From assembly GCA_000403215.2 (NCBI GenBank), contig KE159564.1:218635-282634 (forward strand): DNA of 64,000 bases, written 5' to 3'. Every line of letters starts with the position of its first letter. The stretch's first letter is position 1. The stretch is from Lachnospiraceae bacterium A4. GTDB lineage: Bacteria; Bacillota; Clostridia; Lachnospirales; Lachnospiraceae. Positions 1-64,000 of the stretch are shown piece by piece. The notes under the pieces were generated by a model, which saw nothing but the letters and a program-made list of their open reading frames with translations, had not been told where the DNA came from and did no database searches. The translations under genes were made by a program, and so were the position numbers.

Positions 1-2
1 AA

Positions 3-1019
3 TCCCCACAAAAAGATTCATTTGATTATATTGCAGTAACTATCAGAATGACATATGAAAAAGGTGTATTAACGGTTCAGTATAATGCTGCATTAAGAAA
101 TTATCTTACGAATCTTGAAAGAAATTTTACAATACTTAATTTACAAACAATGTTAAGTTTATCAAGTACATATACATTTCGGTTTTATGAATTGCTGAAA
201 AGTCAAGCGTATTACAGAAGAGGCTCAGATACAAACCATAAAATTAATATTTATTATGAGCTGGGAAAATTAAAGTTACAACTTGGTATTATAGATATTA
301 ATGACCCCAAAATTAAAGAAAAAATTAAAAAATCAAAAAATCCGGATTACGAAAAAATTGTTGCAGAATATGAAATAGAGAAAATGGAAGATTGTAATTA
401 TGCGCTACGTGCCGAGAAAATAATTTGTAGCGATAAGGGACTATCTAAGGCAGAGACGAATAAAAGGCTTGCAAGTGTGAAAAAAGAAAAATATCCCGCT
501 TATATGGAATGGTCTGTTTTTAAAAGAGATCTTTTAGATAAAATGATTGAAGAAATTAATAGTATTGCCAATGATATATTCATTGAATACGACGTTGCTA
601 GGCAGGGACATGGAGGAAAAGTATCAGGAATAAATTTTTATCTGACGATACCAGAAACAAAGCTGGATAATATAGTGGTGGAAGAAAAAAAATCACTTTC
701 CCCGGAAGAAAAAATGGAATTTTATGAAAAATTACAAGATGAGATTGACTTGCCGTTGAAAATAAAGGATTTACAAAAAATTTGTGAAACGGCAGACTAT
801 GATTTGTTTAGGATAAAAAAGGCATATAATGTTTTGAAATGCTCGGGTAAAGTTGAAAATATTGTTGGTTTTTTAATAAGCGCCATTAAAAATAATTATG
901 ATATAAAAACATATGAAAATAGTAATAGAAAATCTAAAAATAATAAAAATTCGTTTAATAGGATCATGGAAAATGACTATAATATAAAAAAATTGGAGGA
1001 AGAAATACTAGCTAACTAA
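3..1019 (+). CDS. Rep_3-family replication initiator, 5' end cut by window edge
   Basis: This looks like a plasmid replication initiator of the Rep_3 (RepB/RepA-like winged-helix) family, which binds origin iterons. The frame is open to the left edge: codons from base 3 read SPQKDSFDYIAVTIRMTYEK before the first internal ATG at 48, so the true start lies outside the window. The visible part has the family pattern of a strand-rich stretch ('KGVLTVQYNAALRNYL'), then a helix with the segment 'TYTFRFYELL', then a second winged-helix region. The C-terminal 40 residues are rich in Asn and Lys. A perfect terminator hairpin follows. The presence of a Rep_3 gene suggests that the following transfer region is, or derives from, a plasmid. 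The iterons, if present, would be upstream and are not visible. Confidence 0.82.
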   Translation, partial: SPQKDSFDYIAVTIRMTYEKGVLTVQYNAALRNYLTNLERNFTILNLQTMLSLSSTYTFRFYELLKSQAYYRRGSDTNHKINIYYELGKLKLQLGIIDINDPKIKEKIKKSKNPDYEKIVAEYEIEKMEDCNYALRAEKIICSDKGLSKAETNKRLASVKKEKYPAYMEWSVFKRDLLDKMIEEINSIANDIFIEYDVARQGHGGKVSGINFYLTIPETKLDNIVVEEKKSLSPEEKMEFYEKLQDEIDLPLKIKDLQKICETADYDLFRIKKAYNVLKCSGKVENIVGFLISAIKNNYDIKTYENSNRKSKNNKNSFNRIMENDYNIKKLEEEILAN

Positions 1020-1033
1020 AATCATTAATTATC

Positions 1034-1083
1034 AAAAACTTTTAAAATGCACTAAAATAGTGCATTTTAAAAGTTTTTTTAAT
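1034..1083 (+). terminator. Strong rho-independent terminator after the replication initiator
   Basis: A perfect 21-bp inverted repeat (left arm 1034-1054, right arm 1058-1078) encloses a three-base AAA loop and runs into a T-rich tract (about 1074-1083). Because the arms begin with an A run and end with a T run, it may work in both directions. It insulates the replication gene from the transfer operon. Confidence 0.9.
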
Positions 1084-1120
1084 TTATTTTAAAAAAAATG
1101 AAAAAAACGTAAAAAATATA

Positions 1121-1149
1121 TTGATTAATTTGTTGATTTTGTATATAAT
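1121..1149 (+). promoter_or_regulatory. Sigma-70-type promoter for the transfer operon
   Basis: TTGATT at 1121-1126 and a perfect TATAAT at 1144-1149 are separated by exactly 17 bases. Transcription would start near 1156, giving a leader of almost 90 bases before the ribbon-helix-helix gene at 1243. No other promoter of similar quality was seen in the next 8 kb, so it probably drives a long transcript. Confidence 0.75.
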
Positions 1150-1179
1150 CATGACTATGCTTTTTATGGGTATTTATAG

Positions 1180-1190
1180 ATGTAATACAT
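1180..1190. promoter_or_regulatory. Candidate operator in the transfer-operon leader
   Basis: The 11-base palindrome ATGTAATACAT lies between the promoter and the ribbon-helix-helix gene. Proteins of that type often repress their own promoter through short dyads of this size, so it is a reasonable operator candidate. The sequence alone does not show binding. Confidence 0.35.
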
Positions 1191-1242
1191 TATTTTAACC
1201 ATTAATGCATAAATAATATTAAATTGAGGTGAGAAAGCTATT

Positions 1243-1554
1243 ATGGGAAAAGAAAAATCAATGGAATACAGAGCTAATATAAGAATGACAGAAGATTTGT
1301 ATAATTCCATAAACTACTGGGCAGATAAAAAGGGAGTAAAAGTCACTGATTACATACGGGATGCGCTTTTGTTACAAATAAAACGCGATAATAAGGATTA
1401 TGACCTGCCGTCACTGGAGGCACACAGGCTTAACCAGATCATTGATACGCTGGAAGCAGTATCAGCGAATATGTCCTGCCTGCAGGATATTGTCCAGTCA
1501 AATTTTGTTAATCTTATGGCAGTAGCACATGGAACAAATTATCTTATGGACTAG
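1243..1554 (+). CDS. Ribbon-helix-helix DNA-binding protein, probable relaxosome accessory
   Basis: This 103-residue protein has an N-terminal ribbon-helix-helix pattern at about residues 7-45: a short strand 'YRANIRMTEDLY', a helix, and a second helix starting near 'VTDYIRDALL'. The C-terminal half is helical and probably oligomerises. First gene after the 1121-1149 promoter and the first of the transfer genes, it fits a MobC-like relaxosome accessory or an operon autorepressor, or both. GAGGTGAG at 1226-1233 supports the ATG at 1243; an internal ATG at 1261 is possible. Specific DNA target and partner relaxase are inference. Confidence 0.65.
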   Translation: MGKEKSMEYRANIRMTEDLYNSINYWADKKGVKVTDYIRDALLLQIKRDNKDYDLPSLEAHRLNQIIDTLEAVSANMSCLQDIVQSNFVNLMAVAHGTNYLMD

Positions 1555-1574
1555 AACAGAGGGGGTCTTTGCTA

Positions 1575-2369
1575 ATGCGTTATGACCTTGATGATATGTA
1601 TGGTATGCTTAATGAATACAAGGAACAGGACGAAAAACATATTAAACAAAAACAGAAAAAAGCAAGTCATGATAAAAATACAGTTTTAGAATCACATCTA
1701 ACTGAAAATTCGGTTCCTGCAAATATTATGTCTGATCAGCAGGAAAATTCCAGCGTTGAAGAAAGATGTTATAAGGAAAATGATTATAGGGTGGTTATTT
1801 CGGAAAATGAAAAGCCTGATCGTAAGAAATCTACTACAAGAACAATGCGCGTTGCTGATGTTGATTTTAGGAGGGATTCTAATAAAAAGTCATCTGCAGG
1901 AGAGACATGTGCCTTACGGGACATTCCTAAGTGTTTGGTCGAAATAGCTAAAAAAAGTTTTCCGCATACGCCCAACTATATTGCCGTCGCAGCATTTTTG
2001 TTTGCTCACAGGGATAAGGAATCAGATGATATTGATTACAGCAGTGTCCCTGACAATATCAAAGAACTTGCAAAAACATATGAACGAAGAAATGATGCAA
2101 TGCGCACATCTGTCGATATAAGACACATTAATGATAATTTAAGAAAACTTAATAAAGTCAGTGATGAAGTTATCTTGGCATTATCTTATCTGGTTTATGA
2201 TGCGAATGGTTTTAGGCGTACAGAGCCGGCTCATCCAGGTGATGTTGACTTTTATGATCCGGGAATACAAAAAGTCATAGAGCAGCTTGAACGTATATCT
2301 GATAAGTTATGTAATGAACGCAGTTATCAGCAGGGGAAGAAAAAGAATATGTATGGTCAGAAAGGATAG
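1575..2369 (+). CDS. Hypothetical transfer-region protein
   Basis: This protein of about 264 residues is not recognised. The first half (to about residue 115) is polar, Lys/Glu/Ser-rich and probably disordered. The second half is predicted to be helical and contains a run beginning 'CALRDIPKCLVEIAKKSF' followed by 'NYIAVAAFLFAHRD'. The purine-rich AGAGGGGG at 1558-1565 sits nine bases from ATG 1575, whereas a TTG at 1569 would be only three bases away, so the ATG is preferred. It follows the ribbon-helix-helix gene closely and lies in the same transcript, suggesting a DNA-processing or regulatory accessory. That role is a guess from position. Confidence 0.5.
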   Translation: MRYDLDDMYGMLNEYKEQDEKHIKQKQKKASHDKNTVLESHLTENSVPANIMSDQQENSSVEERCYKENDYRVVISENEKPDRKKSTTRTMRVADVDFRRDSNKKSSAGETCALRDIPKCLVEIAKKSFPHTPNYIAVAAFLFAHRDKESDDIDYSSVPDNIKELAKTYERRNDAMRTSVDIRHINDNLRKLNKVSDEVILALSYLVYDANGFRRTEPAHPGDVDFYDPGIQKVIEQLERISDKLCNERSYQQGKKKNMYGQKG

Positions 2370-2373
2370 TTTT

Positions 2374-3096
2374 ATGATTATAGCATCAGGAAAAGAATCT
2401 AAAAAGATCAAAGGTATATATGAGCCATTGAATGAGGAGATTGATTTCAAGGCATTCTGGGGAAACCACGAATTTAACGAAGATGAGCTTAAAAAATTAT
2501 TGAAAGGGGATTCAATTACTTTTCTTGCCGAGTCAAATGCCGGAATGTCTTATATTGCTACTGGTAAACTTGAATATCAGTCTTATAAAGGAAAAGCATT
2601 CTGGGGATTTAAGCGCAATTTAGAGACAAAGGACAATGACAAGATTAGGGACAGGGATTTATCCCTAAATTCAAAAATTTTTTTCGAAAATGGTAAAATA
2701 AGGGGGGTATATACACCTACGAATGAAATTGTGCAGTTTAACTGTAAATGGGCGGGGCATCTGTTTGATGACGATGAATGCCGCCAGCTTCTAAATGGCT
2801 TATCTATTACATTTACTGCCGTCAGCAGAAGCGGTCAGTTTTTTACCGTTACTGGTTCCCTACAGCAACAAAAATTTAAAGGAAAAGAATACTGGGGATT
2901 TGCTAGAGATGAGGATGCAATTCCTGATGAGTGGCAAGGGCATCATTTTACTGAACAGGAAATTGAAGAACTTAGAAATGGAGATACCATTTATATTCCG
3001 GATGTCGTGTCATCCCGCAGCAATCGACCACTCCGGTGTACCCTCTGTTACACCCAGGTGAATGGAAAGAAAAAACTTGTGCCCGTCAGGGTATGA
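2374..3096 (+). CDS. Protein of three tandem small repeats resembling DUF3945-type modules
   Basis: This protein of about 240 residues contains three related units. Each opens with a W-G-hydrophobic pattern followed by an acidic helix and a 'GDSITF'-like strand: 'WGNHEFNEDELKKLLKGD', 'WAGHLFDDDECRQLLNGL' and 'WQGHHFTEQEIEELRNGD'. The first two are followed by a 'YKGKAFWGF' or 'FKGKEYWGF' strand. Similar modules occur next to topoisomerase, helicase and primase domains on mobile elements, where they are thought to bind nucleic acid; here they stand alone. The frame extends upstream to a TTG at 2287, but AAAGGA at 2361-2366 and the stop of the preceding gene favour ATG 2374. Function is unknown. 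Confidence 0.55.
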   Translation: MIIASGKESKKIKGIYEPLNEEIDFKAFWGNHEFNEDELKKLLKGDSITFLAESNAGMSYIATGKLEYQSYKGKAFWGFKRNLETKDNDKIRDRDLSLNSKIFFENGKIRGVYTPTNEIVQFNCKWAGHLFDDDECRQLLNGLSITFTAVSRSGQFFTVTGSLQQQKFKGKEYWGFARDEDAIPDEWQGHHFTEQEIEELRNGDTIYIPDVVSSRSNRPLRCTLCYTQVNGKKKLVPVRV

Positions 3097-3118
3097 TTGA
3101 AGAAAGGATGCTGTAAAT

Positions 3119-3997
3119 ATGGCAAAAGATTATTATGGAATACCATATGCACTTGATTCCAGCTATCTTGATATGGAGATTACGATCCAGAATAATGACG
3201 GGATAGGATTCCGCCCATTCCCAATTAAAAGTATTCTTCTTGTGTTCGCGGCTATAACATCATGTATTATTATGCTGTCAAAAACATTTATTGCTTCTGG
3301 CAGCATGCTTCAGAAGGGTATATTTATTGCAGTTTGGAGTGGTTTGTGTTTCATTCTGTTGGTGATTGGCAAAACAAAACAGATCGGTCTTGAAAAGATA
3401 TTATCATTGCTCAGTTATATCCAGCCAGGTTCTCGTTTCGTCAGTACGAGAACCATGTCGCCTGCCAATCCGCTTATACGGATATGTGGTTTTACAAAAA
3501 TAGACGAAAATGGAATGATTCATTATGTGGATGGTAGTGTTGGCGTAGTGTTTGATATTGTGGGAAATGCATCTGTTCTTCTGTTTTCAGATCACAAGAA
3601 TGCTATCGTGGACAGGGTTGATACATTTTATCGTAAAATGCGGCCTAAGACGACTTACCACTACATAACAAATTCCGAGGCACAGAATGTATATATGCAG
3701 ATTGCACATTTTTCAGAACGTAAGAAAAACCTTACTGTATATGATTCTGATCTGGAGGCCATGATTGATACAAATGAACATTTTCTGGCTGAAATCATTG
3801 GTAATTCCTATAAATCGTTACATCAGTATATGATTATCCAAGCTCCTAACAGGGAGGAGATGAATGCTGCACTTAATATATTTTATGATGAAGCTGATAA
3901 CTCAGAGTTAATGTTTAAGTTTGTCGAGCAGCTTGATTTGGAGGAAACAGAAGCATTTATGAAAAATATTTATTCGGGAGAGGAAAAACATTTTTAA
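3119..3997 (+). CDS. VirB3/PrgI-like membrane protein fused to a VirB4 N-terminal-like region
   Basis: This 292-residue protein has two hydrophobic segments, at about residues 36-57 and 66-84, after a short polar N-terminus. A cytoplasmic domain of about 200 residues follows, with the segment 'VDGSVGVVFDIVGNASVLLF', which resembles the N-terminal domain of VirB4-family proteins. The arrangement matches the VirB3-like (PrgI in Gram-positive systems) inner-membrane component next to or partly fused with VirB4. The next gene is a VirB4-like protein that starts 33 bases downstream. The ATG at 3119 has AAAGGA upstream. It is probably part of the membrane platform of the conjugation channel. A full VirB3-VirB4 polypeptide split into two genes is a plausible reading. 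Confidence 0.55.
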   Translation: MAKDYYGIPYALDSSYLDMEITIQNNDGIGFRPFPIKSILLVFAAITSCIIMLSKTFIASGSMLQKGIFIAVWSGLCFILLVIGKTKQIGLEKILSLLSYIQPGSRFVSTRTMSPANPLIRICGFTKIDENGMIHYVDGSVGVVFDIVGNASVLLFSDHKNAIVDRVDTFYRKMRPKTTYHYITNSEAQNVYMQIAHFSERKKNLTVYDSDLEAMIDTNEHFLAEIIGNSYKSLHQYMIIQAPNREEMNAALNIFYDEADNSELMFKFVEQLDLEETEAFMKNIYSGEEKHF

Positions 3998-4030
3998 CAG
4001 AATGTATAAACAGAAAGAAAGGTAGGATAT

Positions 4031-5887
4031 ATGTTCTTTAAGAAGAAAAAAGAGGAAAAAATAATTGAAGGGAACCTTTCGGAATTTCCTAATCTGATGA
4101 GGATCAAACCAAAAGAGAGTTATGTTTTCAAATCAAATCATTATTCATGTGATGGAAGTTATTTTGCGATTCTATCTTTTTTTCACAATGATGGTTCTAT
4201 CGACGATTTTCCTACATTTTGGGGGATTGATCTCATTCCCTCTGGTATTGATGATGATATTGCTGTTACAAATATTGAGACTGTCGAGAGAATGTCTGAC
4301 GGCTGGGTTAAGGAACATCAGACACAGGCTGAGAATGTTGCACAGATGAACACTACAGAGCAGTCGAATCCGGCGAGCAGTAAAATGAACAGACTGAAGG
4401 CAGGCAAACGTGAAATGGACCTGAACCAGATCGCACTGGAGATACAGGCGGGAGCGGTGTACTTGGCTTGTGCATTCCGTATGAGGATCAAGGCGCCGTC
4501 TCTTGAAAAACTCGACAATGCAATAAGTGTAATAGAGAGGCATTATATCGATGCATATACGACTTTATATGCAGCGAGTTATGATGGTGAACAGTGTGGT
4601 GAGCTTTCGTCACTTTTGCGGCCGTTAGTGTATAAAAAAGGGAAAGCGCATTATTTTACCAGTATGGAATATGCGGGCGCATATTCTCTTGTGACACGCG
4701 GGATAGAGGATGACGCAGGTGAATATGTCGGTACTATGTTTGGGGATGTCAATACTGCAGCTATCCTGTTTGATATTGATCGGTATAAACGACATGTCAT
4801 TGTCTGTAATGAACAGATCGATATGACTTACGGACGGAATTACGCTTCTGATCTCTGGGGAAGCAAGATATCACAAGCCTGCCTGATCAATAATCATAAA
4901 ACAGCACATATCATTCTAAACGGATGTGATCTGGACGGGATTGGTCCCCATTTTTCCAATATTACAAAGAAGGTTGACCTAAATAAAGGTGATGTAAATA
5001 TGTTTGAACTTTTTGGGGATTCAGAGGACGAACTTTCCCTGTTTGCGATGCAGATGGAAAAACTGGCACTCATGACAGAGCAAATGTATCCGCCTACGGA
5101 CAGTGACAGGTCGATTATTCGCGGATATGTAAAAGAAATAGCGACAAAATTTTATATTGACCAGGGAATGTGGTATGAAAATGCAAAAGATAACAGGAGC
5201 AGGCTGCGTGTTGTCGGAATCCCACATAAAGATGTACCAAAACTGGAGTTGTTTTCAACATACTTGCAGACCGCACACAAAGCAGCCGTTATGTCAGGTG
5301 CAAGGGATGAAGAGGAATTGCATGCCTTGAAGATCCTGAATCTGACGTTTAAAAGTATGCTTGACAATAATGGCGATCTCTTTAACACAGTTACGACAGC
5401 GGAGATTGACAATTGTACAGAGGCAAGACGTGTCATCTATGATTTTTCGCAGCTCCTAGTCAGGGGAAAAGGAATAATGATGGCGCAGCTTTTAAACATA
5501 GTATCATTTTGTACTGGGAATCTTGGAACAGATGATGTGCTGGTCATTCATGGTGCTGACCTGATTGATGATACAGTCAAGGACTATCTGACAGCCCTGT
5601 TTGGACAGCTTTATGCAAAAGGAGGACGTGTGTGTTTTCTTTATAACGATAATGAACGGATGATGAATGACATTCATTTTTCTCACATGGACAAAGCTGA
5701 TTACACTATTATGGGATATATGACTGATAACTGCGTGGCAAGGTATCAGGATGTATTGGGGCAGACGATTCCATCAAATCTTATAAACCTCATTACCACG
5801 AAAAATGACTATATGACGTTTCTGCACAGGGACTATAATAATGTTGTTTTCAGACGTGATTTAATCTTAAAACCAAGGCGGGCATGA
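4031..5887 (+). CDS. VirB4-like conjugation protein with degenerate nucleotide-binding motifs
   Basis: The length (618 residues), position between the VirB3-like and VirB6-like genes, and overall pattern match the VirB4/TraC family that energises type IV secretion. The family normally has a GxxxxGK[ST] Walker A and a hydrophobic-DE Walker B. At the expected Walker A place this protein reads 'ASDLWGSKIS' (residues 272-281), which lacks GK[ST]. At the Walker B place it reads 'VLVIHGADL' (503-511), with HG instead of DE. The segment 'DLNKGDVNMFELF' after the first site corresponds to the family's INPL-type region. It therefore looks like a structural paralogue that has lost ATP hydrolysis. No second, intact VirB4 was found in the window. 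Confidence 0.68.
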   Translation: MFFKKKKEEKIIEGNLSEFPNLMRIKPKESYVFKSNHYSCDGSYFAILSFFHNDGSIDDFPTFWGIDLIPSGIDDDIAVTNIETVERMSDGWVKEHQTQAENVAQMNTTEQSNPASSKMNRLKAGKREMDLNQIALEIQAGAVYLACAFRMRIKAPSLEKLDNAISVIERHYIDAYTTLYAASYDGEQCGELSSLLRPLVYKKGKAHYFTSMEYAGAYSLVTRGIEDDAGEYVGTMFGDVNTAAILFDIDRYKRHVIVCNEQIDMTYGRNYASDLWGSKISQACLINNHKTAHIILNGCDLDGIGPHFSNITKKVDLNKGDVNMFELFGDSEDELSLFAMQMEKLALMTEQMYPPTDSDRSIIRGYVKEIATKFYIDQGMWYENAKDNRSRLRVVGIPHKDVPKLELFSTYLQTAHKAAVMSGARDEEELHALKILNLTFKSMLDNNGDLFNTVTTAEIDNCTEARRVIYDFSQLLVRGKGIMMAQLLNIVSFCTGNLGTDDVLVIHGADLIDDTVKDYLTALFGQLYAKGGRVCFLYNDNERMMNDIHFSHMDKADYTIMGYMTDNCVARYQDVLGQTIPSNLINLITTKNDYMTFLHRDYNNVVFRRDLILKPRRA

Positions 5888-5888
5888 T

Positions 5889-8800
5889 ATGGACAAAAGA
5901 CAAATAAATAAATCGAATACAGTTAGGCATATAGGTATCAGTATATGCATGGTGATACTTACCATTATGATGGCGATGGTATCATATTTTACTGTAACTG
6001 CCAGTGGTACATATGAGCTTAGTGACGATAATCAGGCAGATTACAGTTTTTATATGCTTTCTTCTTGTCTTGCTACAACATTGACCATGTGCATTGCTGA
6101 TCCAAATGGTGAAGATATGGTTGATGCCCTGTCAACAGTGAATGCAAATTCTGCCGGCTGTTTTCTGGGATATGATGACCAGTCTGTAGCAAAGGGTATA
6201 AAAGGACTTTTTACCTCGTTTATCAGTACCTCTTCATGTACATATAATTACAGTCAGTTATGTTCAGATTCTTTTCAGCATGTGGGGGAAGGAAGTGGGA
6301 GTTCTTTTGTATTTTCACAGTACTGTATGCTTGGCGCAGGGTTAGCTGACATTGGAATTGACAAGACAGGAACTGACGGCGGTACATCTTTGGGACGAAG
6401 CATATCAGGATGGGCTGTACTTGTAGTGTATCGTCTGGCAATGGCAGTGAATGGATTCCTAAAGATTGTTATAGATATCATGAAATGGCTTAATCCATTC
6501 CAGTTTTTTTCAAAGGCAAATGAAAAGGCAGCATCGGCTGGTATTACGATAGATGTTGACCACTCCGGGCTGGCAAATACAGACACAACAGTAGGAGCGC
6601 TGATGAGTCCGTTAACAGAAGTGATATCTGAATTATACATTAAATTATATGATTTCAGTTCCATTGTCCTTCTGATATTGTTTGTTGTCATGATTGCGAT
6701 GCTCTTTATGAATGTATTTATGTCAAAACAGACAGACAGCAGAATGGGCATTATCAAAAAGTATTTTTTTAGGGCAGGGTTCATTGTATTTGGCATACCG
6801 CTCCTTGGAGGGACTTATTCTGTCATACTTGATAAGATGTCACAGGACATACAGTCTGGTAATACAGCTGCGGCTAAGATTGTGGCGTCCACATTTGTTG
6901 ATTTTGAATCGTGGGTTATGAATTCAAGCATGATCTTACCAGATGCAATAATTAAAGTGGATACAAATAAAGGTCATATTACTGCCAATGCAAGCAACAG
7001 CATACAGGATATCTGCTATGCCTTTAATGAGAAGGCAACAACAGGGCTACCGGCAAGGTTTACAACAGGCAGTGCAACTAATGATGTGTCAAAACTGATT
7101 GAGCAGATTCAGAATGAAACAAGATCATCTGCGGGAAATATAGGCTCAACAGATGCCTGGGTGATCAGTTTGCTTCAGAGATATCAGTCGGGTAAAAAAA
7201 TTTATGCATCAGAATATGAACAGGCATGGATATCCAAATTCTGGCTGAAAGACAATGATGCAGATTTCAACGAAAAAAGAGAAAATTATGTTAAAAATTT
7301 TGCGACGCCGCAGGTACTGCTACAGGTTGAAGGCAGCGAGAGGGCAGCTTTCTGGAACAGAGAGATTCCGCCGGGGTACATAAGGGGACCAATTGGACGC
7401 GATGCGAATGGAACTGGAAGCTCCGTAATTAATGGAATCAATCTAAACAGCAGTAATACAGGAAATGAGGTCAGCAGAAGTCTGAAACTTCCTGCACTTG
7501 CAGTATATAATTACTTAAATTCCACATTTAATGAAACGACGGTCAGGGTTTATTCTTCAGAGAAAGCAAGCTCCGGGCATATCCGGGATTATCATTATTC
7601 AGTAAATCTCGTAGGGAAAGGAGAACAAAGCTTTGTCTATCTGCTTCTTTGTATTACGATGCTATTAACTTATTCGGTACTGGGGTTTGTGTATGCATTC
7701 GGCATCATCATGTCTAATCTGAAAAGGGGAATGCGGCTTATTGTTGCAGTTCCCGGAGCTATGCTTGGTTCACTGGCCAGTGTGGCTAAGGTTATCAGTT
7801 ATACGGTTCTCATGATTGCAGAACTTGTGCTGAATATTATGCTGTATATGCTTACCACAGATCTAATATTCTCTGTTGCGTCTGTCATAACTACTACTTT
7901 TGTCAGTACTGCGGCAGGAATTTTTAGTTCATCATTTGTCAGTTCAGGAGCATTTTCAACACTTGTTTCAATACTGGTTATTATTTTTCTTATATGGTTT
8001 ACGGTACAGGCGATTAAATTGAGAAAACCAATCATTAAGTCACTAGAGGAAATGGCTGATAATGTTGTAAATAGATTTATCACAGGACAGACTTCTGGTG
8101 GAAATGTGCAGGGTTCTGGGGGACAGGGTGAAAATAGCGCTGCAAAAGGATCACAGATTGCCGCCATGGAGCCTAAGAGGGAATTTCGTACTCCGATAGC
8201 CCGTGCGTGTGAGAAAATGAGTGATACCTCAAAACAGGAGGCATTTATTGGACAGATGTTTGGAGGAAACGGTTCCGCATTCAAGGAAGATCAGGCATTT
8301 CGGCAGAGGGATCTTGAAAAGCGTGCAGCTAAAAAACACGCAAGGCGTGAAATGCTTGAAGCAGGGAAACAGCTGGCAGTTGGTGCAGGTGAATTTGTTA
8401 CGGGAGCTGCCACAGGTAATGCTGCATTAATGGCACAAGGAGCAAAAACTACGTTGCATGGAATCGGTACAGCGAATCAGGCTACAGAAAACAAGTATCA
8501 GGCGGATAAAAATGCAGACACGAAACTTGCCACGACTCTTAATTCTGATATGGCAAAACATGATGAACGGCTTGGATACACAAAGGGACAATCAAAAGAT
8601 ATACAACGGATGTCTTTTGGTAATGAAATGGCGCAGGCAGCCCGGCTCAGCGGGGCAGGCAGTGACAAGGCAGTAACCACGCTTAAACAGGGTTCTAATG
8701 GCAGTATTACAAATTTAGGGGATGATACTGTTGCTGCATACACTGGTGGAAATATGGAGGTAAAAAATGCCATGGCTCATGGGCTGGATATGGTCACTGG

Positions 8801-9479
8801 TTCTGAAAATAGTAAGGATATCAAGGGACGGGCTAAGAGTATCAAAAAGATATCCGTTGACAATGAGATCGACCAAGAAGTCCGGATGAGCAGTACTGAT
8901 GGAAACAAAGTGGTTTCTTCACGTATACCAGATAATACTGTTGGATATATTGCCCCCAAAGATAATGTTGGTGCTGGCAGACGTGCTGATAAGAGTACGG
9001 TTAAAGGTGTTGCACAATCCGAAGTCGAAGGCTTGTTGGGAAATATACAGGAAAATACTGTATATACTCCGATACGGACAAATCGATCTGTTAGTGGCGA
9101 ATGCATCGTGAATACCAACAGTGCAGAAAATAATGGACGAAATAATGTAAATAATTCTGTAAAAAATACAAGAAAGAGTATGGAACAGGGATATGATGAA
9201 GAGGTACATATTCAGTCTTCGAAAAAAGTAGTTGAACACGTAAAAGATAAACATGAAATTATCAGTAAATACAATAGTGATTCGGTCACATCAGACGAGT
9301 ATGAATATCATAATTTTGTCGGACAGAAATTATTAACTCATGTAGACCAGACTGAGGACATAATGAAAATCAGAAAGGTGCCTTACAAGACTAATGACAA
9401 AAGTATGAATAAACAGATCAATAAGTCCCGTCAGACAACAGAATACAAGAAGTATAATGCTAAGAGGCCGCAGAAGTAA
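5889..9479 (+). CDS. Large VirB6/TrbL-like multi-pass membrane protein
   Basis: This 1196-residue protein begins with an N-terminal hydrophobic segment (about residues 13-34) and an extracellular loop rich in Ser, Thr and Cys. Further hydrophobic segments lie near 180-200, 255-280, 295-312, 575-605, 615-640 and 650-730. The C-terminal third, after about residue 740, is hydrophilic with Gly- and Ala-rich then Lys/Asn-rich sequence. This layout is typical of VirB6-family channel proteins of Gram-positive conjugation systems, which often carry long soluble tails. The ATG lies one base after the stop of the VirB4-like gene, so the two are probably translationally coupled. The tail may contact DNA or the coupling protein; that is speculative. 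Confidence 0.7.
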   Translation: MDKRQINKSNTVRHIGISICMVILTIMMAMVSYFTVTASGTYELSDDNQADYSFYMLSSCLATTLTMCIADPNGEDMVDALSTVNANSAGCFLGYDDQSVAKGIKGLFTSFISTSSCTYNYSQLCSDSFQHVGEGSGSSFVFSQYCMLGAGLADIGIDKTGTDGGTSLGRSISGWAVLVVYRLAMAVNGFLKIVIDIMKWLNPFQFFSKANEKAASAGITIDVDHSGLANTDTTVGALMSPLTEVISELYIKLYDFSSIVLLILFVVMIAMLFMNVFMSKQTDSRMGIIKKYFFRAGFIVFGIPLLGGTYSVILDKMSQDIQSGNTAAAKIVASTFVDFESWVMNSSMILPDAIIKVDTNKGHITANASNSIQDICYAFNEKATTGLPARFTTGSATNDVSKLIEQIQNETRSSAGNIGSTDAWVISLLQRYQSGKKIYASEYEQAWISKFWLKDNDADFNEKRENYVKNFATPQVLLQVEGSERAAFWNREIPPGYIRGPIGRDANGTGSSVINGINLNSSNTGNEVSRSLKLPALAVYNYLNSTFNETTVRVYSSEKASSGHIRDYHYSVNLVGKGEQSFVYLLLCITMLLTYSVLGFVYAFGIIMSNLKRGMRLIVAVPGAMLGSLASVAKVISYTVLMIAELVLNIMLYMLTTDLIFSVASVITTTFVSTAAGIFSSSFVSSGAFSTLVSILVIIFLIWFTVQAIKLRKPIIKSLEEMADNVVNRFITGQTSGGNVQGSGGQGENSAAKGSQIAAMEPKREFRTPIARACEKMSDTSKQEAFIGQMFGGNGSAFKEDQAFRQRDLEKRAAKKHARREMLEAGKQLAVGAGEFVTGAATGNAALMAQGAKTTLHGIGTANQATENKYQADKNADTKLATTLNSDMAKHDERLGYTKGQSKDIQRMSFGNEMAQAARLSGAGSDKAVTTLKQGSNGSITNLGDDTVAAYTGGNMEVKNAMAHGLDMVTGSENSKDIKGRAKSIKKISVDNEIDQEVRMSSTDGNKVVSSRIPDNTVGYIAPKDNVGAGRRADKSTVKGVAQSEVEGLLGNIQENTVYTPIRTNRSVSGECIVNTNSAENNGRNNVNNSVKNTRKSMEQGYDEEVHIQSSKKVVEHVKDKHEIISKYNSDSVTSDEYEYHNFVGQKLLTHVDQTEDIMKIRKVPYKTNDKSMNKQINKSRQTTEYKKYNAKRPQK

Positions 9480-9545
9480 ATTGTATTATAGAATATAAAT
9501 TCTTGCATTTTATTTATGCATTAATCGGTAAATAAAAAATATTTA

Positions 9546-9574
9546 TTGACATATTTGATAAAAACTGATATTAT
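9546..9574 (+). promoter_or_regulatory. Consensus promoter for the pilin-like gene
   Basis: A perfect TTGACA at 9546-9551 is followed by 17 bases and TATTAT at 9569-9574. Transcription would start around 9581, about 50 bases before the ATG at 9631. An internal promoter just before the small pilin-like gene would raise its level above that of the upstream channel genes, as expected for a major structural subunit. Confidence 0.8.
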
Positions 9575-9630
9575 TTTTTGGTAAATAAATCAATGATGTA
9601 GTTGCTTATCAATTCGAGAGGAGATAAAAA

Positions 9631-9969
9631 ATGGTAGCAAAAATGGAAATGACAGTAGTTCTTGCATCGTCTATTAATCTTGGCACATTTTTTGATAATT
9701 CAAAAAATGCAATTAAATCATGGGGCGGTTCGTTTATTGGCGTTATAGGTGCTTTTATGCTTGTAGCAGCCGCAGTGTTAATCTGTAAGGCATTCATACA
9801 ACATGGAAGGGGGCAGACTAACTGGCTGATGCTTCTTGGCATGATCATTGTTGGAGGTTGTTTCTTTGTCGGAGGTTTTGATATCATGGACAACCTGGCG
9901 AATGTCGGAAAACAGACCTTAAATGATCTGGCTACGGGTACAGGTATTGGCGGTGGTAAAACGCCATAA
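9631..9969 (+). CDS. Small two-pass membrane protein, VirB2/TrbC pilin-like
   Basis: This 112-residue protein has a short N-terminal region and two hydrophobic segments at about residues 37-55 and 65-83, separated by the polar loop 'FIQHGRGQTNW'. The C-terminus is Gly-rich. The size and two-helix hairpin topology match the VirB2/TrbC family of conjugative pilins and their Gram-positive counterparts, which form a channel or surface fibre. The ribosome site GAGGAG near 9617 is well placed. It has its own consensus promoter at 9546-9574, in line with a high-copy subunit. It sits between the VirB6-like gene and envelope proteins, which agrees with this role. No signal peptidase site was obvious. 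Confidence 0.6.
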   Translation: MVAKMEMTVVLASSINLGTFFDNSKNAIKSWGGSFIGVIGAFMLVAAAVLICKAFIQHGRGQTNWLMLLGMIIVGGCFFVGGFDIMDNLANVGKQTLNDLATGTGIGGGKTP

Positions 9970-10079
9970 TCCAACTGAAATTTATTATTTTGTATTAAAT
10001 GCCGAGAATTCTTATGGGTATTTTGGACATAAGATGCATCGGCATAAATCATGAGATCAGAAAGGAAGGATTTTATGAT

Positions 10080-11324
10080 ATGGAAATATACAGACGTATT
10101 AGGATATGGGGCAGACACCACCATATTGAATTGTTCGGAACAGTTCTTGGAGTACTTCTTCTGGTAATGCTGATCAACAGTATTTCCATCTGTGTATATG
10201 CATCGAAAGAAAATAACAGGTTGTTGTCAGAAAATGCAGTCTTTGCAAATTCATTTACAACTTCCCTGTCTGGAAAGAATGGTACGATTTCACAAATTTA
10301 TGTCAATCCTGAAAGGAATAAGTGCGTGATATTGTTTAAGTTTGATGATATGAACGGTATGGTGACAGATGCCGCGAAATATCAGGTTTTCATCAAGTCC
10401 TTTGATGTTTTTAAAGGTGAGTATGTCTCGCGCAGGAGTACACAACTTGACGTGATGGGCGGTTTTTATGTATTTGGTTCTACAGGCTACACTGCATTGT
10501 ATCTTTCCGCAGTTAATGGTTTTCCAAGGGAATGTTATGAGATTATTTTAAGATGTAACGATGTTTTACAGATCAATACAAGTTCATCAGGGAATGAAAA
10601 TGCTGTTCGGGATGCATCATATGCACAGTTTGACCAGTGGAGGGTTATCATAAACCCAAATGGCAATACTGCCAAGGAGTGTGGTTTTCTGGATGACTTT
10701 GACATTACATCATTATATCAGGATGCGGTTATTGATGAAAACGAGAGTAAGATCAGGGAAAGCCTCTATGATGATGTAAAAATAATGTATGCGGGTTGGA
10801 AGAAAATAGATAATTACAGAAATAATCTTGAAAGTCTTAATGTTAAGGTTCCGTCAATGCCGGTATACATTGCAGGCGATGAACTGGCAGTTGATGAAGA
10901 TGGAATAATCAAATATCGTTCGGGGTTTGATTTTATAGACGGTGTTGATTACGACTGGTATGGAAAGACACTGCATGATACATCTTTCATTGATATGGTA
11001 AAACAGACTGACATGACGGATATACAATTTTTTAACAGCCTGAATAATTACCAGACATCTGATATTCCGAATACACTGAACACATGGTATATGGCTGACG
11101 GTTCCGTTATTAATCTTGACGAAAGCGATCTGAAACTGAATAATACGCAGGCAGTAGTTGAAAATATAAAAAGCTATAATATGGCGCTCAATGACTATTA
11201 CAATGCAAAAAGGCTGTATCACTGCACGCATCTGGTTGATTACCTGTATATTGAATCCAATATGAAGATGGCAGGAAAATATTTTACATCTAATTACAAT
11301 GAAGGTGTGGTTACGGTATGGTAA
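10080..11324 (+). CDS. Single-pass surface protein of the conjugation cluster
   Basis: This protein of about 414 residues has a basic N-terminus and one transmembrane segment at about residues 21-42, followed by a long ectodomain of about 370 residues rich in Asn, Asp, Tyr and Ser. The frame runs upstream to an ATG at 9999, but AGGAAGGA at 10063-10070 points to ATG 10080. No domain was recognised. The topology and its place between the pilin-like gene and the cell wall hydrolase suggest an envelope-spanning scaffold or mating-pair protein. Its stop overlaps the ribosome site of the next gene, suggesting coupled translation. Confidence 0.5.
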   Translation: MEIYRRIRIWGRHHHIELFGTVLGVLLLVMLINSISICVYASKENNRLLSENAVFANSFTTSLSGKNGTISQIYVNPERNKCVILFKFDDMNGMVTDAAKYQVFIKSFDVFKGEYVSRRSTQLDVMGGFYVFGSTGYTALYLSAVNGFPRECYEIILRCNDVLQINTSSSGNENAVRDASYAQFDQWRVIINPNGNTAKECGFLDDFDITSLYQDAVIDENESKIRESLYDDVKIMYAGWKKIDNYRNNLESLNVKVPSMPVYIAGDELAVDEDGIIKYRSGFDFIDGVDYDWYGKTLHDTSFIDMVKQTDMTDIQFFNSLNNYQTSDIPNTLNTWYMADGSVINLDESDLKLNNTQAVVENIKSYNMALNDYYNAKRLYHCTHLVDYLYIESNMKMAGKYFTSNYNEGVVTVW

Positions 11325-11341
11325 GGTGGTGAGCGTGTTTG

Positions 11342-13504
11342 ATGGGGCAGTCAGATTGTAACAGCAGTCCCTTGTCTGCAGGGGATAAGGAAAGAAGCCG
11401 GACAGGCATCGGAAAAGAGGCGGAAAATAAACCTAAAAGTACCGCTGAGAAGCTGAGGGATGCTGCAGCGTTAAATGCTGCTGGTACAGCAACCTCCCAT
11501 GCAGTAAAAATGTCTCTGCTCATGAAGCTGAAAATGAAGCTACAGATGCTGGTTCAACATGCAGTACAGGCGCTTATGCATACCAGTGTCAGTATTATCA
11601 TATCATTCTGCATTCTTGTCGGGACAGCAATTGTGGCACTAATTGACAGTGCTGCTTTAAATGGCAGTGCCGTAAAAGACAGTAATTTTATTGAGTGTAC
11701 AGCTTATATTGACAGGGCAATGATTGGAAAGGGAGGATATGAGACTGCGGTTGATGTTAACCGATTAAAGCGCCAGACAGCAAAGCGGATCTATTCTGTC
11801 TATTATCATTATGGCTTAAGACCTGAACAGATTTTTGCGGTGCTAGGAAACTGGGAGCTTGAATCTGGTATTGATCCCACAGCGGTGGAAACAGTTTTCA
11901 CGGAACCATACCGGATAGGTATGAAAAAACAACAGGCAATCCAATGCGATTTTGTCTTGGAAAAGTGGAATCCACAATATTTTCTCACATATCCGGATAT
12001 TCTGCGGAATGGGATTGGACTCGGGCAGTGGACGAATGACAGGAACAAAAAGCTTGTTGAATACGCAAAATTATACGGAATGCAGAATTTCAAGGGAGAT
12101 TCCACATTGGAAAGTATGTGGTACGATATGAATGTACAGCTGGCGTTTTCCATAGATACATCCTCTGTCGGAGATAATAATGCTTCATGGTTTAAGGAAT
12201 GGAAAGAAACAGGTGCGGAAAAATGGGATGGAGATATGAAGGTTGACTTGGATTTTTCATCAAAAAATAAATGGGATACTGTCGATACCACAAGTGGAAC
12301 TTTTGCGGATGAAACGATAAACCTTCATCCGGTTGGCGAGGATAATGATGAAATAACAATTGGCGGTGATACTAAGGATGATTATTATGACGATACTGAC
12401 AGGGATAATGCGAAAGCGCAGGCTACCCTTGAAATGAATGCAGCATGGCCAGCTATCCTTGCATCACATAAACCTGTGCCATACACGGATGAGAATGGTG
12501 TATATCATGACGGTATTGATGAAGCCAATAATGCCGCTAAGAATGAGTATATCAGGAAGTGGAAAAAGAAATACAGGTTTTATCTGTATAAATATACGGT
12601 TGTACGGTATACGAAACAGTTTTTTAATGAATGGGAAGGCTGTAATAACGGGACGGAGCAGGAACGGATCAATAATGCGTTGGAATTTTATTATGAGTGG
12701 TGGGAAGAAGCAAACAGGGATGCAGCAAAGGGAGAGCCGAATTATTTTGTGGGGGAAGATAATGCCACTGACAGCAATGATTATTTCTTTTTTGTTGAGG
12801 AAGGGTATGCAAGCGGAGTGCTGGAAGTTCTGAATAAAACGAAGGATTATAACAACAGTATCAGTAAGATATATACATATGATCAAGACATGAGTCAGTG
12901 TAACAGGATTGTTTATGAGGAGAGGAAAAATATTGCGAAATGTGCTGCAATGATTGCATGGCCTACTATCACGCAGTCAAAAGGGAATGATGGAACCAAT
13001 CTCTATAAATGGGTACATGACCAAGTGATAAAGGGCGATACTGTTTATATGTCATGTGACCGTACTGTGTGTACTGCTGTACGGTGGTCGGGATATGATG
13101 ACAATTATCCCAAAGGTGCAACACTTAACCAAATACAGTATCTGGTTACGAGCCCGAGGTGGGTGGAATTAGACTGGGGTGGTGACAGATCACAGCTTCA
13201 GGCAGGGGATATTCTCATACGCAAGGATTCTGTTGCAAGTGACGCAACTGCTGAAACAGGTTCTGCCGAACATCATACTTTGATTTATATTGGTGAGATC
13301 ATTGCTAAAAATTATTCTGATAAAAGTCTTGGGAATATTGCTGCTGGTTCATGTATTGTTCATGGCTCCTTCGGGGAACGTTCGCCTGGGATCGGGACAT
13401 GGTCCGATAAATATTCTACATACCATGCTTTTAGGTGTGTTCATCCCATGGATTCAACGAAATCGCAGTATAAGAAAATATCAATACCACCAGATATAAA
13501 ATAG
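11342..13504 (+). CDS. Two-domain cell wall hydrolase of the conjugation system, VirB1-like
   Basis: This protein of 720 residues has a polar cytoplasmic N-terminus, a transmembrane segment at about residues 83-105, and two extracellular domains. The first, at about 140-270, has the pattern of a phage-tail-lysozyme-type muramidase: 'IFAVLGNWELESGIDP' carries the candidate catalytic Glu and 'GIGLGQWTNDRN' is a typical lysozyme-fold signature. The second, at about 530-700, resembles an NlpC/P60 or CHAP amidase/endopeptidase, with a Cys in 'CDRTVC' and a His in 'EHHTLIYIGE'. Conjugation systems of Gram-positive bacteria use such bifunctional enzymes to open the peptidoglycan locally. ATG 11342 is preferred over the TTG at 11339 because of AGGTGGTGAG at 11324-11333. 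Confidence 0.75.
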   Translation: MGQSDCNSSPLSAGDKERSRTGIGKEAENKPKSTAEKLRDAAALNAAGTATSHAVKMSLLMKLKMKLQMLVQHAVQALMHTSVSIIISFCILVGTAIVALIDSAALNGSAVKDSNFIECTAYIDRAMIGKGGYETAVDVNRLKRQTAKRIYSVYYHYGLRPEQIFAVLGNWELESGIDPTAVETVFTEPYRIGMKKQQAIQCDFVLEKWNPQYFLTYPDILRNGIGLGQWTNDRNKKLVEYAKLYGMQNFKGDSTLESMWYDMNVQLAFSIDTSSVGDNNASWFKEWKETGAEKWDGDMKVDLDFSSKNKWDTVDTTSGTFADETINLHPVGEDNDEITIGGDTKDDYYDDTDRDNAKAQATLEMNAAWPAILASHKPVPYTDENGVYHDGIDEANNAAKNEYIRKWKKKYRFYLYKYTVVRYTKQFFNEWEGCNNGTEQERINNALEFYYEWWEEANRDAAKGEPNYFVGEDNATDSNDYFFFVEEGYASGVLEVLNKTKDYNNSISKIYTYDQDMSQCNRIVYEERKNIAKCAAMIAWPTITQSKGNDGTNLYKWVHDQVIKGDTVYMSCDRTVCTAVRWSGYDDNYPKGATLNQIQYLVTSPRWVELDWGGDRSQLQAGDILIRKDSVASDATAETGSAEHHTLIYIGEIIAKNYSDKSLGNIAAGSCIVHGSFGERSPGIGTWSDKYSTYHAFRCVHPMDSTKSQYKKISIPPDIK

Positions 13505-13529
13505 ATTTAGTCAGGAGGAAGAAAACAAA

Positions 13530-14348
13530 ATGTTTTATCTTGAAGATTTGGCATACGAAGTTAAAACATCAAAATTTATAAAAGTGCGAGGCATAATTAT
13601 CACGGTATTCATTTTATTATTCATGATCGGAGCTGTGAGTATATATATAGCGAAGAATCGGCAGAATGATATAATTCAATCTAATTTGGTGGAAATAGCT
13701 GGTTATCAGCAAAAATGTAATTCTATAAAGGCGGACATAAAAAATTTTGAGGAGACTGAAACGAAGGAGCTGTATAATTCATGGGAAGCGGGAAGCGCTG
13801 TAGCAGGTCTGCAGGACATGTATGGTGGAATTTCCGACAATGCATCTGTTGAGTCTGTAACGGAAACCGCACGAAACACAGCATCAGCACTGGATAAGTT
13901 TATAAGCGATCCTTTTGGACGCATTCCTTGGTATAATAACGCTACATGTCAGTACACATGGACATATCTTAACCGTCAGACTTCAATAACAGAGAAAATT
14001 CCAAGCATCTGGATATGCAGGAACGTGAACAGTAATGTCATACTGGCAGTTGCAACAGGAGTGTATGACGGACTGGGTGAACTTTTTGGTAACTTTACGG
14101 TTTATTATACAACAAAAGGAAACGCGTTGCTAGATGAAGATGTAAGGCTTATTAATGGGAATCTTATCAGTTCTATAGATTACATTGATTATTATAAAAA
14201 CATAGATGAAGTGCTGAATGAGGTCAATGAGAACATGTCCCATGATCGAAATGAGTATGTTATAGATAATGTCGTACACGAAGCAGATGTAGTTGAAACT
14301 GCAGATAATATAGAAAATAATGAATATTGTGATGGGGAGGTGCCATAA
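13530..14348 (+). CDS. Membrane-anchored ectodomain protein of the conjugation cluster
   Basis: This 272-residue protein has a basic N-terminus, one transmembrane helix (about residues 23-45) and an extracellular region with a helical stalk and a mixed domain of about 120 residues. The acidic C-terminus is probably flexible. The fold is not recognised. Small bitopic proteins with this layout in type IV secretion clusters are often VirB8-like assembly factors, and the next gene has the same topology, so the two could work as a pair. The preceding AGGAGG at about 13515 is well placed for the ATG. Confidence 0.45.
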   Translation: MFYLEDLAYEVKTSKFIKVRGIIITVFILLFMIGAVSIYIAKNRQNDIIQSNLVEIAGYQQKCNSIKADIKNFEETETKELYNSWEAGSAVAGLQDMYGGISDNASVESVTETARNTASALDKFISDPFGRIPWYNNATCQYTWTYLNRQTSITEKIPSIWICRNVNSNVILAVATGVYDGLGELFGNFTVYYTTKGNALLDEDVRLINGNLISSIDYIDYYKNIDEVLNEVNENMSHDRNEYVIDNVVHEADVVETADNIENNEYCDGEVP

Positions 14349-15101
14349 TTGCTTATTTTTAAGAATAAACAAGGTAATTCAAAACAGGATGCTTTGACAA
14401 ATGAACGGCTGGATATCAAGAAGTGTAAACTTCCCAAATATGTGATGACATCGGACGAAAAACTGGAGATAGTCAGATATTTTGTTCCAGTCATTGTGAT
14501 GGTTTTTATCATTATTATTGAATTGATGATTGGTAAAATAATACTTGGTCCTTCCAGACTTAAAATAAAGGAACAGTCTGTTCAGCTTACCCAGTTAAAA
14601 ACAGATTATGATTTAATGACGAACCAGTATAAGGATATGGTATCACAGAGGGCATCGTTTGATGACTATTCCTATTATACAGGCGACACATCAGAAAATG
14701 ATCTGACCGCGGCTGATTTTTTTTCACATATCTGTACTTGGAACGACAGCAGTACATATGAATTATTACGTCAGGAAATGTTCAAAACTGGGTATACGGC
14801 GGAATCAAATTTAATGAAGGCACTTTTACCGGAACCTGTTACATATTATGATGAAAAAAGCGGACAAATGCTCTATGCCATTGACCTGAATAAAGATAAC
14901 ATGAAATTTGAGAGCATTGAGTCATATCCGGTTTCTTCAGAGGCAGGGAAAAATAGATATGCCGGAATACTTGTTGTTTCTTCCGTGGATATGTCGGCGG
15001 AGGGAATGAACCAGGAATATATTGGATATGTATATGTTGATTATGTAATTGAAAATGATAAGTGCACAGAAGTCAACGCAGAAGCGCTGATCAGGCAGTA
15101 G
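14349..15101 (+). CDS. Second membrane-anchored ectodomain protein, TTG start
   Basis: This 250-residue protein has a cytoplasmic N-terminus of about 45 residues, one transmembrane helix (about 47-68), a short coiled stalk ('KIKEQSVQLTQLKTDYDLM') and a soluble outer domain. The start is a TTG directly after the stop of the preceding gene, with GGGGAGG eight bases upstream, so the two genes are translationally coupled. Its topology matches the upstream protein and is compatible with a VirB8-like or similar assembly factor, but no family was identified. Confidence 0.45.
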   Translation: MLIFKNKQGNSKQDALTNERLDIKKCKLPKYVMTSDEKLEIVRYFVPVIVMVFIIIIELMIGKIILGPSRLKIKEQSVQLTQLKTDYDLMTNQYKDMVSQRASFDDYSYYTGDTSENDLTAADFFSHICTWNDSSTYELLRQEMFKTGYTAESNLMKALLPEPVTYYDEKSGQMLYAIDLNKDNMKFESIESYPVSSEAGKNRYAGILVVSSVDMSAEGMNQEYIGYVYVDYVIENDKCTEVNAEALIRQ

Positions 15102-15111
15102 GGATGAATAA

Positions 15112-15441
15112 ATGAGTATGAGGAATTTAATAGGTAAAAAAATCAGGAATACAATAAAGCACCAATGTAGTTTTAGTATTCGGGTAGTTATTGTTTATAC
15201 GTTTATCGCAATTTTTACAGCTGTATCCTTTATATTTGTATTTTTTACAATATTACCGATGGTAAACAGTATCGGACTTGCAGCCTTTGGATATAACGAA
15301 TTTGTACTGCTTTCATATGGAATCCTGCCGTTTATATGTATTGACATATGTATTGTCCGGGGATATTTTTTTGTTTTAAAAAAAATTATAAAGGGAAGCA
15401 CCAGTTTTTACAGAACAGGAAGGATAAAAAGCCATGGATAA
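15112..15441 (+). CDS. Small two-pass membrane protein
   Basis: This 109-residue protein has a basic N-terminus, then hydrophobic segments at about residues 25-50 and 60-85, and a basic C-terminal tail. The hairpin topology suggests an inner-membrane component of the secretion channel. It overlaps the start of the next gene by eight bases, so the two are co-translated. The ribosome site is weak. No family was recognised. Confidence 0.45.
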   Translation: MSMRNLIGKKIRNTIKHQCSFSIRVVIVYTFIAIFTAVSFIFVFFTILPMVNSIGLAAFGYNEFVLLSYGILPFICIDICIVRGYFFVLKKIIKGSTSFYRTGRIKSHG

Positions 15442-16486
15442 TGGAATACTTGCATTTCCACATAACAGCAGCGAAGAGAGGAAGATGCGTATTGAAAAAT
15501 CCTTAAGGAACAACAGGATTGTTTCGAGGGAAGACATGGATGCGCGTGTTACCGCCAGTTTTGACAACGTAAAGATTGAATTTGATGAACAGTCCAAAAG
15601 ACCGTATATCATGTTCAGGGACGGAGAGGTGAAAAGCGTCAGCGGGGATTTTCCCTATGATATACAAAATATACGCTTCAGGCAGGGAAAAAGGCCTCCT
15701 GTCGAGATCAGGTGGGAGCTGTCCAACGAGGAGATCATGGAACTCGTGGGAAACGGTCTTTACGGTTATGGACCAAACAGACCGAAAATGAAGGGACAAC
15801 TTGGCATACCAGAAATTTTTACGGAAACTGACTTTGGGAATATACCTGTGAAAGCAGATGTTTTTGCAACGGAATATGTGGATGAGGATGAACGGCGGAT
15901 TCCGGTCATAAGCTGTTCGATCAAAAATCCTTATGGATGTGTCACAAATTCCGAGGACACAGATTATGGGAATATAGCTTCCTTTTTTGAAAAGGCAAAG
16001 CAGGAACATATGCCGGATAGTGAAAGGCAATTAACGGATGATGTTCCAGAGAATGAATTGTGGGGATATGATCCGGTGCCGGAGAGCGGAACGGTTGTCC
16101 GTCCGGAGAGAACCCTTACGAAAGAAGAGGAGGCAGAACACCAGTTATGTGCCATGTTCGCGGCGGAAATTGCGGTACGCAGGGACGAACATGTTACTTC
16201 TGCGGACATCGACAGGATCATTGGTGATACGAAAGCTGCGGTTGAGGAATTTACAGACGGGGACAATGAAGCGAGTATTGCTGGTGATGATGCCATGACT
16301 GATGCGGAACTGGTGCAGCTTCATCTTACTGCCGGAGATGATGACCATAAGAAGGCAAGGGCAAGGATCACCGAAAATGCGGTCAGCAGAGCGGCAGGTA
16401 TCTGGTCAATGAATGTACAACAAGAAGTATATACAGATGGGAATGATATGGATATGAATTCTGATGATTTTGTTCCGTCAATGTAG
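15434..16486 (+). CDS. Hypothetical soluble protein upstream of the relaxase
   Basis: This 350-residue protein has no membrane segment. The first 200 residues look folded, with alternating strands and charged loops. The last 140 are acidic, with a helical region near residues 235-330 and a segment 'SADIDRIIGDTKAAVEEF'. The family is unknown. It is located between the channel genes and the relaxase, and overlaps the preceding small membrane protein, so it is probably a relaxosome or channel accessory. AGGAAGGAT upstream supports the ATG at 15434. Confidence 0.45.
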   Translation: MDNGILAFPHNSSEERKMRIEKSLRNNRIVSREDMDARVTASFDNVKIEFDEQSKRPYIMFRDGEVKSVSGDFPYDIQNIRFRQGKRPPVEIRWELSNEEIMELVGNGLYGYGPNRPKMKGQLGIPEIFTETDFGNIPVKADVFATEYVDEDERRIPVISCSIKNPYGCVTNSEDTDYGNIASFFEKAKQEHMPDSERQLTDDVPENELWGYDPVPESGTVVRPERTLTKEEEAEHQLCAMFAAEIAVRRDEHVTSADIDRIIGDTKAAVEEFTDGDNEASIAGDDAMTDAELVQLHLTAGDDDHKKARARITENAVSRAAGIWSMNVQQEVYTDGNDMDMNSDDFVPSM

Positions 16487-16517
16487 GATATATTTTATAA
16501 AAATAATGGGGTAAAAA

Positions 16518-18641
16518 TTGGGATTAAAGGAATCAATCGTAGTCCGTAGCGAGTATACAATCAAAAACTTATCAAAGAGGGGCGGATCCAGGGGAGGCAC
16601 ACCCGGAAATTTTGTCTTGCAGTATATGTCGAGGGAGGACGCAACAGAAATTGTTACACCGGTTACTGTTGATGGCGAGCCTTTTAGTGACAGATATAGG
16701 GCACGTCGGGAAATTACTGAAAAAGCGGTTTCCGAATATGACATGGATAGGGCTTTTTACAAAACACAAAAGCGCGGAGGCGTGGCTTTTAATGAACATG
16801 AGCTGAGTCTTTCATATAAAGAACTTGTGATGTCCTCAAAGAAGATACAGGATGCGTTTCACGATGGAAAAACTGTTATGAAAACCATTATTTCTTTTGA
16901 CGAGGAATATTTACGAAAGTATGGTATTATCCCGAATGAATTCAAATTCCGCTACAGGGGTGATTTCAAAGGCCATATTGACCAGCTGAAACTTCGTTAT
17001 GCGGTTTATAGCGGGATGGAAAGGGCATCTGAGGACTATGATGACCTGCATTATGTCGGCACGATCCAGGTTGATACAGGGCATATCCATTGTCATCTTG
17101 CCATGGTAGATATGGGAACAGGTAATATAACGGATGATGGTACCCAGCGTGGCAAAATATCCGCATCCACCAAAAATAAGATACGTCATGGCATTGATGT
17201 GGCACTTACGGATGCGGGTGAAGTGCATTTTATGGCATCAAGTGTCAGATTTGATCGTTCCAACAGGCAGCTTAACCATGATCAGTATATCTATAAAAAT
17301 ATGAAACTATACGGGGCACCGCAGCAGATTATGACAGTTCTTCCTAGTGATAGGGAATTATGGTATGCCGGGAGTGGTAAAAAGGAAATGAAACAGGCTG
17401 ACAGACTGTGCCGTACATATGTGGAGTGTATGCTGCAACAGGGTGATTTAGGATTTGAAGATTCAACAATCCTGCAGTATGCAGACATACGCCAGAGGGA
17501 AGAGAACCTTGATGATGAACAGAAAGAGAATATTATAAAAAATGGGCGGGAAGCTGTCATAAAAGAGGGAATGAATGATGTGTATGAAATTCTCCGCGAA
17601 TGTCCCATTGCAGTACAAAAGGCAACGCCTGTCCAAAATCTTGCGGCGCAGGAAAACCTATATCCATCATTCAAAAATGACTTGCAGGATTTTGTTTACC
17701 GACTTCGCACATATAGGAAGCGCTATAATCATCATAAAATTGAAGCAGACCGTTTCGAGAAATATATCAGGAATTATGAGAGGGAACGTGTAAATGGAAA
17801 TGTCAGTGATGATTCCTATATGCTTTATGGGTATTTCAAAGTTGAACAGGAGTATCAGGACATGCTTGCGGAGAAATATGCCTATTTTATCAAAACAGAT
17901 ATACCCGTAGACAGGCTTGCATTGGAATATGTGGAGCTTTCACAGCGAGGGCGCCGGCTACATTCCATGATACTTATATATGAAGATGGTTCAGTTCGAA
18001 AGATGGAGGCGGATGAAGCAGAAGAATACGGAAGAAAAAAATATGATGTATATGGCGGCAGGTATATTGTGGAGGCACCGGAAATATTTAAAGAACGTAT
18101 TAGGCGAAACAAAAAACAGTATTTAGAGGATTATGCAGAATTTCAGTCAAGGCTTGACAGTCTGCAGCTTGTTATGACACTGAATGATGACGGCTCCCCG
18201 CACATCAGATACCACCAGAAGTACAAATTTGAGGATGTAAGGGGGCTGGACCTGCATGAATTAAAAAGTGATATCAATAAACCGCTTAAATTCTCTGATT
18301 CTGTAAGGGAGGCGTATATATGTATGGCAAAAAGGCGGATCAGTGCATATGATGTCGCCTGTGATTACCTTGATGGTACGGGACAGCCACAGATGAAGGA
18401 TAAGTTCGATTCAGGGGATATTGAACTTATGCGTAGGACATATAAAGACTTGGAAGCTGGTAGTCAGATAGAACCAGTACAGCATCCGGCAGATGAAATA
18501 GAACAACGCAGTACCATTATGTTGGACAGGAATACACATATGAAGATTCGGGATGCTGTTTATTTAAAACTGCCACAAAATATCATGAAATGGCAGGAAG
18601 AGGAAAACAACAAGAATAAGGAATTGGAGTATGGATTTTAG
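16518..18641 (+). CDS. MobL/MobP2-type conjugative relaxase
   Basis: Relaxases nick the transfer origin and stay bound to the 5' end of the DNA. This 707-residue protein has the MobP2/MobL pattern: an N-terminal segment around 'FVLQYMSRED' (about residues 32-41), where the nicking Tyr of this group usually lies, and the metal-binding three-His motif 'GHIHCHLAM' with His189, His191 and His193. The C-terminal half is helical with long charged segments, probably for DNA or protein binding. The start is a TTG with AATGGGGT six bases upstream; the next in-frame ATG would remove part of the catalytic region. The transfer origin was not located. It lies between accessory genes and the coupling protein. 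Confidence 0.85.
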   Translation: MGLKESIVVRSEYTIKNLSKRGGSRGGTPGNFVLQYMSREDATEIVTPVTVDGEPFSDRYRARREITEKAVSEYDMDRAFYKTQKRGGVAFNEHELSLSYKELVMSSKKIQDAFHDGKTVMKTIISFDEEYLRKYGIIPNEFKFRYRGDFKGHIDQLKLRYAVYSGMERASEDYDDLHYVGTIQVDTGHIHCHLAMVDMGTGNITDDGTQRGKISASTKNKIRHGIDVALTDAGEVHFMASSVRFDRSNRQLNHDQYIYKNMKLYGAPQQIMTVLPSDRELWYAGSGKKEMKQADRLCRTYVECMLQQGDLGFEDSTILQYADIRQREENLDDEQKENIIKNGREAVIKEGMNDVYEILRECPIAVQKATPVQNLAAQENLYPSFKNDLQDFVYRLRTYRKRYNHHKIEADRFEKYIRNYERERVNGNVSDDSYMLYGYFKVEQEYQDMLAEKYAYFIKTDIPVDRLALEYVELSQRGRRLHSMILIYEDGSVRKMEADEAEEYGRKKYDVYGGRYIVEAPEIFKERIRRNKKQYLEDYAEFQSRLDSLQLVMTLNDDGSPHIRYHQKYKFEDVRGLDLHELKSDINKPLKFSDSVREAYICMAKRRISAYDVACDYLDGTGQPQMKDKFDSGDIELMRRTYKDLEAGSQIEPVQHPADEIEQRSTIMLDRNTHMKIRDAVYLKLPQNIMKWQEEENNKNKELEYGF

Positions 18642-18653
18642 GGAGGTAACGAT

Positions 18654-19448
18654 ATGCGGGTAACATGGCTTTGCAGCCGTAAAGTAGAAGGACAGGTTTC
18701 AGGATATTTTACGGAAAAACAAATTGAATCTGAGAAAGAAAGAGTAAAAAATGAACTGTTGGATTTAATGCACCGTCAATCAAAGAGGAATGCGGAATAT
18801 TTAAAGAAGGGCGACCTGTTTAATTTTGGTACGATGTTTTATTATGGGGATTCTGACAACAGGCAGGATAAATGTATTAGGGAGCTTTTTCGGTGTAAAG
18901 ATAGGGAAGAATTTTCTGACAGTTCAGAAGATAATTCCTGTATGCAAGATGTTAATGATGAAAAATTCCCTGTTAAAGATACAGAGGAAGTCTTGGACAA
19001 ATATATATTCAGGTGCTATAAGACCATGTATATGCCTGTTACGGTAAATGTTCCTGACGACAGTACAGACGAGGATATTAAAAGGACATTGTATGGAAAA
19101 ATGTCACAGGATTATGATTATGGGAACGATCCCTATCATATGCGGGGAGAAACAATACCAGTTCCTGATGGGGCAGCGTGGAAAGAGGAGCTGACACTTG
19201 CAGATCGTATTGAGCGAGGAATTGTAGATATTTCCAGACTTTATATGTATGAATATGAATGGCTCAAATATTTTAAGAAGAAGATTTTTGGTCGGTATTA
19301 TAATGATGAATATGAGCTTGACTGGGAAAGCATGCGGCATATTTCTTCCCCGGAACTTGAAGATTCAGAGAGTGATAGGGAAGAAATTGATGATTACTGG
19401 TATGAACGGAGTGATCTGGATGGATCGGAAGATGAGTCACAGGGATAG
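18654..19448 (+). CDS. Acidic hypothetical protein following the relaxase
   Basis: This 264-residue protein is strongly acidic, with Asp/Glu- and Tyr-rich regions and no membrane segment or known motif. Its N-terminus contains an amphipathic helix ('EKQIESEKERVKNELLDLM'). GGGAGG about seven bases before the ATG supports the start. The gene lies 12 bases after the relaxase and before the Clp-like ATPase. Acidic proteins beside relaxases sometimes act as DNA mimics or adaptors, but there is no direct evidence for that here. Confidence 0.45.
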   Translation: MRVTWLCSRKVEGQVSGYFTEKQIESEKERVKNELLDLMHRQSKRNAEYLKKGDLFNFGTMFYYGDSDNRQDKCIRELFRCKDREEFSDSSEDNSCMQDVNDEKFPVKDTEEVLDKYIFRCYKTMYMPVTVNVPDDSTDEDIKRTLYGKMSQDYDYGNDPYHMRGETIPVPDGAAWKEELTLADRIERGIVDISRLYMYEYEWLKYFKKKIFGRYYNDEYELDWESMRHISSPELEDSESDREEIDDYWYERSDLDGSEDESQG

Positions 19449-19488
19449 TTATATTTGTTTAAGCGATTACAAAGGGGAATACATATAG

Positions 19489-21360
19489 ATGGAAACGAAC
19501 ACGTATCCAATTGTCAGAAGTATGCATACAGACTGGCTTTCAGAAGATTTAAAGAAAAAATGCCCATATCTTATGAAATATACAAATCCTGTCAGATATT
19601 CGCCGCGAAAAATAATAGGACGGGATCAGGAGATGCTGAGACTTGCAGCAATACTGTCCGCACCAGAGCTGTGCAATGCGTGTCTGATCGGAGAGGCGGG
19701 ATCGGGTAAGACAATGCTTGTACAGGGGGTTATGGAAAAAGACACGGACAGAAGCTACTTGGAAATAAACCTTGCCAAAATGATAGCGGACTTTAGCCCG
19801 GTTACGCTGGGAAACAGTCTGACGCAGCTGTTTGGGGAAGTGGATGTTTTTAAGCGGATCACGGACAGGGAACTGGTTCTTTTTGTAGATGAGTTCCACC
19901 AGATTGTACAGCTTTCCGCGCCGGCAGTTGAAGCGATGAAACCATTGTTGGCAGATTCGGGAACTAGGGGCGTGAAGGTGATCGCGGCAACCACATTTGA
20001 CGAATTTCGGCAGTATATTTTACCGAACAAGCCGCTTGTGGAGCGTTTCCAGAGACTGAACCTCGGCCAGCCGGGCAGGGAAATGGTAGTTGCAATCCTG
20101 AAAGGAATGGCAAAACAGTACGGGGTTGCCAGCCATCAATACAATAATTCGCTTTATGAGATGATCTATGAATATACAAACAGGTACATACCGTCAAGCA
20201 GCCAGCCCAGAAAGTCAATACGAATCCTTGACGCAATGGTTGGTTGGCATAATGCCGCAAAACGCAGGCTTGATGTTCGGCTGCTTGCGGATGTCATACA
20301 GCAATCCGAGGGAATAAACATAGCATTCAAGGCTGATGCGACAAAGATAAAAAAATATCTTGATGACCATGTTTATGCACAATCTTATGCTACATTATCC
20401 ATTTCAAACCGTATGCATATAGCAGTTGCAGACCTCAATGACAAATCGAAGCCAATGAGCACGTTCCTTTTCACTGGTTCGACGGGTGTAGGAAAAACTG
20501 AAATGGCAAAGCAGCTTGCGAAAATCCTGTTCCGCGACAGTACAGATCAGTATGATCAAAACCAGTCAAGCAACCGTCACTTTATTAGATTTGACATGTC
20601 TGAATATGCAAGGCCGGAATCCGTTGATCATTTTAGGAAAGAGATCTCGGCAAGAATATGGGAGCGTCCGTTTTCCGTTGTGTTGCTCGACGAGATTGAG
20701 AAAGCTTCTGCCGAGGTTACGAGGGAACTGCTCCAAGTGATTGATGACGGACGGCTTTCTGATGAAAACGGGCGGCAGGTGGTATTTACTAACTGCTACA
20801 TCATCATTACCACGAATGCAGGTTCTGAAATATATAAAAATCTTGCAGCATTCACAAACGACATTTCTGGCGGCAGGGCTGAAGTATTGGATAAAGAAAG
20901 AGCAGAAAGTGAAGGGCTTATCCAGTACATCAAACTCATTAAAGAATCCATTACAACGACAACTGCAGATAATAAATTTCCCCCGGAGCTTCTGGGACGT
21001 ATTGACTGTATTGTCCCATTTCAGCCGCTTTCTGAGGATACCAAGATGCGGATCATAGGGAATAAGATGGATAATCTTATATATGAAGTATTAAAAAAAC
21101 ATAATAAGAAGCTTAAAATGTCGAATAAAATACCAGAATTTATTGTAAAAGACAATTTGGACAGGGATCCGGATCAGGGTGGTGCACGCGCCGCTGTTGC
21201 CAAATTTGAGGAACAGGTGGTTGCTAGGGTGGCCAGATGTATCAATGAAAATCCGAACGCAATAGAGATTAATGTCAGAATTTCCGGGGATATGGCTTTT
21301 GAGAATAAGACACAGCTTAAATCTGCGGCGTGTATTCATGTAAATGCCATATATAATTAA
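19489..21360 (+). CDS. Clp-like double AAA+ ATPase
   Basis: This 623-residue protein carries two AAA+ modules in the ClpA/ClpB arrangement. The first has Walker A 'GEAGSGKT' from residue 68 and Walker B 'VLFVDEFH'. The second has Walker A 'GSTGVGKT' from residue 330 and Walker B 'VVLLDEIEKA', followed by a ClpB-like C-terminal small domain with 'LLGRID'. The N-terminal substrate-binding repeats and the middle coiled coil of ClpB are absent, and no ClpP-docking tripeptide loop was seen. It probably unfolds or remodels a protein, perhaps the relaxase or channel parts. It lies next to a VirB4-like protein that has lost its own ATPase motifs, so a link to transfer energetics is conceivable but unproven. 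Confidence 0.85.
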   Translation: METNTYPIVRSMHTDWLSEDLKKKCPYLMKYTNPVRYSPRKIIGRDQEMLRLAAILSAPELCNACLIGEAGSGKTMLVQGVMEKDTDRSYLEINLAKMIADFSPVTLGNSLTQLFGEVDVFKRITDRELVLFVDEFHQIVQLSAPAVEAMKPLLADSGTRGVKVIAATTFDEFRQYILPNKPLVERFQRLNLGQPGREMVVAILKGMAKQYGVASHQYNNSLYEMIYEYTNRYIPSSSQPRKSIRILDAMVGWHNAAKRRLDVRLLADVIQQSEGINIAFKADATKIKKYLDDHVYAQSYATLSISNRMHIAVADLNDKSKPMSTFLFTGSTGVGKTEMAKQLAKILFRDSTDQYDQNQSSNRHFIRFDMSEYARPESVDHFRKEISARIWERPFSVVLLDEIEKASAEVTRELLQVIDDGRLSDENGRQVVFTNCYIIITTNAGSEIYKNLAAFTNDISGGRAEVLDKERAESEGLIQYIKLIKESITTTTADNKFPPELLGRIDCIVPFQPLSEDTKMRIIGNKMDNLIYEVLKKHNKKLKMSNKIPEFIVKDNLDRDPDQGGARAAVAKFEEQVVARVARCINENPNAIEINVRISGDMAFENKTQLKSAACIHVNAIYN

Positions 21361-21380
21361 GAAAGGCGGTACATACGAAA

Positions 21381-23594
21381 ATGGCGTTATTTAAATCAAA
21401 AAAACAAGGTAAGGATAAGCGGCAGAAGGAACAGGACGAACAGCTCAGGGCTGCAAGGCGACCAACCGAATCTCTTGGAAGTGTATTAAGTGAGTCCGTG
21501 CCGGGAGCCGTTCTCGATATTATCCGGTCAAATTCTGCCTTTGAGCTTCCGGCAGACGAGGATGGAAATAAGCGGTATGTGGTGGCTACCCTCGATGTAA
21601 ATACAATCGGCGGACTGAATAAGAGGGCTGCGCGGTCCAACCCTGACAAGGGGCAGCTGATTGAATGCATTAACTGTGGGAATATTGAGGCGTATGTAAG
21701 TGCGGAGAGCATTGCTGCGGACAGGTTTGTCATTATTCCTACGGATAGGACAATGGAATCCCTTTCTGAATTTCGTTTTCTGTCTGATAAGGAACAGTTT
21801 GGCCAGTTCACGCCAACGGTCTGTGTTATTGACCAGAATGGCAGTATGGTATTTCAGGAGCTGCCAGATAGTGTTCCTTACGAGTGGTTTCATAGTATAA
21901 GCAGGGGAACTGTACAGGTATCAGATGCCGTTGGTGTGACTGGTTCTGAAGAACAGCCTGTGACAGATGATATTCTGTTCGGGGATGAAGATTCTGATGA
22001 GACTGGTGTGCAGCATCTAGGAACAGAAGCGGCCCAGAAGAAATATGAAGAAATAAATTTTGTGGAGACTGTAGAAGGTGCCCGGGAGACAGGCGGGGAA
22101 GATTTTTTGGAAAATATAAATATTGACATGGATGAACCTGATTCTGATGATGCGGATGATATCCAGTGTCCTGTCTGTAAAAATTACGTTAATCCTGAAG
22201 ATGAAATCTGCCCGTTTTGCGGCACTTATTTTTTGGAGGATATTGCAGGGGAATCTAAAGATACAGCCGGTCAGGAAAAAAATTTACAAGTACAGGAAAT
22301 TACGGATAAAGACGTAACCAGAGCAGTAGAACGTCTTTTTCATGCGGGAGACCTTGATCTTGAGATATCGGCAGAGCCTTTTGATGTACGCATCATTGGT
22401 GAAAACGGTTATGTTCCGATGATCGAAGATCGAGAGGACGGGTGGCTTGATTCCTATGTGACGCAGATGGTCAAAAATGCCAATGAAGAACTGCGTATAC
22501 TGCACCATAATAACCTTCTTAAATGCCGCCAGCGTTATCTTTGCCTGATGACAAATAATGCGGAGGATATCGCGAATAAGGTTGACTATCATAATGCATC
22601 CACGAATTTTTATAAGATGTATAAGATTTTTGAAGCGCAAAAAGAAGAAAAAAAGGATGCGCTGGAGGACCAGATTGCGCAGAAACGTGCCGTAATGGAA
22701 CAGGTTTGGAATGAAGAACTGGAGCGAATCAAGGCATCTGCAGCAATGGCGGCGGAACGTTCCTATATTGACAATCATGCAAAGGCGCATGAAACCGCTT
22801 CACGGGAAGTTGAGATAATGATGCATGACGAGGTCGAAAGGGAGCACCGTGAGAATCTTGTGAACCTGAATCAGCTCAGGAAAAATGAGGCTCGGAGGAT
22901 GTTGGACATAGCAGTGACAGAGACCCTTGAAGTAGTGGGGCAGTCGTATTTGGAAATGGTGGAAGGTGAGAATGCCAAGAGAACGGAGATCCTGTCACGG
23001 ATTGGTGCCTATGTTGATTCACATTTAAAAGATGCAGCAGCCCGGAATGCCGTTATTGCAGAGGCGCAGCGTCAGAAAGAAGAGGCAGACAGGGTTACTG
23101 AGGAATTCCAACGTAAAATGGAATCTATTTCAAATGACCATAAGTCAGCGTGCGATAAGCTCCATGATGAGTTGGATGCTGCGCGTTTACATGAGGAAAA
23201 CCTTATACGCGAATACAATCTAAAGCTTGGTGCGGAGTCTGACAGGTACAATGAACTTGAAGGCAGGTATAAAGAGCTCATGGATAAATATGTAAGCATT
23301 GACAAAGAAAAGTCAAAGGAATATGAAACACGCATTGTCACACTTGAAAACGACAGAAGAGCTGCTGAGGAGCATCTAGCACATGTTGATATCGTTCATA
23401 ACAAATTTAATAGGGTATCAGTTGCCGTGTGGATTTCAGTTGCCGTGGCAATGTTTGCGATTGGCATTCTTTCTGGAAATATAATCGGAAACAGGTCTTT
23501 AGGAAATAGGCAGTATTCAATATCTCTGACAGGAGCGTCTGATGAAATAGCAGGTGATACAGCTGGTGAACCAGAAAAATCTTCCGGAAAATAA
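21381..23594 (+). CDS. Zinc-ribbon and coiled-coil protein with C-terminal membrane anchor
   Basis: This 737-residue protein has an N-terminal domain of about 190 residues, an acidic linker, a CxxC-x15-CxxC zinc ribbon near residues 261-283 ('CPVCKNYVNP' and 'ICPFCGTYF'), a long coiled coil from about 400 to 680, and one transmembrane helix near 684-705. The short tail is outside. It starts 21 bases after the Clp-like ATPase and is probably co-expressed with it. It could be an adaptor that links the ATPase or relaxosome to the membrane channel. The family is not recognised. Confidence 0.55.
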   Translation: MALFKSKKQGKDKRQKEQDEQLRAARRPTESLGSVLSESVPGAVLDIIRSNSAFELPADEDGNKRYVVATLDVNTIGGLNKRAARSNPDKGQLIECINCGNIEAYVSAESIAADRFVIIPTDRTMESLSEFRFLSDKEQFGQFTPTVCVIDQNGSMVFQELPDSVPYEWFHSISRGTVQVSDAVGVTGSEEQPVTDDILFGDEDSDETGVQHLGTEAAQKKYEEINFVETVEGARETGGEDFLENINIDMDEPDSDDADDIQCPVCKNYVNPEDEICPFCGTYFLEDIAGESKDTAGQEKNLQVQEITDKDVTRAVERLFHAGDLDLEISAEPFDVRIIGENGYVPMIEDREDGWLDSYVTQMVKNANEELRILHHNNLLKCRQRYLCLMTNNAEDIANKVDYHNASTNFYKMYKIFEAQKEEKKDALEDQIAQKRAVMEQVWNEELERIKASAAMAAERSYIDNHAKAHETASREVEIMMHDEVEREHRENLVNLNQLRKNEARRMLDIAVTETLEVVGQSYLEMVEGENAKRTEILSRIGAYVDSHLKDAAARNAVIAEAQRQKEEADRVTEEFQRKMESISNDHKSACDKLHDELDAARLHEENLIREYNLKLGAESDRYNELEGRYKELMDKYVSIDKEKSKEYETRIVTLENDRRAAEEHLAHVDIVHNKFNRVSVAVWISVAVAMFAIGILSGNIIGNRSLGNRQYSISLTGASDEIAGDTAGEPEKSSGK

Positions 23595-23613
23595 ATTTGT
23601 CATATGATGAGTA

Positions 23614-23646
23614 CAGTGCAGAGAAGTTGTTCTGCACCTGTTTTTT
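23614..23646 (+). terminator. Terminator or attenuator before the coupling protein gene
   Basis: A hairpin with arms GTGCAGA (23616-23622) and TCTGCAC (23631-23637), extended by a few further pairs with one bulged C, is followed by a run of T at 23641-23646. It would end the transcript of the upstream operon or reduce expression of the coupling protein. Confidence 0.65.
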
Positions 23647-23722
23647 GCACACGATCAGGTGAAATCACGATTAAAGGTACATTAGGAACTTATTTTATTG
23701 AATGGGAGAGGATTATTTTCGG

Positions 23723-26700
23723 ATGGCAGGAAAAAAGAATAATTGGAAGTTTTTGAAGAACCAGAAATATGGAGAGAGTGTTAAAGGGCGCGATGTGTAT
23801 AATGACCAGCAGTTAAGGCGCGGTGTACTCAGGGATAGCCAGACTATGCTTTCAAGGAATGTTATCTCATTGTGTATTTCAATGCTGGCTGCTTTCTGCA
23901 TTTTCTTTTTGTGGAGTGCGGGTGTATCGGTTTTAGGGAATTATACATCTTCTGATTCTTATGGATTATTTTATGTATATTCATCAATGCAGATATATGT
24001 ATCTTTGGGCATTGGGTTTCTGGTATTTGCGGTTTTGCAGCCGTTTATGCGGAAAAATCTTGAAGCACAGAACATGCTCTGTACAACAGATGATATTAAC
24101 CAGTACACAGATGACCAGCACGTTGCCCTTCCAGAAGAACTACAGTTAAAATTTAATTATTTTCCGGATGCGGGAGCACACTCATCTGTCCAGGTTTCGT
24201 CGCTTATTTCACATATGGCACTTAGCAATAAGGGAATTAAAAAAGTGAAGATGGCAAAACGCTATGATAAAAATGTGTATGACAGAAACGGAGAGATTAT
24301 CGCATATAAAAACGAAATTATTTACGATGACGAAAATAATCCGAAATATATGGAAGTGCCCATGTTTGATACAGAATTTGCCGATGCCCTGTTTGAAGCA
24401 TCCGGTGCACCAGAGGAGGTACGAAAAACATATGATGTCAGAAAAATAAGCTATAATCCCGGCAATAAGAATAAGGACAAGCTGTGCGGAGAACAGTTTG
24501 TGAAAGTCCGAAGCAGCTCAACTGGAAGAAAGCGGATAATAAAGACAGGAAAATCATTGTATAATACTGTATCGGACCTTATTAACAATGATTGGTATAT
24601 CCCGGAATATGAACCGCAGCGTCCTGCAGGTGTTTATCTTGTTGATTCAGCTCCAGTCAATACAATGATACTGGCAATCACCAGGGCGGGAAAGGGACAG
24701 ACAATCATTGAGCCTACAATTGATATGTGGATGCGGGAAAAGCGGCTGAATAACATTCTACTGAACGATCCCAAGGGTGAGTTGCTCGTCAAAAACTACG
24801 TGCGTGGTACAGTGAGGGGTTATCAGATTGTGCAGTTTAACCTGATCAATGCAATGAAAACGGATATATACAATCCGCTGGGAATGGCAGCACAGGCAGC
24901 ACGTGAGGGAGATTTTACCAAATGTGCTGCATATGTGGAAAGTGTCGCTGAGGTTTTCTTTCCGCTTGAAGGCGCCGAAGATCCAGTATGGCCAAATGCA
25001 GCAAATAATGCGTTTAAAAGGGCTGCATTTGGTCTGATTGATCATTATCTTGAAGAAGAGAGGACTTACAGAAATGAATGCAGCAGCCGAATTGCAGCCG
25101 GCGAATGCATAGACCCGCAGACAATAGATACCCATATTGATGCAATGTGGGGCAGGGTCACGCTCTATAACTGTTATCAGATGTTTGTGCAGCTTGTCGG
25201 GAAGAAGATGCCAAATCCCGCACAGGTATTCGCAAATAATTTAAAATCAGGACAGTATGATTATCTTGATGATGATGAGATTAATGACCTTGCAAAAGAA
25301 GCGAACCGCAAATCTGTCCTCTGGAACGGTTCGTCGGAGCTTGACTGTCTCTCGTTGTATTTTAACGCAACGGATTATTTGCCAAAGAACACGATGAGGA
25401 CACTTGTCGGTAATATAAACAATTCACTCAAATCAATGGCAGGAGCCGACAAGATGATGGCATCTGTATATGGTATTGCAATAACAGCCATGTCTTTTTT
25501 TACAGACCCGACGATATCAACATTGACGTCAGGAACGCCTTCACAGACGGTTGACCTTGCCGGTCTGTCTTTTCCGCGACGCCTAGGAGTGAGGTTTCAT
25601 CCGGATTTTGTAAAAAGGCGGCACTATATCGGACTGCGGTGTATGTGGGATGCTTTTGAAGACGTTGCATTTAAAAAAAATATGGGAAATGAGTTCCAGC
25701 ATTCGGATATCGTGTCACGTGAGGGATGGGCGCGCTATTACTTTGACGGAAAATTTAAGACAGATACGGCATACATCAGGCTGCGGCTGACAAACGCTGG
25801 TACGGATGCCCTTGTACATGAATATTATTTTGTGTTTCATAAGGGATACCAGATATCGCTTGACGGGCGCACGTATGTGAAAGATCCCGTACTTGGGACA
25901 AAGATTGCAAAAAATGGGGTATTATATGAGCTGGTAAAGGACGATAAAACGGGCGAGTTCAAACCGGGGGTGACTGCTTTTAAGCGTAAACGGCTCCTTA
26001 CAGACAATAATAGTGCCATTGAAAATGTGTGGTATAAGGTGTCGGATGAATCCGTTCCCGTGATCACGCAGTCTTATGTGCGTTACTGTGAAAAACCAAA
26101 AATGATTTTTCTTGTGACGCCCCCGCATCTGATGAAATATGCAAAACTGATCCTCATACTGATTAAACAGCTCGTTGACATCAATTTTGACCAGTCCTAT
26201 ATGACAAAGCCGAATCAGAAGCCGCTTTATAAGACGAGGTATATGCTTGACGAGCTCGGAAACCTTAAATCGGAAGGACACGGAATATCCGGGTTTGAGA
26301 CGATGCTTTCTATTGGACTCGGACAGGACCAGCAGTTCACACTTGTACTCCAGACCTTACAGCAGTTACGGGAGGTATATGGTGAATCCGTTGACAAGAT
26401 CGTGCAGGGCAATACTTCTAATATCATATTCCTGAAATCTACAGATGACGAGATGTTACGAACGCTGTCAAATATGTCCGGAACCACGCACAGGTCATAC
26501 ATTGACCAGAAAACAGTGACCAGAGACATGGAAAAACTCCTGCTTGCAAACGAGGGGAAGGCGTCTTACATGATGCAGACAAAGGAGGTACCCGTGATTA
26601 GCTACAATGACATGATGTATATTGAGAAGAACAACAGTATGGTGTTTCGCGCGGGCGATTCACCAGTCTGGAACAGGAACGAAACAATATTACCCATGTC

Positions 26701-27541
26701 ATATAAGCTTTTTGAGAATACGATCAGGGTGCCGGGACGGGAATACTCTCTGCAGACAATACCAACACTGTCATCGGCAATGGATTTTGACCTCATGAAC
26801 AACCAGCCTGATTTCGATAAACTGCTGAATAAACGTATGGAACAGGCACTTATGGCGGAATCTGTCATGAAAAGTTATAATGCGGCATTTGGCTATGATG
26901 ATGATGACATACGGCGTCTTGATAAGGATATTTATGCAAATGACATCATGGACATGATCGATGCTGAATTTGCCCGCCAGAATACGGCAATGGATTTTGA
27001 CAATACTGCTGTGAGAAAGGAATCTATCAGTCTTTATGAAGTCGAAGAAGATCAGGAGATGCAGAAACAGATAAATGATATTCGAAAACAGAACGAGAAA
27101 GACGGAAAGAAAGTATATGCAGAAGGGCAGTTGTCTAGGGGGGATCTTATTAATGAGGCAGGAAAGGCGCGCCATGGATTTGATAATCTGTTTGCTGCTG
27201 TATTTGTAAAATTAAAAAAAGAATTTGCAAATGACAAATGCTTTTCGGTCATAGAGGATTCGCTTTATGGCAGCACAGGTACTGAAATGCCCTATATCGT
27301 AAAACAATCTGCAGAGGATATGGAGCTTCTGGCAGGAATGGTAAGCGATCCGACTGCGCGTGTTTTCGCTGATGGGGAGTTTGTGCAGGAAGAAATTGAT
27401 ATGTTTAGTGGCTACAGGGTTACGGATGAGTTTATCAGGTTTATTGCAGGTTTTGCTGGATGGGAAACGATTCTCGATGGAAAATTTGATGCTGCTGTGG
27501 CCGAATTTCTAAGAAAAGAGGAATATTCAGGTGCTGCGTAG
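23723..27541 (+). CDS. VirD4/TraG-family type IV coupling protein
   Basis: Coupling proteins are hexameric ATPases that deliver the relaxase-DNA complex to the channel. This 1272-residue protein has two transmembrane helices (about residues 46-68 and 80-100), a Walker A 'TRAGKGQT' with Gly323-Lys324, and a Walker B 'YMLDELGNL' with Asp843-Glu844. The long separation between them includes an insertion, making the protein about twice the usual VirD4 length. The C-terminal 250 residues are acidic and unrecognised. GGGAGAGGA at 23704-23712 supports ATG 23723; an ATG at 23702 lies in frame upstream. The Walker motifs look intact, unlike those of the VirB4-like protein. Confidence 0.88.
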   Translation: MAGKKNNWKFLKNQKYGESVKGRDVYNDQQLRRGVLRDSQTMLSRNVISLCISMLAAFCIFFLWSAGVSVLGNYTSSDSYGLFYVYSSMQIYVSLGIGFLVFAVLQPFMRKNLEAQNMLCTTDDINQYTDDQHVALPEELQLKFNYFPDAGAHSSVQVSSLISHMALSNKGIKKVKMAKRYDKNVYDRNGEIIAYKNEIIYDDENNPKYMEVPMFDTEFADALFEASGAPEEVRKTYDVRKISYNPGNKNKDKLCGEQFVKVRSSSTGRKRIIKTGKSLYNTVSDLINNDWYIPEYEPQRPAGVYLVDSAPVNTMILAITRAGKGQTIIEPTIDMWMREKRLNNILLNDPKGELLVKNYVRGTVRGYQIVQFNLINAMKTDIYNPLGMAAQAAREGDFTKCAAYVESVAEVFFPLEGAEDPVWPNAANNAFKRAAFGLIDHYLEEERTYRNECSSRIAAGECIDPQTIDTHIDAMWGRVTLYNCYQMFVQLVGKKMPNPAQVFANNLKSGQYDYLDDDEINDLAKEANRKSVLWNGSSELDCLSLYFNATDYLPKNTMRTLVGNINNSLKSMAGADKMMASVYGIAITAMSFFTDPTISTLTSGTPSQTVDLAGLSFPRRLGVRFHPDFVKRRHYIGLRCMWDAFEDVAFKKNMGNEFQHSDIVSREGWARYYFDGKFKTDTAYIRLRLTNAGTDALVHEYYFVFHKGYQISLDGRTYVKDPVLGTKIAKNGVLYELVKDDKTGEFKPGVTAFKRKRLLTDNNSAIENVWYKVSDESVPVITQSYVRYCEKPKMIFLVTPPHLMKYAKLILILIKQLVDINFDQSYMTKPNQKPLYKTRYMLDELGNLKSEGHGISGFETMLSIGLGQDQQFTLVLQTLQQLREVYGESVDKIVQGNTSNIIFLKSTDDEMLRTLSNMSGTTHRSYIDQKTVTRDMEKLLLANEGKASYMMQTKEVPVISYNDMMYIEKNNSMVFRAGDSPVWNRNETILPMSYKLFENTIRVPGREYSLQTIPTLSSAMDFDLMNNQPDFDKLLNKRMEQALMAESVMKSYNAAFGYDDDDIRRLDKDIYANDIMDMIDAEFARQNTAMDFDNTAVRKESISLYEVEEDQEMQKQINDIRKQNEKDGKKVYAEGQLSRGDLINEAGKARHGFDNLFAAVFVKLKKEFANDKCFSVIEDSLYGSTGTEMPYIVKQSAEDMELLAGMVSDPTARVFADGEFVQEEIDMFSGYRVTDEFIRFIAGFAGWETILDGKFDAAVAEFLRKEEYSGAA

Positions 27542-27650
27542 GTACAGATATCCTAAATGGCATGGTTTTTTTATTCATGTGGACAAAGAACTGTAGATAA
27601 ATAATCCACACATTTTGATTTCTTGCAGTTCCCAGGGGAGGAAGCAGTAA

Positions 27651-30600
27651 ATGATTACGATATGCAGTATAAGGGAGGTAAGACCTGAAGAACATGATGA
27701 GACATGGGCGATTGTACGCTCATATAAGAATGTCTCCACAAAAGTCAGACAGGTTGCAGACCTGTCCCCTTCATGGAATCTATTCTCGAAATACAGGGGA
27801 TTTGTTTCAGAAAACCGATGGGGAATTGATGCTTTTGAAGGGATATATCTTCCGCAATTTATCAGTGAAATGCAGTCGGGGCGTGCGGGAGACCTTATTA
27901 ATGAGCTGCGCAGGGCCGACAGGGAAGGCAGGGATATCTGCCTGTTCTGTTATTGCGCAGACGAAAGCCTGTGTCACAGAAGTATCATTGCGGGCATACT
28001 GCAGGGATATGGGTGTGATGTAAGGGGCGTAAGCAGTGATTATAGCAGATATTTTGATATGTATACAAATAAAAGGGAGTATGGGGAAGATATGGGTAGT
28101 AATGAAATGCGGACAGAACCAGCCAGATATACAAACAGTGAAACAGAGCAAAGGGAATTAAACAACCAGTTTGTGAGATATATCAATCCGCTCGTTTTTA
28201 ATGATAGTATTTTTCTGGCAAATGAATATATCCATGATCATGATGGAATGCCGCTTACAGTATCGCAATGCAAATACATACGGCAGTATCTCATGAATGA
28301 CCTATACGGCGATGTATTCCGGGAACTGGTATATAACATGTCGGAAGACCTTGATACCGACATGGATGGCATGGTTAACCTGTTTATGGGAGAAATGATG
28401 GACAGGATGTTTGACAGGGACGGAAGAGAAGGAATCCTTGAAACATATCTTAAAGAAAACAGGCTGTTGCCGGAAAAAGCAGAGTCCAGTCTTGCAGAAT
28501 ATGCAGATAAAAAAAATTTTACGGTTACAGACATGAATAAGAAATTGGACAGCATGAAACAGCAAAAAAACCTGCGTGCACTGGACGTTTTTGGTGTCTA
28601 CAGATATAAAGGGCAGGAAGTACAGGTAGCTGACCTTGATGTCACACAGGCATACCTTGAAAAGAATGCATATAAACAGAAAGCGCTTCTAAATCTGTCA
28701 GAGGAGGACAGGGAACAATATGAGCCTGTTTCTCTGTCCAGACAGTATTTTTTTGCCGGAACATATCCAATAGGTGATGAAGCTAATGGTAAAAAACTAG
28801 ATTATAATATTGCTCTTTATGAAAATAAAGATGATAGAATAATTCCGATGAACAGGATTTTTTATCCAAATATAAAAACACTTTCAAAAACTGATAAGAC
28901 CGGACTTTACAGATTACGCAGGTATATTGGTGCGGACAGTTATAATCAGCTTGCCCGACAGATTTCAAATAAGATTACAGATGAAGATCCTGTCATGAAT
29001 GATCAGGCCATCAGAAATGCCGTTACAATATGCCAAGATCTTGAAAGGCGCGGACTGCCTTTTACAATTGGAAAGGACAGCAAGGCCGGACAGTTGAAGG
29101 CAGCTGTATCCCTTGGAAAAAAGGATTCCATCGACATTAGGATTTTCGATTATGAAAATCCCAATTATGTGGGGCGCACTTTTAATGGGACGGCATCCTA
29201 TTTCCGATTTGCTTCCAAATCCTCCGGTACTGTAGGTGCAAAGTCTGACATATATTTTCCAAACGAAGAGGATGTTCTTGTGCTGCTTGCGCACAGTCTG
29301 GGCGAGCATCCGCAGACGCCGGAGCTTAAACCGGACGGTACGCATTTTATGGTGGGAGAAAACGGAGATGTCAGGCAGTATGATGGAAATACGTCGATTC
29401 CAGTATTGACGCGGAACAATGAACGTTACAATATGTCATACTGGTCCGCTGAAAATTCCAATACATTTTACAGACTCGCCCGCAATAATGATGGGTACAT
29501 ACAGCCTGTATATATCTATAATGAAGGATACAGCAGGGCAGGGACAGAAAACCCCAAATTTGAAACGCCTGATGATGCAATGAAATACATTAATGAGAGC
29601 ATAGAAATGGCAAAACAGAATTACCAGAATGTAACGCTTGGAACTGGGTTTTTGGAAAGGTCTGAGGTAACAGAGTCAGATTTTCCGGATTCTTATGTGC
29701 CTGACATCAGAAAGCTGCAACTTAAATACCGTGAATACCTTGATTATGATGATACATTGCTGCAGGAAGCTGGGGAATCAGATGAAACATTTTCACAGAG
29801 GCTGGAGGAATTCAGACAGGATGAAACGGCAGAACTGCCTGATTATGGGGAAAAACGGGCGGATATAGTTGGACACAGCAATGAGACAGTCCGCCTTCTG
29901 TTCGGACATACTGATGGTACGGGATCGGAGGATAATCCAATTACACTGAATGTCGCCGCCGTTGCCGAGTATTCCGGCGAGCGGGAAGCTGACCTCATTA
30001 CTGCAATGAAAGCCTGCGGCAGTGGTACAAAATTTGACCTGATGCAGACAGATGAATTTAATATGAACCGGATAAGGGAACTGCTTGCCGCATATGATGA
30101 TGATTCCGGCAGGTCCATATTGGAAAATGACACTTTATCACCATTTATGTCACATGTCAGGAACACAGTGCTTGATTCATTGGAGGCACAGGGAGTTGAA
30201 GTGTCCGGCTTGGATCTTGACCAGAATGGAATTATACGATATGAGGGCACGGTTGTAAATAAAATGCTGCACGATGGAGACACAGATCCGGAAACTAGGC
30301 AGATAACGGGATATATCGGGCAGATTTTTGAACCTGATGAGAGGGGCGTGATCGTGACACGGTACAATCATGATGATAACCGCGCAATCATTCCAAAATA
30401 TACTGCAACAGTGGAGAGACCTGATCCGGAGGAGAACCTGTCCCTGGAGAAACGGACAATATGCTGTGGTTACGAGGAGATGCTTGACCGTAAGATAAGG
30501 CTGAATATACATCGTGATTTTGCCGGACGGACATATGACTCTGATGTTAACACAACACAACTGAATGGTATTTACCGTGAACTGTATGCAGCAAAGATAC

Positions 30601-33600
30601 CAGCAGATTATATGGCATATTACCGCGCAAAGGGCATGGATGATGAATATATTAATGCTTTGATCAAAACCCAGAAATCAGTGGTTAGATACCCAACATC
30701 ATTTATTGATAATTCAACACTTAATACATGGTATGACTTGAAAAAAAGAAACTTTATTAATGATATAAATAAAGATGATTCTTCAGTTACGCTTGAAAAT
30801 GTCGCCATACTGAACGACTGTGAGGCGTTTGACTATTTAGCGACAGGAAATGCAAGGAATCAAGGAATTTTGCGTTATATGAGGGAACACGCATCTGTCA
30901 ACCCAGAAACAGGACACTTAGAGCCGCCCTACAATCCTGATGGGACAATCAATGAAAATGACAAAATGGCGCTGTTGAACCTGCCGATGTTCCGCTATAT
31001 TGATTACAATCCGGCTGATCGGGTAGTCATGGTGGTTGGTAACAGCATTGACTGTCTGCAGGTAGACAGGCAGACTGCTATAGCTCATATTACCCTTGAA
31101 GGATGGTGCATGGATGATGCTTATGTTATCTCTAGGGATTATGCGGAGCGCCACCTTGTTAATTCCGGCGATGCCGGGACAACAGAAAAATTAGATCCGG
31201 GCGTTATTCAGTCACATATCTGCGATCCTGATGGTTTTCTCATGACATCATGCGGTGAGGATGGGCAGGAATTTGTGCACTTTTATGGTCATAACTACCC
31301 GCTTGATAAAGTGAACAGCAGGTTTGGCAGACCAGAAAATGAGCAGACAAGGGAAGAAGTATGTGCTGGTTATATTAAAGAAGAACTTATTAAAAATGAT
31401 GTGGGACTGCGTCCGCTGATGGCAGGTGACAAAATCTGTGACCTTGGAGGTAATAAGGGAGTTATTTCACTTGTTGTTGACAGAACCATGTCATCGGATA
31501 CCGCAAAAAGGCTGAATCTGGAGTACGAAGTCGAATTATTTAAGATCAACAGGGAGCTGGAAGTGGTGGGAGCGCCTTTTACAGCTCCCAGCCGTATGAA
31601 TGCAGGTACAGTAAGGGAGATGATGGAAAATGCAAGAGAATTAAAGCTCCCAGACGGAACCGTGATCGAAGGCGGGATGGGTACGGCCAGTATGATTATT
31701 ACAGACAAGCTCGTTGATGAAAAAACGCATATTTATGATGAAACACATGGCGGAGGAAAGGGCAGAAATGCATCATCACAGTTTGCATGGCAACTTCAGG
31801 CAAAACACGCTGATACATTCATGCAGTTGATATATGGGCAGAATGACAAAAATTTCGGAAAAGTGCGTGAGCGTCTGATCGCGCTTGGATATGATATTGA
31901 TGAAAACAATTGTCCAGTAAAAGGATATTCACCGCACAGCATTACATTCAGTGGCGATTCAGAAGAGAAAGTCATTCATGAGACCAGGAACATTATTGAA
32001 ACTGGAGAGCCGGAAATTTACCCGTCAAAGGATGGCTTACAGAACCGGACAGACTTAAAAGAGGCAGTCAAAAAATTACAGGGTGAGTTATCACAAAAAG
32101 GAGGCTTTCTCCGGCTTCCGTTTGAGATTGAACTGGAATCAGGCGCAAAGACAGAGCCAGCCTGTGACGGAAAAGGGGGTTATCTTCTGCCTGTTCTTCC
32201 ACCAATGATGCGCGCGGACGAGACATATGATGACGGTTCAAAGATAACCCACGATTATACACGCAGATACCTTGGCATTGTGCGGCATGCACTTGATTAT
32301 AAGGCAAAAGAGGCGCAGATTAAAGAATATGCCCGGCTGATCAACAATGAACCTGATGAGGATGGAAATTACGGAGTCAGTAAAAAGGTTGCGGTAGAAC
32401 GAAAATATAAGGGCCAGATATTAAAAGGTGCACAAGTATACCGGTATAAAATAAGAAAACCAGTCAGTGAAAAGGATGATATACAAAAGAAAGCGCAGGC
32501 TGCATATAATGAGCTTGCAAAAAACCTGCATGATACTTATTTTGTTGGTAAGAAAAATGTATGCAAAACTGAATTAATGTGCAGGATGGTACAAAACTCT
32601 GCAACTGCAGTATGGTTCCCTGATCCGCGCCTGAAAATCGATGAATGCCGCATGGACGACGAGATGATGAAAAAGCTTCATTTGAAAGAGGGCGATAAAG
32701 CGCTCCTCTGGCGTGATCCGCTGTTGAGACCGGAAGGAGTTGCAGTACTAACAGTAAGGCGCTGTAATCCGGAAGACCAGCCCATTGTAGGCATTGCCGT
32801 TAATCCGGTAATAGACAAACGTTTTGACGGTGATTTTGATGGTGACAGTGTTGCGGTCTGCTCGCTCTCAGATGCAGTATTTATAAAGGATGTTGAAAAT
32901 GCAGACCGCCGCATCAACAGGCTGTTGAAAAGGATTGAGAAGATACAGGAAGGTGGTCTGGAAGATCAGGAAGGGCTTGAACGGCTCGAGATGCAGCTTT
33001 CAAAGGCAAAAGGAGATTACGACAGGGCAGGTGAAAGGCTGGCGTTTTTTAACAGTGCCAGGGACGAAATCATTGACAAATTCAGTGTCGTGAATACACT
33101 GACGGATCTAGCGGAGACACCTGATAATCCTAAAACACCTGAAGAAGTTGTGTTTGCTTTAAATTTTGGTCTTGATATTGCATCTGCAAAGGGCAGGATT
33201 CAGGAAAGCGGGCAGAAAGTCATGGTTCCTGATTCGGAAGGGAACATGACAGATGTTCTGGATCTTCCTGAGCTCGCGAAACAGGATATCATTGACGGAA
33301 ATAATGCAGCGGCGCTTGCAAATCTCAATATATATGTGCAGACATTATTCGGATATGCTGATGCATCAGATTATAATGACTACAGCCGGTGGGAAAATTA
33401 TTACGAATCGCAGAACCGTATGATTGTTGACCATAAGGCGAAAGGAAAAATGAAATCAATGGTAGAATGTGCGAAATATGCAAATACAGGAGTGACATTT
33501 GTATGTGATGGTGATGACCATGTTTATACTGCGGAGGAAATGAGCGAACGCATGGACAGTGACAAGAAGGCAATATTCCGCATCAATACGGCTGAGGGGG

Positions 33601-35129
33601 AAATAACGGATTACGGGGCTCCTGTTATTCATGTTGAAATTAATAATCCCAATCTGAGTAAGAAACAGAGAAATGAAATCATCCGGCGAAAAGATGAGAT
33701 GAAGGATATGATAAGGCAGGTACAGCTTGCAACAGCGATTAAGACAATCGGAACCGGAACTGCGGGGGCTTTTTCCCAAAAGGGTATCAAGATAACGCGT
33801 GACAATGAACCGCTTAATACATTGGAGATCACTTATGGAGCCACGCAGGGTATCCTGCAGGCAAAACATGATGCCGTACAGGCAGAACGGCTTTATACCA
33901 TTTTACGAGATACACTGCCTTCACTCTTAAAGGGAAAGCCCATTATGAATGATCCTGATAAGGGATGGATACCGGATACAGGGAATGGAGATAAAAGTCT
34001 CAGTAAGAGTGAATTTATACAACAGTATTATGATCTGTGCAATTCCCCGGATGGATTAAATTATAATGTCTGCAGGCAGAGGATTGAGAATCTTGCCAGT
34101 GTTCTTTATACTGTTGATGAGAGCGGGAAGGAGAAATTTATAAGTTTTTATGATGATGAATTTGCATCTAATCTTGACAGATGTGCATATCCAAAAGGGA
34201 ATGACAGCTTGAAAGTGATTAAGCAAATTGCAGAGCTGAATATGGAGCTGCCAAAGGATAAGCGTAATTCTATGTTTAACAGCAGAGCTGCAAAACAGTT
34301 CGTTCCAGATAAGGACAGTGCAAAATTTGAGCTGGGTGTAATGCAATGCACCAGTGATGTGTCATCTGATACTGAAAGATCTATAGAGAAAGAATCGAGT
34401 TCGGAAAAACATGCTGCTAAGGATAATAAAAATGTACAACAAAAGGATAATGACCATAGGGCTGGTAGAAATCTTGACAATCGTATACTGGTAATCGGGC
34501 CAACACCGGAAAAGTTGTATGGAAATGATAAAGACAGAAATACAATAGACAAATACAAAATGTTGACGCAGGAATTGAAAAGTTATGCGCAGAAACTGTA
34601 TGAGGATGGCTATCGTGAATTTGTTACGATCTCGGCGCCCGGGTACAACAAGCTTTTATTTGAGGCAGTTAACAGTTTGAAGGCAGAGCATCCCGGAGAA
34701 ATAAAGAATTTTGTCCTGTGCCCAGGTAAAGACTGTTATAAGGATTATACGGAAAATGAGAACCACCTGTTTGTATCAAAAGGAGTCAAAAAAATGATTG
34801 ATGAATCAGACAGGTTTATTGACGTATCTCAAAAGCTAAAAGGAGGAATGGACGAAGCTGTTGCAATTAGCAGGCACATATCTGTGATGTATCCGGAAGG
34901 CGGCAGTTCTTGGCATAAAAGGCGAGATGATGTATTATCGCGCTATATGCAGATTGCACTTAAATATGGAAATGACCTGAAACAGCATGAGTTTTTCCCA
35001 CAGGAAACAAATGCGTACAAAGAATATCATGACTTGGTGGGCAGACATGCAAGACTAAATAATATGGTTGCAGCTGATGCATACGAAGCAAATGCCAAAA
35101 ACAATGACAAGAATATGCAATATGACTGA
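27651..35129 (+). CDS. Giant single-chain two-barrel RNA polymerase-like protein
   Basis: This 2492-residue protein contains, in the order of a beta-beta' fusion, the signatures of cellular RNA polymerase. Beta-like: 'EGWCMDDAYVIS' (from about residue 1150; Asp1155-Asp1156 at the NFED position), 'GDKICDLGGNKGV' with Lys1261 and Lys1269, 'PSRMNAG' (Arg1315), then a 'GGMGTASMI..KLVDEK' region like the beta C-terminus. Beta'-like: 'FPDPRLKIDE' from about 1656 and the metal-binding 'DGDFDGD', with Asp1728, Asp1730 and Asp1732. The N-terminal 125 residues resemble DUF488, with the 'CYCADESLCHR' cluster. Residues of about 2280-2400 resemble YpsA/DUF1273 (SLOG), with 'LVIGPTPEKLYG'. The intervening 1000 N-terminal residues are unrecognised. 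Both catalytic Asp and Lys sets are intact, so nucleotide polymerisation is likely. Template, promoter and product are unknown. Confidence 0.88.
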   Translation: MITICSIREVRPEEHDETWAIVRSYKNVSTKVRQVADLSPSWNLFSKYRGFVSENRWGIDAFEGIYLPQFISEMQSGRAGDLINELRRADREGRDICLFCYCADESLCHRSIIAGILQGYGCDVRGVSSDYSRYFDMYTNKREYGEDMGSNEMRTEPARYTNSETEQRELNNQFVRYINPLVFNDSIFLANEYIHDHDGMPLTVSQCKYIRQYLMNDLYGDVFRELVYNMSEDLDTDMDGMVNLFMGEMMDRMFDRDGREGILETYLKENRLLPEKAESSLAEYADKKNFTVTDMNKKLDSMKQQKNLRALDVFGVYRYKGQEVQVADLDVTQAYLEKNAYKQKALLNLSEEDREQYEPVSLSRQYFFAGTYPIGDEANGKKLDYNIALYENKDDRIIPMNRIFYPNIKTLSKTDKTGLYRLRRYIGADSYNQLARQISNKITDEDPVMNDQAIRNAVTICQDLERRGLPFTIGKDSKAGQLKAAVSLGKKDSIDIRIFDYENPNYVGRTFNGTASYFRFASKSSGTVGAKSDIYFPNEEDVLVLLAHSLGEHPQTPELKPDGTHFMVGENGDVRQYDGNTSIPVLTRNNERYNMSYWSAENSNTFYRLARNNDGYIQPVYIYNEGYSRAGTENPKFETPDDAMKYINESIEMAKQNYQNVTLGTGFLERSEVTESDFPDSYVPDIRKLQLKYREYLDYDDTLLQEAGESDETFSQRLEEFRQDETAELPDYGEKRADIVGHSNETVRLLFGHTDGTGSEDNPITLNVAAVAEYSGEREADLITAMKACGSGTKFDLMQTDEFNMNRIRELLAAYDDDSGRSILENDTLSPFMSHVRNTVLDSLEAQGVEVSGLDLDQNGIIRYEGTVVNKMLHDGDTDPETRQITGYIGQIFEPDERGVIVTRYNHDDNRAIIPKYTATVERPDPEENLSLEKRTICCGYEEMLDRKIRLNIHRDFAGRTYDSDVNTTQLNGIYRELYAAKIPADYMAYYRAKGMDDEYINALIKTQKSVVRYPTSFIDNSTLNTWYDLKKRNFINDINKDDSSVTLENVAILNDCEAFDYLATGNARNQGILRYMREHASVNPETGHLEPPYNPDGTINENDKMALLNLPMFRYIDYNPADRVVMVVGNSIDCLQVDRQTAIAHITLEGWCMDDAYVISRDYAERHLVNSGDAGTTEKLDPGVIQSHICDPDGFLMTSCGEDGQEFVHFYGHNYPLDKVNSRFGRPENEQTREEVCAGYIKEELIKNDVGLRPLMAGDKICDLGGNKGVISLVVDRTMSSDTAKRLNLEYEVELFKINRELEVVGAPFTAPSRMNAGTVREMMENARELKLPDGTVIEGGMGTASMIITDKLVDEKTHIYDETHGGGKGRNASSQFAWQLQAKHADTFMQLIYGQNDKNFGKVRERLIALGYDIDENNCPVKGYSPHSITFSGDSEEKVIHETRNIIETGEPEIYPSKDGLQNRTDLKEAVKKLQGELSQKGGFLRLPFEIELESGAKTEPACDGKGGYLLPVLPPMMRADETYDDGSKITHDYTRRYLGIVRHALDYKAKEAQIKEYARLINNEPDEDGNYGVSKKVAVERKYKGQILKGAQVYRYKIRKPVSEKDDIQKKAQAAYNELAKNLHDTYFVGKKNVCKTELMCRMVQNSATAVWFPDPRLKIDECRMDDEMMKKLHLKEGDKALLWRDPLLRPEGVAVLTVRRCNPEDQPIVGIAVNPVIDKRFDGDFDGDSVAVCSLSDAVFIKDVENADRRINRLLKRIEKIQEGGLEDQEGLERLEMQLSKAKGDYDRAGERLAFFNSARDEIIDKFSVVNTLTDLAETPDNPKTPEEVVFALNFGLDIASAKGRIQESGQKVMVPDSEGNMTDVLDLPELAKQDIIDGNNAAALANLNIYVQTLFGYADASDYNDYSRWENYYESQNRMIVDHKAKGKMKSMVECAKYANTGVTFVCDGDDHVYTAEEMSERMDSDKKAIFRINTAEGEITDYGAPVIHVEINNPNLSKKQRNEIIRRKDEMKDMIRQVQLATAIKTIGTGTAGAFSQKGIKITRDNEPLNTLEITYGATQGILQAKHDAVQAERLYTILRDTLPSLLKGKPIMNDPDKGWIPDTGNGDKSLSKSEFIQQYYDLCNSPDGLNYNVCRQRIENLASVLYTVDESGKEKFISFYDDEFASNLDRCAYPKGNDSLKVIKQIAELNMELPKDKRNSMFNSRAAKQFVPDKDSAKFELGVMQCTSDVSSDTERSIEKESSSEKHAAKDNKNVQQKDNDHRAGRNLDNRILVIGPTPEKLYGNDKDRNTIDKYKMLTQELKSYAQKLYEDGYREFVTISAPGYNKLLFEAVNSLKAEHPGEIKNFVLCPGKDCYKDYTENENHLFVSKGVKKMIDESDRFIDVSQKLKGGMDEAVAISRHISVMYPEGGSSWHKRRDDVLSRYMQIALKYGNDLKQHEFFPQETNAYKEYHDLVGRHARLNNMVAADAYEANAKNNDKNMQYD

Positions 35130-35206
35130 TAATAGGTTCACCATCCATCCAGAAATTGAAATTGTAAACTGTATGGATGAGGTACCATGAAATGAAAGGA
35201 AAAAAT

Positions 35207-35713
35207 ATGGGGATTTTATACGAAACAGCGAGAGTGACACAACATAATACTAGGGAAGATGAATTTTCATTTAACAGGAGTCTTGAGATCAGAGACAGAA
35301 AGATCAGTAATGAGTTTCAGGGACAGAAAGCACAGATGTCTGATGAATGGATTCCAGAACCACCAGTTCATATAAGGGATTATAAGTCCATAGGTTCAGA
35401 TGTAAAAGAAGCACTTGAAAAAGCGGATCAGCTGGATGCAGAAAAGGTGCCGCCAGTGCCTGCTTATGTGCAGCCGGCATTAACTGATCCAAATGAAAGG
35501 GCAGTGCAGCAGCTCACTGTTCACCGGACTGAAGCTTATGGTTATTTCGATGAACTGGGAAAAAAATTAGGAAAGATTGCAAAAACGACTGAAACAAGGA
35601 AAGATGACAGATATGCTGAAGCACTGAGTGGAAAATTAGGCGCTGAACTTGCAAATGTAAATTCAGTTTCGGTAAGGGATGTTGAAAACACTTTTTATGA
35701 ATTATCAAAATAG
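35207..35713 (+). CDS. Small hypothetical protein after the polymerase
   Basis: This protein of 168 residues is mainly helical and charged, with no membrane segment. The frame extends to an ATG at 35177, but AAAGGA at 35195-35200 favours ATG 35207. It lies 77 bases after the RNA polymerase-like gene and 11 bases before the next one, so all three are probably co-transcribed. A small helical partner is what one would expect of an accessory subunit, but no family was recognised. Confidence 0.5.
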   Translation: MGILYETARVTQHNTREDEFSFNRSLEIRDRKISNEFQGQKAQMSDEWIPEPPVHIRDYKSIGSDVKEALEKADQLDAEKVPPVPAYVQPALTDPNERAVQQLTVHRTEAYGYFDELGKKLGKIAKTTETRKDDRYAEALSGKLGAELANVNSVSVRDVENTFYELSK

Positions 35714-35724
35714 GAGATTACAGA

Positions 35725-38241
35725 ATGTTGGGAGTCAGCAGGACAATTAACAATTTTAAACTGAATTATTCCCAGGCGCTAAGCCGTGCTGCCCTGGCAA
35801 AAGGTGAAACCACATGGCAGTGTCCGAACCATCCGGGCGGATATTTATACAGGAGTCCAGATGGTTCGGTGGGGCCACTCGCTGAATTTGAGAACCAGTT
35901 TAAGGGTTCCATGTATAAATTTTATGAGGATGACAGGAAAGTAAGCGGGTACAACAGGAAGATACATGAGCTTATCAGGAAAGGCGCTAAGCATGGTTAT
36001 ATGGTTTCTCTATCAGAAGAAGCAGCCCAGAATGTTTTGGAAAAACAGCCTGGTTTTCCACCGGAAAGGGTGGACAGGATTCCGGTGGAACTGTTAAAGA
36101 CAGGACTGGAGAATGGTGTTTTTGTCATTAAAGATCAGGAGAACCATGCCGTTGATGTACCTGTAGCTCCCGCTTGTAAATCTGATGTGGAATACATTCA
36201 TTTTGATAAACAGCGCCAGATGGCAAGAACAGCCGAACTGTTATGCGGTAAAAAACATAAATTAGCAAGGAATCCAATTTCCAGAAATTTAAACAACAAA
36301 AACCATGAACGTCTGCGGAAGGATGTTGATTTTATTGAAAGTGGAATGAATCCTGATATTGTCCGTTTCAATGAGAAATATGGCACCAGTATTGATACGC
36401 GCCTGCAAAATTATAACAAATTGAAGGACGGTCATATCCATGTAAACAGACAGCGGGTTATCAGTGAGGATTTTACAAAAGAAGATGAAGCATTTGCATT
36501 ATTTAAGGCCATTGAACATTTTAGTGTACCAAATAGGGATGAGCTGAGGGAATATTTTGATAACTTGCGCCAGTCTGCCAGTATGGATAAAAAGCAGGAA
36601 ATGAGACGGAAGAATTTACCGGTAGATACGCCCATGGAGATTCAGCAGAAGGAAAAAAATCCCAACAAAGAAAATCAGGATCAGGAAAAGAAAGACGGAC
36701 AGGGTAAGGCTGAACCATGGGATGACCTTATCCAGAAAGTCTGCCAGTTTTTTATTGATTATGCAAGAGATCCGGCCGAAACACTGAACCGGTTTATGGC
36801 GGAATATTCTGATGCATTACAAAATATCAGACACAATGAGGCCATTCCATACCATAAAGAGTTTCAAGAGCTGCTAAATTCAAGTGAAAAGTCGGTTGTA
36901 AAACATATTTCTAATGAACTGGAGTTTGCAAAACCATCAAAGGAGTATATAACACTTGATAAGTACCTTCGGGCAAAAGATAACCATATTGAAATATATC
37001 GTAGCTTTCTGTCACATGAGGATAATACTGATATTAAGTTTGTAGATATTGGGGGAAAGGAATTAGATATTAAAAGTGCTGCAGATATGGACAGAATAGA
37101 GATGGAGGCCTTGGTAGATTTGATTGACAGTGGAAAAATAAGTATGTCAGTGGATGGTGAGATTCTCGATGTGTTAACAAATGACACTTATATGGAAATC
37201 TGTCGTGATAAGGACATGATTTATGAATATGAAAAACAGAATTTACAACTACGGAAGGAAGAGTTAAATGCATTCTGCTCATTGAATGACAGGCAGAAAA
37301 AAGAGTATATTGAAAAGAACGGGATTGTCCCACATGTTATGAGAGAAGCATATCAGTATTCTTTCAATAAGGTTAATGCCATGAAGCATGGTAAGGATAT
37401 TACAAATGCGGCCGTGGAGCAGCTGGGACTTCCTTTTAATAAAGAAGAAACAATTTTGGATAAAAGAATCAATGCCTATCTTGCAGCACAACGTCTCCAT
37501 TATGAACATTACAACCATGAATTTGAGAAGGCAGCTGCATCGGGAGAACCCGTGACAGTCTATAATTACAAAAACAAGACTATGAACCCTGTAAAAATGC
37601 AGGAACTGAGTGCACTTAGTTCGACTGACAGGATGGCGCTGATTGACCTGATTGACCATGACCGAATTTTTATATATGCAGGGGACAGAAAGATAGAACC
37701 AATATTTGATAGATACACAAATCCGGAAAATTATAAGAAGGGCGGAGATTTTTATTTGTCAGAACTGGCTACAACAGAATTTAAGGCTCTGGCTGAACTA
37801 CATGCTGTGAGGGAAATTGATGATAAAATCAGAAGTCTGGATCACGCTCCTTCTGATCACATTTTAAAAAAAGAACTTGAAGCTGAAAAAAAATACAGGA
37901 AAGGCATAGCAGATTATCTAAATGGTGAAGATGTAAAGTGTACAGATACCTATCTTGTTTCGGCGAAATATTTAGGTATGACTAAAAAAGTAAATAATAT
38001 AGGAAATTTGAGTGAATACTATAAAAAGGATGGTGCGGATATACAAAGGATGATATCTGAACAGATGAAAAAGGGAATGGATAGGAATAAACAGCAGTCA
38101 GAAATGGGGCATAATCGTTCGGATATGGATATGGCATTCACACCAGGTCGGATCGCAAATGAAGCTCTAAAAATTTTAAGTGAAGGGCAGATTGAAGGAG
38201 ATGTTTTACATGCAGAAGAGTGTTCTCCATGTCTCCATTAA
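35725..38241 (+). CDS. Large hypothetical protein in the polymerase operon
   Basis: This 838-residue protein has no membrane helices. Residues of about 25-60 contain 'CPNHPGGYLYRSPDGS', which looks like part of a small folded domain. Residues of about 310-330 form a low-complexity Lys/Glu/Gln linker ('QQKEKNPNKENQDQEKKD'). The C-terminal half holds two related segments of the form 'MDRIEMEALVDLIDSGKI' and 'TDRMALIDLIDHDRIF', suggesting a repeated unit of about 200 residues. No family was recognised. It follows the polymerase gene closely and could be a partner in template or element-specific transcription. That link rests on gene order only. Confidence 0.5.
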   Translation: MLGVSRTINNFKLNYSQALSRAALAKGETTWQCPNHPGGYLYRSPDGSVGPLAEFENQFKGSMYKFYEDDRKVSGYNRKIHELIRKGAKHGYMVSLSEEAAQNVLEKQPGFPPERVDRIPVELLKTGLENGVFVIKDQENHAVDVPVAPACKSDVEYIHFDKQRQMARTAELLCGKKHKLARNPISRNLNNKNHERLRKDVDFIESGMNPDIVRFNEKYGTSIDTRLQNYNKLKDGHIHVNRQRVISEDFTKEDEAFALFKAIEHFSVPNRDELREYFDNLRQSASMDKKQEMRRKNLPVDTPMEIQQKEKNPNKENQDQEKKDGQGKAEPWDDLIQKVCQFFIDYARDPAETLNRFMAEYSDALQNIRHNEAIPYHKEFQELLNSSEKSVVKHISNELEFAKPSKEYITLDKYLRAKDNHIEIYRSFLSHEDNTDIKFVDIGGKELDIKSAADMDRIEMEALVDLIDSGKISMSVDGEILDVLTNDTYMEICRDKDMIYEYEKQNLQLRKEELNAFCSLNDRQKKEYIEKNGIVPHVMREAYQYSFNKVNAMKHGKDITNAAVEQLGLPFNKEETILDKRINAYLAAQRLHYEHYNHEFEKAAASGEPVTVYNYKNKTMNPVKMQELSALSSTDRMALIDLIDHDRIFIYAGDRKIEPIFDRYTNPENYKKGGDFYLSELATTEFKALAELHAVREIDDKIRSLDHAPSDHILKKELEAEKKYRKGIADYLNGEDVKCTDTYLVSAKYLGMTKKVNNIGNLSEYYKKDGADIQRMISEQMKKGMDRNKQQSEMGHNRSDMDMAFTPGRIANEALKILSEGQIEGDVLHAEECSPCLH

Positions 38242-38255
38242 TGCATGAATTATGA

Positions 38256-38284
38256 TTGATAAATGTATTTTCCTGTGCTAATAT
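38256..38284 (+). promoter_or_regulatory. Promoter for the HU-like gene
   Basis: TTGATA at 38256-38261, a 17-base spacer and TAATAT at 38279-38284 form a good sigma-70-type promoter. The start would be near 38291, about 38 bases before ATG 38329. The HU-like gene can thus be expressed independently of the long upstream operon. Confidence 0.6.
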
Positions 38285-38328
38285 TATTTCGTAAACAGCA
38301 TAATTATTTGAGAAAGGAAATGCATTAT

Positions 38329-38748
38329 ATGCCTAAAAGACCTAAAAATGAATATGGAAACTGGATACACCTTCTTTCTGAAACCTCAGCGGTTCGTGAA
38401 CTTCTTGCTATTGAGTTGGAAAATCTGCCGCAATATTGTAACACAGATCCGCTGAAAGAAGCAATTGTAGAATCTTCGGAAATTGGTGACAGGATAACAA
38501 GGAAGATTTTTGACACGTTTATAGAGCTGGTAGTCGTAAAGATTCTGGAATCGCCAAACAAAGAATTTTATGTACCAAATTTTGGGACTTTTTCAGTAAA
38601 GACACATAGGGGACATAAAATGAAGCTGAATCCGCGGGAGGAGAATGGAACAGTTGTAGATGTTCCAGATTATAAGATGCTACGGTTTAAACCAGATCCT
38701 AAGTTTAAAACCAGTGTCCTGATGCCAGATTCATCTTTGATAAATTAG
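38329..38748 (+). CDS. HU/IHF-family DNA-bending protein, extended
   Basis: HU proteins dimerise and bend DNA. The C-terminal 90 residues of this 139-residue protein match the family: a helix ending 'IFDTFIELVVVKIL', then 'VPNFGTFSVKTH' (the FGTF beta-turn), 'LNPREENGTVVDVP' (the arm with the conserved Asn-Pro at the intercalating position) and 'LRFKPDPKFK'. The N-terminal 50 residues are an extra segment absent from standard HU of about 90 residues. ATG 38329 is preferred, because AAAGGA at 38313-38318 is only a base or two from the alternative ATG at 38320. It could compact the element or assist the encoded polymerase or relaxase. Confidence 0.75.
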   Translation: MPKRPKNEYGNWIHLLSETSAVRELLAIELENLPQYCNTDPLKEAIVESSEIGDRITRKIFDTFIELVVVKILESPNKEFYVPNFGTFSVKTHRGHKMKLNPREENGTVVDVPDYKMLRFKPDPKFKTSVLMPDSSLIN

Positions 38749-38804
38749 TTTCACTGGATGATATTAATATGCACGATAAGGAAAACAGAAACAAATAGTG
38801 ACTC

Positions 38805-38860
38805 GCACATTGGGCATCCACAAGCGTCTGCTTACATATTTTCATTGGGTGCCCATGTGC
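38805..38860. repeat. Imperfect inverted repeat after the HU-like gene
   Basis: Arms GCACATTGGGCATCCA (38805-38820) and TGGGTGCCCATGTGC (38846-38860) pair with one bulge and one mismatch around a loop of 25 bases. No T-run follows on the plus strand, so it is a weak terminator. It may stabilise an RNA end or be a protein-binding dyad. It sits where the conjugative operon ends and the cargo region begins. Confidence 0.45.
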
Positions 38861-38904
38861 ATAAATAATCTGGGAGAGATGCAAAAATGTTTCGTTCCAG
38901 ACAG

Positions 38905-39118
38905 CTATATTTTTAGCTGCCTTATGCAATGTTCAATCACATCTTCGGGTCTTGGTTTTCCATAGGGGGGATGAAATATTTTTCCATGCAGCCTGTACAG
39001 CAGGATCAGGATTTGTGTATGCTGTATTAATGGCTATCTGCATTTTGTAATAAACATCTTCGACACTTATTTTTTCCTTTTGTGCAAATTTCCTCAGTGT
39101 ATTATTTAAAGTTTTCAT
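38905..39118 (-). pseudogene. Frameshifted small clostridial gene
   Basis: On the minus strand a start at 39118 opens a reading frame with 'VEDVYYKMQIAINTAY' and 'NPDPAVQAAWK', as in small clostridial proteins often labelled Spo0A C-terminal-like. After this Trp-Lys the frame changes: the visible frame ends at 38933, but shifting by one base at a run of five A (near 38980) restores a sensible C-terminus, 'IFHPPYGKPRPEDVIEHC', to a stop at 38905-38907. One extra A in the run explains it. Either the gene is broken or the base is a sequencing error. The function of the intact form is unknown. Confidence 0.6.
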
Positions 39119-39145
39119 ATTCTCTCCTGCCTCTCTTGGAATTAA

Positions 39146-39403
39146 TTATAGTTCTATAAGAATTAGCAGATTTCTAGTGTCGAATACCGAAGTATCCAGT
39201 ACATCAATTAAAAGAAAATCAGAAGTTACATTTAAAGCTTTAGCAAGCGCTATGAACGTTTCCAGCCTTGGCGCTTTTACACCACGTTCAGTTACATTTA
39301 TATGAGTGACACTAAGATCAACAATTTCTGCCAGTTGTTCTTGTGTGAGGTTTTCGGTTTCCCTTGCTTCTTTTATACGCGCACCAATAGCTTGCAGATT
39401 TAT
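39146..39403 (-). CDS. Xre-family HTH regulator with an apparent ATA start
   Basis: On the minus strand 85 codons encode a Cro/C1-type helix-turn-helix: 'IGARIKEARETENLTQEQLA', then 'VDLSVTHINVTERGVKAPRL' and 'LAKALNVTSDFLL'. Homologues usually begin Met-Asn-Leu-Gln, and here the corresponding first codon is ATA. AGGAGG lies seven bases upstream of it. No ATG, GTG or TTG stands in frame nearby. Either ATA is used weakly or a single change has silenced the gene. It would repress transcription near its own promoter, where two dyads lie. It is too short and lacks a normal start, so automatic gene finders may miss it. Confidence 0.6.
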   Translation of the reverse strand: MNLQAIGARIKEARETENLTQEQLAEIVDLSVTHINVTERGVKAPRLETFIALAKALNVTSDFLLIDVLDTSVFDTRNLLILIEL

Positions 39404-39462
39404 ATCAACACCTCCTCGTAGAACTACTTCTAGTTTAAAATTATATCCTACTAATATTTTTT

Positions 39463-39504
39463 CATACAGAATCGTATGGAACTTTGACCCGTTCTAAAAG
39501 AACG
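39463..39504. promoter_or_regulatory. Two dyads upstream of the HTH gene
   Basis: CATAC-N6-GTATG (39463-39478) and CGTTCT-AAA-AGAACG (39490-39504) lie about 60-100 bases upstream of the HTH gene on the minus strand. They are suitable operators for its product or for another regulator. The second resembles an SOS box only superficially, because its half sites point the other way. The remaining bases to 39715 are AT-rich and show nothing else clear. Confidence 0.35.
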
Positions 39505-39715
39505 ATTACAAAAAGAAAGATATTAAAAAGAAAAGCTTTAGAAAATGTGAAAAAGAAAAGTTTAAGAATTAAAACAAGCGTTTAGAAACAAGAAGATTTA
39601 GAATAGCTGTAAAGATTAAACATTAAGTGAGAAAAAATAACACATATAAAAATTTTTACATGCATAATAAAATATTTATTGTATAACAAATAAGGAAGGT
39701 AGAAGTCAGAATATA

Positions 39716-40288
39716 ATGATAATATTTTTAGATGGAACATATGGTATTGGAAAAACGAGTGTCGTATCCGAGATAAAAAAGAAATTTGTAAGCGATGATT
39801 TGGTTTTTATTAATGCAGATTTCTGGTTTCGGAAAATGTGTGACTATAAGATACATCAAGCAAAAAAGGAAGCAACACCAAAGATAGGAGGTATGTTTCC
39901 ACAGACAAACATTACATTCATTAGATCTTTTCAAAAGAGAATTGCAGAGAAAATAAAAGATGAGAATATGAATATACTTGTTGATATGGCTTTAACGTCA
40001 GATGATTGTAAAGAGCTGATTCTGGACTATTTTACAAAAATACATAGAAATGTATTACATATTATACTGATAGCAGAAGAAGATACCATAAGGCGCCGTA
40101 TTATCCATGATGTCAACAGAGATAAACCACAGGCATTATATGAGATTAAAAGAAATCTTGACTTTCTGAAAGATAATTATGCTAATGCGCAGCAAATTAA
40201 TACAGAAAATAGAACAATTGTTGAAGTTTCGCAAGAAGTTATTGAATATATAAAATGTAAAGGAAAATTTCAGTATAATTTAAATTGA
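39716..40288 (+). CDS. P-loop kinase-like protein, TmrB-type
   Basis: This 190-residue protein starts with a P-loop 'DGTYGIGKTS' immediately after the first strand, as in small kinases and in the TmrB tunicamycin-resistance family. Later segments include 'FINADFWFR', where an Asp acts in substrate binding in such kinases, and 'EEDTIRRRIIHDVNRDK', a lid-like arginine cluster. It probably phosphorylates or binds a small molecule, and could give resistance to a nucleoside-type antibiotic. The substrate cannot be told from the sequence. AAGGAAGG lies some 15 bases before the ATG, a rather long spacing. It is the first plus-strand gene of the cargo region. Confidence 0.6.
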   Translation: MIIFLDGTYGIGKTSVVSEIKKKFVSDDLVFINADFWFRKMCDYKIHQAKKEATPKIGGMFPQTNITFIRSFQKRIAEKIKDENMNILVDMALTSDDCKELILDYFTKIHRNVLHIILIAEEDTIRRRIIHDVNRDKPQALYEIKRNLDFLKDNYANAQQINTENRTIVEVSQEVIEYIKCKGKFQYNLN

Positions 40289-40410
40289 ATAAAAAACGAA
40301 TGGATATGTGTAATTTTAATTACATGTAATGTATAAATGTTTTTGGGGATAAAGTGTATATAATTGTTCAATGAAATGGATAATTAACAGGATTGTTTTA
40401 CGGAGGAATA

Positions 40411-40536
40411 ATGAAAGAGAACATGGAAATCCAGAAATTGATGAATCTTTGTGAAAAACTGCCAGAAATAAACCATGCATATATATTAAACTGTAATTTC
40501 TGTGAGTTAATTCCAACCACATCATTGACTGATTAG
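40411..40536 (+). CDS. Short hypothetical ORF with a good ribosome site
   Basis: A 41-codon frame begins with ATG 40411 (or 40423) preceded by GGAGGA at 40402-40407. The sequence 'EIQKLMNLCEKLPEINHAYI' is helical. It may be a real small protein or the remaining head of a larger broken gene. No related sequence is recognised. Confidence 0.3.
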   Translation: MKENMEIQKLMNLCEKLPEINHAYILNCNFCELIPTTSLTD

Positions 40537-40650
40537 TACATGTATTGTAAAATCAATATTTTTTCATAGGGACTTAACATATTTTCTTTTGTGACAAGGG
40601 AACATTTCAATCATAAGATTTTTATGCAGGCAATGAACGACTAGAGGGAC

Positions 40651-40921
40651 ACACTTGAATCGGAAGTTAATCTTGTACTTTATAATGGCAGGATCATTTA
40701 CATTTCAGAAACTTCCGTTATGATCGAAAAAAGAAGATCATTACGCTTATGGATACCTCTGCCTGGATACAGCAATGCAGAATGAAAGATGTAAACAACT
40801 GGTCAGCAAAGCAAGTGATAAGGGCATGAGGCCGGAAGAAATCTACAAGGCACTCAGGAATAAGGGCATGTTTGTTTCCATGAGAAAAATTGCGAAGGAA
40901 AATGTTGAATTTATATTATAG
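40651..40921 (+). pseudogene. Frameshifted coding remnant
   Basis: Two adjoining frames read as parts of one protein. The first, from 40651, gives 'TLESEVNLVLYNGRIIYIS' and ends in 'SVMI'. The second, entered by a shift near 40726, gives 'KKEDHYAYGYLCLDTAM', then 'GMRPEEIYKALRNKGMFVSM' with a helix-turn-helix look, and a stop at 40919-40921. No start or intact length is left. It may derive from a transposase or regulator. The area between 40537 and 40650 shows nothing further. Confidence 0.4.
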
Positions 40922-40957
40922 CCGAAACCAGATAGAAGAAGTTTTTAAAACTGGAAA

Positions 40958-40987
40958 AAAAGATGGGGATCGAAGTCTCCATCTTTT
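40958..40987. terminator. Bidirectional terminator at the end of the HTH gene
   Basis: Arms 40958-40969 and 40976-40987 form a 12-bp stem with one G-T pair and a six-base loop. On the minus strand it is followed by a run of T, directly after the stop of the HTH gene. On the plus strand a shorter T-run closes the arm. Confidence 0.7.
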
Positions 40988-41211
40988 CAATCCTTTGGCG
41001 GTTCGTAAATAATCAACTCGGATATCTTACAGTTAAGGACATAGCATAAACGCGCGATTGTGTTAAAATCAATTCTAACGGCTTCACCCTTACAAAAGCG
41101 ATTGATTTGGGTATGGCTGATCTTAGATCTGTAAGATAATTGTGTTTTGCTGATTTCTTTTTTCTTAATTAATTCTTTCAAGTTCATATATACTTTTCCG
41201 TATTCGTCCAT
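40987..41211 (-). CDS. Xre-family HTH regulator
   Basis: This 74-residue protein is almost entirely a Cro/C1-type helix-turn-helix. The recognition segment is 'KTQLSYRSKISHTQINRF', followed by 'DFNTIARLCYVLNCKISELI', a pattern typical of the YozG-type short regulators. AGGAG stands upstream of ATG 41211; a second Met nine codons in is possible. A divergent promoter for the gene at 41376 lies upstream, so it may control that gene as well as itself. Confidence 0.75.
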   Translation of the reverse strand: MDEYGKVYMNLKELIKKKEISKTQLSYRSKISHTQINRFCKGEAVRIDFNTIARLCYVLNCKISELIIYEPPKD

Positions 41212-41308
41212 GTGGCTGACAACTCCTTACTTTTGATACTATTATATATTTATTTACAGATATATATAAGCTCATTTATTTATACTGAAAAATAATTCAG
41301 GAAACATG

Positions 41309-41338
41309 TTGCAAAATCGCAAAGTCAGATGGTATAAT
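41309..41338 (+). promoter_or_regulatory. Promoter for the 41376 gene
   Basis: TTGCAA at 41309-41314, an 18-base spacer and a perfect TATAAT at 41333-41338. Transcription would start near 41345. AGGAAGGG at 41351-41358 precedes a four-codon mini-frame (ATG 41360 to TAA 41374), which may feed ribosomes to the ATG at 41376. Confidence 0.65.
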
Positions 41339-41375
41339 ACTGATAAATTTAGGAAGGGAATGAAAAAATATTAAT

Positions 41376-41627
41376 ATGAAATTAATAAAAAATAGAATAA
41401 GGACGATATATATATGGCTGACTCAATGGTATTCACTGATAGCAGAGGATAATGATTATATGTTGTTTCATCAGAACTGTTGGAAGCCTTTCCCTCCGTC
41501 ATATTATAGAACCCACACAGAAGAGGAGATTGCTGTAGCAATAGATGCAGCAAACAAAGAACTGGATGAGTTATTGAGAATGATAGAAGAAAAAAGAAAA
41601 GAGATTGATAGACAGAATCTTAATTAA
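41376..41627 (+). CDS. Small hypothetical protein with helical C-terminus
   Basis: This 83-residue protein has an aromatic-rich N-terminal half ('YIWLTQWYSLIAED', 'HQNCWKPFPPSYY') and a charged helical end. It has its own promoter at 41309-41338 and could be a small effector or an adaptor. The family is unknown. It is not an overlap of another gene, and its ribosome site serves a four-codon leader that abuts it. Confidence 0.45.
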   Translation: MKLIKNRIRTIYIWLTQWYSLIAEDNDYMLFHQNCWKPFPPSYYRTHTEEEIAVAIDAANKELDELLRMIEEKRKEIDRQNLN

Positions 41628-41740
41628 GTTATAATATTTTTGGGATGACCTGAATTAAAGAAATAATGCCTTTTTGGTGTATACTGATTTTGTCACAAAT
41701 ACTAATTTGCAAAAGTAAAAACTGGTACAGGAGAAAAATT

Positions 41741-42511
41741 TTGAATACACAGAAATATATTACAGCACGAGACGCAGAGGAATGTAAAAAAGTAGTAATT
41801 GCATTTAACGAATTATATAATCAAACGGAAATTTTAGTCATAAACACAGGGGACTATGGATTTGTGCTATTAAAATATGACAATTATATGACGGGATATT
41901 TTAATATTACTACATATACTAACAATATTGAGCTCTTTGATGCATTATGGAGCGAATGGGTAAAAGAACAACTCATATCACTGGCCTTAAACACACCATT
42001 AATTGACTTAGATTATGAAGAGATATTTACGTCATTACCAGAAAAAGAGAAAAGGAAAATTCTTGATAAAAAAGATTACTTCCGACTAAAGCTACAACAA
42101 GTAAACATATATGAAGATTTCATTATGGTAGATAATTCGCATGATTACATTACATTAGAGGAAAAAGAGCGTTGTAAAATTGTAGCGGATATTTTTTATG
42201 AAAGTCTGGCAAAAGATGATTTAATAATTTGTGATGCCGGAAAATATGGTTATGCAATGCTTACATACTATAAACCGCCTATTGGATTTGATGGTATTGT
42301 GATGTTTACAGATAGTCAGAAAATGTACAACACATTATTGCGGGAATGGTATACATTACGTATAGAAGAGCTAGCGAAAACAATGAATATGTCTAATTTT
42401 GATGTGGATGTTTTTTATGAACAGTTATCAGATGAGCAAAAAGTACCATTAATACAGCAAAGGCAGGAATTTATAGAAATGTCTAAAAAAATAGCTTATT
42501 TCATAAAATAA
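41741..42511 (+). CDS. Cargo protein built from two diverged repeats, TTG start
   Basis: This protein of about 256 residues consists of two similar units of about 115 residues. Both contain a Y-I-T segment, a Cys-Lys pair, an acidic strand and a G-x-Y-G motif: 'GDYGFVLLKY' in the first and 'GKYGYAMLTY' in the second. Each ends with a W-containing helix ('LWSEWVKEQL', 'LLREWYTLRI'). The frame extends to ATG 41666, but CAGGAGA about eight bases before TTG 41741 marks that as the start. Unknown family; an internal duplication. The AT-rich code resembles the rest of the cargo region. Confidence 0.55.
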   Translation: MNTQKYITARDAEECKKVVIAFNELYNQTEILVINTGDYGFVLLKYDNYMTGYFNITTYTNNIELFDALWSEWVKEQLISLALNTPLIDLDYEEIFTSLPEKEKRKILDKKDYFRLKLQQVNIYEDFIMVDNSHDYITLEEKERCKIVADIFYESLAKDDLIICDAGKYGYAMLTYYKPPIGFDGIVMFTDSQKMYNTLLREWYTLRIEELAKTMNMSNFDVDVFYEQLSDEQKVPLIQQRQEFIEMSKKIAYFIK

Positions 42512-42590
42512 AAATCAAAGAAATGGGTAATTTTGGACGAACTGGTGTTACAGCTATATTTTCTATTACGTATAATAACAAGTATATAAG

Positions 42591-42631
42591 ACGCGCAGTT
42601 TCTATAAATGAGAATAGGAACTGCGCGTTTA
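42591..42631. terminator. Bidirectional terminator between convergent genes
   Basis: Arms 42591-42605 and 42614-42628 form a 15-bp stem with one G-T wobble and an eight-base loop. T-rich sequence follows on the plus side. It separates the plus-strand repeat protein gene from the minus-strand BlaI/BlaR1-type operon. Confidence 0.75.
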
Positions 42632-42662
42632 TTCAGGCGATATAAAAATACAGATTATAATT

Positions 42663-42902
42663 TTAAGGACATAAAATCCAATCACCAACCCACTGACTCA
42701 TAGAGTAGTTGTATAAACGTTTATATAAATTTCCGTTTTCAATCTTATACCGCCAACCTATGTTTTCTGAAAGTGGAACAATGGTGGAAGATTGATCTGA
42801 AATGTTAGAAACATTTTCTTTCGCAGAAACATTTAGAGTGGGTGCAACAGATGTTGATAATAAGATTGCTGCTGATAAAAGTAAAATTTTATTGAATTTC
42901 AT
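42663..42902 (-). CDS. Small secreted protein overlapping the BlaR1-like gene
   Basis: This 79-residue protein has a signal peptide: Lys-rich start, hydrophobic 'ILLLSAAILLSTSVAP', probable cleavage near 'NVSA'. The mature part ends 'WRYKIENGNLYKRLYNY' and then a Trp-rich tail. Its start lies 14 bases inside the end of the BlaR1-like gene on the same strand, so the two are translationally coupled. AGAGG precedes its ATG. It may be the protein regulated, or sensed, by the BlaR1-like protein. Toxin-like, peptide or coat functions are all possible. Confidence 0.6.
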   Translation of the reverse strand: MKFNKILLLSAAILLSTSVAPTLNVSAKENVSNISDQSSTIVPLSENIGWRYKIENGNLYKRLYNYSMSQWVGDWILCP

Positions 42903-44049
42903 TTTGGCTACCTCTTTTCTTTATTGGTATAGTAGAATCAAAAATCTCAGTAATTGTTTTAGCATAGTTATAGTCTATGTACAAATCAAAGGTTCCATTT
43001 CCATTATCGATATAAAATGCATTTTGACTATTAATTTCAAAAGTATCTTCCTTTATTTGAGGCGCTGCATGCCAAGCCTCAAAGGTCGTGAAAACCGGAA
43101 TGAAAAATAGAAACACTGATAAAAAGAGTAATAAAGCAGACCTTGGCAATGAAAATTTGTTTGGTGCATCAAGATCTTCCAGTAAGAATGTAACACGCTG
43201 TGAGGTCGTAAAAGGATTACCGGACTGAAATGAGAGAATAATCTCATCTTTACAGGGAACTGGAACGATATATTTTTCTTTTGCCGAGTCAATAAGACAG
43301 CTTAGGTAATTGAGCTTCTGGTTCTCTGACCAGTTCCGGGTTACGATACTGTCTATGTTGATTTCTAAAAGTCTGTTCAGCTGTTTTTGTAATAAATAAA
43401 GAAGTGGATTCCACCAATATACAATTTTAAGTAATGACATGATAAATTTTAATAACAAGTCACCATTGTAATAATGAGCGATTTCATGGCTTATTATATA
43501 GTATAAATTCTGGCTGTCGAGGTTCATTGTATCCGAAAGCACAATATATGGTCGAAAAATACCAAAAATATACGGAGATACTGCCGTTTCTGATGAAACA
43601 AATCGAAAATGAAAATGTAACCGCTTCTTTTCAATGATACTATACAACAGATCATAAAGTCTTTGATCACGAATCAATTCCAAATTTTTTACATAGAAAG
43701 ACATACGTACATATTGGATGATAAATATCATCAAGTTATAAACAATACCTGCACCCCAAATAAAACAAAGAATATTAAAAGGCTGGATTGTTTTGTTTTT
43801 AAACAGCTCCAGAGGGCTGTGCAAAAATTGGTATATTTTCGGATAGAGCAATGTCAGATTAATGTTTTTGCTGAAGAAGAATTCATATGGAAACATTAAT
43901 TTTAAAAGAATCAAAAGAATGCACAGAATTAATGTACGAACACCAACTTGGCGCATTCTGTTTGCTTTTTTCAACATAAAAAATATGCATAGAAACAAAA
44001 CACTGCTGTAAAATGTTGTTGTAAACAAAGAAGAAAAAGTTAAATCCAT
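42889..44049 (-). CDS. BlaR1/MecR1-type M56 membrane metalloprotease without penicillin-binding domain
   Basis: M56 proteins transmit an external signal by cleaving a BlaI-type repressor. This 386-residue protein has N-terminal membrane helices and the zinc motif HExxH in 'SHEIAHYYNGD', followed by 'WWNPLLYLL', a typical M56 helix. A last membrane helix lies near residue 300. Only about 75 residues follow outside, where classical BlaR1 has a penicillin-binding domain of some 250 residues. So it is unlikely to detect beta-lactams. The repressor gene lies directly upstream on the minus strand. The signal may be the small secreted protein, or membrane or cell wall damage. Confidence 0.82.
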   Translation of the reverse strand: MDLTFSSLFTTTFYSSVLFLCIFFMLKKANRMRQVGVRTLILCILLILLKLMFPYEFFFSKNINLTLLYPKIYQFLHSPLELFKNKTIQPFNILCFIWGAGIVYNLMIFIIQYVRMSFYVKNLELIRDQRLYDLLYSIIEKKRLHFHFRFVSSETAVSPYIFGIFRPYIVLSDTMNLDSQNLYYIISHEIAHYYNGDLLLKFIMSLLKIVYWWNPLLYLLQKQLNRLLEINIDSIVTRNWSENQKLNYLSCLIDSAKEKYIVPVPCKDEIILSFQSGNPFTTSQRVTFLLEDLDAPNKFSLPRSALLLFLSVFLFFIPVFTTFEAWHAAPQIKEDTFEINSQNAFYIDNGNGTFDLYIDYNYAKTITEIFDSTIPIKKRGSQNEIQ

Positions 44050-44064
44050 AAAAATACTCCGTCA

Positions 44065-44481
44065 TTACTCAGACTTATCTTTTAAATTTTGCTTTCTTTC
44101 TTTAATTAATTGCTCCAGTTCGTTTAGTTCTTGTAATTCACGGACGTCATCATTGCCATATTCAAAAAATGATGCGACTAAGTTTGAAGCGGATATCTGC
44201 TTATAATCCAGCGTATTGAAAAATTTCTGAGTCTGAAATTCATTTCTGCTCATTGAAGGCTTGTAGCATCTTGTTAGATTTTTGCCGCTCATGACGATTT
44301 TGTCTACTTCGATCAGGTTGTTTTTCAGCAGGTTTTTTAAATACGCGTGCACGGTATGGAGGGTCAGCGTGGAATCATATGCCAAGAAATCCGATGCTGC
44401 CAGCGGTTTACCTGCGTCCCATAGTATATTCATAATGTCCATTGCTCTTTTTGTTAATTCAAATGAAGAGTTTTTAAACAT
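44065..44481 (-). CDS. BlaI/MecI-family repressor
   Basis: This 138-residue protein has the winged-helix pattern of the family: 'LTKRAMDIMNILWDAGKPL', then 'TLTLHTVHAYLKNLLKNNLI' as the recognition helix, and a wing 'DKIVMSGKNLTRCYKP'. The C-terminal helices form the dimer part, containing the site cleaved by the M56 partner. It starts an operon with the BlaR1-like gene 15 bases downstream. GGGAGG is 12 bases from the ATG. It probably binds dyads in the region upstream, from 44590. Confidence 0.85.
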   Translation of the reverse strand: MFKNSSFELTKRAMDIMNILWDAGKPLAASDFLAYDSTLTLHTVHAYLKNLLKNNLIEVDKIVMSGKNLTRCYKPSMSRNEFQTQKFFNTLDYKQISASNLVASFFEYGNDDVRELQELNELEQLIKERKQNLKDKSE

Positions 44482-44851
44482 ATATTAACAATGCCTCCCA
44501 TTCAAATGACATTGTGGATCTTTATTGTCATACATCAAAATGAGTTTAATCTTATTTAATCTATTTTAATCTATAATAAATTTCAATCATGTAAGATCTA
44601 ATTACAAAATATAAGATATATACTACAAAAGTTGTCTGTGTCTTTATAGTAAAGCATAATGATTTATATGTCAATAAAAAAAACAACGAAAAATGTAAAA
44701 AAAGAACGATTAAATATTGCATTTAATGGTTAAATGTGATATGGTAATTAAAGCAGAAATAACTTGTCATTTGTGCATCTCAATCTAATGATACATAAAA
44801 TGATAAAAAATGACTTGAGAAACAAAAGGACAATAGAAGGGAAAGCAGAGT
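44482..44851. promoter_or_regulatory. Divergent regulatory region
   Basis: This AT-rich stretch separates the minus-strand BlaI-type operon from the plus-strand injection cluster. It contains TGTAA-N7-TTACA (44590-44606) and ACAA-AAG-TTGT (44625-44635), which are candidate BlaI-type operators. A weak plus-strand promoter may be TTGCAT (44717-44722), 17 bases, TATGGT (44740-44745). No other feature was seen. The abrupt change in base composition at its right side suggests a junction between cargo and another module. Confidence 0.35.
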
Positions 44852-46858
44852 ATGAAAGTATTACGGAGACTGTTATACTGCATCATTTTGTCACTGTTCT
44901 TTCCACTAACGGGATATGCCGAAGAGATTGTTCCGCAAAAGGAGCAGCTTGAGATTATATTTGTGATTGACAGCAGCGGCTCTATGAAAACAAATGATCC
45001 TTCAGGAATCGGGCTTGATATGGTCCAAGCGTTCATTGATACTATGCAGACACAGGGAATCCACATTGGATATGTGGCATATAACAATGAGATACTTTCT
45101 TATTCAGCGCCAGAAACAATAGAGACAGCAGAAAAAAGGAACAAACTAAAAGACCAGATATCTTCCATAACGTATTCGGGCGATACGGATATCGGCATGG
45201 GGGTATCGCAGGCATGTGAGCTGTTCTCTGATAAAGAAAATACCCGCAGGATTATGGTATTGATCTCCGACGGGGAGACAGATCTGCCAGCAGACAGTCC
45301 ACGCACAGAAAAGCAGTCCAATCAGGAACTAAAAGATTGTATCAGCCAGTGCAGGGAAGAAAATATTCCCATTTATACAATCGCTTTTGGACAGTACGAT
45401 GGCAGCATTGCAGTTTTGAGAGAAACTGCAGAAGAAACGCAGGCAGAGAGCTATTCTGCGAAAAACCCGGAAGATTTGATGGAAATCCTGTACGGCATTT
45501 TCCAGAATAACCTTTTTTACCGGATACAGCAGTTTTCCAACGGAACCTACGCAGGAGGCAGCCAGCAGATTACATGCGTGCTGGACAGCGTTTATGTAGA
45601 TGAAATTGATATCCTTTTAATCTCCTCCGGGTCAGTAGGAGAAACGATGGTTCAGTATGGGGAACAGAATCTGCCGCTTACGAATCTGTCGCACTATGCG
45701 GTGGGAAAAATAGAAAACAATCAAAATTCTCTGGCGGAAAAGGAGCTTACTATCCATACCGCAACAAATCAGGGGCAGGATCTTCAGGTTTATGTTATCA
45801 GCTACAGGGGATTTATGCCTGTTATGAATATAGAAACGAAGGCAGCCAGAAACCAAAGTCTTGATTATGAGATCTGTTTTCAAAACGCCTCTGGTGAAAA
45901 GATCACAGATACGGACTTTTACAGGCTTTTGACATGGGAGCTTTTCTGTACGGATTCCAAAGCTGAGAAAGATGTCATGGTTACAAAAGAGGAAGTGCGC
46001 AATGGAATCCTGAGAGGAAGCATTCAGTTTGCACATTCCGGCATATATTCATTGGAAGGGATACTATCAGATGGATATGGCAGGTATGTATATCCATTTC
46101 AGATAGAAGTTTCGAATACAGTGCCGCAGGGAAGTATTCCAGAGGAAAAGGGAACGCTGGTAAATCAGACGCTGTCGTATCACTTAAACAATTACTTTCA
46201 TGATGCGGACGGGGACGCACTGTCCTATTCTGTGCCTGAAAGTCAGGAGAATCTGCTGGTGCAGCTTGATGGGGATGCGCTCACACTCACGCCCCAGCGC
46301 GCTGGAAACCACAGGGTGACAATACAGGCAAGCGACGGGGAGGACATGCTCCAGTACACATATTCCCTGCAGGTGAATACATGGTGGCAGGCTTATTGGT
46401 GGGTGATTGCGGCTGCACTGATAGTGTCTGTTGTTTTTATATGGAAGCTTACACATAAACCAAAGCCGGAGATCGAACGGCTGACAGAGCAGAGAAGGCA
46501 GTATCATTTCAGCGGCAAGCTCAATGCATATTTCCTGCGGCAGCCGCAGGAGGAAGAAGAAATTCCGCCGCTTACATTTCAGATGAATCGGGTAAAGGAC
46601 GGAAGGGTGTCGCTTGGGGATCTTTTTGGAGAGTATCCCGTACAGGCGGAGGCATTACAGTTAAACAGCATTTTCCTGATTGCAGACGAAAACCGCAGCA
46701 TGGTTCTGTACCACACCTCGAAGTCGGATGTCATGGTTGGAAATGCCATTGCATGCAGGCAGCTGCAATACAGCATTCGTTTTGGCGATGTGATCTATAT
46801 TACCTCACAGGATGGAGGCTATGATCTGGAAATACATTATATTGCGGTGTTTCAATAG
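44852..46858 (+). CDS. Membrane-anchored von Willebrand A protein, first gene of the injection cluster
   Basis: This 668-residue protein has a signal peptide ending near 'TGYA' (residue 23). A von Willebrand A domain follows, with an intact metal-site motif DxSxS (Asp40, Ser42, Ser44), 'GDTDIG' and 'LISDGETD'. Further beta domains lie at about 230-500, and a transmembrane helix at about 512-531. A cytoplasmic tail of about 130 residues ends the protein. GAAGGGAAAG supports the ATG. The surface domain with a cytoplasmic tail suits a bridge between the outside and the cytosolic machine encoded downstream. The ligand is unknown. Confidence 0.75.
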   Translation: MKVLRRLLYCIILSLFFPLTGYAEEIVPQKEQLEIIFVIDSSGSMKTNDPSGIGLDMVQAFIDTMQTQGIHIGYVAYNNEILSYSAPETIETAEKRNKLKDQISSITYSGDTDIGMGVSQACELFSDKENTRRIMVLISDGETDLPADSPRTEKQSNQELKDCISQCREENIPIYTIAFGQYDGSIAVLRETAEETQAESYSAKNPEDLMEILYGIFQNNLFYRIQQFSNGTYAGGSQQITCVLDSVYVDEIDILLISSGSVGETMVQYGEQNLPLTNLSHYAVGKIENNQNSLAEKELTIHTATNQGQDLQVYVISYRGFMPVMNIETKAARNQSLDYEICFQNASGEKITDTDFYRLLTWELFCTDSKAEKDVMVTKEEVRNGILRGSIQFAHSGIYSLEGILSDGYGRYVYPFQIEVSNTVPQGSIPEEKGTLVNQTLSYHLNNYFHDADGDALSYSVPESQENLLVQLDGDALTLTPQRAGNHRVTIQASDGEDMLQYTYSLQVNTWWQAYWWVIAAALIVSVVFIWKLTHKPKPEIERLTEQRRQYHFSGKLNAYFLRQPQEEEEIPPLTFQMNRVKDGRVSLGDLFGEYPVQAEALQLNSIFLIADENRSMVLYHTSKSDVMVGNAIACRQLQYSIRFGDVIYITSQDGGYDLEIHYIAVFQ

Positions 46859-46906
46859 AGATCCGCCACCCATAAAATACACAAAGATAAGAAAAGGAGA
46901 ATGATT

Positions 46907-49081
46907 ATGGATGTGATAACACAGACAAACAGGACGATCCTGTTTACTGAGATCAACCCTGAATGCCTGAATTTACTGACCCTGATTGGCGATGTGCGGG
47001 GAAAGACAAGCCTGGATGACGACAAGATCAAGGAGATCAATAAGGAGCTGGCTGTATCAAGCTTTCCTGAGTTTTTGGAAAAGTTCAGTCCAGTGGTATA
47101 TTCTTGGTGTGATGCGTCTACTGGGAAAATCCAGTACAGCACCGTAAGGCCCGAGCATATTCCGCAAAACTGTATTACAGAGATTCCCTTAAATGAGATG
47201 AATGACCTGTTAAATATGCTGATAACGCTTCTGGACGCAAAGGATGCACAGGGCGTGGCAAATGTGGATTTTCAGTTTGGAAAGATTTTAGAGATGATCT
47301 CGCCCAAAAAGATTATGGAGGATATCCGGCAGGTCCGCAGGGAAATCCAGTATACCTATGGGAAATATATGGAGTTAGATGACGGCGATCCCAAGCGGCT
47401 TGATCTGGGAGATACCTTAAACTACCAGTTTGAGCAGGCAAGCCAGAACTATAACAACGTTCTTGCGATGCTGCCGTTAGCGATAGAGGATATTAAGACC
47501 AGACTGCTTTTGGGGGACGGCGAGTCCAGACAGGGCGGACCGGACTTTAAGGCAGGGCTTTTAAGCATGGGGGAGGACGGAGAACTAAAAATCCTCGAAA
47601 TGAAGCAGGAAGAGAGCACGCAGCTTGCAGTGGTGGATGATGAGGTAAACCTGAGCCTTATGGATGCATTTCGGGAGGATTATGATGCATTAAACGAAAA
47701 TCCCTCCGGCTATGTAAGGGATCTGGTTGTCAGAACCTTCTGTCCTTTAAGCTCTACCATGGAGAGCAATGTTAACCGTGAGCTGGAAGTGGGCAATTAC
47801 AACACCTATCTTGAATTTTACAAGCAGAGCAAGAATGACTTTGTCAAGGTGGTAAAGCCGCTAATTGAGAAAATTCTGGGCGTAAAGACCTTTTTTGACC
47901 AGTACAGGGTAAAAGAGAAGGGCATGCAGCCGAAGCTTCTGATTACGAACATTCCGCTTGAGATGATGGTGAAATCCAGCAACCTGCCAAGACTGATTAC
48001 ATACCTGAATACGACCAATGACAAAAATGAGTTTGACAACACCATCTGGTTTGGCATTGTGCCGGATGTAGAGCTCAACCAGACATCTGGCGGAAAGCTG
48101 CAGAGAGTGCGCTTTGCGGGAAACAAGCGTGAAGAGAAGCAGGGGACAAACTCCATGGAGAGCCTTGCAGCGCTGATGAACGCGATAGAACCGTATAAGA
48201 TTTCAACCTTCTTTAGTTTCTGCACTGGGGAGGAGACAACGTTCAATTATATTTCTACTGAAGGAATTGAACTGTTTAAAGATAAATGCACGCCGCTTAT
48301 GAAAAAAACATACAGCGAATTTGTGATTCCATGCATTCCGAATGCCACCATCATTCCGAAAGATAAGTCAGGACTCGTGCTTGACAAAAAAATGGTGATG
48401 GATGAAGAAGGAAATGTTGCCCTTTCCACAGAGAAGGACGATGTGATGAAGATGTGGCTTGAGGGAATTTATGTCAGCGCTGCCTATGAGGCTGCGGGAA
48501 TCGTGGCGGCATGGCAGTGCCCTGAATACTTAAAGCAGCGTTTTAAGGACACAAGCATGGAGTATCCCGGCGTGCGGTTTGACATAGAGGCAGACGATAA
48601 CGCGCTTCTTGCCACCACCAGCATGACAAAGGAGATCTCAGGATTTACCAATGCCATCAAAAATTCCATCAACCATACAGGCTTTGGCTTTGTATTCTCC
48701 TCAGACAATGCGCAGTACAAGGGACAGGAGATCAAGAGCATCACAGTTTACAAGGCACGAAACCTGTTAAGCAGAGGGAATGAATTTGAGCCCATCTATA
48801 AAACGCTTGTCGTGACGTACATTGAAAGGATGCTGCGCTTTTACAGTGCTGATTTTAAACAGGACAAGATTGAAAAATTCTTCAGCAACAACCCCAACAG
48901 TCAGAAGAGCCGCTGGGATGCAAGCAGACAGTATGTCAATTCCATTCTACAGGATGGTGATGAGCTCGAATGCAGCATAGATGAAAAATATGGCGTCTGT
49001 GATGTATTAGTTACCTTTGCTAACACAACCAGAAATCTAAAAGTGCAGCTCGAAAGAAAAGCCAGAAATGAATATGTTTAG
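46907..49081 (+). CDS. Sheath-like protein of a contractile injection system
   Basis: This 724-residue protein begins with an unrecognised domain. Its C-terminal part resembles the contractile sheath (TssC-type): 'LEGIYVSAAYEAAGIVAAW' is like the segment after the sheath's central domain, and 'SITVYKARNLLSRGNEF' with 'VVTYIERMLRFY' is like the C-terminal segment of TssC. The ATG at 46907 has AGGAG seven bases upstream; the ATG at 46901 is too close. The tandem tube-like genes follow directly. The size is larger than a typical TssC (about 490), so it may combine TssB- and TssC-like parts. The assignment is inferred from pattern and order. Confidence 0.5.
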   Translation: MDVITQTNRTILFTEINPECLNLLTLIGDVRGKTSLDDDKIKEINKELAVSSFPEFLEKFSPVVYSWCDASTGKIQYSTVRPEHIPQNCITEIPLNEMNDLLNMLITLLDAKDAQGVANVDFQFGKILEMISPKKIMEDIRQVRREIQYTYGKYMELDDGDPKRLDLGDTLNYQFEQASQNYNNVLAMLPLAIEDIKTRLLLGDGESRQGGPDFKAGLLSMGEDGELKILEMKQEESTQLAVVDDEVNLSLMDAFREDYDALNENPSGYVRDLVVRTFCPLSSTMESNVNRELEVGNYNTYLEFYKQSKNDFVKVVKPLIEKILGVKTFFDQYRVKEKGMQPKLLITNIPLEMMVKSSNLPRLITYLNTTNDKNEFDNTIWFGIVPDVELNQTSGGKLQRVRFAGNKREEKQGTNSMESLAALMNAIEPYKISTFFSFCTGEETTFNYISTEGIELFKDKCTPLMKKTYSEFVIPCIPNATIIPKDKSGLVLDKKMVMDEEGNVALSTEKDDVMKMWLEGIYVSAAYEAAGIVAAWQCPEYLKQRFKDTSMEYPGVRFDIEADDNALLATTSMTKEISGFTNAIKNSINHTGFGFVFSSDNAQYKGQEIKSITVYKARNLLSRGNEFEPIYKTLVVTYIERMLRFYSADFKQDKIEKFFSNNPNSQKSRWDASRQYVNSILQDGDELECSIDEKYGVCDVLVTFANTTRNLKVQLERKARNEYV

Positions 49082-49110
49082 ATACCTTTAAAGGGTATGA
49101 AATAATAACA

Positions 49111-49127
49111 GCAGCCTGACAGGCTGC
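49111..49127 (+). promoter_or_regulatory. Hairpin between the sheath-like and tube-like genes
   Basis: GCAGCCT (49111-49117) and AGGCTGC (49121-49127) pair perfectly around GAC. No T-run follows, so it is more likely to protect or process the RNA than to end it. A further weak hairpin, ATACCTTTAAAGGGTAT, lies at 49082-49098. Confidence 0.5.
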
Positions 49128-49152
49128 AAAGCAAATAACAAGGAGGAAAACT

Positions 49153-49581
49153 ATGGGATTACGGTTAAAAATTGAAGGCAGCGAATCAATTGATTTGAAA
49201 GAAACCAGCATTACAAACGTGAAATTTGGGGCAGATATCCCCCATGATTCCAATGCCAGATCGACAGATTTAGGCTCCACCATTCTGATCGAGGGAAAAA
49301 TTCTGGCACCTGTGGACGGAGAGGCGGCAGATGACACCTCAAAGATTGCAAAGTGGGCGCTGGTTCCTGCAGAAAATTCAGACTGCTACAGGAACGTGGA
49401 GATCAAAGTCGTGAACGCATCACAGATTGTACGCCAGATTAATGTGCCGAATGCCTTTGTAGTGGATTATGAGGAAGATTTCTCAGATGATACGGGCGCA
49501 GGCGTCTTTAAACTTCTGATAAAACAGAAGAAAGATAAGATGACAAGCCTGAAATTTGAGGGCGGCTTCAGCGGAGAATGA
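49153..49581 (+). CDS. Hcp/tube-like protein, first of two paralogues
   Basis: This 142-residue, strand-rich protein has the compact size of a tail tube or Hcp subunit. It is clearly related to the next protein: both have 'IPHDSNARSTDLGSTI' or a close variant, 'WALVPAENSDCYR', 'NAFVVDYEEDF' and 'LIKQKKDKM'. The last two segments recall the typical strand 'FxVDYxEDF' seen near the end of tube proteins. AAGGAGG before the ATG is strong. The order sheath-tube-tube fits a contractile injection machine. Some databases label similar proteins membrane-associated protease, which the sequence does not support. Confidence 0.5.
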   Translation: MGLRLKIEGSESIDLKETSITNVKFGADIPHDSNARSTDLGSTILIEGKILAPVDGEAADDTSKIAKWALVPAENSDCYRNVEIKVVNASQIVRQINVPNAFVVDYEEDFSDDTGAGVFKLLIKQKKDKMTSLKFEGGFSGE

Positions 49582-49635
49582 TGGACAGACCTTACATGAA
49601 TGTAAAAATTTGAGGTAAAACGAAAGGAGTTTATT

Positions 49636-50061
49636 ATGGGATTTACATTAAAGGTGGAAGGAAATTCCACAATTGATTTGGGAAAAGACAGTGTTACCAG
49701 CGTCAAAGTCCGCACAGACATTCCGCAGGACAGCAACGCGCGTTCTACAGATTTGGGAAGCACCATAACAATCACAGGAAAGATATTGACGGCAGTAGAC
49801 GGAGATCCTTTTGACAGCACGAGACAGCTTGGACTCTGGGCACTGGTTCCGGCAGAGAACGCTGACTGCTACCGCAAGGTAACAATCGAGGTAATCGCCT
49901 CCTCACAGATGATCCGCAAATATACATATCCGAATGCCTTTGTGGTGGATTACAGGGAGGATTACGGAGATCTGGAGGGTGTCGGCACCTTTACATTGAT
50001 CATGAAACAGAAAAAAGATAAGATGGCGCAGATATCAGTAGACGGCGGTTACAGCATTTAG
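49636..50061 (+). CDS. Hcp/tube-like protein, second paralogue
   Basis: This 141-residue protein is the paralogue of the upstream gene, with the shared segments 'DSNARSTDLGSTI', 'LWALVPAENADCYRK', 'YPNAFVVDYREDYG' and 'LIMKQKKDKM'. The differences fall mostly in the middle and the N-terminus, as expected if one forms the tube and the other its tip, initiator or a variant. AAAGGAG precedes the ATG. A hairpin follows at 50072-50092. Confidence 0.5.
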   Translation: MGFTLKVEGNSTIDLGKDSVTSVKVRTDIPQDSNARSTDLGSTITITGKILTAVDGDPFDSTRQLGLWALVPAENADCYRKVTIEVIASSQMIRKYTYPNAFVVDYREDYGDLEGVGTFTLIMKQKKDKMAQISVDGGYSI

Positions 50062-50071
50062 TGATACAGGG

Positions 50072-50092
50072 GCTGCCTGCTAAGCAGGCAGC
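50072..50092 (+). terminator. Stem-loop after the second tube-like gene, possible partial terminator
   Basis: GCTGCCTGC (50072-50080) and GCAGGCAGC (50084-50092) form a perfect 9-bp stem around TAA and are followed by TCTTT. It could reduce transcription into the downstream genes while leaving the structural genes at high level, or stabilise the upstream message. Confidence 0.5.
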
Positions 50093-50130
50093 TCTTTGCA
50101 TACACAGACCCTGAAAGGGGAAATTGGCAG

Positions 50131-50577
50131 ATGAAAGATTATTACAGAATTCTGGGTGTAGAGAGACAGGCATCCGATGAGCAGATCAAAAAAGCATACC
50201 GGAAGCTTGCAAAGAAGTATCATCCAGATGTGGTGAAGGATGATCAGGCAAAGCAGGAACGCATGTATGAAATACAGGAGGCGTATGAATGTCTAGGAAA
50301 TGAGCAGCGCCGCAGAAAGTATGATACAGACTGCGCCAGCGTGTCACAGACAGGTGCAGGCGCCAGATCTGAAAGGGATATGCGGAAAGGCCCTGCGCCG
50401 TCCGGTCCCAAAATGCCGGATTTAAGCCCGTTTGAGCGCTTCTTTGGTTTTACGCCGGGAAAAGGCATGGAAACATACCGGGATCAAAGGGCAGAAAAAC
50501 CGCAGGGACCGATTCCCACAGACGATCTGTTTGCTGCCTTTTTTGGAAACATGGGGCAGGGAGGGAACAGGAAGTAA
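50131..50577 (+). CDS. DnaJ-type J-domain protein
   Basis: This 148-residue protein begins with a J domain (residues 1-70) having 'YHPD' with the catalytic His31-Pro32-Asp33. The rest has low complexity and a short C-terminal segment 'PTDDLFAAFFGNMGQG'. It lacks the zinc and substrate-binding domains of DnaJ. J domains stimulate Hsp70 ATPases, and a protein with an Hsp70-type actin fold is encoded at 54302-56788. The two are likely partners in assembly of the injection machine. AAAGGGG stands before the ATG. Confidence 0.88.
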   Translation: MKDYYRILGVERQASDEQIKKAYRKLAKKYHPDVVKDDQAKQERMYEIQEAYECLGNEQRRRKYDTDCASVSQTGAGARSERDMRKGPAPSGPKMPDLSPFERFFGFTPGKGMETYRDQRAEKPQGPIPTDDLFAAFFGNMGQGGNRK

Positions 50578-50580
50578 GAC

Positions 50581-51141
50581 ATGGAACAGGGAAAAAATAA
50601 AAAAATGCGCACTGTTATTTTCGATATCTTAATCTTGTTGTGCGGTGCGGTCCTTGCAGTGGAAATATTCCTGTATGCAGGCACACAGCACTGGCTGCTG
50701 TTTCCTCTGGCTGCCGTAGTGTTCTGTATGGCGCTGGTGCTGGCAGGCATGGTTTCTTCCTGCCGGGCAGAAAAGACACAAGAACCAGAATGTTTTGAGA
50801 GAGAGGGACCCAGCAGGCTGCTTCTCTTAAATGAACAGGGAAAACCAGTCAAAGCATGGAGTCTTGAGGGAAAGACGTCACTGATCATAGGAAAATCAGG
50901 ACAAAATCAGGAACTGGATGTGGATCTTTCGGACTGTGAGTACAGCAGTTTTGTTGATTTCCAGCATGCAGTGCTGAATTTCTGTATGGACCAGTGGTAC
51001 GTGGAGGATCTGGAATCCCATAACGGGGTAAAAGTCAAAAAAGTGGAGGACGGGGAATGCTACAGGGTGCTCCACCGCCCATGCAGGGTCACTGCGGGCG
51101 ATATCCTGTATATCGCAAATACAACGCTGCTTTTGACATAA
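50581..51141 (+). CDS. Membrane protein with a cytoplasmic FHA domain
   Basis: This 186-residue protein has two hydrophobic segments (about residues 8-29 and 36-58) and a C-terminal forkhead-associated domain of about 100 residues. The FHA pattern is visible as 'SLIIGKSG' (Gly-Lys instead of Gly-Arg), 'YSSFVDFQHAVL' and 'YVEDLESHNGVKVKK'. FHA domains bind phosphothreonine. The Gly-Arg to Gly-Lys change may alter affinity. It begins three bases after the J-domain gene. Like TssK/TagH-related FHA proteins, it probably triggers machine assembly on phosphorylation. Confidence 0.72.
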   Translation: MEQGKNKKMRTVIFDILILLCGAVLAVEIFLYAGTQHWLLFPLAAVVFCMALVLAGMVSSCRAEKTQEPECFEREGPSRLLLLNEQGKPVKAWSLEGKTSLIIGKSGQNQELDVDLSDCEYSSFVDFQHAVLNFCMDQWYVEDLESHNGVKVKKVEDGECYRVLHRPCRVTAGDILYIANTTLLLT

Positions 51142-51164
51142 AAGGAGATAGGAGACAAAGGAAA

Positions 51165-51662
51165 ATGAGTTTAGCAAGATGCCCGAATGGACATGTATAT
51201 AATTCAAGGCGTTATGGGAAGGTGTGTCCTTACTGCAATATGAAGCTTTATGAGGAGGAGTCTGTCAAAAAGACAGCTGGGTTTGAGCCTCCTGTAGAAA
51301 TCTTAGAGGAAGCAGTAAGACCCGTATGCGGCTGGATTGTCTGCATCGAGGGTGCGCGGGTAGGGGCAGACTACAAGGTCCATGAAGGAAAGAACTTTGT
51401 AGGAAGGGGTGATGACATGGACATACAGATTCTTGGCGACAATGAAATCAACCGCAGAAACCATGCCATCATCGTATATGACCAGAAGAAATTAAACACC
51501 ATGATTCTTCCGGGAGATTCATCTGGCATTGCATATCTAAATGAGGAGCCGGTCTTTGTGCCAAAAGAGCTCAAACCCTATGACATCATCAGCATGGGCC
51601 AGAGCCGCTTTCTGTTTGTGCCCCTGTGCGGGATGAATTTCTCGTGGGCGGATGTAAAGTGA
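51165..51662 (+). CDS. Zinc-ribbon and FHA domain protein
   Basis: This 165-residue protein begins with a Cys-rich segment 'CPNGHVYN...CPYCN' (a compact zinc ribbon with two CxxH/CxxC-type knuckles) and continues with an FHA domain from about residue 60: 'NFVGRGDDMDI', 'NEINRRNHAIIVYD' and 'LPGDSSGIAYLNEEPV'. GR and the N-H turn are intact. The frame extends upstream to 51057, but AAAGG about four bases before the ATG at 51165 marks the start. It overlaps the next gene by one base. It is probably a phosphothreonine adaptor of the machine. Confidence 0.75.
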   Translation: MSLARCPNGHVYNSRRYGKVCPYCNMKLYEEESVKKTAGFEPPVEILEEAVRPVCGWIVCIEGARVGADYKVHEGKNFVGRGDDMDIQILGDNEINRRNHAIIVYDQKKLNTMILPGDSSGIAYLNEEPVFVPKELKPYDIISMGQSRFLFVPLCGMNFSWADVK

Positions 51663-52492
51663 TGGGTACGACACTGCTGCTATTGGGCAGCGCAATCTAT
51701 ACCGCGCTGGTTCTGGGGCGTTATTTTGGCAGAAGGCAGGAGGGCGGGCAGAACAGGAGATTACAAGCCGGAAAGTGCCAGACGACAGGAACCCGGGAGT
51801 TTCAGTCGGACCGCATAGGCGTCTTAGAAAGCAGGGCAGGAGCGCTCGCAGTCTTAGCGGACGGAATCGGCAGCTCCAACACAGGGATGGTCTGTGCGCA
51901 GATTGCAGTGGATACAATACTTGATCAGTTTGAACCGTATCAGGGATTAAATGCCCCTGCTTATTTTTTTAAAACTGCCTTCTATGAGGCAAACCGGCGC
52001 ATTCAGCAGACCATCGGGGAACGCAGGGGCGGCGCAGCCATGGGCGCTGTGTTTATGGATGCGGACCAGCTGCATTATGCAGTGGCGGGCGATATTAAGA
52101 CTGCCCTTCTGCGCGGAGATGAACTCATACCGTTAAGCAGAGGGCAGACGCTGGATGTACTGGCGATGCAGGCTTATGAGGAGGGCAGAATTTCCAGACA
52201 GGATGCAGTCCTTAGCATGGATGAGAAACGAATCTGGAATTATCTGGGGCAGGACGGCTTCCATGAGATTGAACTGTGCGACCCGCCGGTGCAGTTAAAG
52301 CGCGGGGACAAGGTGCTTTTAATGAGCAGGGGTATTTTTGAGGTTCTTTCATGGCGGGAGCTTGAAGATCTCCTGATACAGACTGCACCTATGCAGGAGC
52401 TTGCGGACAGGATCATTATGGAGGCAGACCGCAAAAAAGCCGCCGACAGGGAAAATGGAAGCGTCATACTTTTACAGTGGATGGAGGCATAA
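51662..52492 (+). CDS. Membrane-bound PP2C-like phosphatase with altered metal residues
   Basis: This protein of about 276 residues has a membrane segment at residues 2-22 and a PP2C-like domain. The first metal motif 'LADGIGSSN' keeps Asp67 and the second 'VAGDIKTAL' keeps Asp144. The 'SDG' motif is 'MSRGIFE' (residues 221-227; Asp to Arg), and the final 'DN' motif reads 'DRENGS' (262-267). At least one metal ligand is therefore changed. It might bind phosphoprotein without cleaving it, or use one fewer metal. TGATG overlap joins it to the FHA gene. The start at 51662 is preferred to an upstream ATG at 51626. Confidence 0.6.
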   Translation: MGTTLLLLGSAIYTALVLGRYFGRRQEGGQNRRLQAGKCQTTGTREFQSDRIGVLESRAGALAVLADGIGSSNTGMVCAQIAVDTILDQFEPYQGLNAPAYFFKTAFYEANRRIQQTIGERRGGAAMGAVFMDADQLHYAVAGDIKTALLRGDELIPLSRGQTLDVLAMQAYEEGRISRQDAVLSMDEKRIWNYLGQDGFHEIELCDPPVQLKRGDKVLLMSRGIFEVLSWRELEDLLIQTAPMQELADRIIMEADRKKAADRENGSVILLQWMEA

Positions 52493-54280
52493 ATGAGAAG
52501 GAGCAATTCTGAATTTCAGACTCTCCACATCTCTGAGGAAGGACAGAAACTGTCCAACAGGGATTACTTTGGATATGTGGAGATGGATGATTTTGCCTGT
52601 TACGTGCTGGCGGACAGCCTGGATGCAGAACCGTCTGTAAACAGCGCCAGACTGGCGGTAGAGAGCATTATCCGTGATTTTACGGAAGCGCCGACAATGC
52701 GAAAGCGTGCTGTCAGAAAATATATCATCAGGGCGCACAAAGAGCTTCTGGCAAAGCGGGAGGGCATGCATCTAAAAGCCAGCGTCGTCGTTGCCGTGAC
52801 AGACTACCGGAAACTTCGCTGTTTTCACGCAGGAAACAGCCGCCTGTACTGGATTCGGAACGCGCGCATCATAGAACGGACGCTGGACCATTCACTGACC
52901 CAGAACCTTCTTGAGCAGGAAAAAATCCCGCTGGATCAGGCTGCGGCCCATGAGGAGCGCAATAACTTATATTCTTTTCTGGGGGAGAGGAGGCTGCCGG
53001 AGATTGCGGTCTCCCGCAGAAAGAAGCTCGAAAACGGCGACATGTTTGCCCTCATGACAAGAGGCGTCTGGGAACAATGCCCAGAGCAGGAGTTCTTGCA
53101 GATTGCCAATGATGCAAAAGAACCAAAAGATATTTTGGAGCAGACAGAGGATTTTGTATTAAAGAACCAAGAGGAGCGCAGCATTGACAACTACTCACTG
53201 GCAGTTACTTTTGTCAATAAAGTGTACCAGTCTCCAAAAAAGCCAGTATCTGTCAAAAAAATTCTGATGACAGTGCTTCCAATCCTGCTTGTGGTGTCCG
53301 TCACCATAACCATGCTTTACCTGCGGCAGAAAAACAACCGCCAGAAAACACAGGAGATGTTCCGGTATATGGACAGCGGGGAAGCCTACTTTGGATTAAA
53401 TAATTACCAGAAAGCCGCAGAGGAATATAAGGAAGCGGGAACGCTTGCAAAAAAATTAAAGCGGACGAAACAGCAGGACGAAGCCAGCCAGTATGCAAAA
53501 CTCGCAGAGCAGGTCATTTTGGCAGATGAGGCGCTTTTAGCAGGAGAATACCAGAAGGCGCAGGAGCTGTACTTAGCGGCGCGGGGAATGTCCGTGCAGA
53601 CCGGAAATGCAGGACTTTCTTACATCGAGAGTCAGTTGGACCGCACGATTGGCTATGTCCGTATTTTTGACCTGATGGCACAGGGTGAGCACAAGGAGGA
53701 ATACGGCAACTTAGAAGGAGCCATCGCGCTTTATAAAGAGGCGAAGGAACAGTCCGCAGCCCTGTATTACAAAGAAGGAAAAGAAGAGGCGCTCAAGCTC
53801 CAGATGGCGGCGGAGGAAGCTTTGGAACAGCAGAAAATGGAGGAGAAAGCGCGCCTTCAGGAGCAGATCAATGAGGAAGTGGCAAGCCTTGCCATAGAGA
53901 ACGAGCAGAAAGCCAGTGACCAGCAGAGTGCGGCGGACATGGAAAACCAAGGCAACGCACTTTTGGCAGACAAACTGTATGAGGAAGCCATCACCTTTTA
54001 CCAGACGGCGCAGTCGCTGTACAAAAGCCTCGGCATGGAGGATCTTGCAGAAGGAATTGGGCAGAAGATCACTGCCGCACAGGCAGGCATGGAAGCAGAC
54101 GAGGAGTATGCGGCGAGGAAAGAGTCTGAGGAAAAAGCCGAAAAGAGAGAGGCTGCAAGAGAAGCCATCCGTCAGAAAGAGGAGATGGAGGAGGCTGTCA
54201 TGGAGGCAGCCAAAGAAGCTGCCAAAGAGGCGGTGGAGGAAGCGATGGAGACAGAGACGGAAACAGAGACACAGCAGTAA
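52493..54280 (+). CDS. PP2C-like domain, membrane helix and TPR-like coiled region
   Basis: This 595-residue protein has a PP2C-like domain (1-240). Its first metal motif is altered to 'ADSLDA' (Asp41/Asp44), the second reads 'AGNSRLYW' instead of GDSR, and the third is 'TRGVWE'. The last motif 'IDNYSLAV' is kept. A transmembrane helix lies near 258-280. Beyond it, TPR-like helices with 'EAYFGLNNYQKAAEEYKEAG' and 'GEYQKAQELYLAARG' run to about 430, followed by a long acidic coiled coil. So it is probably a pseudo-phosphatase that scaffolds on one side of the membrane. It starts at the stop of the preceding gene. Confidence 0.6.
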   Translation: MRRSNSEFQTLHISEEGQKLSNRDYFGYVEMDDFACYVLADSLDAEPSVNSARLAVESIIRDFTEAPTMRKRAVRKYIIRAHKELLAKREGMHLKASVVVAVTDYRKLRCFHAGNSRLYWIRNARIIERTLDHSLTQNLLEQEKIPLDQAAAHEERNNLYSFLGERRLPEIAVSRRKKLENGDMFALMTRGVWEQCPEQEFLQIANDAKEPKDILEQTEDFVLKNQEERSIDNYSLAVTFVNKVYQSPKKPVSVKKILMTVLPILLVVSVTITMLYLRQKNNRQKTQEMFRYMDSGEAYFGLNNYQKAAEEYKEAGTLAKKLKRTKQQDEASQYAKLAEQVILADEALLAGEYQKAQELYLAARGMSVQTGNAGLSYIESQLDRTIGYVRIFDLMAQGEHKEEYGNLEGAIALYKEAKEQSAALYYKEGKEEALKLQMAAEEALEQQKMEEKARLQEQINEEVASLAIENEQKASDQQSAADMENQGNALLADKLYEEAITFYQTAQSLYKSLGMEDLAEGIGQKITAAQAGMEADEEYAARKESEEKAEKREAAREAIRQKEEMEEAVMEAAKEAAKEAVEEAMETETETETQQ

Positions 54281-54301
54281 GAAATTTCCGAAAGATAAGA
54301 G

Positions 54302-56788
54302 ATGAGAGCAGACATGAGCCAGTACACATATCATTTAAATCCCAACAGAAGCACAGAAAAAATCCATACTTATAAACAGAGCGAGCTGGAACGGATGACC
54401 GTGTTCCGCTTACAGGAGATCTGCCGCAAAGAGCGCTTGGTCATTCCAGCTGCCCAGCGCACGGACCGGGAAGGGCTGATCCGGCTGATTATGCGGTTTC
54501 GGGGACAGAAAGAATACCGCCATATTCAGGATGCCTGTGAGAACGGGCTGGAGCGGATACAGGACGCCCTAGACCAGTGCGGCATACAGTTCGTGGAAGA
54601 ACCAAAAGTCAGCATTCCGGGGACGATCACCTTTTATCAGAACACAGAGATGAATGAACTGGACGGATACCGCGCAGAAGCTGACGGGGCGCTCATACCC
54701 GGCAATCTCCTGCTGGTTGACGAAGCAATGAAGGTGTATACCTGCTTTTATCTCGATGCACCCCATGAAGATGCATATCTCTTCAAGGGAAAGGATGTCC
54801 CTGTACGCACTTTGGAAAAACATCAGTTTTCGATTCTGTATTTCCCTGACGCAAAAATATCTGAATTTCTCTATGACTGTTATTACGGGAAGAGCGTCTC
54901 ACTTCCCGGATACATGGAAAGCGTCAGGATTCCGCTCTTAGACATTCAGGAAAGGCAGATCGAGCCCGCCAGCCTTCCGCTGGTCATTGATTTTGGAAGC
55001 TGCAATACAACAATGGGAATCTGTCTTACCGATGGAAGCATCAGGACTGCATCGGCGGGAGGAAGTGCTATCATCCCAAGCATTGTCGGCGTGCAGAAAA
55101 AGGCAGGAGGCGGCGCAGAGCTTCTTATGGGGCACCATGCACAGGCGGCGGACAGCCAGGACTTCCATGACGGGGACGTTGTCGTATTTCATGACATCAA
55201 GCGCTGGGTCAGCGACGCAGACCGTGTGGAAACAGTAATCCTGAAAAACGGGTATAAATACCAGTTTTCCCGAAAAGAGATGCTGAGAGCTTATTTTGAC
55301 TACCTTATGGAGCTTGCCAGACAGCAGTTCAAATGCAGTTTTTTAAGCATACAGCTGCTTGCACCGATCCGGCAGAAGAAAAAGTTCCAGAAACTGTTCA
55401 AGGAGCTTCTCCCGGAACACAGCGTTAACTGTGAGCTGGATGAAGGCATGGCAGTCCTGTTCCACAGCATCTGCGGACTCATCCACGAGAGAGGCTACAT
55501 GGAGCGCAGGTGGTACCATGCGCTCATCATTGACTGCGGGGGAGGCACGACGGACTTAACCTCCGGGCGTTTCTGCATCGAAAACAACAGGGTGTCCTAT
55601 ATCATTGATCTGGAAACACAGTATGAAAACGGGGACACCAACTTTGGCGGAAACAACTTAACCTACAGGATTTTACAGCTTTTAAAGCTGCGCACGGCAC
55701 AGGAGCTTGGACTGATGGAGAAGGAACCGCTTGTGATCGGGGAGCCCGGGGAGGGAAAAGCAGCCTACGAGGCATTCAAAGAACGCTATAAAATGGCGGA
55801 AAAATGGATTCCGACCCGGTTTAAAGAATACGAGGAGAAGGGCAGGGAGCAGTACTTTCTTGTAAAGAATAATTATTACTGCCTGTTCTTTCTGGCAGAA
55901 CAGGTCAAGAAACAGTTTTTTCAAAAAGAATTCTGCTACCAGATCAAAATCTCCACCCAAAAAGGGGAGGGCATCTTTCTCGACCGGTGGAAGCTGTCGG
56001 TTTTCAGAGAGGGACAGCTGTTAAGTCTTGATAAACAGGTGGGATTCTATGTGTATTTAAATGAGATTGAGGAGCTGCTCCGGCCTGATGTCTACAGAAT
56101 TATGGAAAATTTTCTGGATCAAAAGTTTGAAAAGGGGGCGCTTTCGGAATACGAGATGATCAAGCTCACAGGACAGTCCTGTAAATCCCGCCTGTTTTTA
56201 GAGGCGCTCAAACAGTATGTCCCGGGAAAGAGAATCCAGGGGACAAAGCAGGACGCAACGGGGACGGAGCTTAAAATGTGCTGCCTCGAGGGGGCGCTTT
56301 CCTACTTCATGAACTGCAAGCTGGGCTATATGAGGGTGAACGAGAAATACCGCGTAGGAAGCCTTCCCTATGAGATTATGGCATATACGCATGAAGATCA
56401 GGAAAAGATTCTGATCAAGAGCCTCGACTCGGAGGACCACATCGGCCATATATCACGTTTCCATATAGGAAACCAGCTCGACCTTTATTTAAACAACGCA
56501 CAGGGAAAACGGTTAAAGACCTATTACTTCACCTATGACACCTCTAAATTCAAAGAAACCACGCAGAAGGAGATTGACGCGCTGTATGCCGGGACCGTAA
56601 TTCAGGAGGAAACGGACATTATCCTCGAGGGCGAGATGAAATTCTTTGTGTGGATTTCAAGGGAGCGCTGGGGCTTTGTGGTGCTGCCGGTGTTAAGGGA
56701 CAAAGAGCAGCTCTACAAAGGAGAGGAAACCTTTTTTGATTTTGAGGACGACACATGGGAATTAAATTACTTTGACGGCAGAAAGTAG
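54302..56788 (+). CDS. Hsp70/actin-fold ATPase with N-terminal SAP-like segment
   Basis: This 828-residue protein starts with a helical SAP-like region (about residues 22-65, 'MTVFRLQEICRKERL'). The actin-type nucleotide fold has 'VIDFGSCNTT' as phosphate-1 (Asp230) and 'IIDCGGGTTDLT' as phosphate-2 (Asp411). Between them is the expected beta region, and an adenosine-like segment follows. The C-terminal substrate-binding domain of DnaK is missing. The J-domain protein at 50131 should activate it. It resembles SrfB-like virulence proteins and may fold or dock the machine or effectors. The start may also be ATG 54314. Confidence 0.75.
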   Translation: MRADMSQYTYHLNPNRSTEKIHTYKQSELERMTVFRLQEICRKERLVIPAAQRTDREGLIRLIMRFRGQKEYRHIQDACENGLERIQDALDQCGIQFVEEPKVSIPGTITFYQNTEMNELDGYRAEADGALIPGNLLLVDEAMKVYTCFYLDAPHEDAYLFKGKDVPVRTLEKHQFSILYFPDAKISEFLYDCYYGKSVSLPGYMESVRIPLLDIQERQIEPASLPLVIDFGSCNTTMGICLTDGSIRTASAGGSAIIPSIVGVQKKAGGGAELLMGHHAQAADSQDFHDGDVVVFHDIKRWVSDADRVETVILKNGYKYQFSRKEMLRAYFDYLMELARQQFKCSFLSIQLLAPIRQKKKFQKLFKELLPEHSVNCELDEGMAVLFHSICGLIHERGYMERRWYHALIIDCGGGTTDLTSGRFCIENNRVSYIIDLETQYENGDTNFGGNNLTYRILQLLKLRTAQELGLMEKEPLVIGEPGEGKAAYEAFKERYKMAEKWIPTRFKEYEEKGREQYFLVKNNYYCLFFLAEQVKKQFFQKEFCYQIKISTQKGEGIFLDRWKLSVFREGQLLSLDKQVGFYVYLNEIEELLRPDVYRIMENFLDQKFEKGALSEYEMIKLTGQSCKSRLFLEALKQYVPGKRIQGTKQDATGTELKMCCLEGALSYFMNCKLGYMRVNEKYRVGSLPYEIMAYTHEDQEKILIKSLDSEDHIGHISRFHIGNQLDLYLNNAQGKRLKTYYFTYDTSKFKETTQKEIDALYAGTVIQEETDIILEGEMKFFVWISRERWGFVVLPVLRDKEQLYKGEETFFDFEDDTWELNYFDGRK

Positions 56789-56796
56789 GGATGAGA

Positions 56797-58098
56797 ATGA
56801 CGCGTACAGACAGCGTGGAAGCTGTGAAGGAAATGATCCAGAATGAGATACAGTCCATAGACGCCCTGACGGAGCGGACGGTATTTAAAGAACTGATGGA
56901 GGGCGTGTTTTTAAACCTGTATGAGACGAACCTTCAAATGTATGAGGCGCTGGAAAGGCGCGTGCAGGATGAGCTTGGTTATGACCAGAGCCGCTACAGG
57001 GTAAAGACAGGCGTCATTGAGCGAGCGTATTACGATGAATCCCACCACTTCCTCTCCCCCATCGAAGAGACAGACTTAGAAGAAAAGCATTATGACATGG
57101 GAGAGCTTATACAGACTGTGAAAGACGGCGGGACCTATCCGCTCATGAAGGTGCTGCTCTGCTGTGACTATCTTGAGCTGCAAAAGCTCTGGGAGAAGAA
57201 CCCGGTCCTTCAGGGAGTGCTGCGCACAGAGGGCGGGGAGTGGGCGGTCGAGGTGCAGCTTCAAAGAAACACTGCATATCTGAAAAAAATTGAGGAACTG
57301 TACCATCTGTTTATCAAGAACGGGGTTCCGTGGCAGACTGTCAATGCGCCCTACCTCTACAAGATGGCGGACGTAGTGGTCACAAAGATTCAAGGGGAGC
57401 CGGACAAAACAGAAAAGCTTCAGGAGGTGTCCATACAGTTTGGAGAGTACAGCAGGATTGTTCAGAAGGAGTTGGTCCCTGTATGGAACATTCAGAAGCT
57501 GGTGCTGGATGGAATCGGATTCCCGACGCCCTGTGAGGACCATGTCAGCTATGAACATAACATCTCGCTTCATGAGTACGGTTCGGAACACTCCTATCTG
57601 GCAGAGGACAGCCAGAATATCCAGAGCGTTATCCAGACAAAGGACAGGCTGCGCATCATCAGCGCGGCGGGGGAGGCAAAGAAATGGGAGATCTATATGC
57701 TCCGCTCGTTAAAAGAGCACAGGATTGACCGCTTTACCTATCCGCTGATGCCAAACGGCCGCGCAGAGAGTTTCGCTGAAAAGTACCAGAGGAAATGGAA
57801 CCAGAATATCCGCACAAGGACAGAGCTTGCACACTTTATCCGGGGATTCGGCCTTGAAGAGTATGTGTGTTATCAGGACTGCGAGATCAAAGAGCGCTTT
57901 CCCGGCGTCCGGGAGACCTATTCCATGAACCCGTTTATCGAGGATGAGGTACGCGTGTCCAGCGCCCAGATGAAGCTTGTCCTGCATTTTAGGAAGGGCG
58001 TAAAGGAACCCTGGCTTCAAAGGGATATTTTAAGCTTCCTTACCAGCGAGGTGCAGAGGATTTATCCAGAGTATGAATGCGGGGGTGTGCTGTCATGA
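56797..58098 (+). CDS. Hypothetical structural protein of the injection cluster
   Basis: This 433-residue protein has a helical N-terminus ('AVKEMIQNEIQSIDALTERT'), then mixed and strand-rich regions. No membrane segment or known motif. It shares gene order with baseplate-encoding parts of contractile systems and ends overlapping the next gene (ATGA at 58095-58098). ATG 56797 has AGGG about seven bases upstream, whereas ATG 56791 is directly against it, so the later start is preferred. It could be a baseplate wedge part. Related proteins have been named normocyte-binding protein without good support. Confidence 0.4.
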   Translation: MTRTDSVEAVKEMIQNEIQSIDALTERTVFKELMEGVFLNLYETNLQMYEALERRVQDELGYDQSRYRVKTGVIERAYYDESHHFLSPIEETDLEEKHYDMGELIQTVKDGGTYPLMKVLLCCDYLELQKLWEKNPVLQGVLRTEGGEWAVEVQLQRNTAYLKKIEELYHLFIKNGVPWQTVNAPYLYKMADVVVTKIQGEPDKTEKLQEVSIQFGEYSRIVQKELVPVWNIQKLVLDGIGFPTPCEDHVSYEHNISLHEYGSEHSYLAEDSQNIQSVIQTKDRLRIISAAGEAKKWEIYMLRSLKEHRIDRFTYPLMPNGRAESFAEKYQRKWNQNIRTRTELAHFIRGFGLEEYVCYQDCEIKERFPGVRETYSMNPFIEDEVRVSSAQMKLVLHFRKGVKEPWLQRDILSFLTSEVQRIYPEYECGGVLS

Positions 58099-58784
58099 TG
58101 TTTTTATGGGAAGCGCTGCTGTGCGCCCGCATGGCACAGATTCCAGAACAGGAGCTCCGCTTTGTCCATGCGCGGCATGGTAGTCCCTATATGGAGCTTT
58201 CGCTTCCATGCCTGAACCAGCCGTGGCTGGATAAGGACGTGGAAGTCAATACCTACTACCGTTTTTATTCCATATTTAAAGCCATGTTTCCGCCCGAACC
58301 GCCGGAATTTCCTGCACTCAGGGACAGCCTTACGGATGTGGCAGTCCATATGCTTGCGCAGAATGACATCATGAGGGGAATGACAAGGGAGGACTATCAC
58401 AAGAAACTGCTTGCGGACGAGGTGATGCGCGGGGGTTTTGGAGAGACAGCGGTCAAAGTGTTTTGTGACATGGACAAAAAAGAGCAGGAGAAGCTTCTAA
58501 GCGGCTGGCTGAACAGCTTCCGGGTTGGAAGCGCCCTGCCCATCTTTCTTGACATGGTACATGGGCTGATTGACGACAGCATCGTCTACCTGAGCCGTGA
58601 GAATCCAGATGAGATTCTGCTCTATACAGGGCTTAAAAAGGAACAGAAGCTGGAACAGCGCATCGCGTTTCTGGCGGACACATTTCTGGATATCCGGTAC
58701 CATGTTGAGGTTTTCTATGAACATCATTTTGGAATTATAGACATCGGGGAGACAATGCGGATTGATGAGACTGCCATCTGTTAG
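58095..58784 (+). CDS. Hypothetical protein of the injection cluster
   Basis: This 229-residue protein is largely helical and has no signal peptide. Its ATG lies in the overlapping ATGATG with the preceding stop, with GGGGGTG eight bases upstream, so translation is coupled. Sequence features: 'LPCLNQPWLDKDVEVNTYY', then a C-terminal 'YHVEVFYEHHFG'. No family was recognised. It might be a small baseplate or cap protein beside the preceding gene product. Confidence 0.4.
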   Translation: MMFLWEALLCARMAQIPEQELRFVHARHGSPYMELSLPCLNQPWLDKDVEVNTYYRFYSIFKAMFPPEPPEFPALRDSLTDVAVHMLAQNDIMRGMTREDYHKKLLADEVMRGGFGETAVKVFCDMDKKEQEKLLSGWLNSFRVGSALPIFLDMVHGLIDDSIVYLSRENPDEILLYTGLKKEQKLEQRIAFLADTFLDIRYHVEVFYEHHFGIIDIGETMRIDETAIC

Positions 58785-58816
58785 GCAGGAGATCAGACAA
58801 AGAAAGGCAGGGAGTC

Positions 58817-59584
58817 ATGTTTCGAAACATATATCCGATTTTTCAAAAAAAATATGTGCTTAAAAAAGAAATGCTTGAAAATCTCAGGGACTATCCACGG
58901 ATGCTGTTTGCGCTTGAGTACCAGAAATACAGCGACGGAATCCTGTGCGGATGCGGGCTTGAGGCATCGACTGCCAGACTGGCCGTCCAGCCGGGCATCC
59001 TGATTCACAGGGGCATTCCCTACTTCTTACAGGAACCATTTGAGATTTCCTGTGAGGCACAGGGAAGGCTGGCATATCTAAAAGTCTGCTTTACAGATAG
59101 GGAGGCAGGAACAGGGCATGAGGAATACCGGGGCCAGATTTACTTAGATGAACAGGCGCCGGACCCGGAGAGGGAAATGGAGCTTGGTCGGTTTAAGCTC
59201 CAGCATGGCGCAAGGCTGCGCACAGAATATGTGGATTTTGCAGACTACGTGACTGAATTTGACACGGCGGACCGCATCCATGTGCCGTATGCCTCGCCGG
59301 GACATCCTGTCATCTGGCCGCAGCTTCTAAAGCGCTTTGCCGCAGAGATGCTTGGAACAGGCACACAGGACACACTGGACTGTGCATTCTGCATGGGCTG
59401 CATGCAGCAGAAAGAAAATGTGCCGTATGATGCAGTAAAGACCTATCTGAATGTGAAACAGGACAAGGACAGGGAATACACCCCTGAAGAGAGCTATCAT
59501 GCGTTACAGCGCATTCTTGAGGAGGCAAAAGGGACCAGAAGGAAGCATACGGCGGAAAAGGACAATAAGCTTTTGATGATCTGA
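58817..59584 (+). CDS. Possible baseplate protein, TssK or tail-fibre like
   Basis: This 255-residue protein has a central segment 'CGCGLEASTARLAVQPGILI' followed by 'RGIPYFLQEPFEI', which resembles the opening domain of TssK- or fibre-adapter proteins, in which a strand and 'GILxxxGxxY' occur. Two CxxC-type pairs lie at 'DCAFCMGCMQQ'. No membrane segment. AGGGAG supports the ATG. It could link the baseplate to a membrane or surface part. The assignment is weak. Confidence 0.35.
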   Translation: MFRNIYPIFQKKYVLKKEMLENLRDYPRMLFALEYQKYSDGILCGCGLEASTARLAVQPGILIHRGIPYFLQEPFEISCEAQGRLAYLKVCFTDREAGTGHEEYRGQIYLDEQAPDPEREMELGRFKLQHGARLRTEYVDFADYVTEFDTADRIHVPYASPGHPVIWPQLLKRFAAEMLGTGTQDTLDCAFCMGCMQQKENVPYDAVKTYLNVKQDKDREYTPEESYHALQRILEEAKGTRRKHTAEKDNKLLMI

Positions 59585-59639
59585 CGCATGTGAAGGGATT
59601 TTTGCATGAACAGTTTCGAAGGGAAAGGAGACGTCATTT

Positions 59640-60266
59640 ATGGAGATTGACCGTTCCATCGCACTGTATATCAGACAGCAGTGGGAGAGGGAAGAGGAAG
59701 AAAAAAACAGAAGCTTCTTAGCGCAGTATGACCCCAAAAACCATATCAAATACACGCTTGAAGAGCTGATTGACGGGATACATAAAAAGAAGCAGTATCT
59801 GTACACCTTAAAGCTGGAGTTTGAGGAAAAGAAGCTGTTAAGCGGGCGGCTTGTCATACCATTGATCAGGGATTTCTTTGATGTGACAGACGATGAGCCG
59901 GATACAGCGCTTTTAGCAAGCAACAGGCACCATGTCACCATGACCTTTTCAGACACGCCGTGCCAAAAGACCCTGCACAGCATAGAGGAGTGGATTGAGG
60001 GGATGGAGCGCAGCATGAGAGCCATGTACCTGCATATGAAGGTGGAACAAAAAAAGGTTCTTGGGAACATGGAGTATCTGTGCTGCACGATGCCTACCGC
60101 AAAAGGAAAGCTCTACAACGTGATATTCCACATGCAAAAGGACGACAGGCTGTATGTGGGCGCGCTCAACTGCCCGGAAGAGGAGAAGGAGGGCATGGGG
60201 CTTTTGCTGGAGGCCTGCGTCCACGTGATTGAGGAGATGAACCGCCAGGGAGGAGATGTCTCATGA
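59640..60266 (+). CDS. Hypothetical protein, possible effector-loading chaperone
   Basis: This 208-residue protein has an amphipathic N-terminus, then a strand-helix pattern that includes 'MPTAKGKLYNVIFHM' and 'DRLYVGALNCPEEEKEGMG'. The shape of the last 60 residues recalls small chaperones such as the DUF1795/DcrB family, which load effectors onto VgrG. The following gene encodes a VgrG-like spike and overlaps it by ATGA. AAAGGAG supports the start. Both points are suggestive only. Confidence 0.4.
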   Translation: MEIDRSIALYIRQQWEREEEEKNRSFLAQYDPKNHIKYTLEELIDGIHKKKQYLYTLKLEFEEKKLLSGRLVIPLIRDFFDVTDDEPDTALLASNRHHVTMTFSDTPCQKTLHSIEEWIEGMERSMRAMYLHMKVEQKKVLGNMEYLCCTMPTAKGKLYNVIFHMQKDDRLYVGALNCPEEEKEGMGLLLEACVHVIEEMNRQGGDVS

Positions 60267-61672
60267 CAGATGCAGTTACATATGGAAATCTTCAGCTGAT
60301 GCTGGGGGAGACCCTGCTGTCCGTGTATCAGCTGAACATTATTGAGGAGCCGGGAAAGCATGGACGCATGTATGCAGACGCCCAGACACAGGAGGGGGCA
60401 AAAGATTATCTTTTGTATGAGGAGTACGGAGAGGTAGCGTTATATGCAGACCGTGGGGAGTATCTGGAATCCATTTTTCAGGGAATTGTCACCAGAATGG
60501 AAGTGGCAGCAAAAGGAGGGCGGTGTGAAATCCACCTTGAGGCAGTGACAAGAAGCTACATGATGGATTTATCCGAATTGGATTTTACATTTCAGGACAC
60601 GGCGATGTCCTCCCACCAGCTTTTACAGAGCGTGATGCAGTTCTATCCAGACAGTCAGGCGCTGATTTTTGTGCCGGATGCGCCGCTTGGGCAGATTGCA
60701 GTGCAGTATCAGGAGACAGACTGGGCATTTTTAAATCGTATGCTTTCACATTACGGCGCCGGCATTTATCCAGACAGCGCCATGCCGGGAATCTGTATGC
60801 GCATGGGGCTTATGGACGATTCTGAGGAAACGGACTGGGATGCGCTCCCCTATACCGTGATGCGCGATGCGGCGCCGAAAGGTGAAGAGAAGGGCCAGAA
60901 AGGGCAGATGTGCTATATAGTCGAGGCAGATGATATCTTACCGCTGGGCGTAAAAACGGTATTTCATGGACAGGAGCTTTATACCGGAGGGATTTGCAGG
61001 CATATCCGTCAGGGGATTTTGGTCAATGAGTACAGGCTGTATTTCAGGGAAGGAATGGAGATTTCGCGGTACAATAACCCGCTTCTGTGCGGCGTGTCCC
61101 AGTACGGCACGGTTACAGAAGTCAGACGAAACCGGATCCGTGCAGCGCTGGAAAATGATGCCCTGATCTTCTGCGACGACCAATATTTTTATCCGTATTC
61201 AACAGTGGCTGCCTCACCGGATGGAAGCGGCTGGTACTGTATGCCAAAGCCGGGGGATCCAGTCAGAATATTTTTTCCATCCGGAGATGAGCGCGAAGGA
61301 TATGCTGTATCAAACATTGAAGGAGAATCTCAACCCGGGCAGGACAGCCCCATCAGCAATCCAGACTTAAAGGACATCATCATGCCGGACGGCAAGGGCG
61401 TAAAGTTTATTGCGGGCGGGATTGAGGTATGCGTCGGGGACTTTCTGGGCGATATTATGCTGACAGATGACGGAAAGATACAGATGAAGGTCAAGAAAGA
61501 AAAAGACCTTGGGATTTATTCGGAGGGCGCAGTGTATTTTATGACAGAAGAGGACGGCATGATCGAGGCATCAGCAGGCACCCAGATACAGATCAAAAAT
61601 GACGCGGGCGGCGAAATCTGCATGACGGACGACACTGTCAGGATTGAGGCGTCCTCCATCGAGAATAATTAG
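60263..61672 (+). CDS. VgrG/gpD-like spike protein, first of two
   Basis: This 469-residue protein has the layout of phage late control D/VgrG. Residues 1-290 form the gp27-like base, with the segment 'GQIAVQYQETDWAFLNRM'. About 290-355 is the gp5-like OB fold with 'SPDGSGWYCMPKPGDPVRI', and 370-469 is a repetitive beta region with 'KIQMKVKKEKDLGI' and 'TQIQIKNDAGGEICM', as in the gp5 needle. It begins within the previous stop (ATGA). It would form the tip of the injection machine and carry an effector or tip protein. Confidence 0.75.
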   Translation: MTDAVTYGNLQLMLGETLLSVYQLNIIEEPGKHGRMYADAQTQEGAKDYLLYEEYGEVALYADRGEYLESIFQGIVTRMEVAAKGGRCEIHLEAVTRSYMMDLSELDFTFQDTAMSSHQLLQSVMQFYPDSQALIFVPDAPLGQIAVQYQETDWAFLNRMLSHYGAGIYPDSAMPGICMRMGLMDDSEETDWDALPYTVMRDAAPKGEEKGQKGQMCYIVEADDILPLGVKTVFHGQELYTGGICRHIRQGILVNEYRLYFREGMEISRYNNPLLCGVSQYGTVTEVRRNRIRAALENDALIFCDDQYFYPYSTVAASPDGSGWYCMPKPGDPVRIFFPSGDEREGYAVSNIEGESQPGQDSPISNPDLKDIIMPDGKGVKFIAGGIEVCVGDFLGDIMLTDDGKIQMKVKKEKDLGIYSEGAVYFMTEEDGMIEASAGTQIQIKNDAGGEICMTDDTVRIEASSIENN

Positions 61673-61686
61673 CGGAGGTGTGTAGA

Positions 61687-63087
61687 ATGTACAGCTTACA
61701 TGACTTGAAAATCACAGGACTTTCTCTTGACAGGATCCTTTCGTGTGAGATCGAGTCCCATATCGGGGAGCACAGCACACTGATGCTTGGCGGCTATGTT
61801 GACAATGAGGAGGAGCTTTTGTTTGGCGTGCCGGACTGTCAGGACATAGAAGTATCCATACAGGATAAAGATGGCATAAAGATTCTGTTCTCCGGCATTG
61901 TGTCCAATATTCAGATCACAGAAGCCGGACAGATGAAAACGGCGTGGATTGAAGGAAAAAGCAGAAGCTGGCTGATGGACCGCAGGAAGCATTCCCGGTC
62001 ATTTCAGGACCCGCAGACCAGCTATCAGGCACTGGCGGAGGAAATTTTAAAAGATTATGAAAAAAGCAGCCTGATCTATGCGGGGGAATGCCGTCAGACA
62101 GGAGGCTTACTCATCCAGTATGAGGAGACAGACTGGGTGTTCTTAAAAAGGGTTCTTTCCAAAGCAGGGCTTTTGCTGACGCCGGACAGCCGCGTACCCG
62201 GAATCAGCCTCTATGCCGGCGTGCCGGCATTTCCAGAATCCGCTGTTTTCTACAGCGTACTGGCAATGAATAAGGATATGCGCTCCTATTATTATCTGAA
62301 AGCCAGCAAGCGTATGGTGCATCCGGCGGATTTTACCCAGTATGTGATCGCTTCAGAGCAGCTTATGGGAATTTTTGAGACAGCGCTCATACAGGGGCAG
62401 TCCCTTGCAGCATATGCATGCAGGTATTCCTTTGACGCCCAGGAATTGACAGGCACTTATTGGATGCAGGGTAAAAAAGGACTGTCCGTGCAGACATCCT
62501 ATCCCATGCACCTGATCGGGACGGCGCTCATGGCAAAGGTAGTGAATGTACAAAAGAACCTGATACAGGCAGCGATGGAGATTGACGGGACACACACAGA
62601 ACGAGCAGTCCACTGGTTTCCATATTCCACGATATCGGCGTCACCGGATGGGAGCGGCTGGTACTGCATGCCGGAGATAGGAGATGAAGTACGCATCTAT
62701 TTTCCCTCCAAGGCAGAAGGGGAGGCAATAGCGCTCAGTGCAGTGAGCGGTTATGAAGCGCCGCAGGAAGGAAGCGACCGGATGCAGGATCCAAACAGCA
62801 GGTATTTGAGGACAAGGTTCGGGCAGGAGCTGGCGCTCAATCCAAATGAAGCCAGCCTCTCCTGCGGCGGACAGTCCGGCATCCGCATCTTGACAGACGG
62901 AAGCTTAACGATCTATGCCAAGGAGTCTGTCTGTGTGCAGGCAAAGGAGAAAATAACCCTCCATGCGGAGGAGAATCTGACCATCCATGTAAAAGAGCAG
63001 TTCCAGATGCAGAGCATGCAGGGCGGACAGCTTGCGTCCATGGAAGGGAAGATGCTGATCAGGGGGACAGAGGTCAAGCTGGATTAG
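61687..63087 (+). CDS. VgrG/gpD-like spike protein, second paralogue
   Basis: This 466-residue protein has the same architecture as the preceding one: base region with 'IQYEETDWVFLKRVLS', OB segment 'SPDGSGWYCMPEIGDEVRI' at about residues 318-336, and a C-terminal repeating strand region with 'GSLTIYAKESVCVQAKEKI', 'TLHAEENLTIHV' and 'QMQSMQGGQ', like the needle beta helix. GGAGGTG at 61674-61680 points to ATG 61687 rather than the GTG at 61678. The two paralogues differ in the tip, suggesting different cargos or a heterotrimer. Confidence 0.75.
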   Translation: MYSLHDLKITGLSLDRILSCEIESHIGEHSTLMLGGYVDNEEELLFGVPDCQDIEVSIQDKDGIKILFSGIVSNIQITEAGQMKTAWIEGKSRSWLMDRRKHSRSFQDPQTSYQALAEEILKDYEKSSLIYAGECRQTGGLLIQYEETDWVFLKRVLSKAGLLLTPDSRVPGISLYAGVPAFPESAVFYSVLAMNKDMRSYYYLKASKRMVHPADFTQYVIASEQLMGIFETALIQGQSLAAYACRYSFDAQELTGTYWMQGKKGLSVQTSYPMHLIGTALMAKVVNVQKNLIQAAMEIDGTHTERAVHWFPYSTISASPDGSGWYCMPEIGDEVRIYFPSKAEGEAIALSAVSGYEAPQEGSDRMQDPNSRYLRTRFGQELALNPNEASLSCGGQSGIRILTDGSLTIYAKESVCVQAKEKITLHAEENLTIHVKEQFQMQSMQGGQLASMEGKMLIRGTEVKLD

Positions 63088-63099
63088 GGAGGAAAAGCA

Positions 63100-64000
63100 A
63101 TGGACAGAGAAACAGCCTTGCAGGATTATCAAAAGAAGGCTTCCATCAAAATCACGGAATTTCGAAACGGCATCACAGCGTATGTCATAGAACGGGCAGA
63201 GGTACTTGAAGAACTGGTCAGGACGGCAGCGGAGCGTCTGGGGGAACAGATGGAAAAACAGGGAAAGGAATCGGTAAGCTTTCTGTATTTTTCGATTTTA
63301 AAGACTGACTTTATCAGCCGCAGGCACCGCATTATGCTTCACGGGCTAAATATGCAGTGGTATCTCGATGAGGACCCGGTGGAGGTCTATGTGGATGCGG
63401 GCGATCTCTTTGCGCCCCTGATCGATCTGCAGAATGCACTTACAGAGGACAGCCAGGGATACGGGGGCGCCATAAACCGCTATGACATAGAACATCTTCT
63501 CTTTGACCAGCTTCCGGTCTATGACGCGGCTGTCAGCTATATTCTGCGTTGGCGTCTTCGGGACTGGGAGAAGAAAGGGATTTTTGACAGCGTGGCCCGC
63601 ACGCCGTACTGGCTTGTAAAGTGGGGGCAGTACCGAGACCAGACAGAAACCCTCCTCCAGACGGACAGAACAAAGAAAGAAGTATCTGAATGGGCGGAGG
63701 CGCTTGCAAAGGTGAGACATAAGCCGGACACAATGATATTCAGCTACTGGTATCAGGGAACATATCAGGATTGTAATCCTAAAGAGACAGACATGCGTTT
63801 TACCACCTTTGAGGAATGTGAGATAAAAAGCATGGATTTTAAGGACTGCAACCTGGAAGGAAGCCGTTTTGTAAAGTGCACACTCACAGACTGCACGTTT
63901 TCAGGCTGTAACCTGTGCGGCGCCGATTTTGGAGGATGCCGCTTTGAGCGCACCTCCTTTGACGGGGCGGAGCTTGCGGCAGCGGTATTTCCGGCTGAGA
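63100..64000 (+). CDS. Pentapeptide-repeat protein, 3' end cut by window edge
   Basis: From ATG 63100 (GGGAGGA upstream) an open frame runs past the end. The first 220 residues are a mixed domain with helical segments. From about residue 228 on, the protein follows the A[D/N]LxX pentapeptide pattern: 'FTTFEECEIKSMDFKDCNL', 'SRFVKCTLTDCTFSGCNL' and 'CGADFGGCRFERTSFDGAEL'. It lies directly after the VgrG-like genes and may be a cargo, tip or effector-related protein. The total length is unknown. Confidence 0.75.
   Translation, partial: MDRETALQDYQKKASIKITEFRNGITAYVIERAEVLEELVRTAAERLGEQMEKQGKESVSFLYFSILKTDFISRRHRIMLHGLNMQWYLDEDPVEVYVDAGDLFAPLIDLQNALTEDSQGYGGAINRYDIEHLLFDQLPVYDAAVSYILRWRLRDWEKKGIFDSVARTPYWLVKWGQYRDQTETLLQTDRTKKEVSEWAEALAKVRHKPDTMIFSYWYQGTYQDCNPKETDMRFTTFEECEIKSMDFKDCNLEGSRFVKCTLTDCTFSGCNLCGADFGGCRFERTSFDGAELAAAVFPAE

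Follow-up and report, generated by a model that had tools for sequence, protein, structure and literature searches.

The final 64 kb of a contig of Lachnospiraceae bacterium A4 carry the gene for what is probably a dedicated DNA-dependent RNA polymerase: judging by its sequence and predicted fold, the protein would transcribe the genes of its own conjugative element from promoters belonging to that element. To our knowledge, bacterial plasmids are generally thought to depend on the host RNA polymerase, and among the papers listed by searches of the open-licence literature none describes a bacterial plasmid that encodes a two-barrel RNA polymerase. The window, the whole 64-kb stretch that was analysed, is the end of a 282,634-base contig (C38) in a genome of 6.96 Mb. 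Coordinates refer to the window and its + strand unless the contig is named.

The polymerase gene and its neighbours

The first-pass annotation of this DNA had claimed a single-chain polymerase gene, and the frame proves to be a single open one of 2,492 codons at the place, strand and length claimed (27651..35129). All the motifs listed for it fall at the residues given: EGWCMDDAYVIS, GDK (Lys1261), GNKGV (Lys1269) and PSRMNAG (Arg1315) of the beta type, followed by FPDPRLKIDE and DGDFDGD (Asp1728, Asp1730 and Asp1732) of the beta-prime type. The beta-like core spans residues 830-1359 (30138..31727) and includes the GDK...GNKG lysine pair, K1261 and K1269 (31431..31457), which aligns with the same motif of host RpoB. 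The beta-prime-like core, residues 1419-2220 (31905..34310), holds the catalytic aspartates of DFDGD (32832..32846), which pair with NADFDGD of host RpoC, and a trigger-loop-like motif, TQGILQAKH (residues 2065-2073; 33843..33869), which is conserved in the family. One chain combines a beta-type barrel bearing the catalytic lysine pair with a beta-prime-type barrel bearing DxDGD. The N-terminal extension beyond the polymerase cores is long, and a DUF488-N3a domain lies within it at residues 12-119 (27684..28007; PF22751, E 7.2e-14, 52.6 bits, above the gathering cut-off of 27). Near the C-terminus, residues 2300-2374 (34548..34772) suggest a YpsA/SLOG-like domain: PF06908 matches at E 2.8e-4, under the Pfam cut-off, and is precomputed on three relatives.

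The Pfam comparison that had been proposed as a check did return both RNA polymerase families, but each under its cut-off for the window protein alone: PF00562 at residues 1254-1326 (E 0.0027) and PF00623 at residues 1675-1736 (E 0.044). One or the other is precomputed on many relatives among the matches listed. An NCBIfam search of the protein gave no match, and a sequence search of the PDB gave a single weak one (8h2n, E 0.11).

The window opens on a Rep3 replication initiator whose gene starts upstream of it (3..1019; PF01051 3e-10, PF21205 5.5e-8). The GC skew changes sign around this gene, at about 215-218 kb of contig C38, where ParA-like and ParB-like genes were recognised by eye. Because of this combination contig C38 is likely a plasmid or chromid; its ends show no overlap that would indicate circularity. 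A sigma-70-like gene, also recognised by eye, lies elsewhere on the contig (202734-203270 of C38).

Genes of a transfer module lie upstream of the polymerase. Two are labelled by inspection: a membrane gene of the transfer module (3119..3997), with relatives in two staphylococcal plasmids (E 9e-24), and a gene in the VirB4 position (4031..5887), which is without a Pfam hit and has relatives in staphylococcal and Lactococcus plasmids (E 1e-78 to 1e-37). They are followed by a cell-wall hydrolase of the tail-lysozyme type (11339..13504; PF18013 4.2e-16), likely part of the transfer apparatus, a MobL relaxase (16518..18641; PF18555 4.2e-37) and an AAA (Clp-like) ATPase conserved in the module (19489..21360; PF07724 2.1e-36). 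Next comes a conserved zinc-ribbon-like gene (21381..23594; the Pfam zinc ribbon is marginal), whose relatives occupy the corresponding position in plasmids of Streptomyces, Gordonia and Rhodococcus, and then, directly upstream of the polymerase, a VirD4/TraG-type coupling protein of 1279 aa (23702..27541; PF02534 1.5e-16, PF12696 1.1e-12). With both a MobL relaxase (PF18555) and a VirD4 coupling protein (PF02534), the element belongs with the MobL conjugative elements. Downstream of the polymerase are a conserved module gene without a Pfam hit (35725..38241; 64% identical in L014) and a gene for an HU-type DNA-binding protein (38263..38748; PF00216 6.7e-8).

About 35 kb of this region (3710..38697, or 222,344-257,331 of C38) are common to a second contig, G295:C481, at 75-84% DNA identity (blastn, 7 matches). 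To the right of 38697 the two contigs are unrelated (blastn, E 1e-10). The left edge coincides with the end of the second contig, and the module may reach further left. That so long a stretch is shared between contigs unrelated to its right indicates that the polymerase belongs to a conserved transfer module, which bears out the claim that a conjugative element carries it.

Kinship with cellular RNA polymerases

A family search with residues 950-2250 returned 49 proteins including the query, and 47 of these were aligned, two fragments being left out and the query and several close relatives included. With the polymerase of staphylococcal plasmid SAP020A as query, 140 proteins were found. Eleven positions are invariant in all 47 aligned sequences: K1261, K1269, D1277, R1315, R1688, D1689, P1690, D1728, D1730, G1731 and D1732. 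In the trigger-loop-like motif Q2066, L2069 and K2072 are likewise invariant (47/47), H2073 is kept in 46 of 47, and TQxxLxxKH is present in all nine polymerases compared, eight plasmid-borne and the window's. TQGILQAKH was placed on GTQLTMRTFH of RpoC by motif and forced alignment, a pairing that alone is not significant. In the family, D, S or G occupies the position that we take to correspond to N458 of E. coli beta-prime.

A profile of the 47 members, 39 of which were kept by the program, aligns with both large host subunits (each E-value refers to one comparison). RpoB is matched over the segment with GDK-GNKG and PSRMN (E 2e-8, probability 95.3%) and RpoC over a segment ending at DFDGD (E 4e-10, probability 96.7%); in the profile the catalytic segments are ordered beta, then beta-prime. 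At the level of sequence, the kinship with RNA polymerases is thus seen for the family as a whole and is not chance. Automatic annotation had already seen it, one database entry for an Arthrobacter relative being named 'DNA-directed RNA polymerase'. Codon comparison with two relatives gives a dN/dS of 0.05-0.08 over both cores, at a dS of 0.7-1.2 that is near saturation, which by this measure places the cores under purifying selection. None of nine translated proteins, the window's and eight from plasmids, has a stop inside the frame. The closest named contigs are Lachnospiraceae metagenome assemblies, and in a sample of 295 genomes of the same order a match was found in one, the window's own.

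The beta-like and beta-prime-like halves were modelled separately. The predicted folds match along nearly all of beta (36-1243) and nearly all of an Rpb1-type chain (10-1418), at 12-17% identity in the VIA-align rows. Whole-model TM-scores from Foldseek are low (at most 0.32 among the matches listed) and the rmsd exceeds 13 A, so the fold is matched by parts and not as one rigid body. Conservation, profile and fold prediction together support a single-chain two-barrel polymerase with its catalytic residues intact, as had been proposed. Like RpoB and RpoC, the window protein has the lysine pair, the arginines, DFDGD and, as a probable counterpart of the trigger loop, a trigger-loop-like motif, within a predicted fold that covers most of both subunits. 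Unlike them it is one chain, beta then beta-prime, with plasmid-borne relatives and extra DUF488-N3a and SLOG-like ends.

The earlier comparison with YonO and QDE-1 holds for the single chain, but the closest match is instead a fused beta plus beta-prime core. We rejected YonO and QDE-1 as the nearest kind because both halves match near-full beta and Rpb1-type chains and a trigger-loop-like motif is present. YonO, of Bacillus phage SPbeta, is likewise a single chain and a distant relative of the multi-subunit cellular RNA polymerases, but it is reported to be phage-borne, of about 100 kDa and without trigger-loop homology (PMC5467207), whereas the window protein has 2492 aa, carries the motif and adjoins a conjugation module. 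A DNA polymerase of the PolD type was also considered; it is absent among the fold matches listed, which proves no absence.

A phage origin was set aside, since phage matches were weak, partial or lacking, against relatives on 13 plasmid records. Query P0018 had no match among 50,697 phage records at E 1e-5. The SAP020A polymerase found 32 at E 0.01; among the best 20 of 32 at most 15% is covered, and the annotated ones are mostly RpoB or RpoC; no full-length relative was found in the phage records searched by tblastn. In PHROGs the DUF488 region matched one family of unknown function (8.6e-11), with three further hits that were marginal, and two scans of viral_contigs found no polymerase relative.

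Relatives on plasmids and their repeated motifs

Four different query proteins returned the same 13 of 72,556 plasmid records as polymerase-bearing: five from Staphylococcus, five from Lactococcus and one each from Streptomyces, Rhodococcus and Gordonia. All 13 records give the gene product as 'hypothetical protein'. One plasmid search also gave 12 C. difficile plasmids whose matches cover 3% of the query; in 11 the match carries the annotation RNA polymerase beta subunit. The order MobL, AAA, conserved gene, VirD4, polymerase is found in the window and in the Streptomyces, Gordonia and Rhodococcus plasmids, where additional genes are interspersed; in the four staphylococcal plasmids that were read, two genes separate VirD4 from the polymerase. 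Among the 809 plasmid records matched by the window's VirD4, the top 12 (1168 to 342 bits) all bear the polymerase, the 13th match scoring 123 bits. The polymerase record outside these 12 is pJM4A, of which 42 kb were examined and in which VirD4 is absent over that length. The five polymerases from Lactococcus share 99-100% identity, two records from S. aureus are alike, and the co-occurrence of polymerase and repeated motifs described below thus represents few independent events; the four distinct staphylococcal polymerases are 51-80% identical. The relatives on motif-bearing plasmids are about 25-28% identical to the window polymerase.

The Lactococcus record pJM1A (NZ_CP016746.2; 172.6 of 182.6 kb scanned) is probably the megaplasmid pMPJM1, for which the pan-plasmidome paper describes a novel conjugation cluster (PMC6458302); that paper uses the name pJM1A for another plasmid, and the words 'RNA polymerase' are absent from the paper's main text. 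In pJM1A 52 places score above 11 bits for the motif AAAAAATAATGGATAGTTTAAGTGgAAA, compared with 4-7 in five shuffles, using a matrix trained on pJM1A itself. A fairer count is that of the exact core A[AT]GGATAGT, with 21 copies against 0-4 in ten shuffles. Among the 29 sites that exceed 20 bits, 25 are followed on their own strand by an annotated start no more than 150 nt away (median 23 nt). Distances down to 7 nt suggest that transcription starts inside the motif. It precedes the polymerase gene, virD4, the AAA gene, the gene in the VirB4 position, a topoisomerase gene and many genes of unknown function. Sigma-A hexamers at these sites agree at 8.17 of 12 positions, compared with 8.22 in shuffles, and one of 29 sites reaches 10 of 12.

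Staphylococcal conjugative plasmids are grouped in three families, pSK41/pGO1, pWBG749 and pWBG4 (PMC13249265, PMC10763498). The four polymerase-bearing ones that we read carry a hairpin, for example GTGGTTGC-ATA-GCAACCAC, followed by a box, TAGAnAnnAATAAAAT, upstream of presumed leading-region genes. When sites were picked by the downstream box alone, which had been defined after the hairpin sites were seen, a hairpin of at least 6 bp stood directly 5' of it in 24 of 67 (8, 7, 7 and 2 per plasmid), compared with 7 of 1,089 in shuffles under the identical test; this supersedes an earlier shuffle control with 6-bp arms only (5/559). Stems are 7-11 bp long, with a 3-nt loop in 19 of the 24, and change in compensating pairs (GTGGTTAC/GTAACCAC, GTGTTTGC/GCAAACAC and ATGGCTGC/GCAGCCAT, plus the unrelated AAGTGCT/AGCACTT). 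In 4/4 plasmids a hairpin lies directly upstream of ssb (annotated in three, found by eye in one) and, by eye, one lies beside the putative oriT. At 22 of 24 sites the longest frame downstream begins 24-41 nt from the box, by a mechanical count in which some frames are short. Sigma-A hexamers agree at 8.1 of 12 positions here, compared with 7.8 in shuffles, and one site has 10 of 12.

Both motifs were sought by BLAST in the 72,556 plasmid records. The Lactococcus motif occurs in 75 records at 138 places. The four best records, each with 15 places, bear the polymerase. In fifth position pJM4A, which has 6 places, shares its score with two polymerase-free records of 2 places each, one of which, pJM2A, has a topoisomerase/XerS stretch in common with pJM1A. 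By subtraction, the remaining 68 records have one place each. The hairpin consensus occurs in 16 records, the five best being the five polymerase-bearing Staphylococcus records (11, 4, 6, 2 and 2 places); the other 11, led by S. simulans plasmids, have one each. Either motif is present in at least three places only in polymerase-bearing records, although plasmids could share a motif by descent.

Searches whose thresholds varied yielded no motif recurring at the starts of many genes in the window's element, contig C38, G295:C481 or pGKT2, and the hairpin motif was not found repeated at gene starts in the window's element. Searches of C38 gave only a few 14-mers present three times.

Possible roles of the polymerase

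The first-pass annotation had left the choice between a transcriptase and a primer-making polymerase. The promoter-like motifs repeated at gene starts on the relatives' plasmids favour transcription as the main job, and primer-making less. We infer that the window protein would polymerise NTPs, and its relatives would be the readers of the pJM1A and hairpin motifs. For the window's own element, in which repeated motifs did not turn up, the genes that it may read are likewise conjectural. The simplest reading of such promoters is that the element makes the polymerase and the polymerase reads the element. In pJM1A, where the motif precedes the polymerase gene itself, this would close a positive loop, a self-reinforcing switch, and could turn on much of the plasmid without host sigma-A signals.

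The position of the staphylococcal hairpins, ahead of presumed leading-region genes, suggests that in these plasmids the polymerase would serve establishment in the recipient. Hairpins in F-plasmid leading regions (Frpo/ssi) lie similarly upstream of ssb and other leading-region genes; Frpo, however, is reported to be read by the host sigma-70 polymerase through -35 and -10 elements in the folded strand (PMC11541004), whereas the staphylococcal hairpins show little sign of such elements and, unlike the Frpo system, these plasmids bring their own polymerase. Phage N4 offers another likeness, since its injected virion polymerase uses hairpin promoters (PMC4496689, PMC5512222) and the staphylococcal hairpins stand just upstream of presumed early genes. 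The N4 enzyme has a T7-type fold according to those sources, while the window protein has a predicted two-barrel fold and relatives on plasmids. It also resembles the polyvalent early-effector proteins, giant multidomain proteins of transfer elements (PMC5512222). RNA polymerase modules like that of N4 are reported to be confined to N4-like phages or prophages (PMC4496689, PMC5512222); the two-barrel polymerase described here belongs to conjugative plasmids.

A bolder scheme is doubtful but worth stating: a class of conjugative elements of Firmicutes and Actinobacteria may send their own two-barrel polymerase through the type IV channel with the DNA, to start on hairpins of the incoming strand and transcribe leading-region genes before the second strand is made, independently of host RNA polymerase. 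The genes so transcribed would be ssb and likely anti-defence genes, and the enzyme would be a plasmid counterpart of N4's injected polymerase. A polymerase delivered with the single strand would be needed just where the staphylococcal hairpins lie, within the presumed leading region and close to the putative oriT. The sole hint of delivery is the place of the gene near virD4.

Three other explanations have to be weighed against transcription by the polymerase from its own promoters. The motifs might be promoters or operators for the host polymerase, working with a plasmid activator or sigma factor (Frpo-like in staphylococci), while the single-chain polymerase does something else. Frpo hairpins are indeed reported to be read by the host enzyme (PMC11541004), contig C38 has its sigma-70-like gene, and sigma-A hexamers at the hairpins are slightly above shuffles. 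A plasmid-encoded activator of the host polymerase could also account for a shared motif. We nevertheless think this unlikely, because sigma-A matches at the pJM1A motif are not above shuffles, just 1/29 and 1/24 sites reach 10 of 12, and multi-copy motifs track the polymerase records. Somewhat less likely again is that the protein primes synthesis of the complementary strand with a short RNA made on the single strand as it enters, and transcribes no genes for protein. The polyvalent proteins known from conjugative elements act as primases on transferred ssDNA (PMC5512222), which would suit this, as would hairpins within the presumed leading region and next to the putative oriT; yet the motifs stand at gene starts in coding orientation (24-41 nt in 22/24 hairpins; median 23 nt in pJM1A), and a primase could presumably do without a complete beta/beta-prime core and its trigger loop.

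That the polymerase has decayed, or been exapted as a structural or regulatory DNA-binding protein without a catalytic role, seems very improbable. The sub-threshold Pfam matches and the long N-terminal extension would be in keeping with it, but catalytic residues kept in 47/47, the low dN/dS (0.05-0.08) and nine translated proteins with no internal stop all argue the other way.

If a dedicated polymerase transcribing the element's own genes is the right reading, some conjugative elements run their own transcription programme. This makes testable the self-activation of such an element and its escape from host control during establishment in a new cell, as well as the working of a two-subunit catalytic core in a single chain that lacks alpha, omega and sigma. 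Relatives from Lactococcus, on plasmids of dairy bacteria, offer a harmless system for experiments, and an enzyme with so short and strict a promoter could serve as an orthogonal tool.

Position equivalent to N458 and further polymerases

In the single-chain polymerase (window 27651-35129, plus strand; 2492 aa), residue 1726 corresponds to N458 of E. coli beta-prime, a sugar-sensing residue. Aspartate occupies it in 44 of the 47 aligned proteins, and serine or glycine is found in some plasmid members. The position equivalent to R425 is arginine in all 47.

Polymerase genes were also matched elsewhere. When the staphylococcal SAP020A polymerase was used as the query, the matches listed (120 of 140) included many single chains, mostly of 2,000–2,900 aa, that carry several RpoB and RpoC Pfam domains (P0139-P0169); these are further fused polymerases. 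In a separate search of plasmid records, twelve from C. difficile, of 97–150 kb (H156-H167), were listed with a match limited to 56 residues of the query used there, and the matching gene is annotated as an RNA polymerase beta subunit in all but one (11/12). This is a plasmid-borne polymerase gene distinct from the kind in the window.

Transfer module and its surroundings

The gene at the VirB4 position of the transfer module (window 4031-5887) had no match in a Pfam search, and no Walker A motif was seen in it by eye. It is kept in the staphylococcal and Lactococcus relatives, and the transfer ATPase of the element may be unusual.

To the right of the module lies a minus-strand pair of genes for a BlaR1-type M56 peptidase and a penicillinase-repressor-type regulator (window 42889-44481), followed by a block of higher GC (window 44852-63087; 0.47–0.51 from 48 kb on). 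This block encodes VWA, TssD/Hcp-like (weak), DnaJ, two FHA, PP2C and two phage-baseplate-hub (VgrG-like) proteins, and its gene content resembles that of a contractile injection system or one of T6SS-like type.

Elsewhere on the same contig (C38), inspection by eye showed a sigma-70-type factor-like gene (202734-203270, minus strand) and an NAD-dependent DNA ligase-like gene (191560-193587). The contig sequence is interrupted twice by runs of N, one of 1375 bases and the other of 940.

Plasmid relatives

A plasmid of S. simulans that lacks the polymerase has a single copy of the promoter-like hairpin motif at a gene start (L032 6001-6050), possibly a remnant, or possibly a sign that this plasmid borrows another plasmid's polymerase. 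The Lactococcus megaplasmid pJM1A, which has a relative of the polymerase, is annotated with genes for a PolC-type DNA polymerase III, a DnaB-like helicase, a second DNA polymerase, HU and exonuclease VII (stretches L025 and L026), and on this annotation it is a replicon of unusual self-sufficiency.
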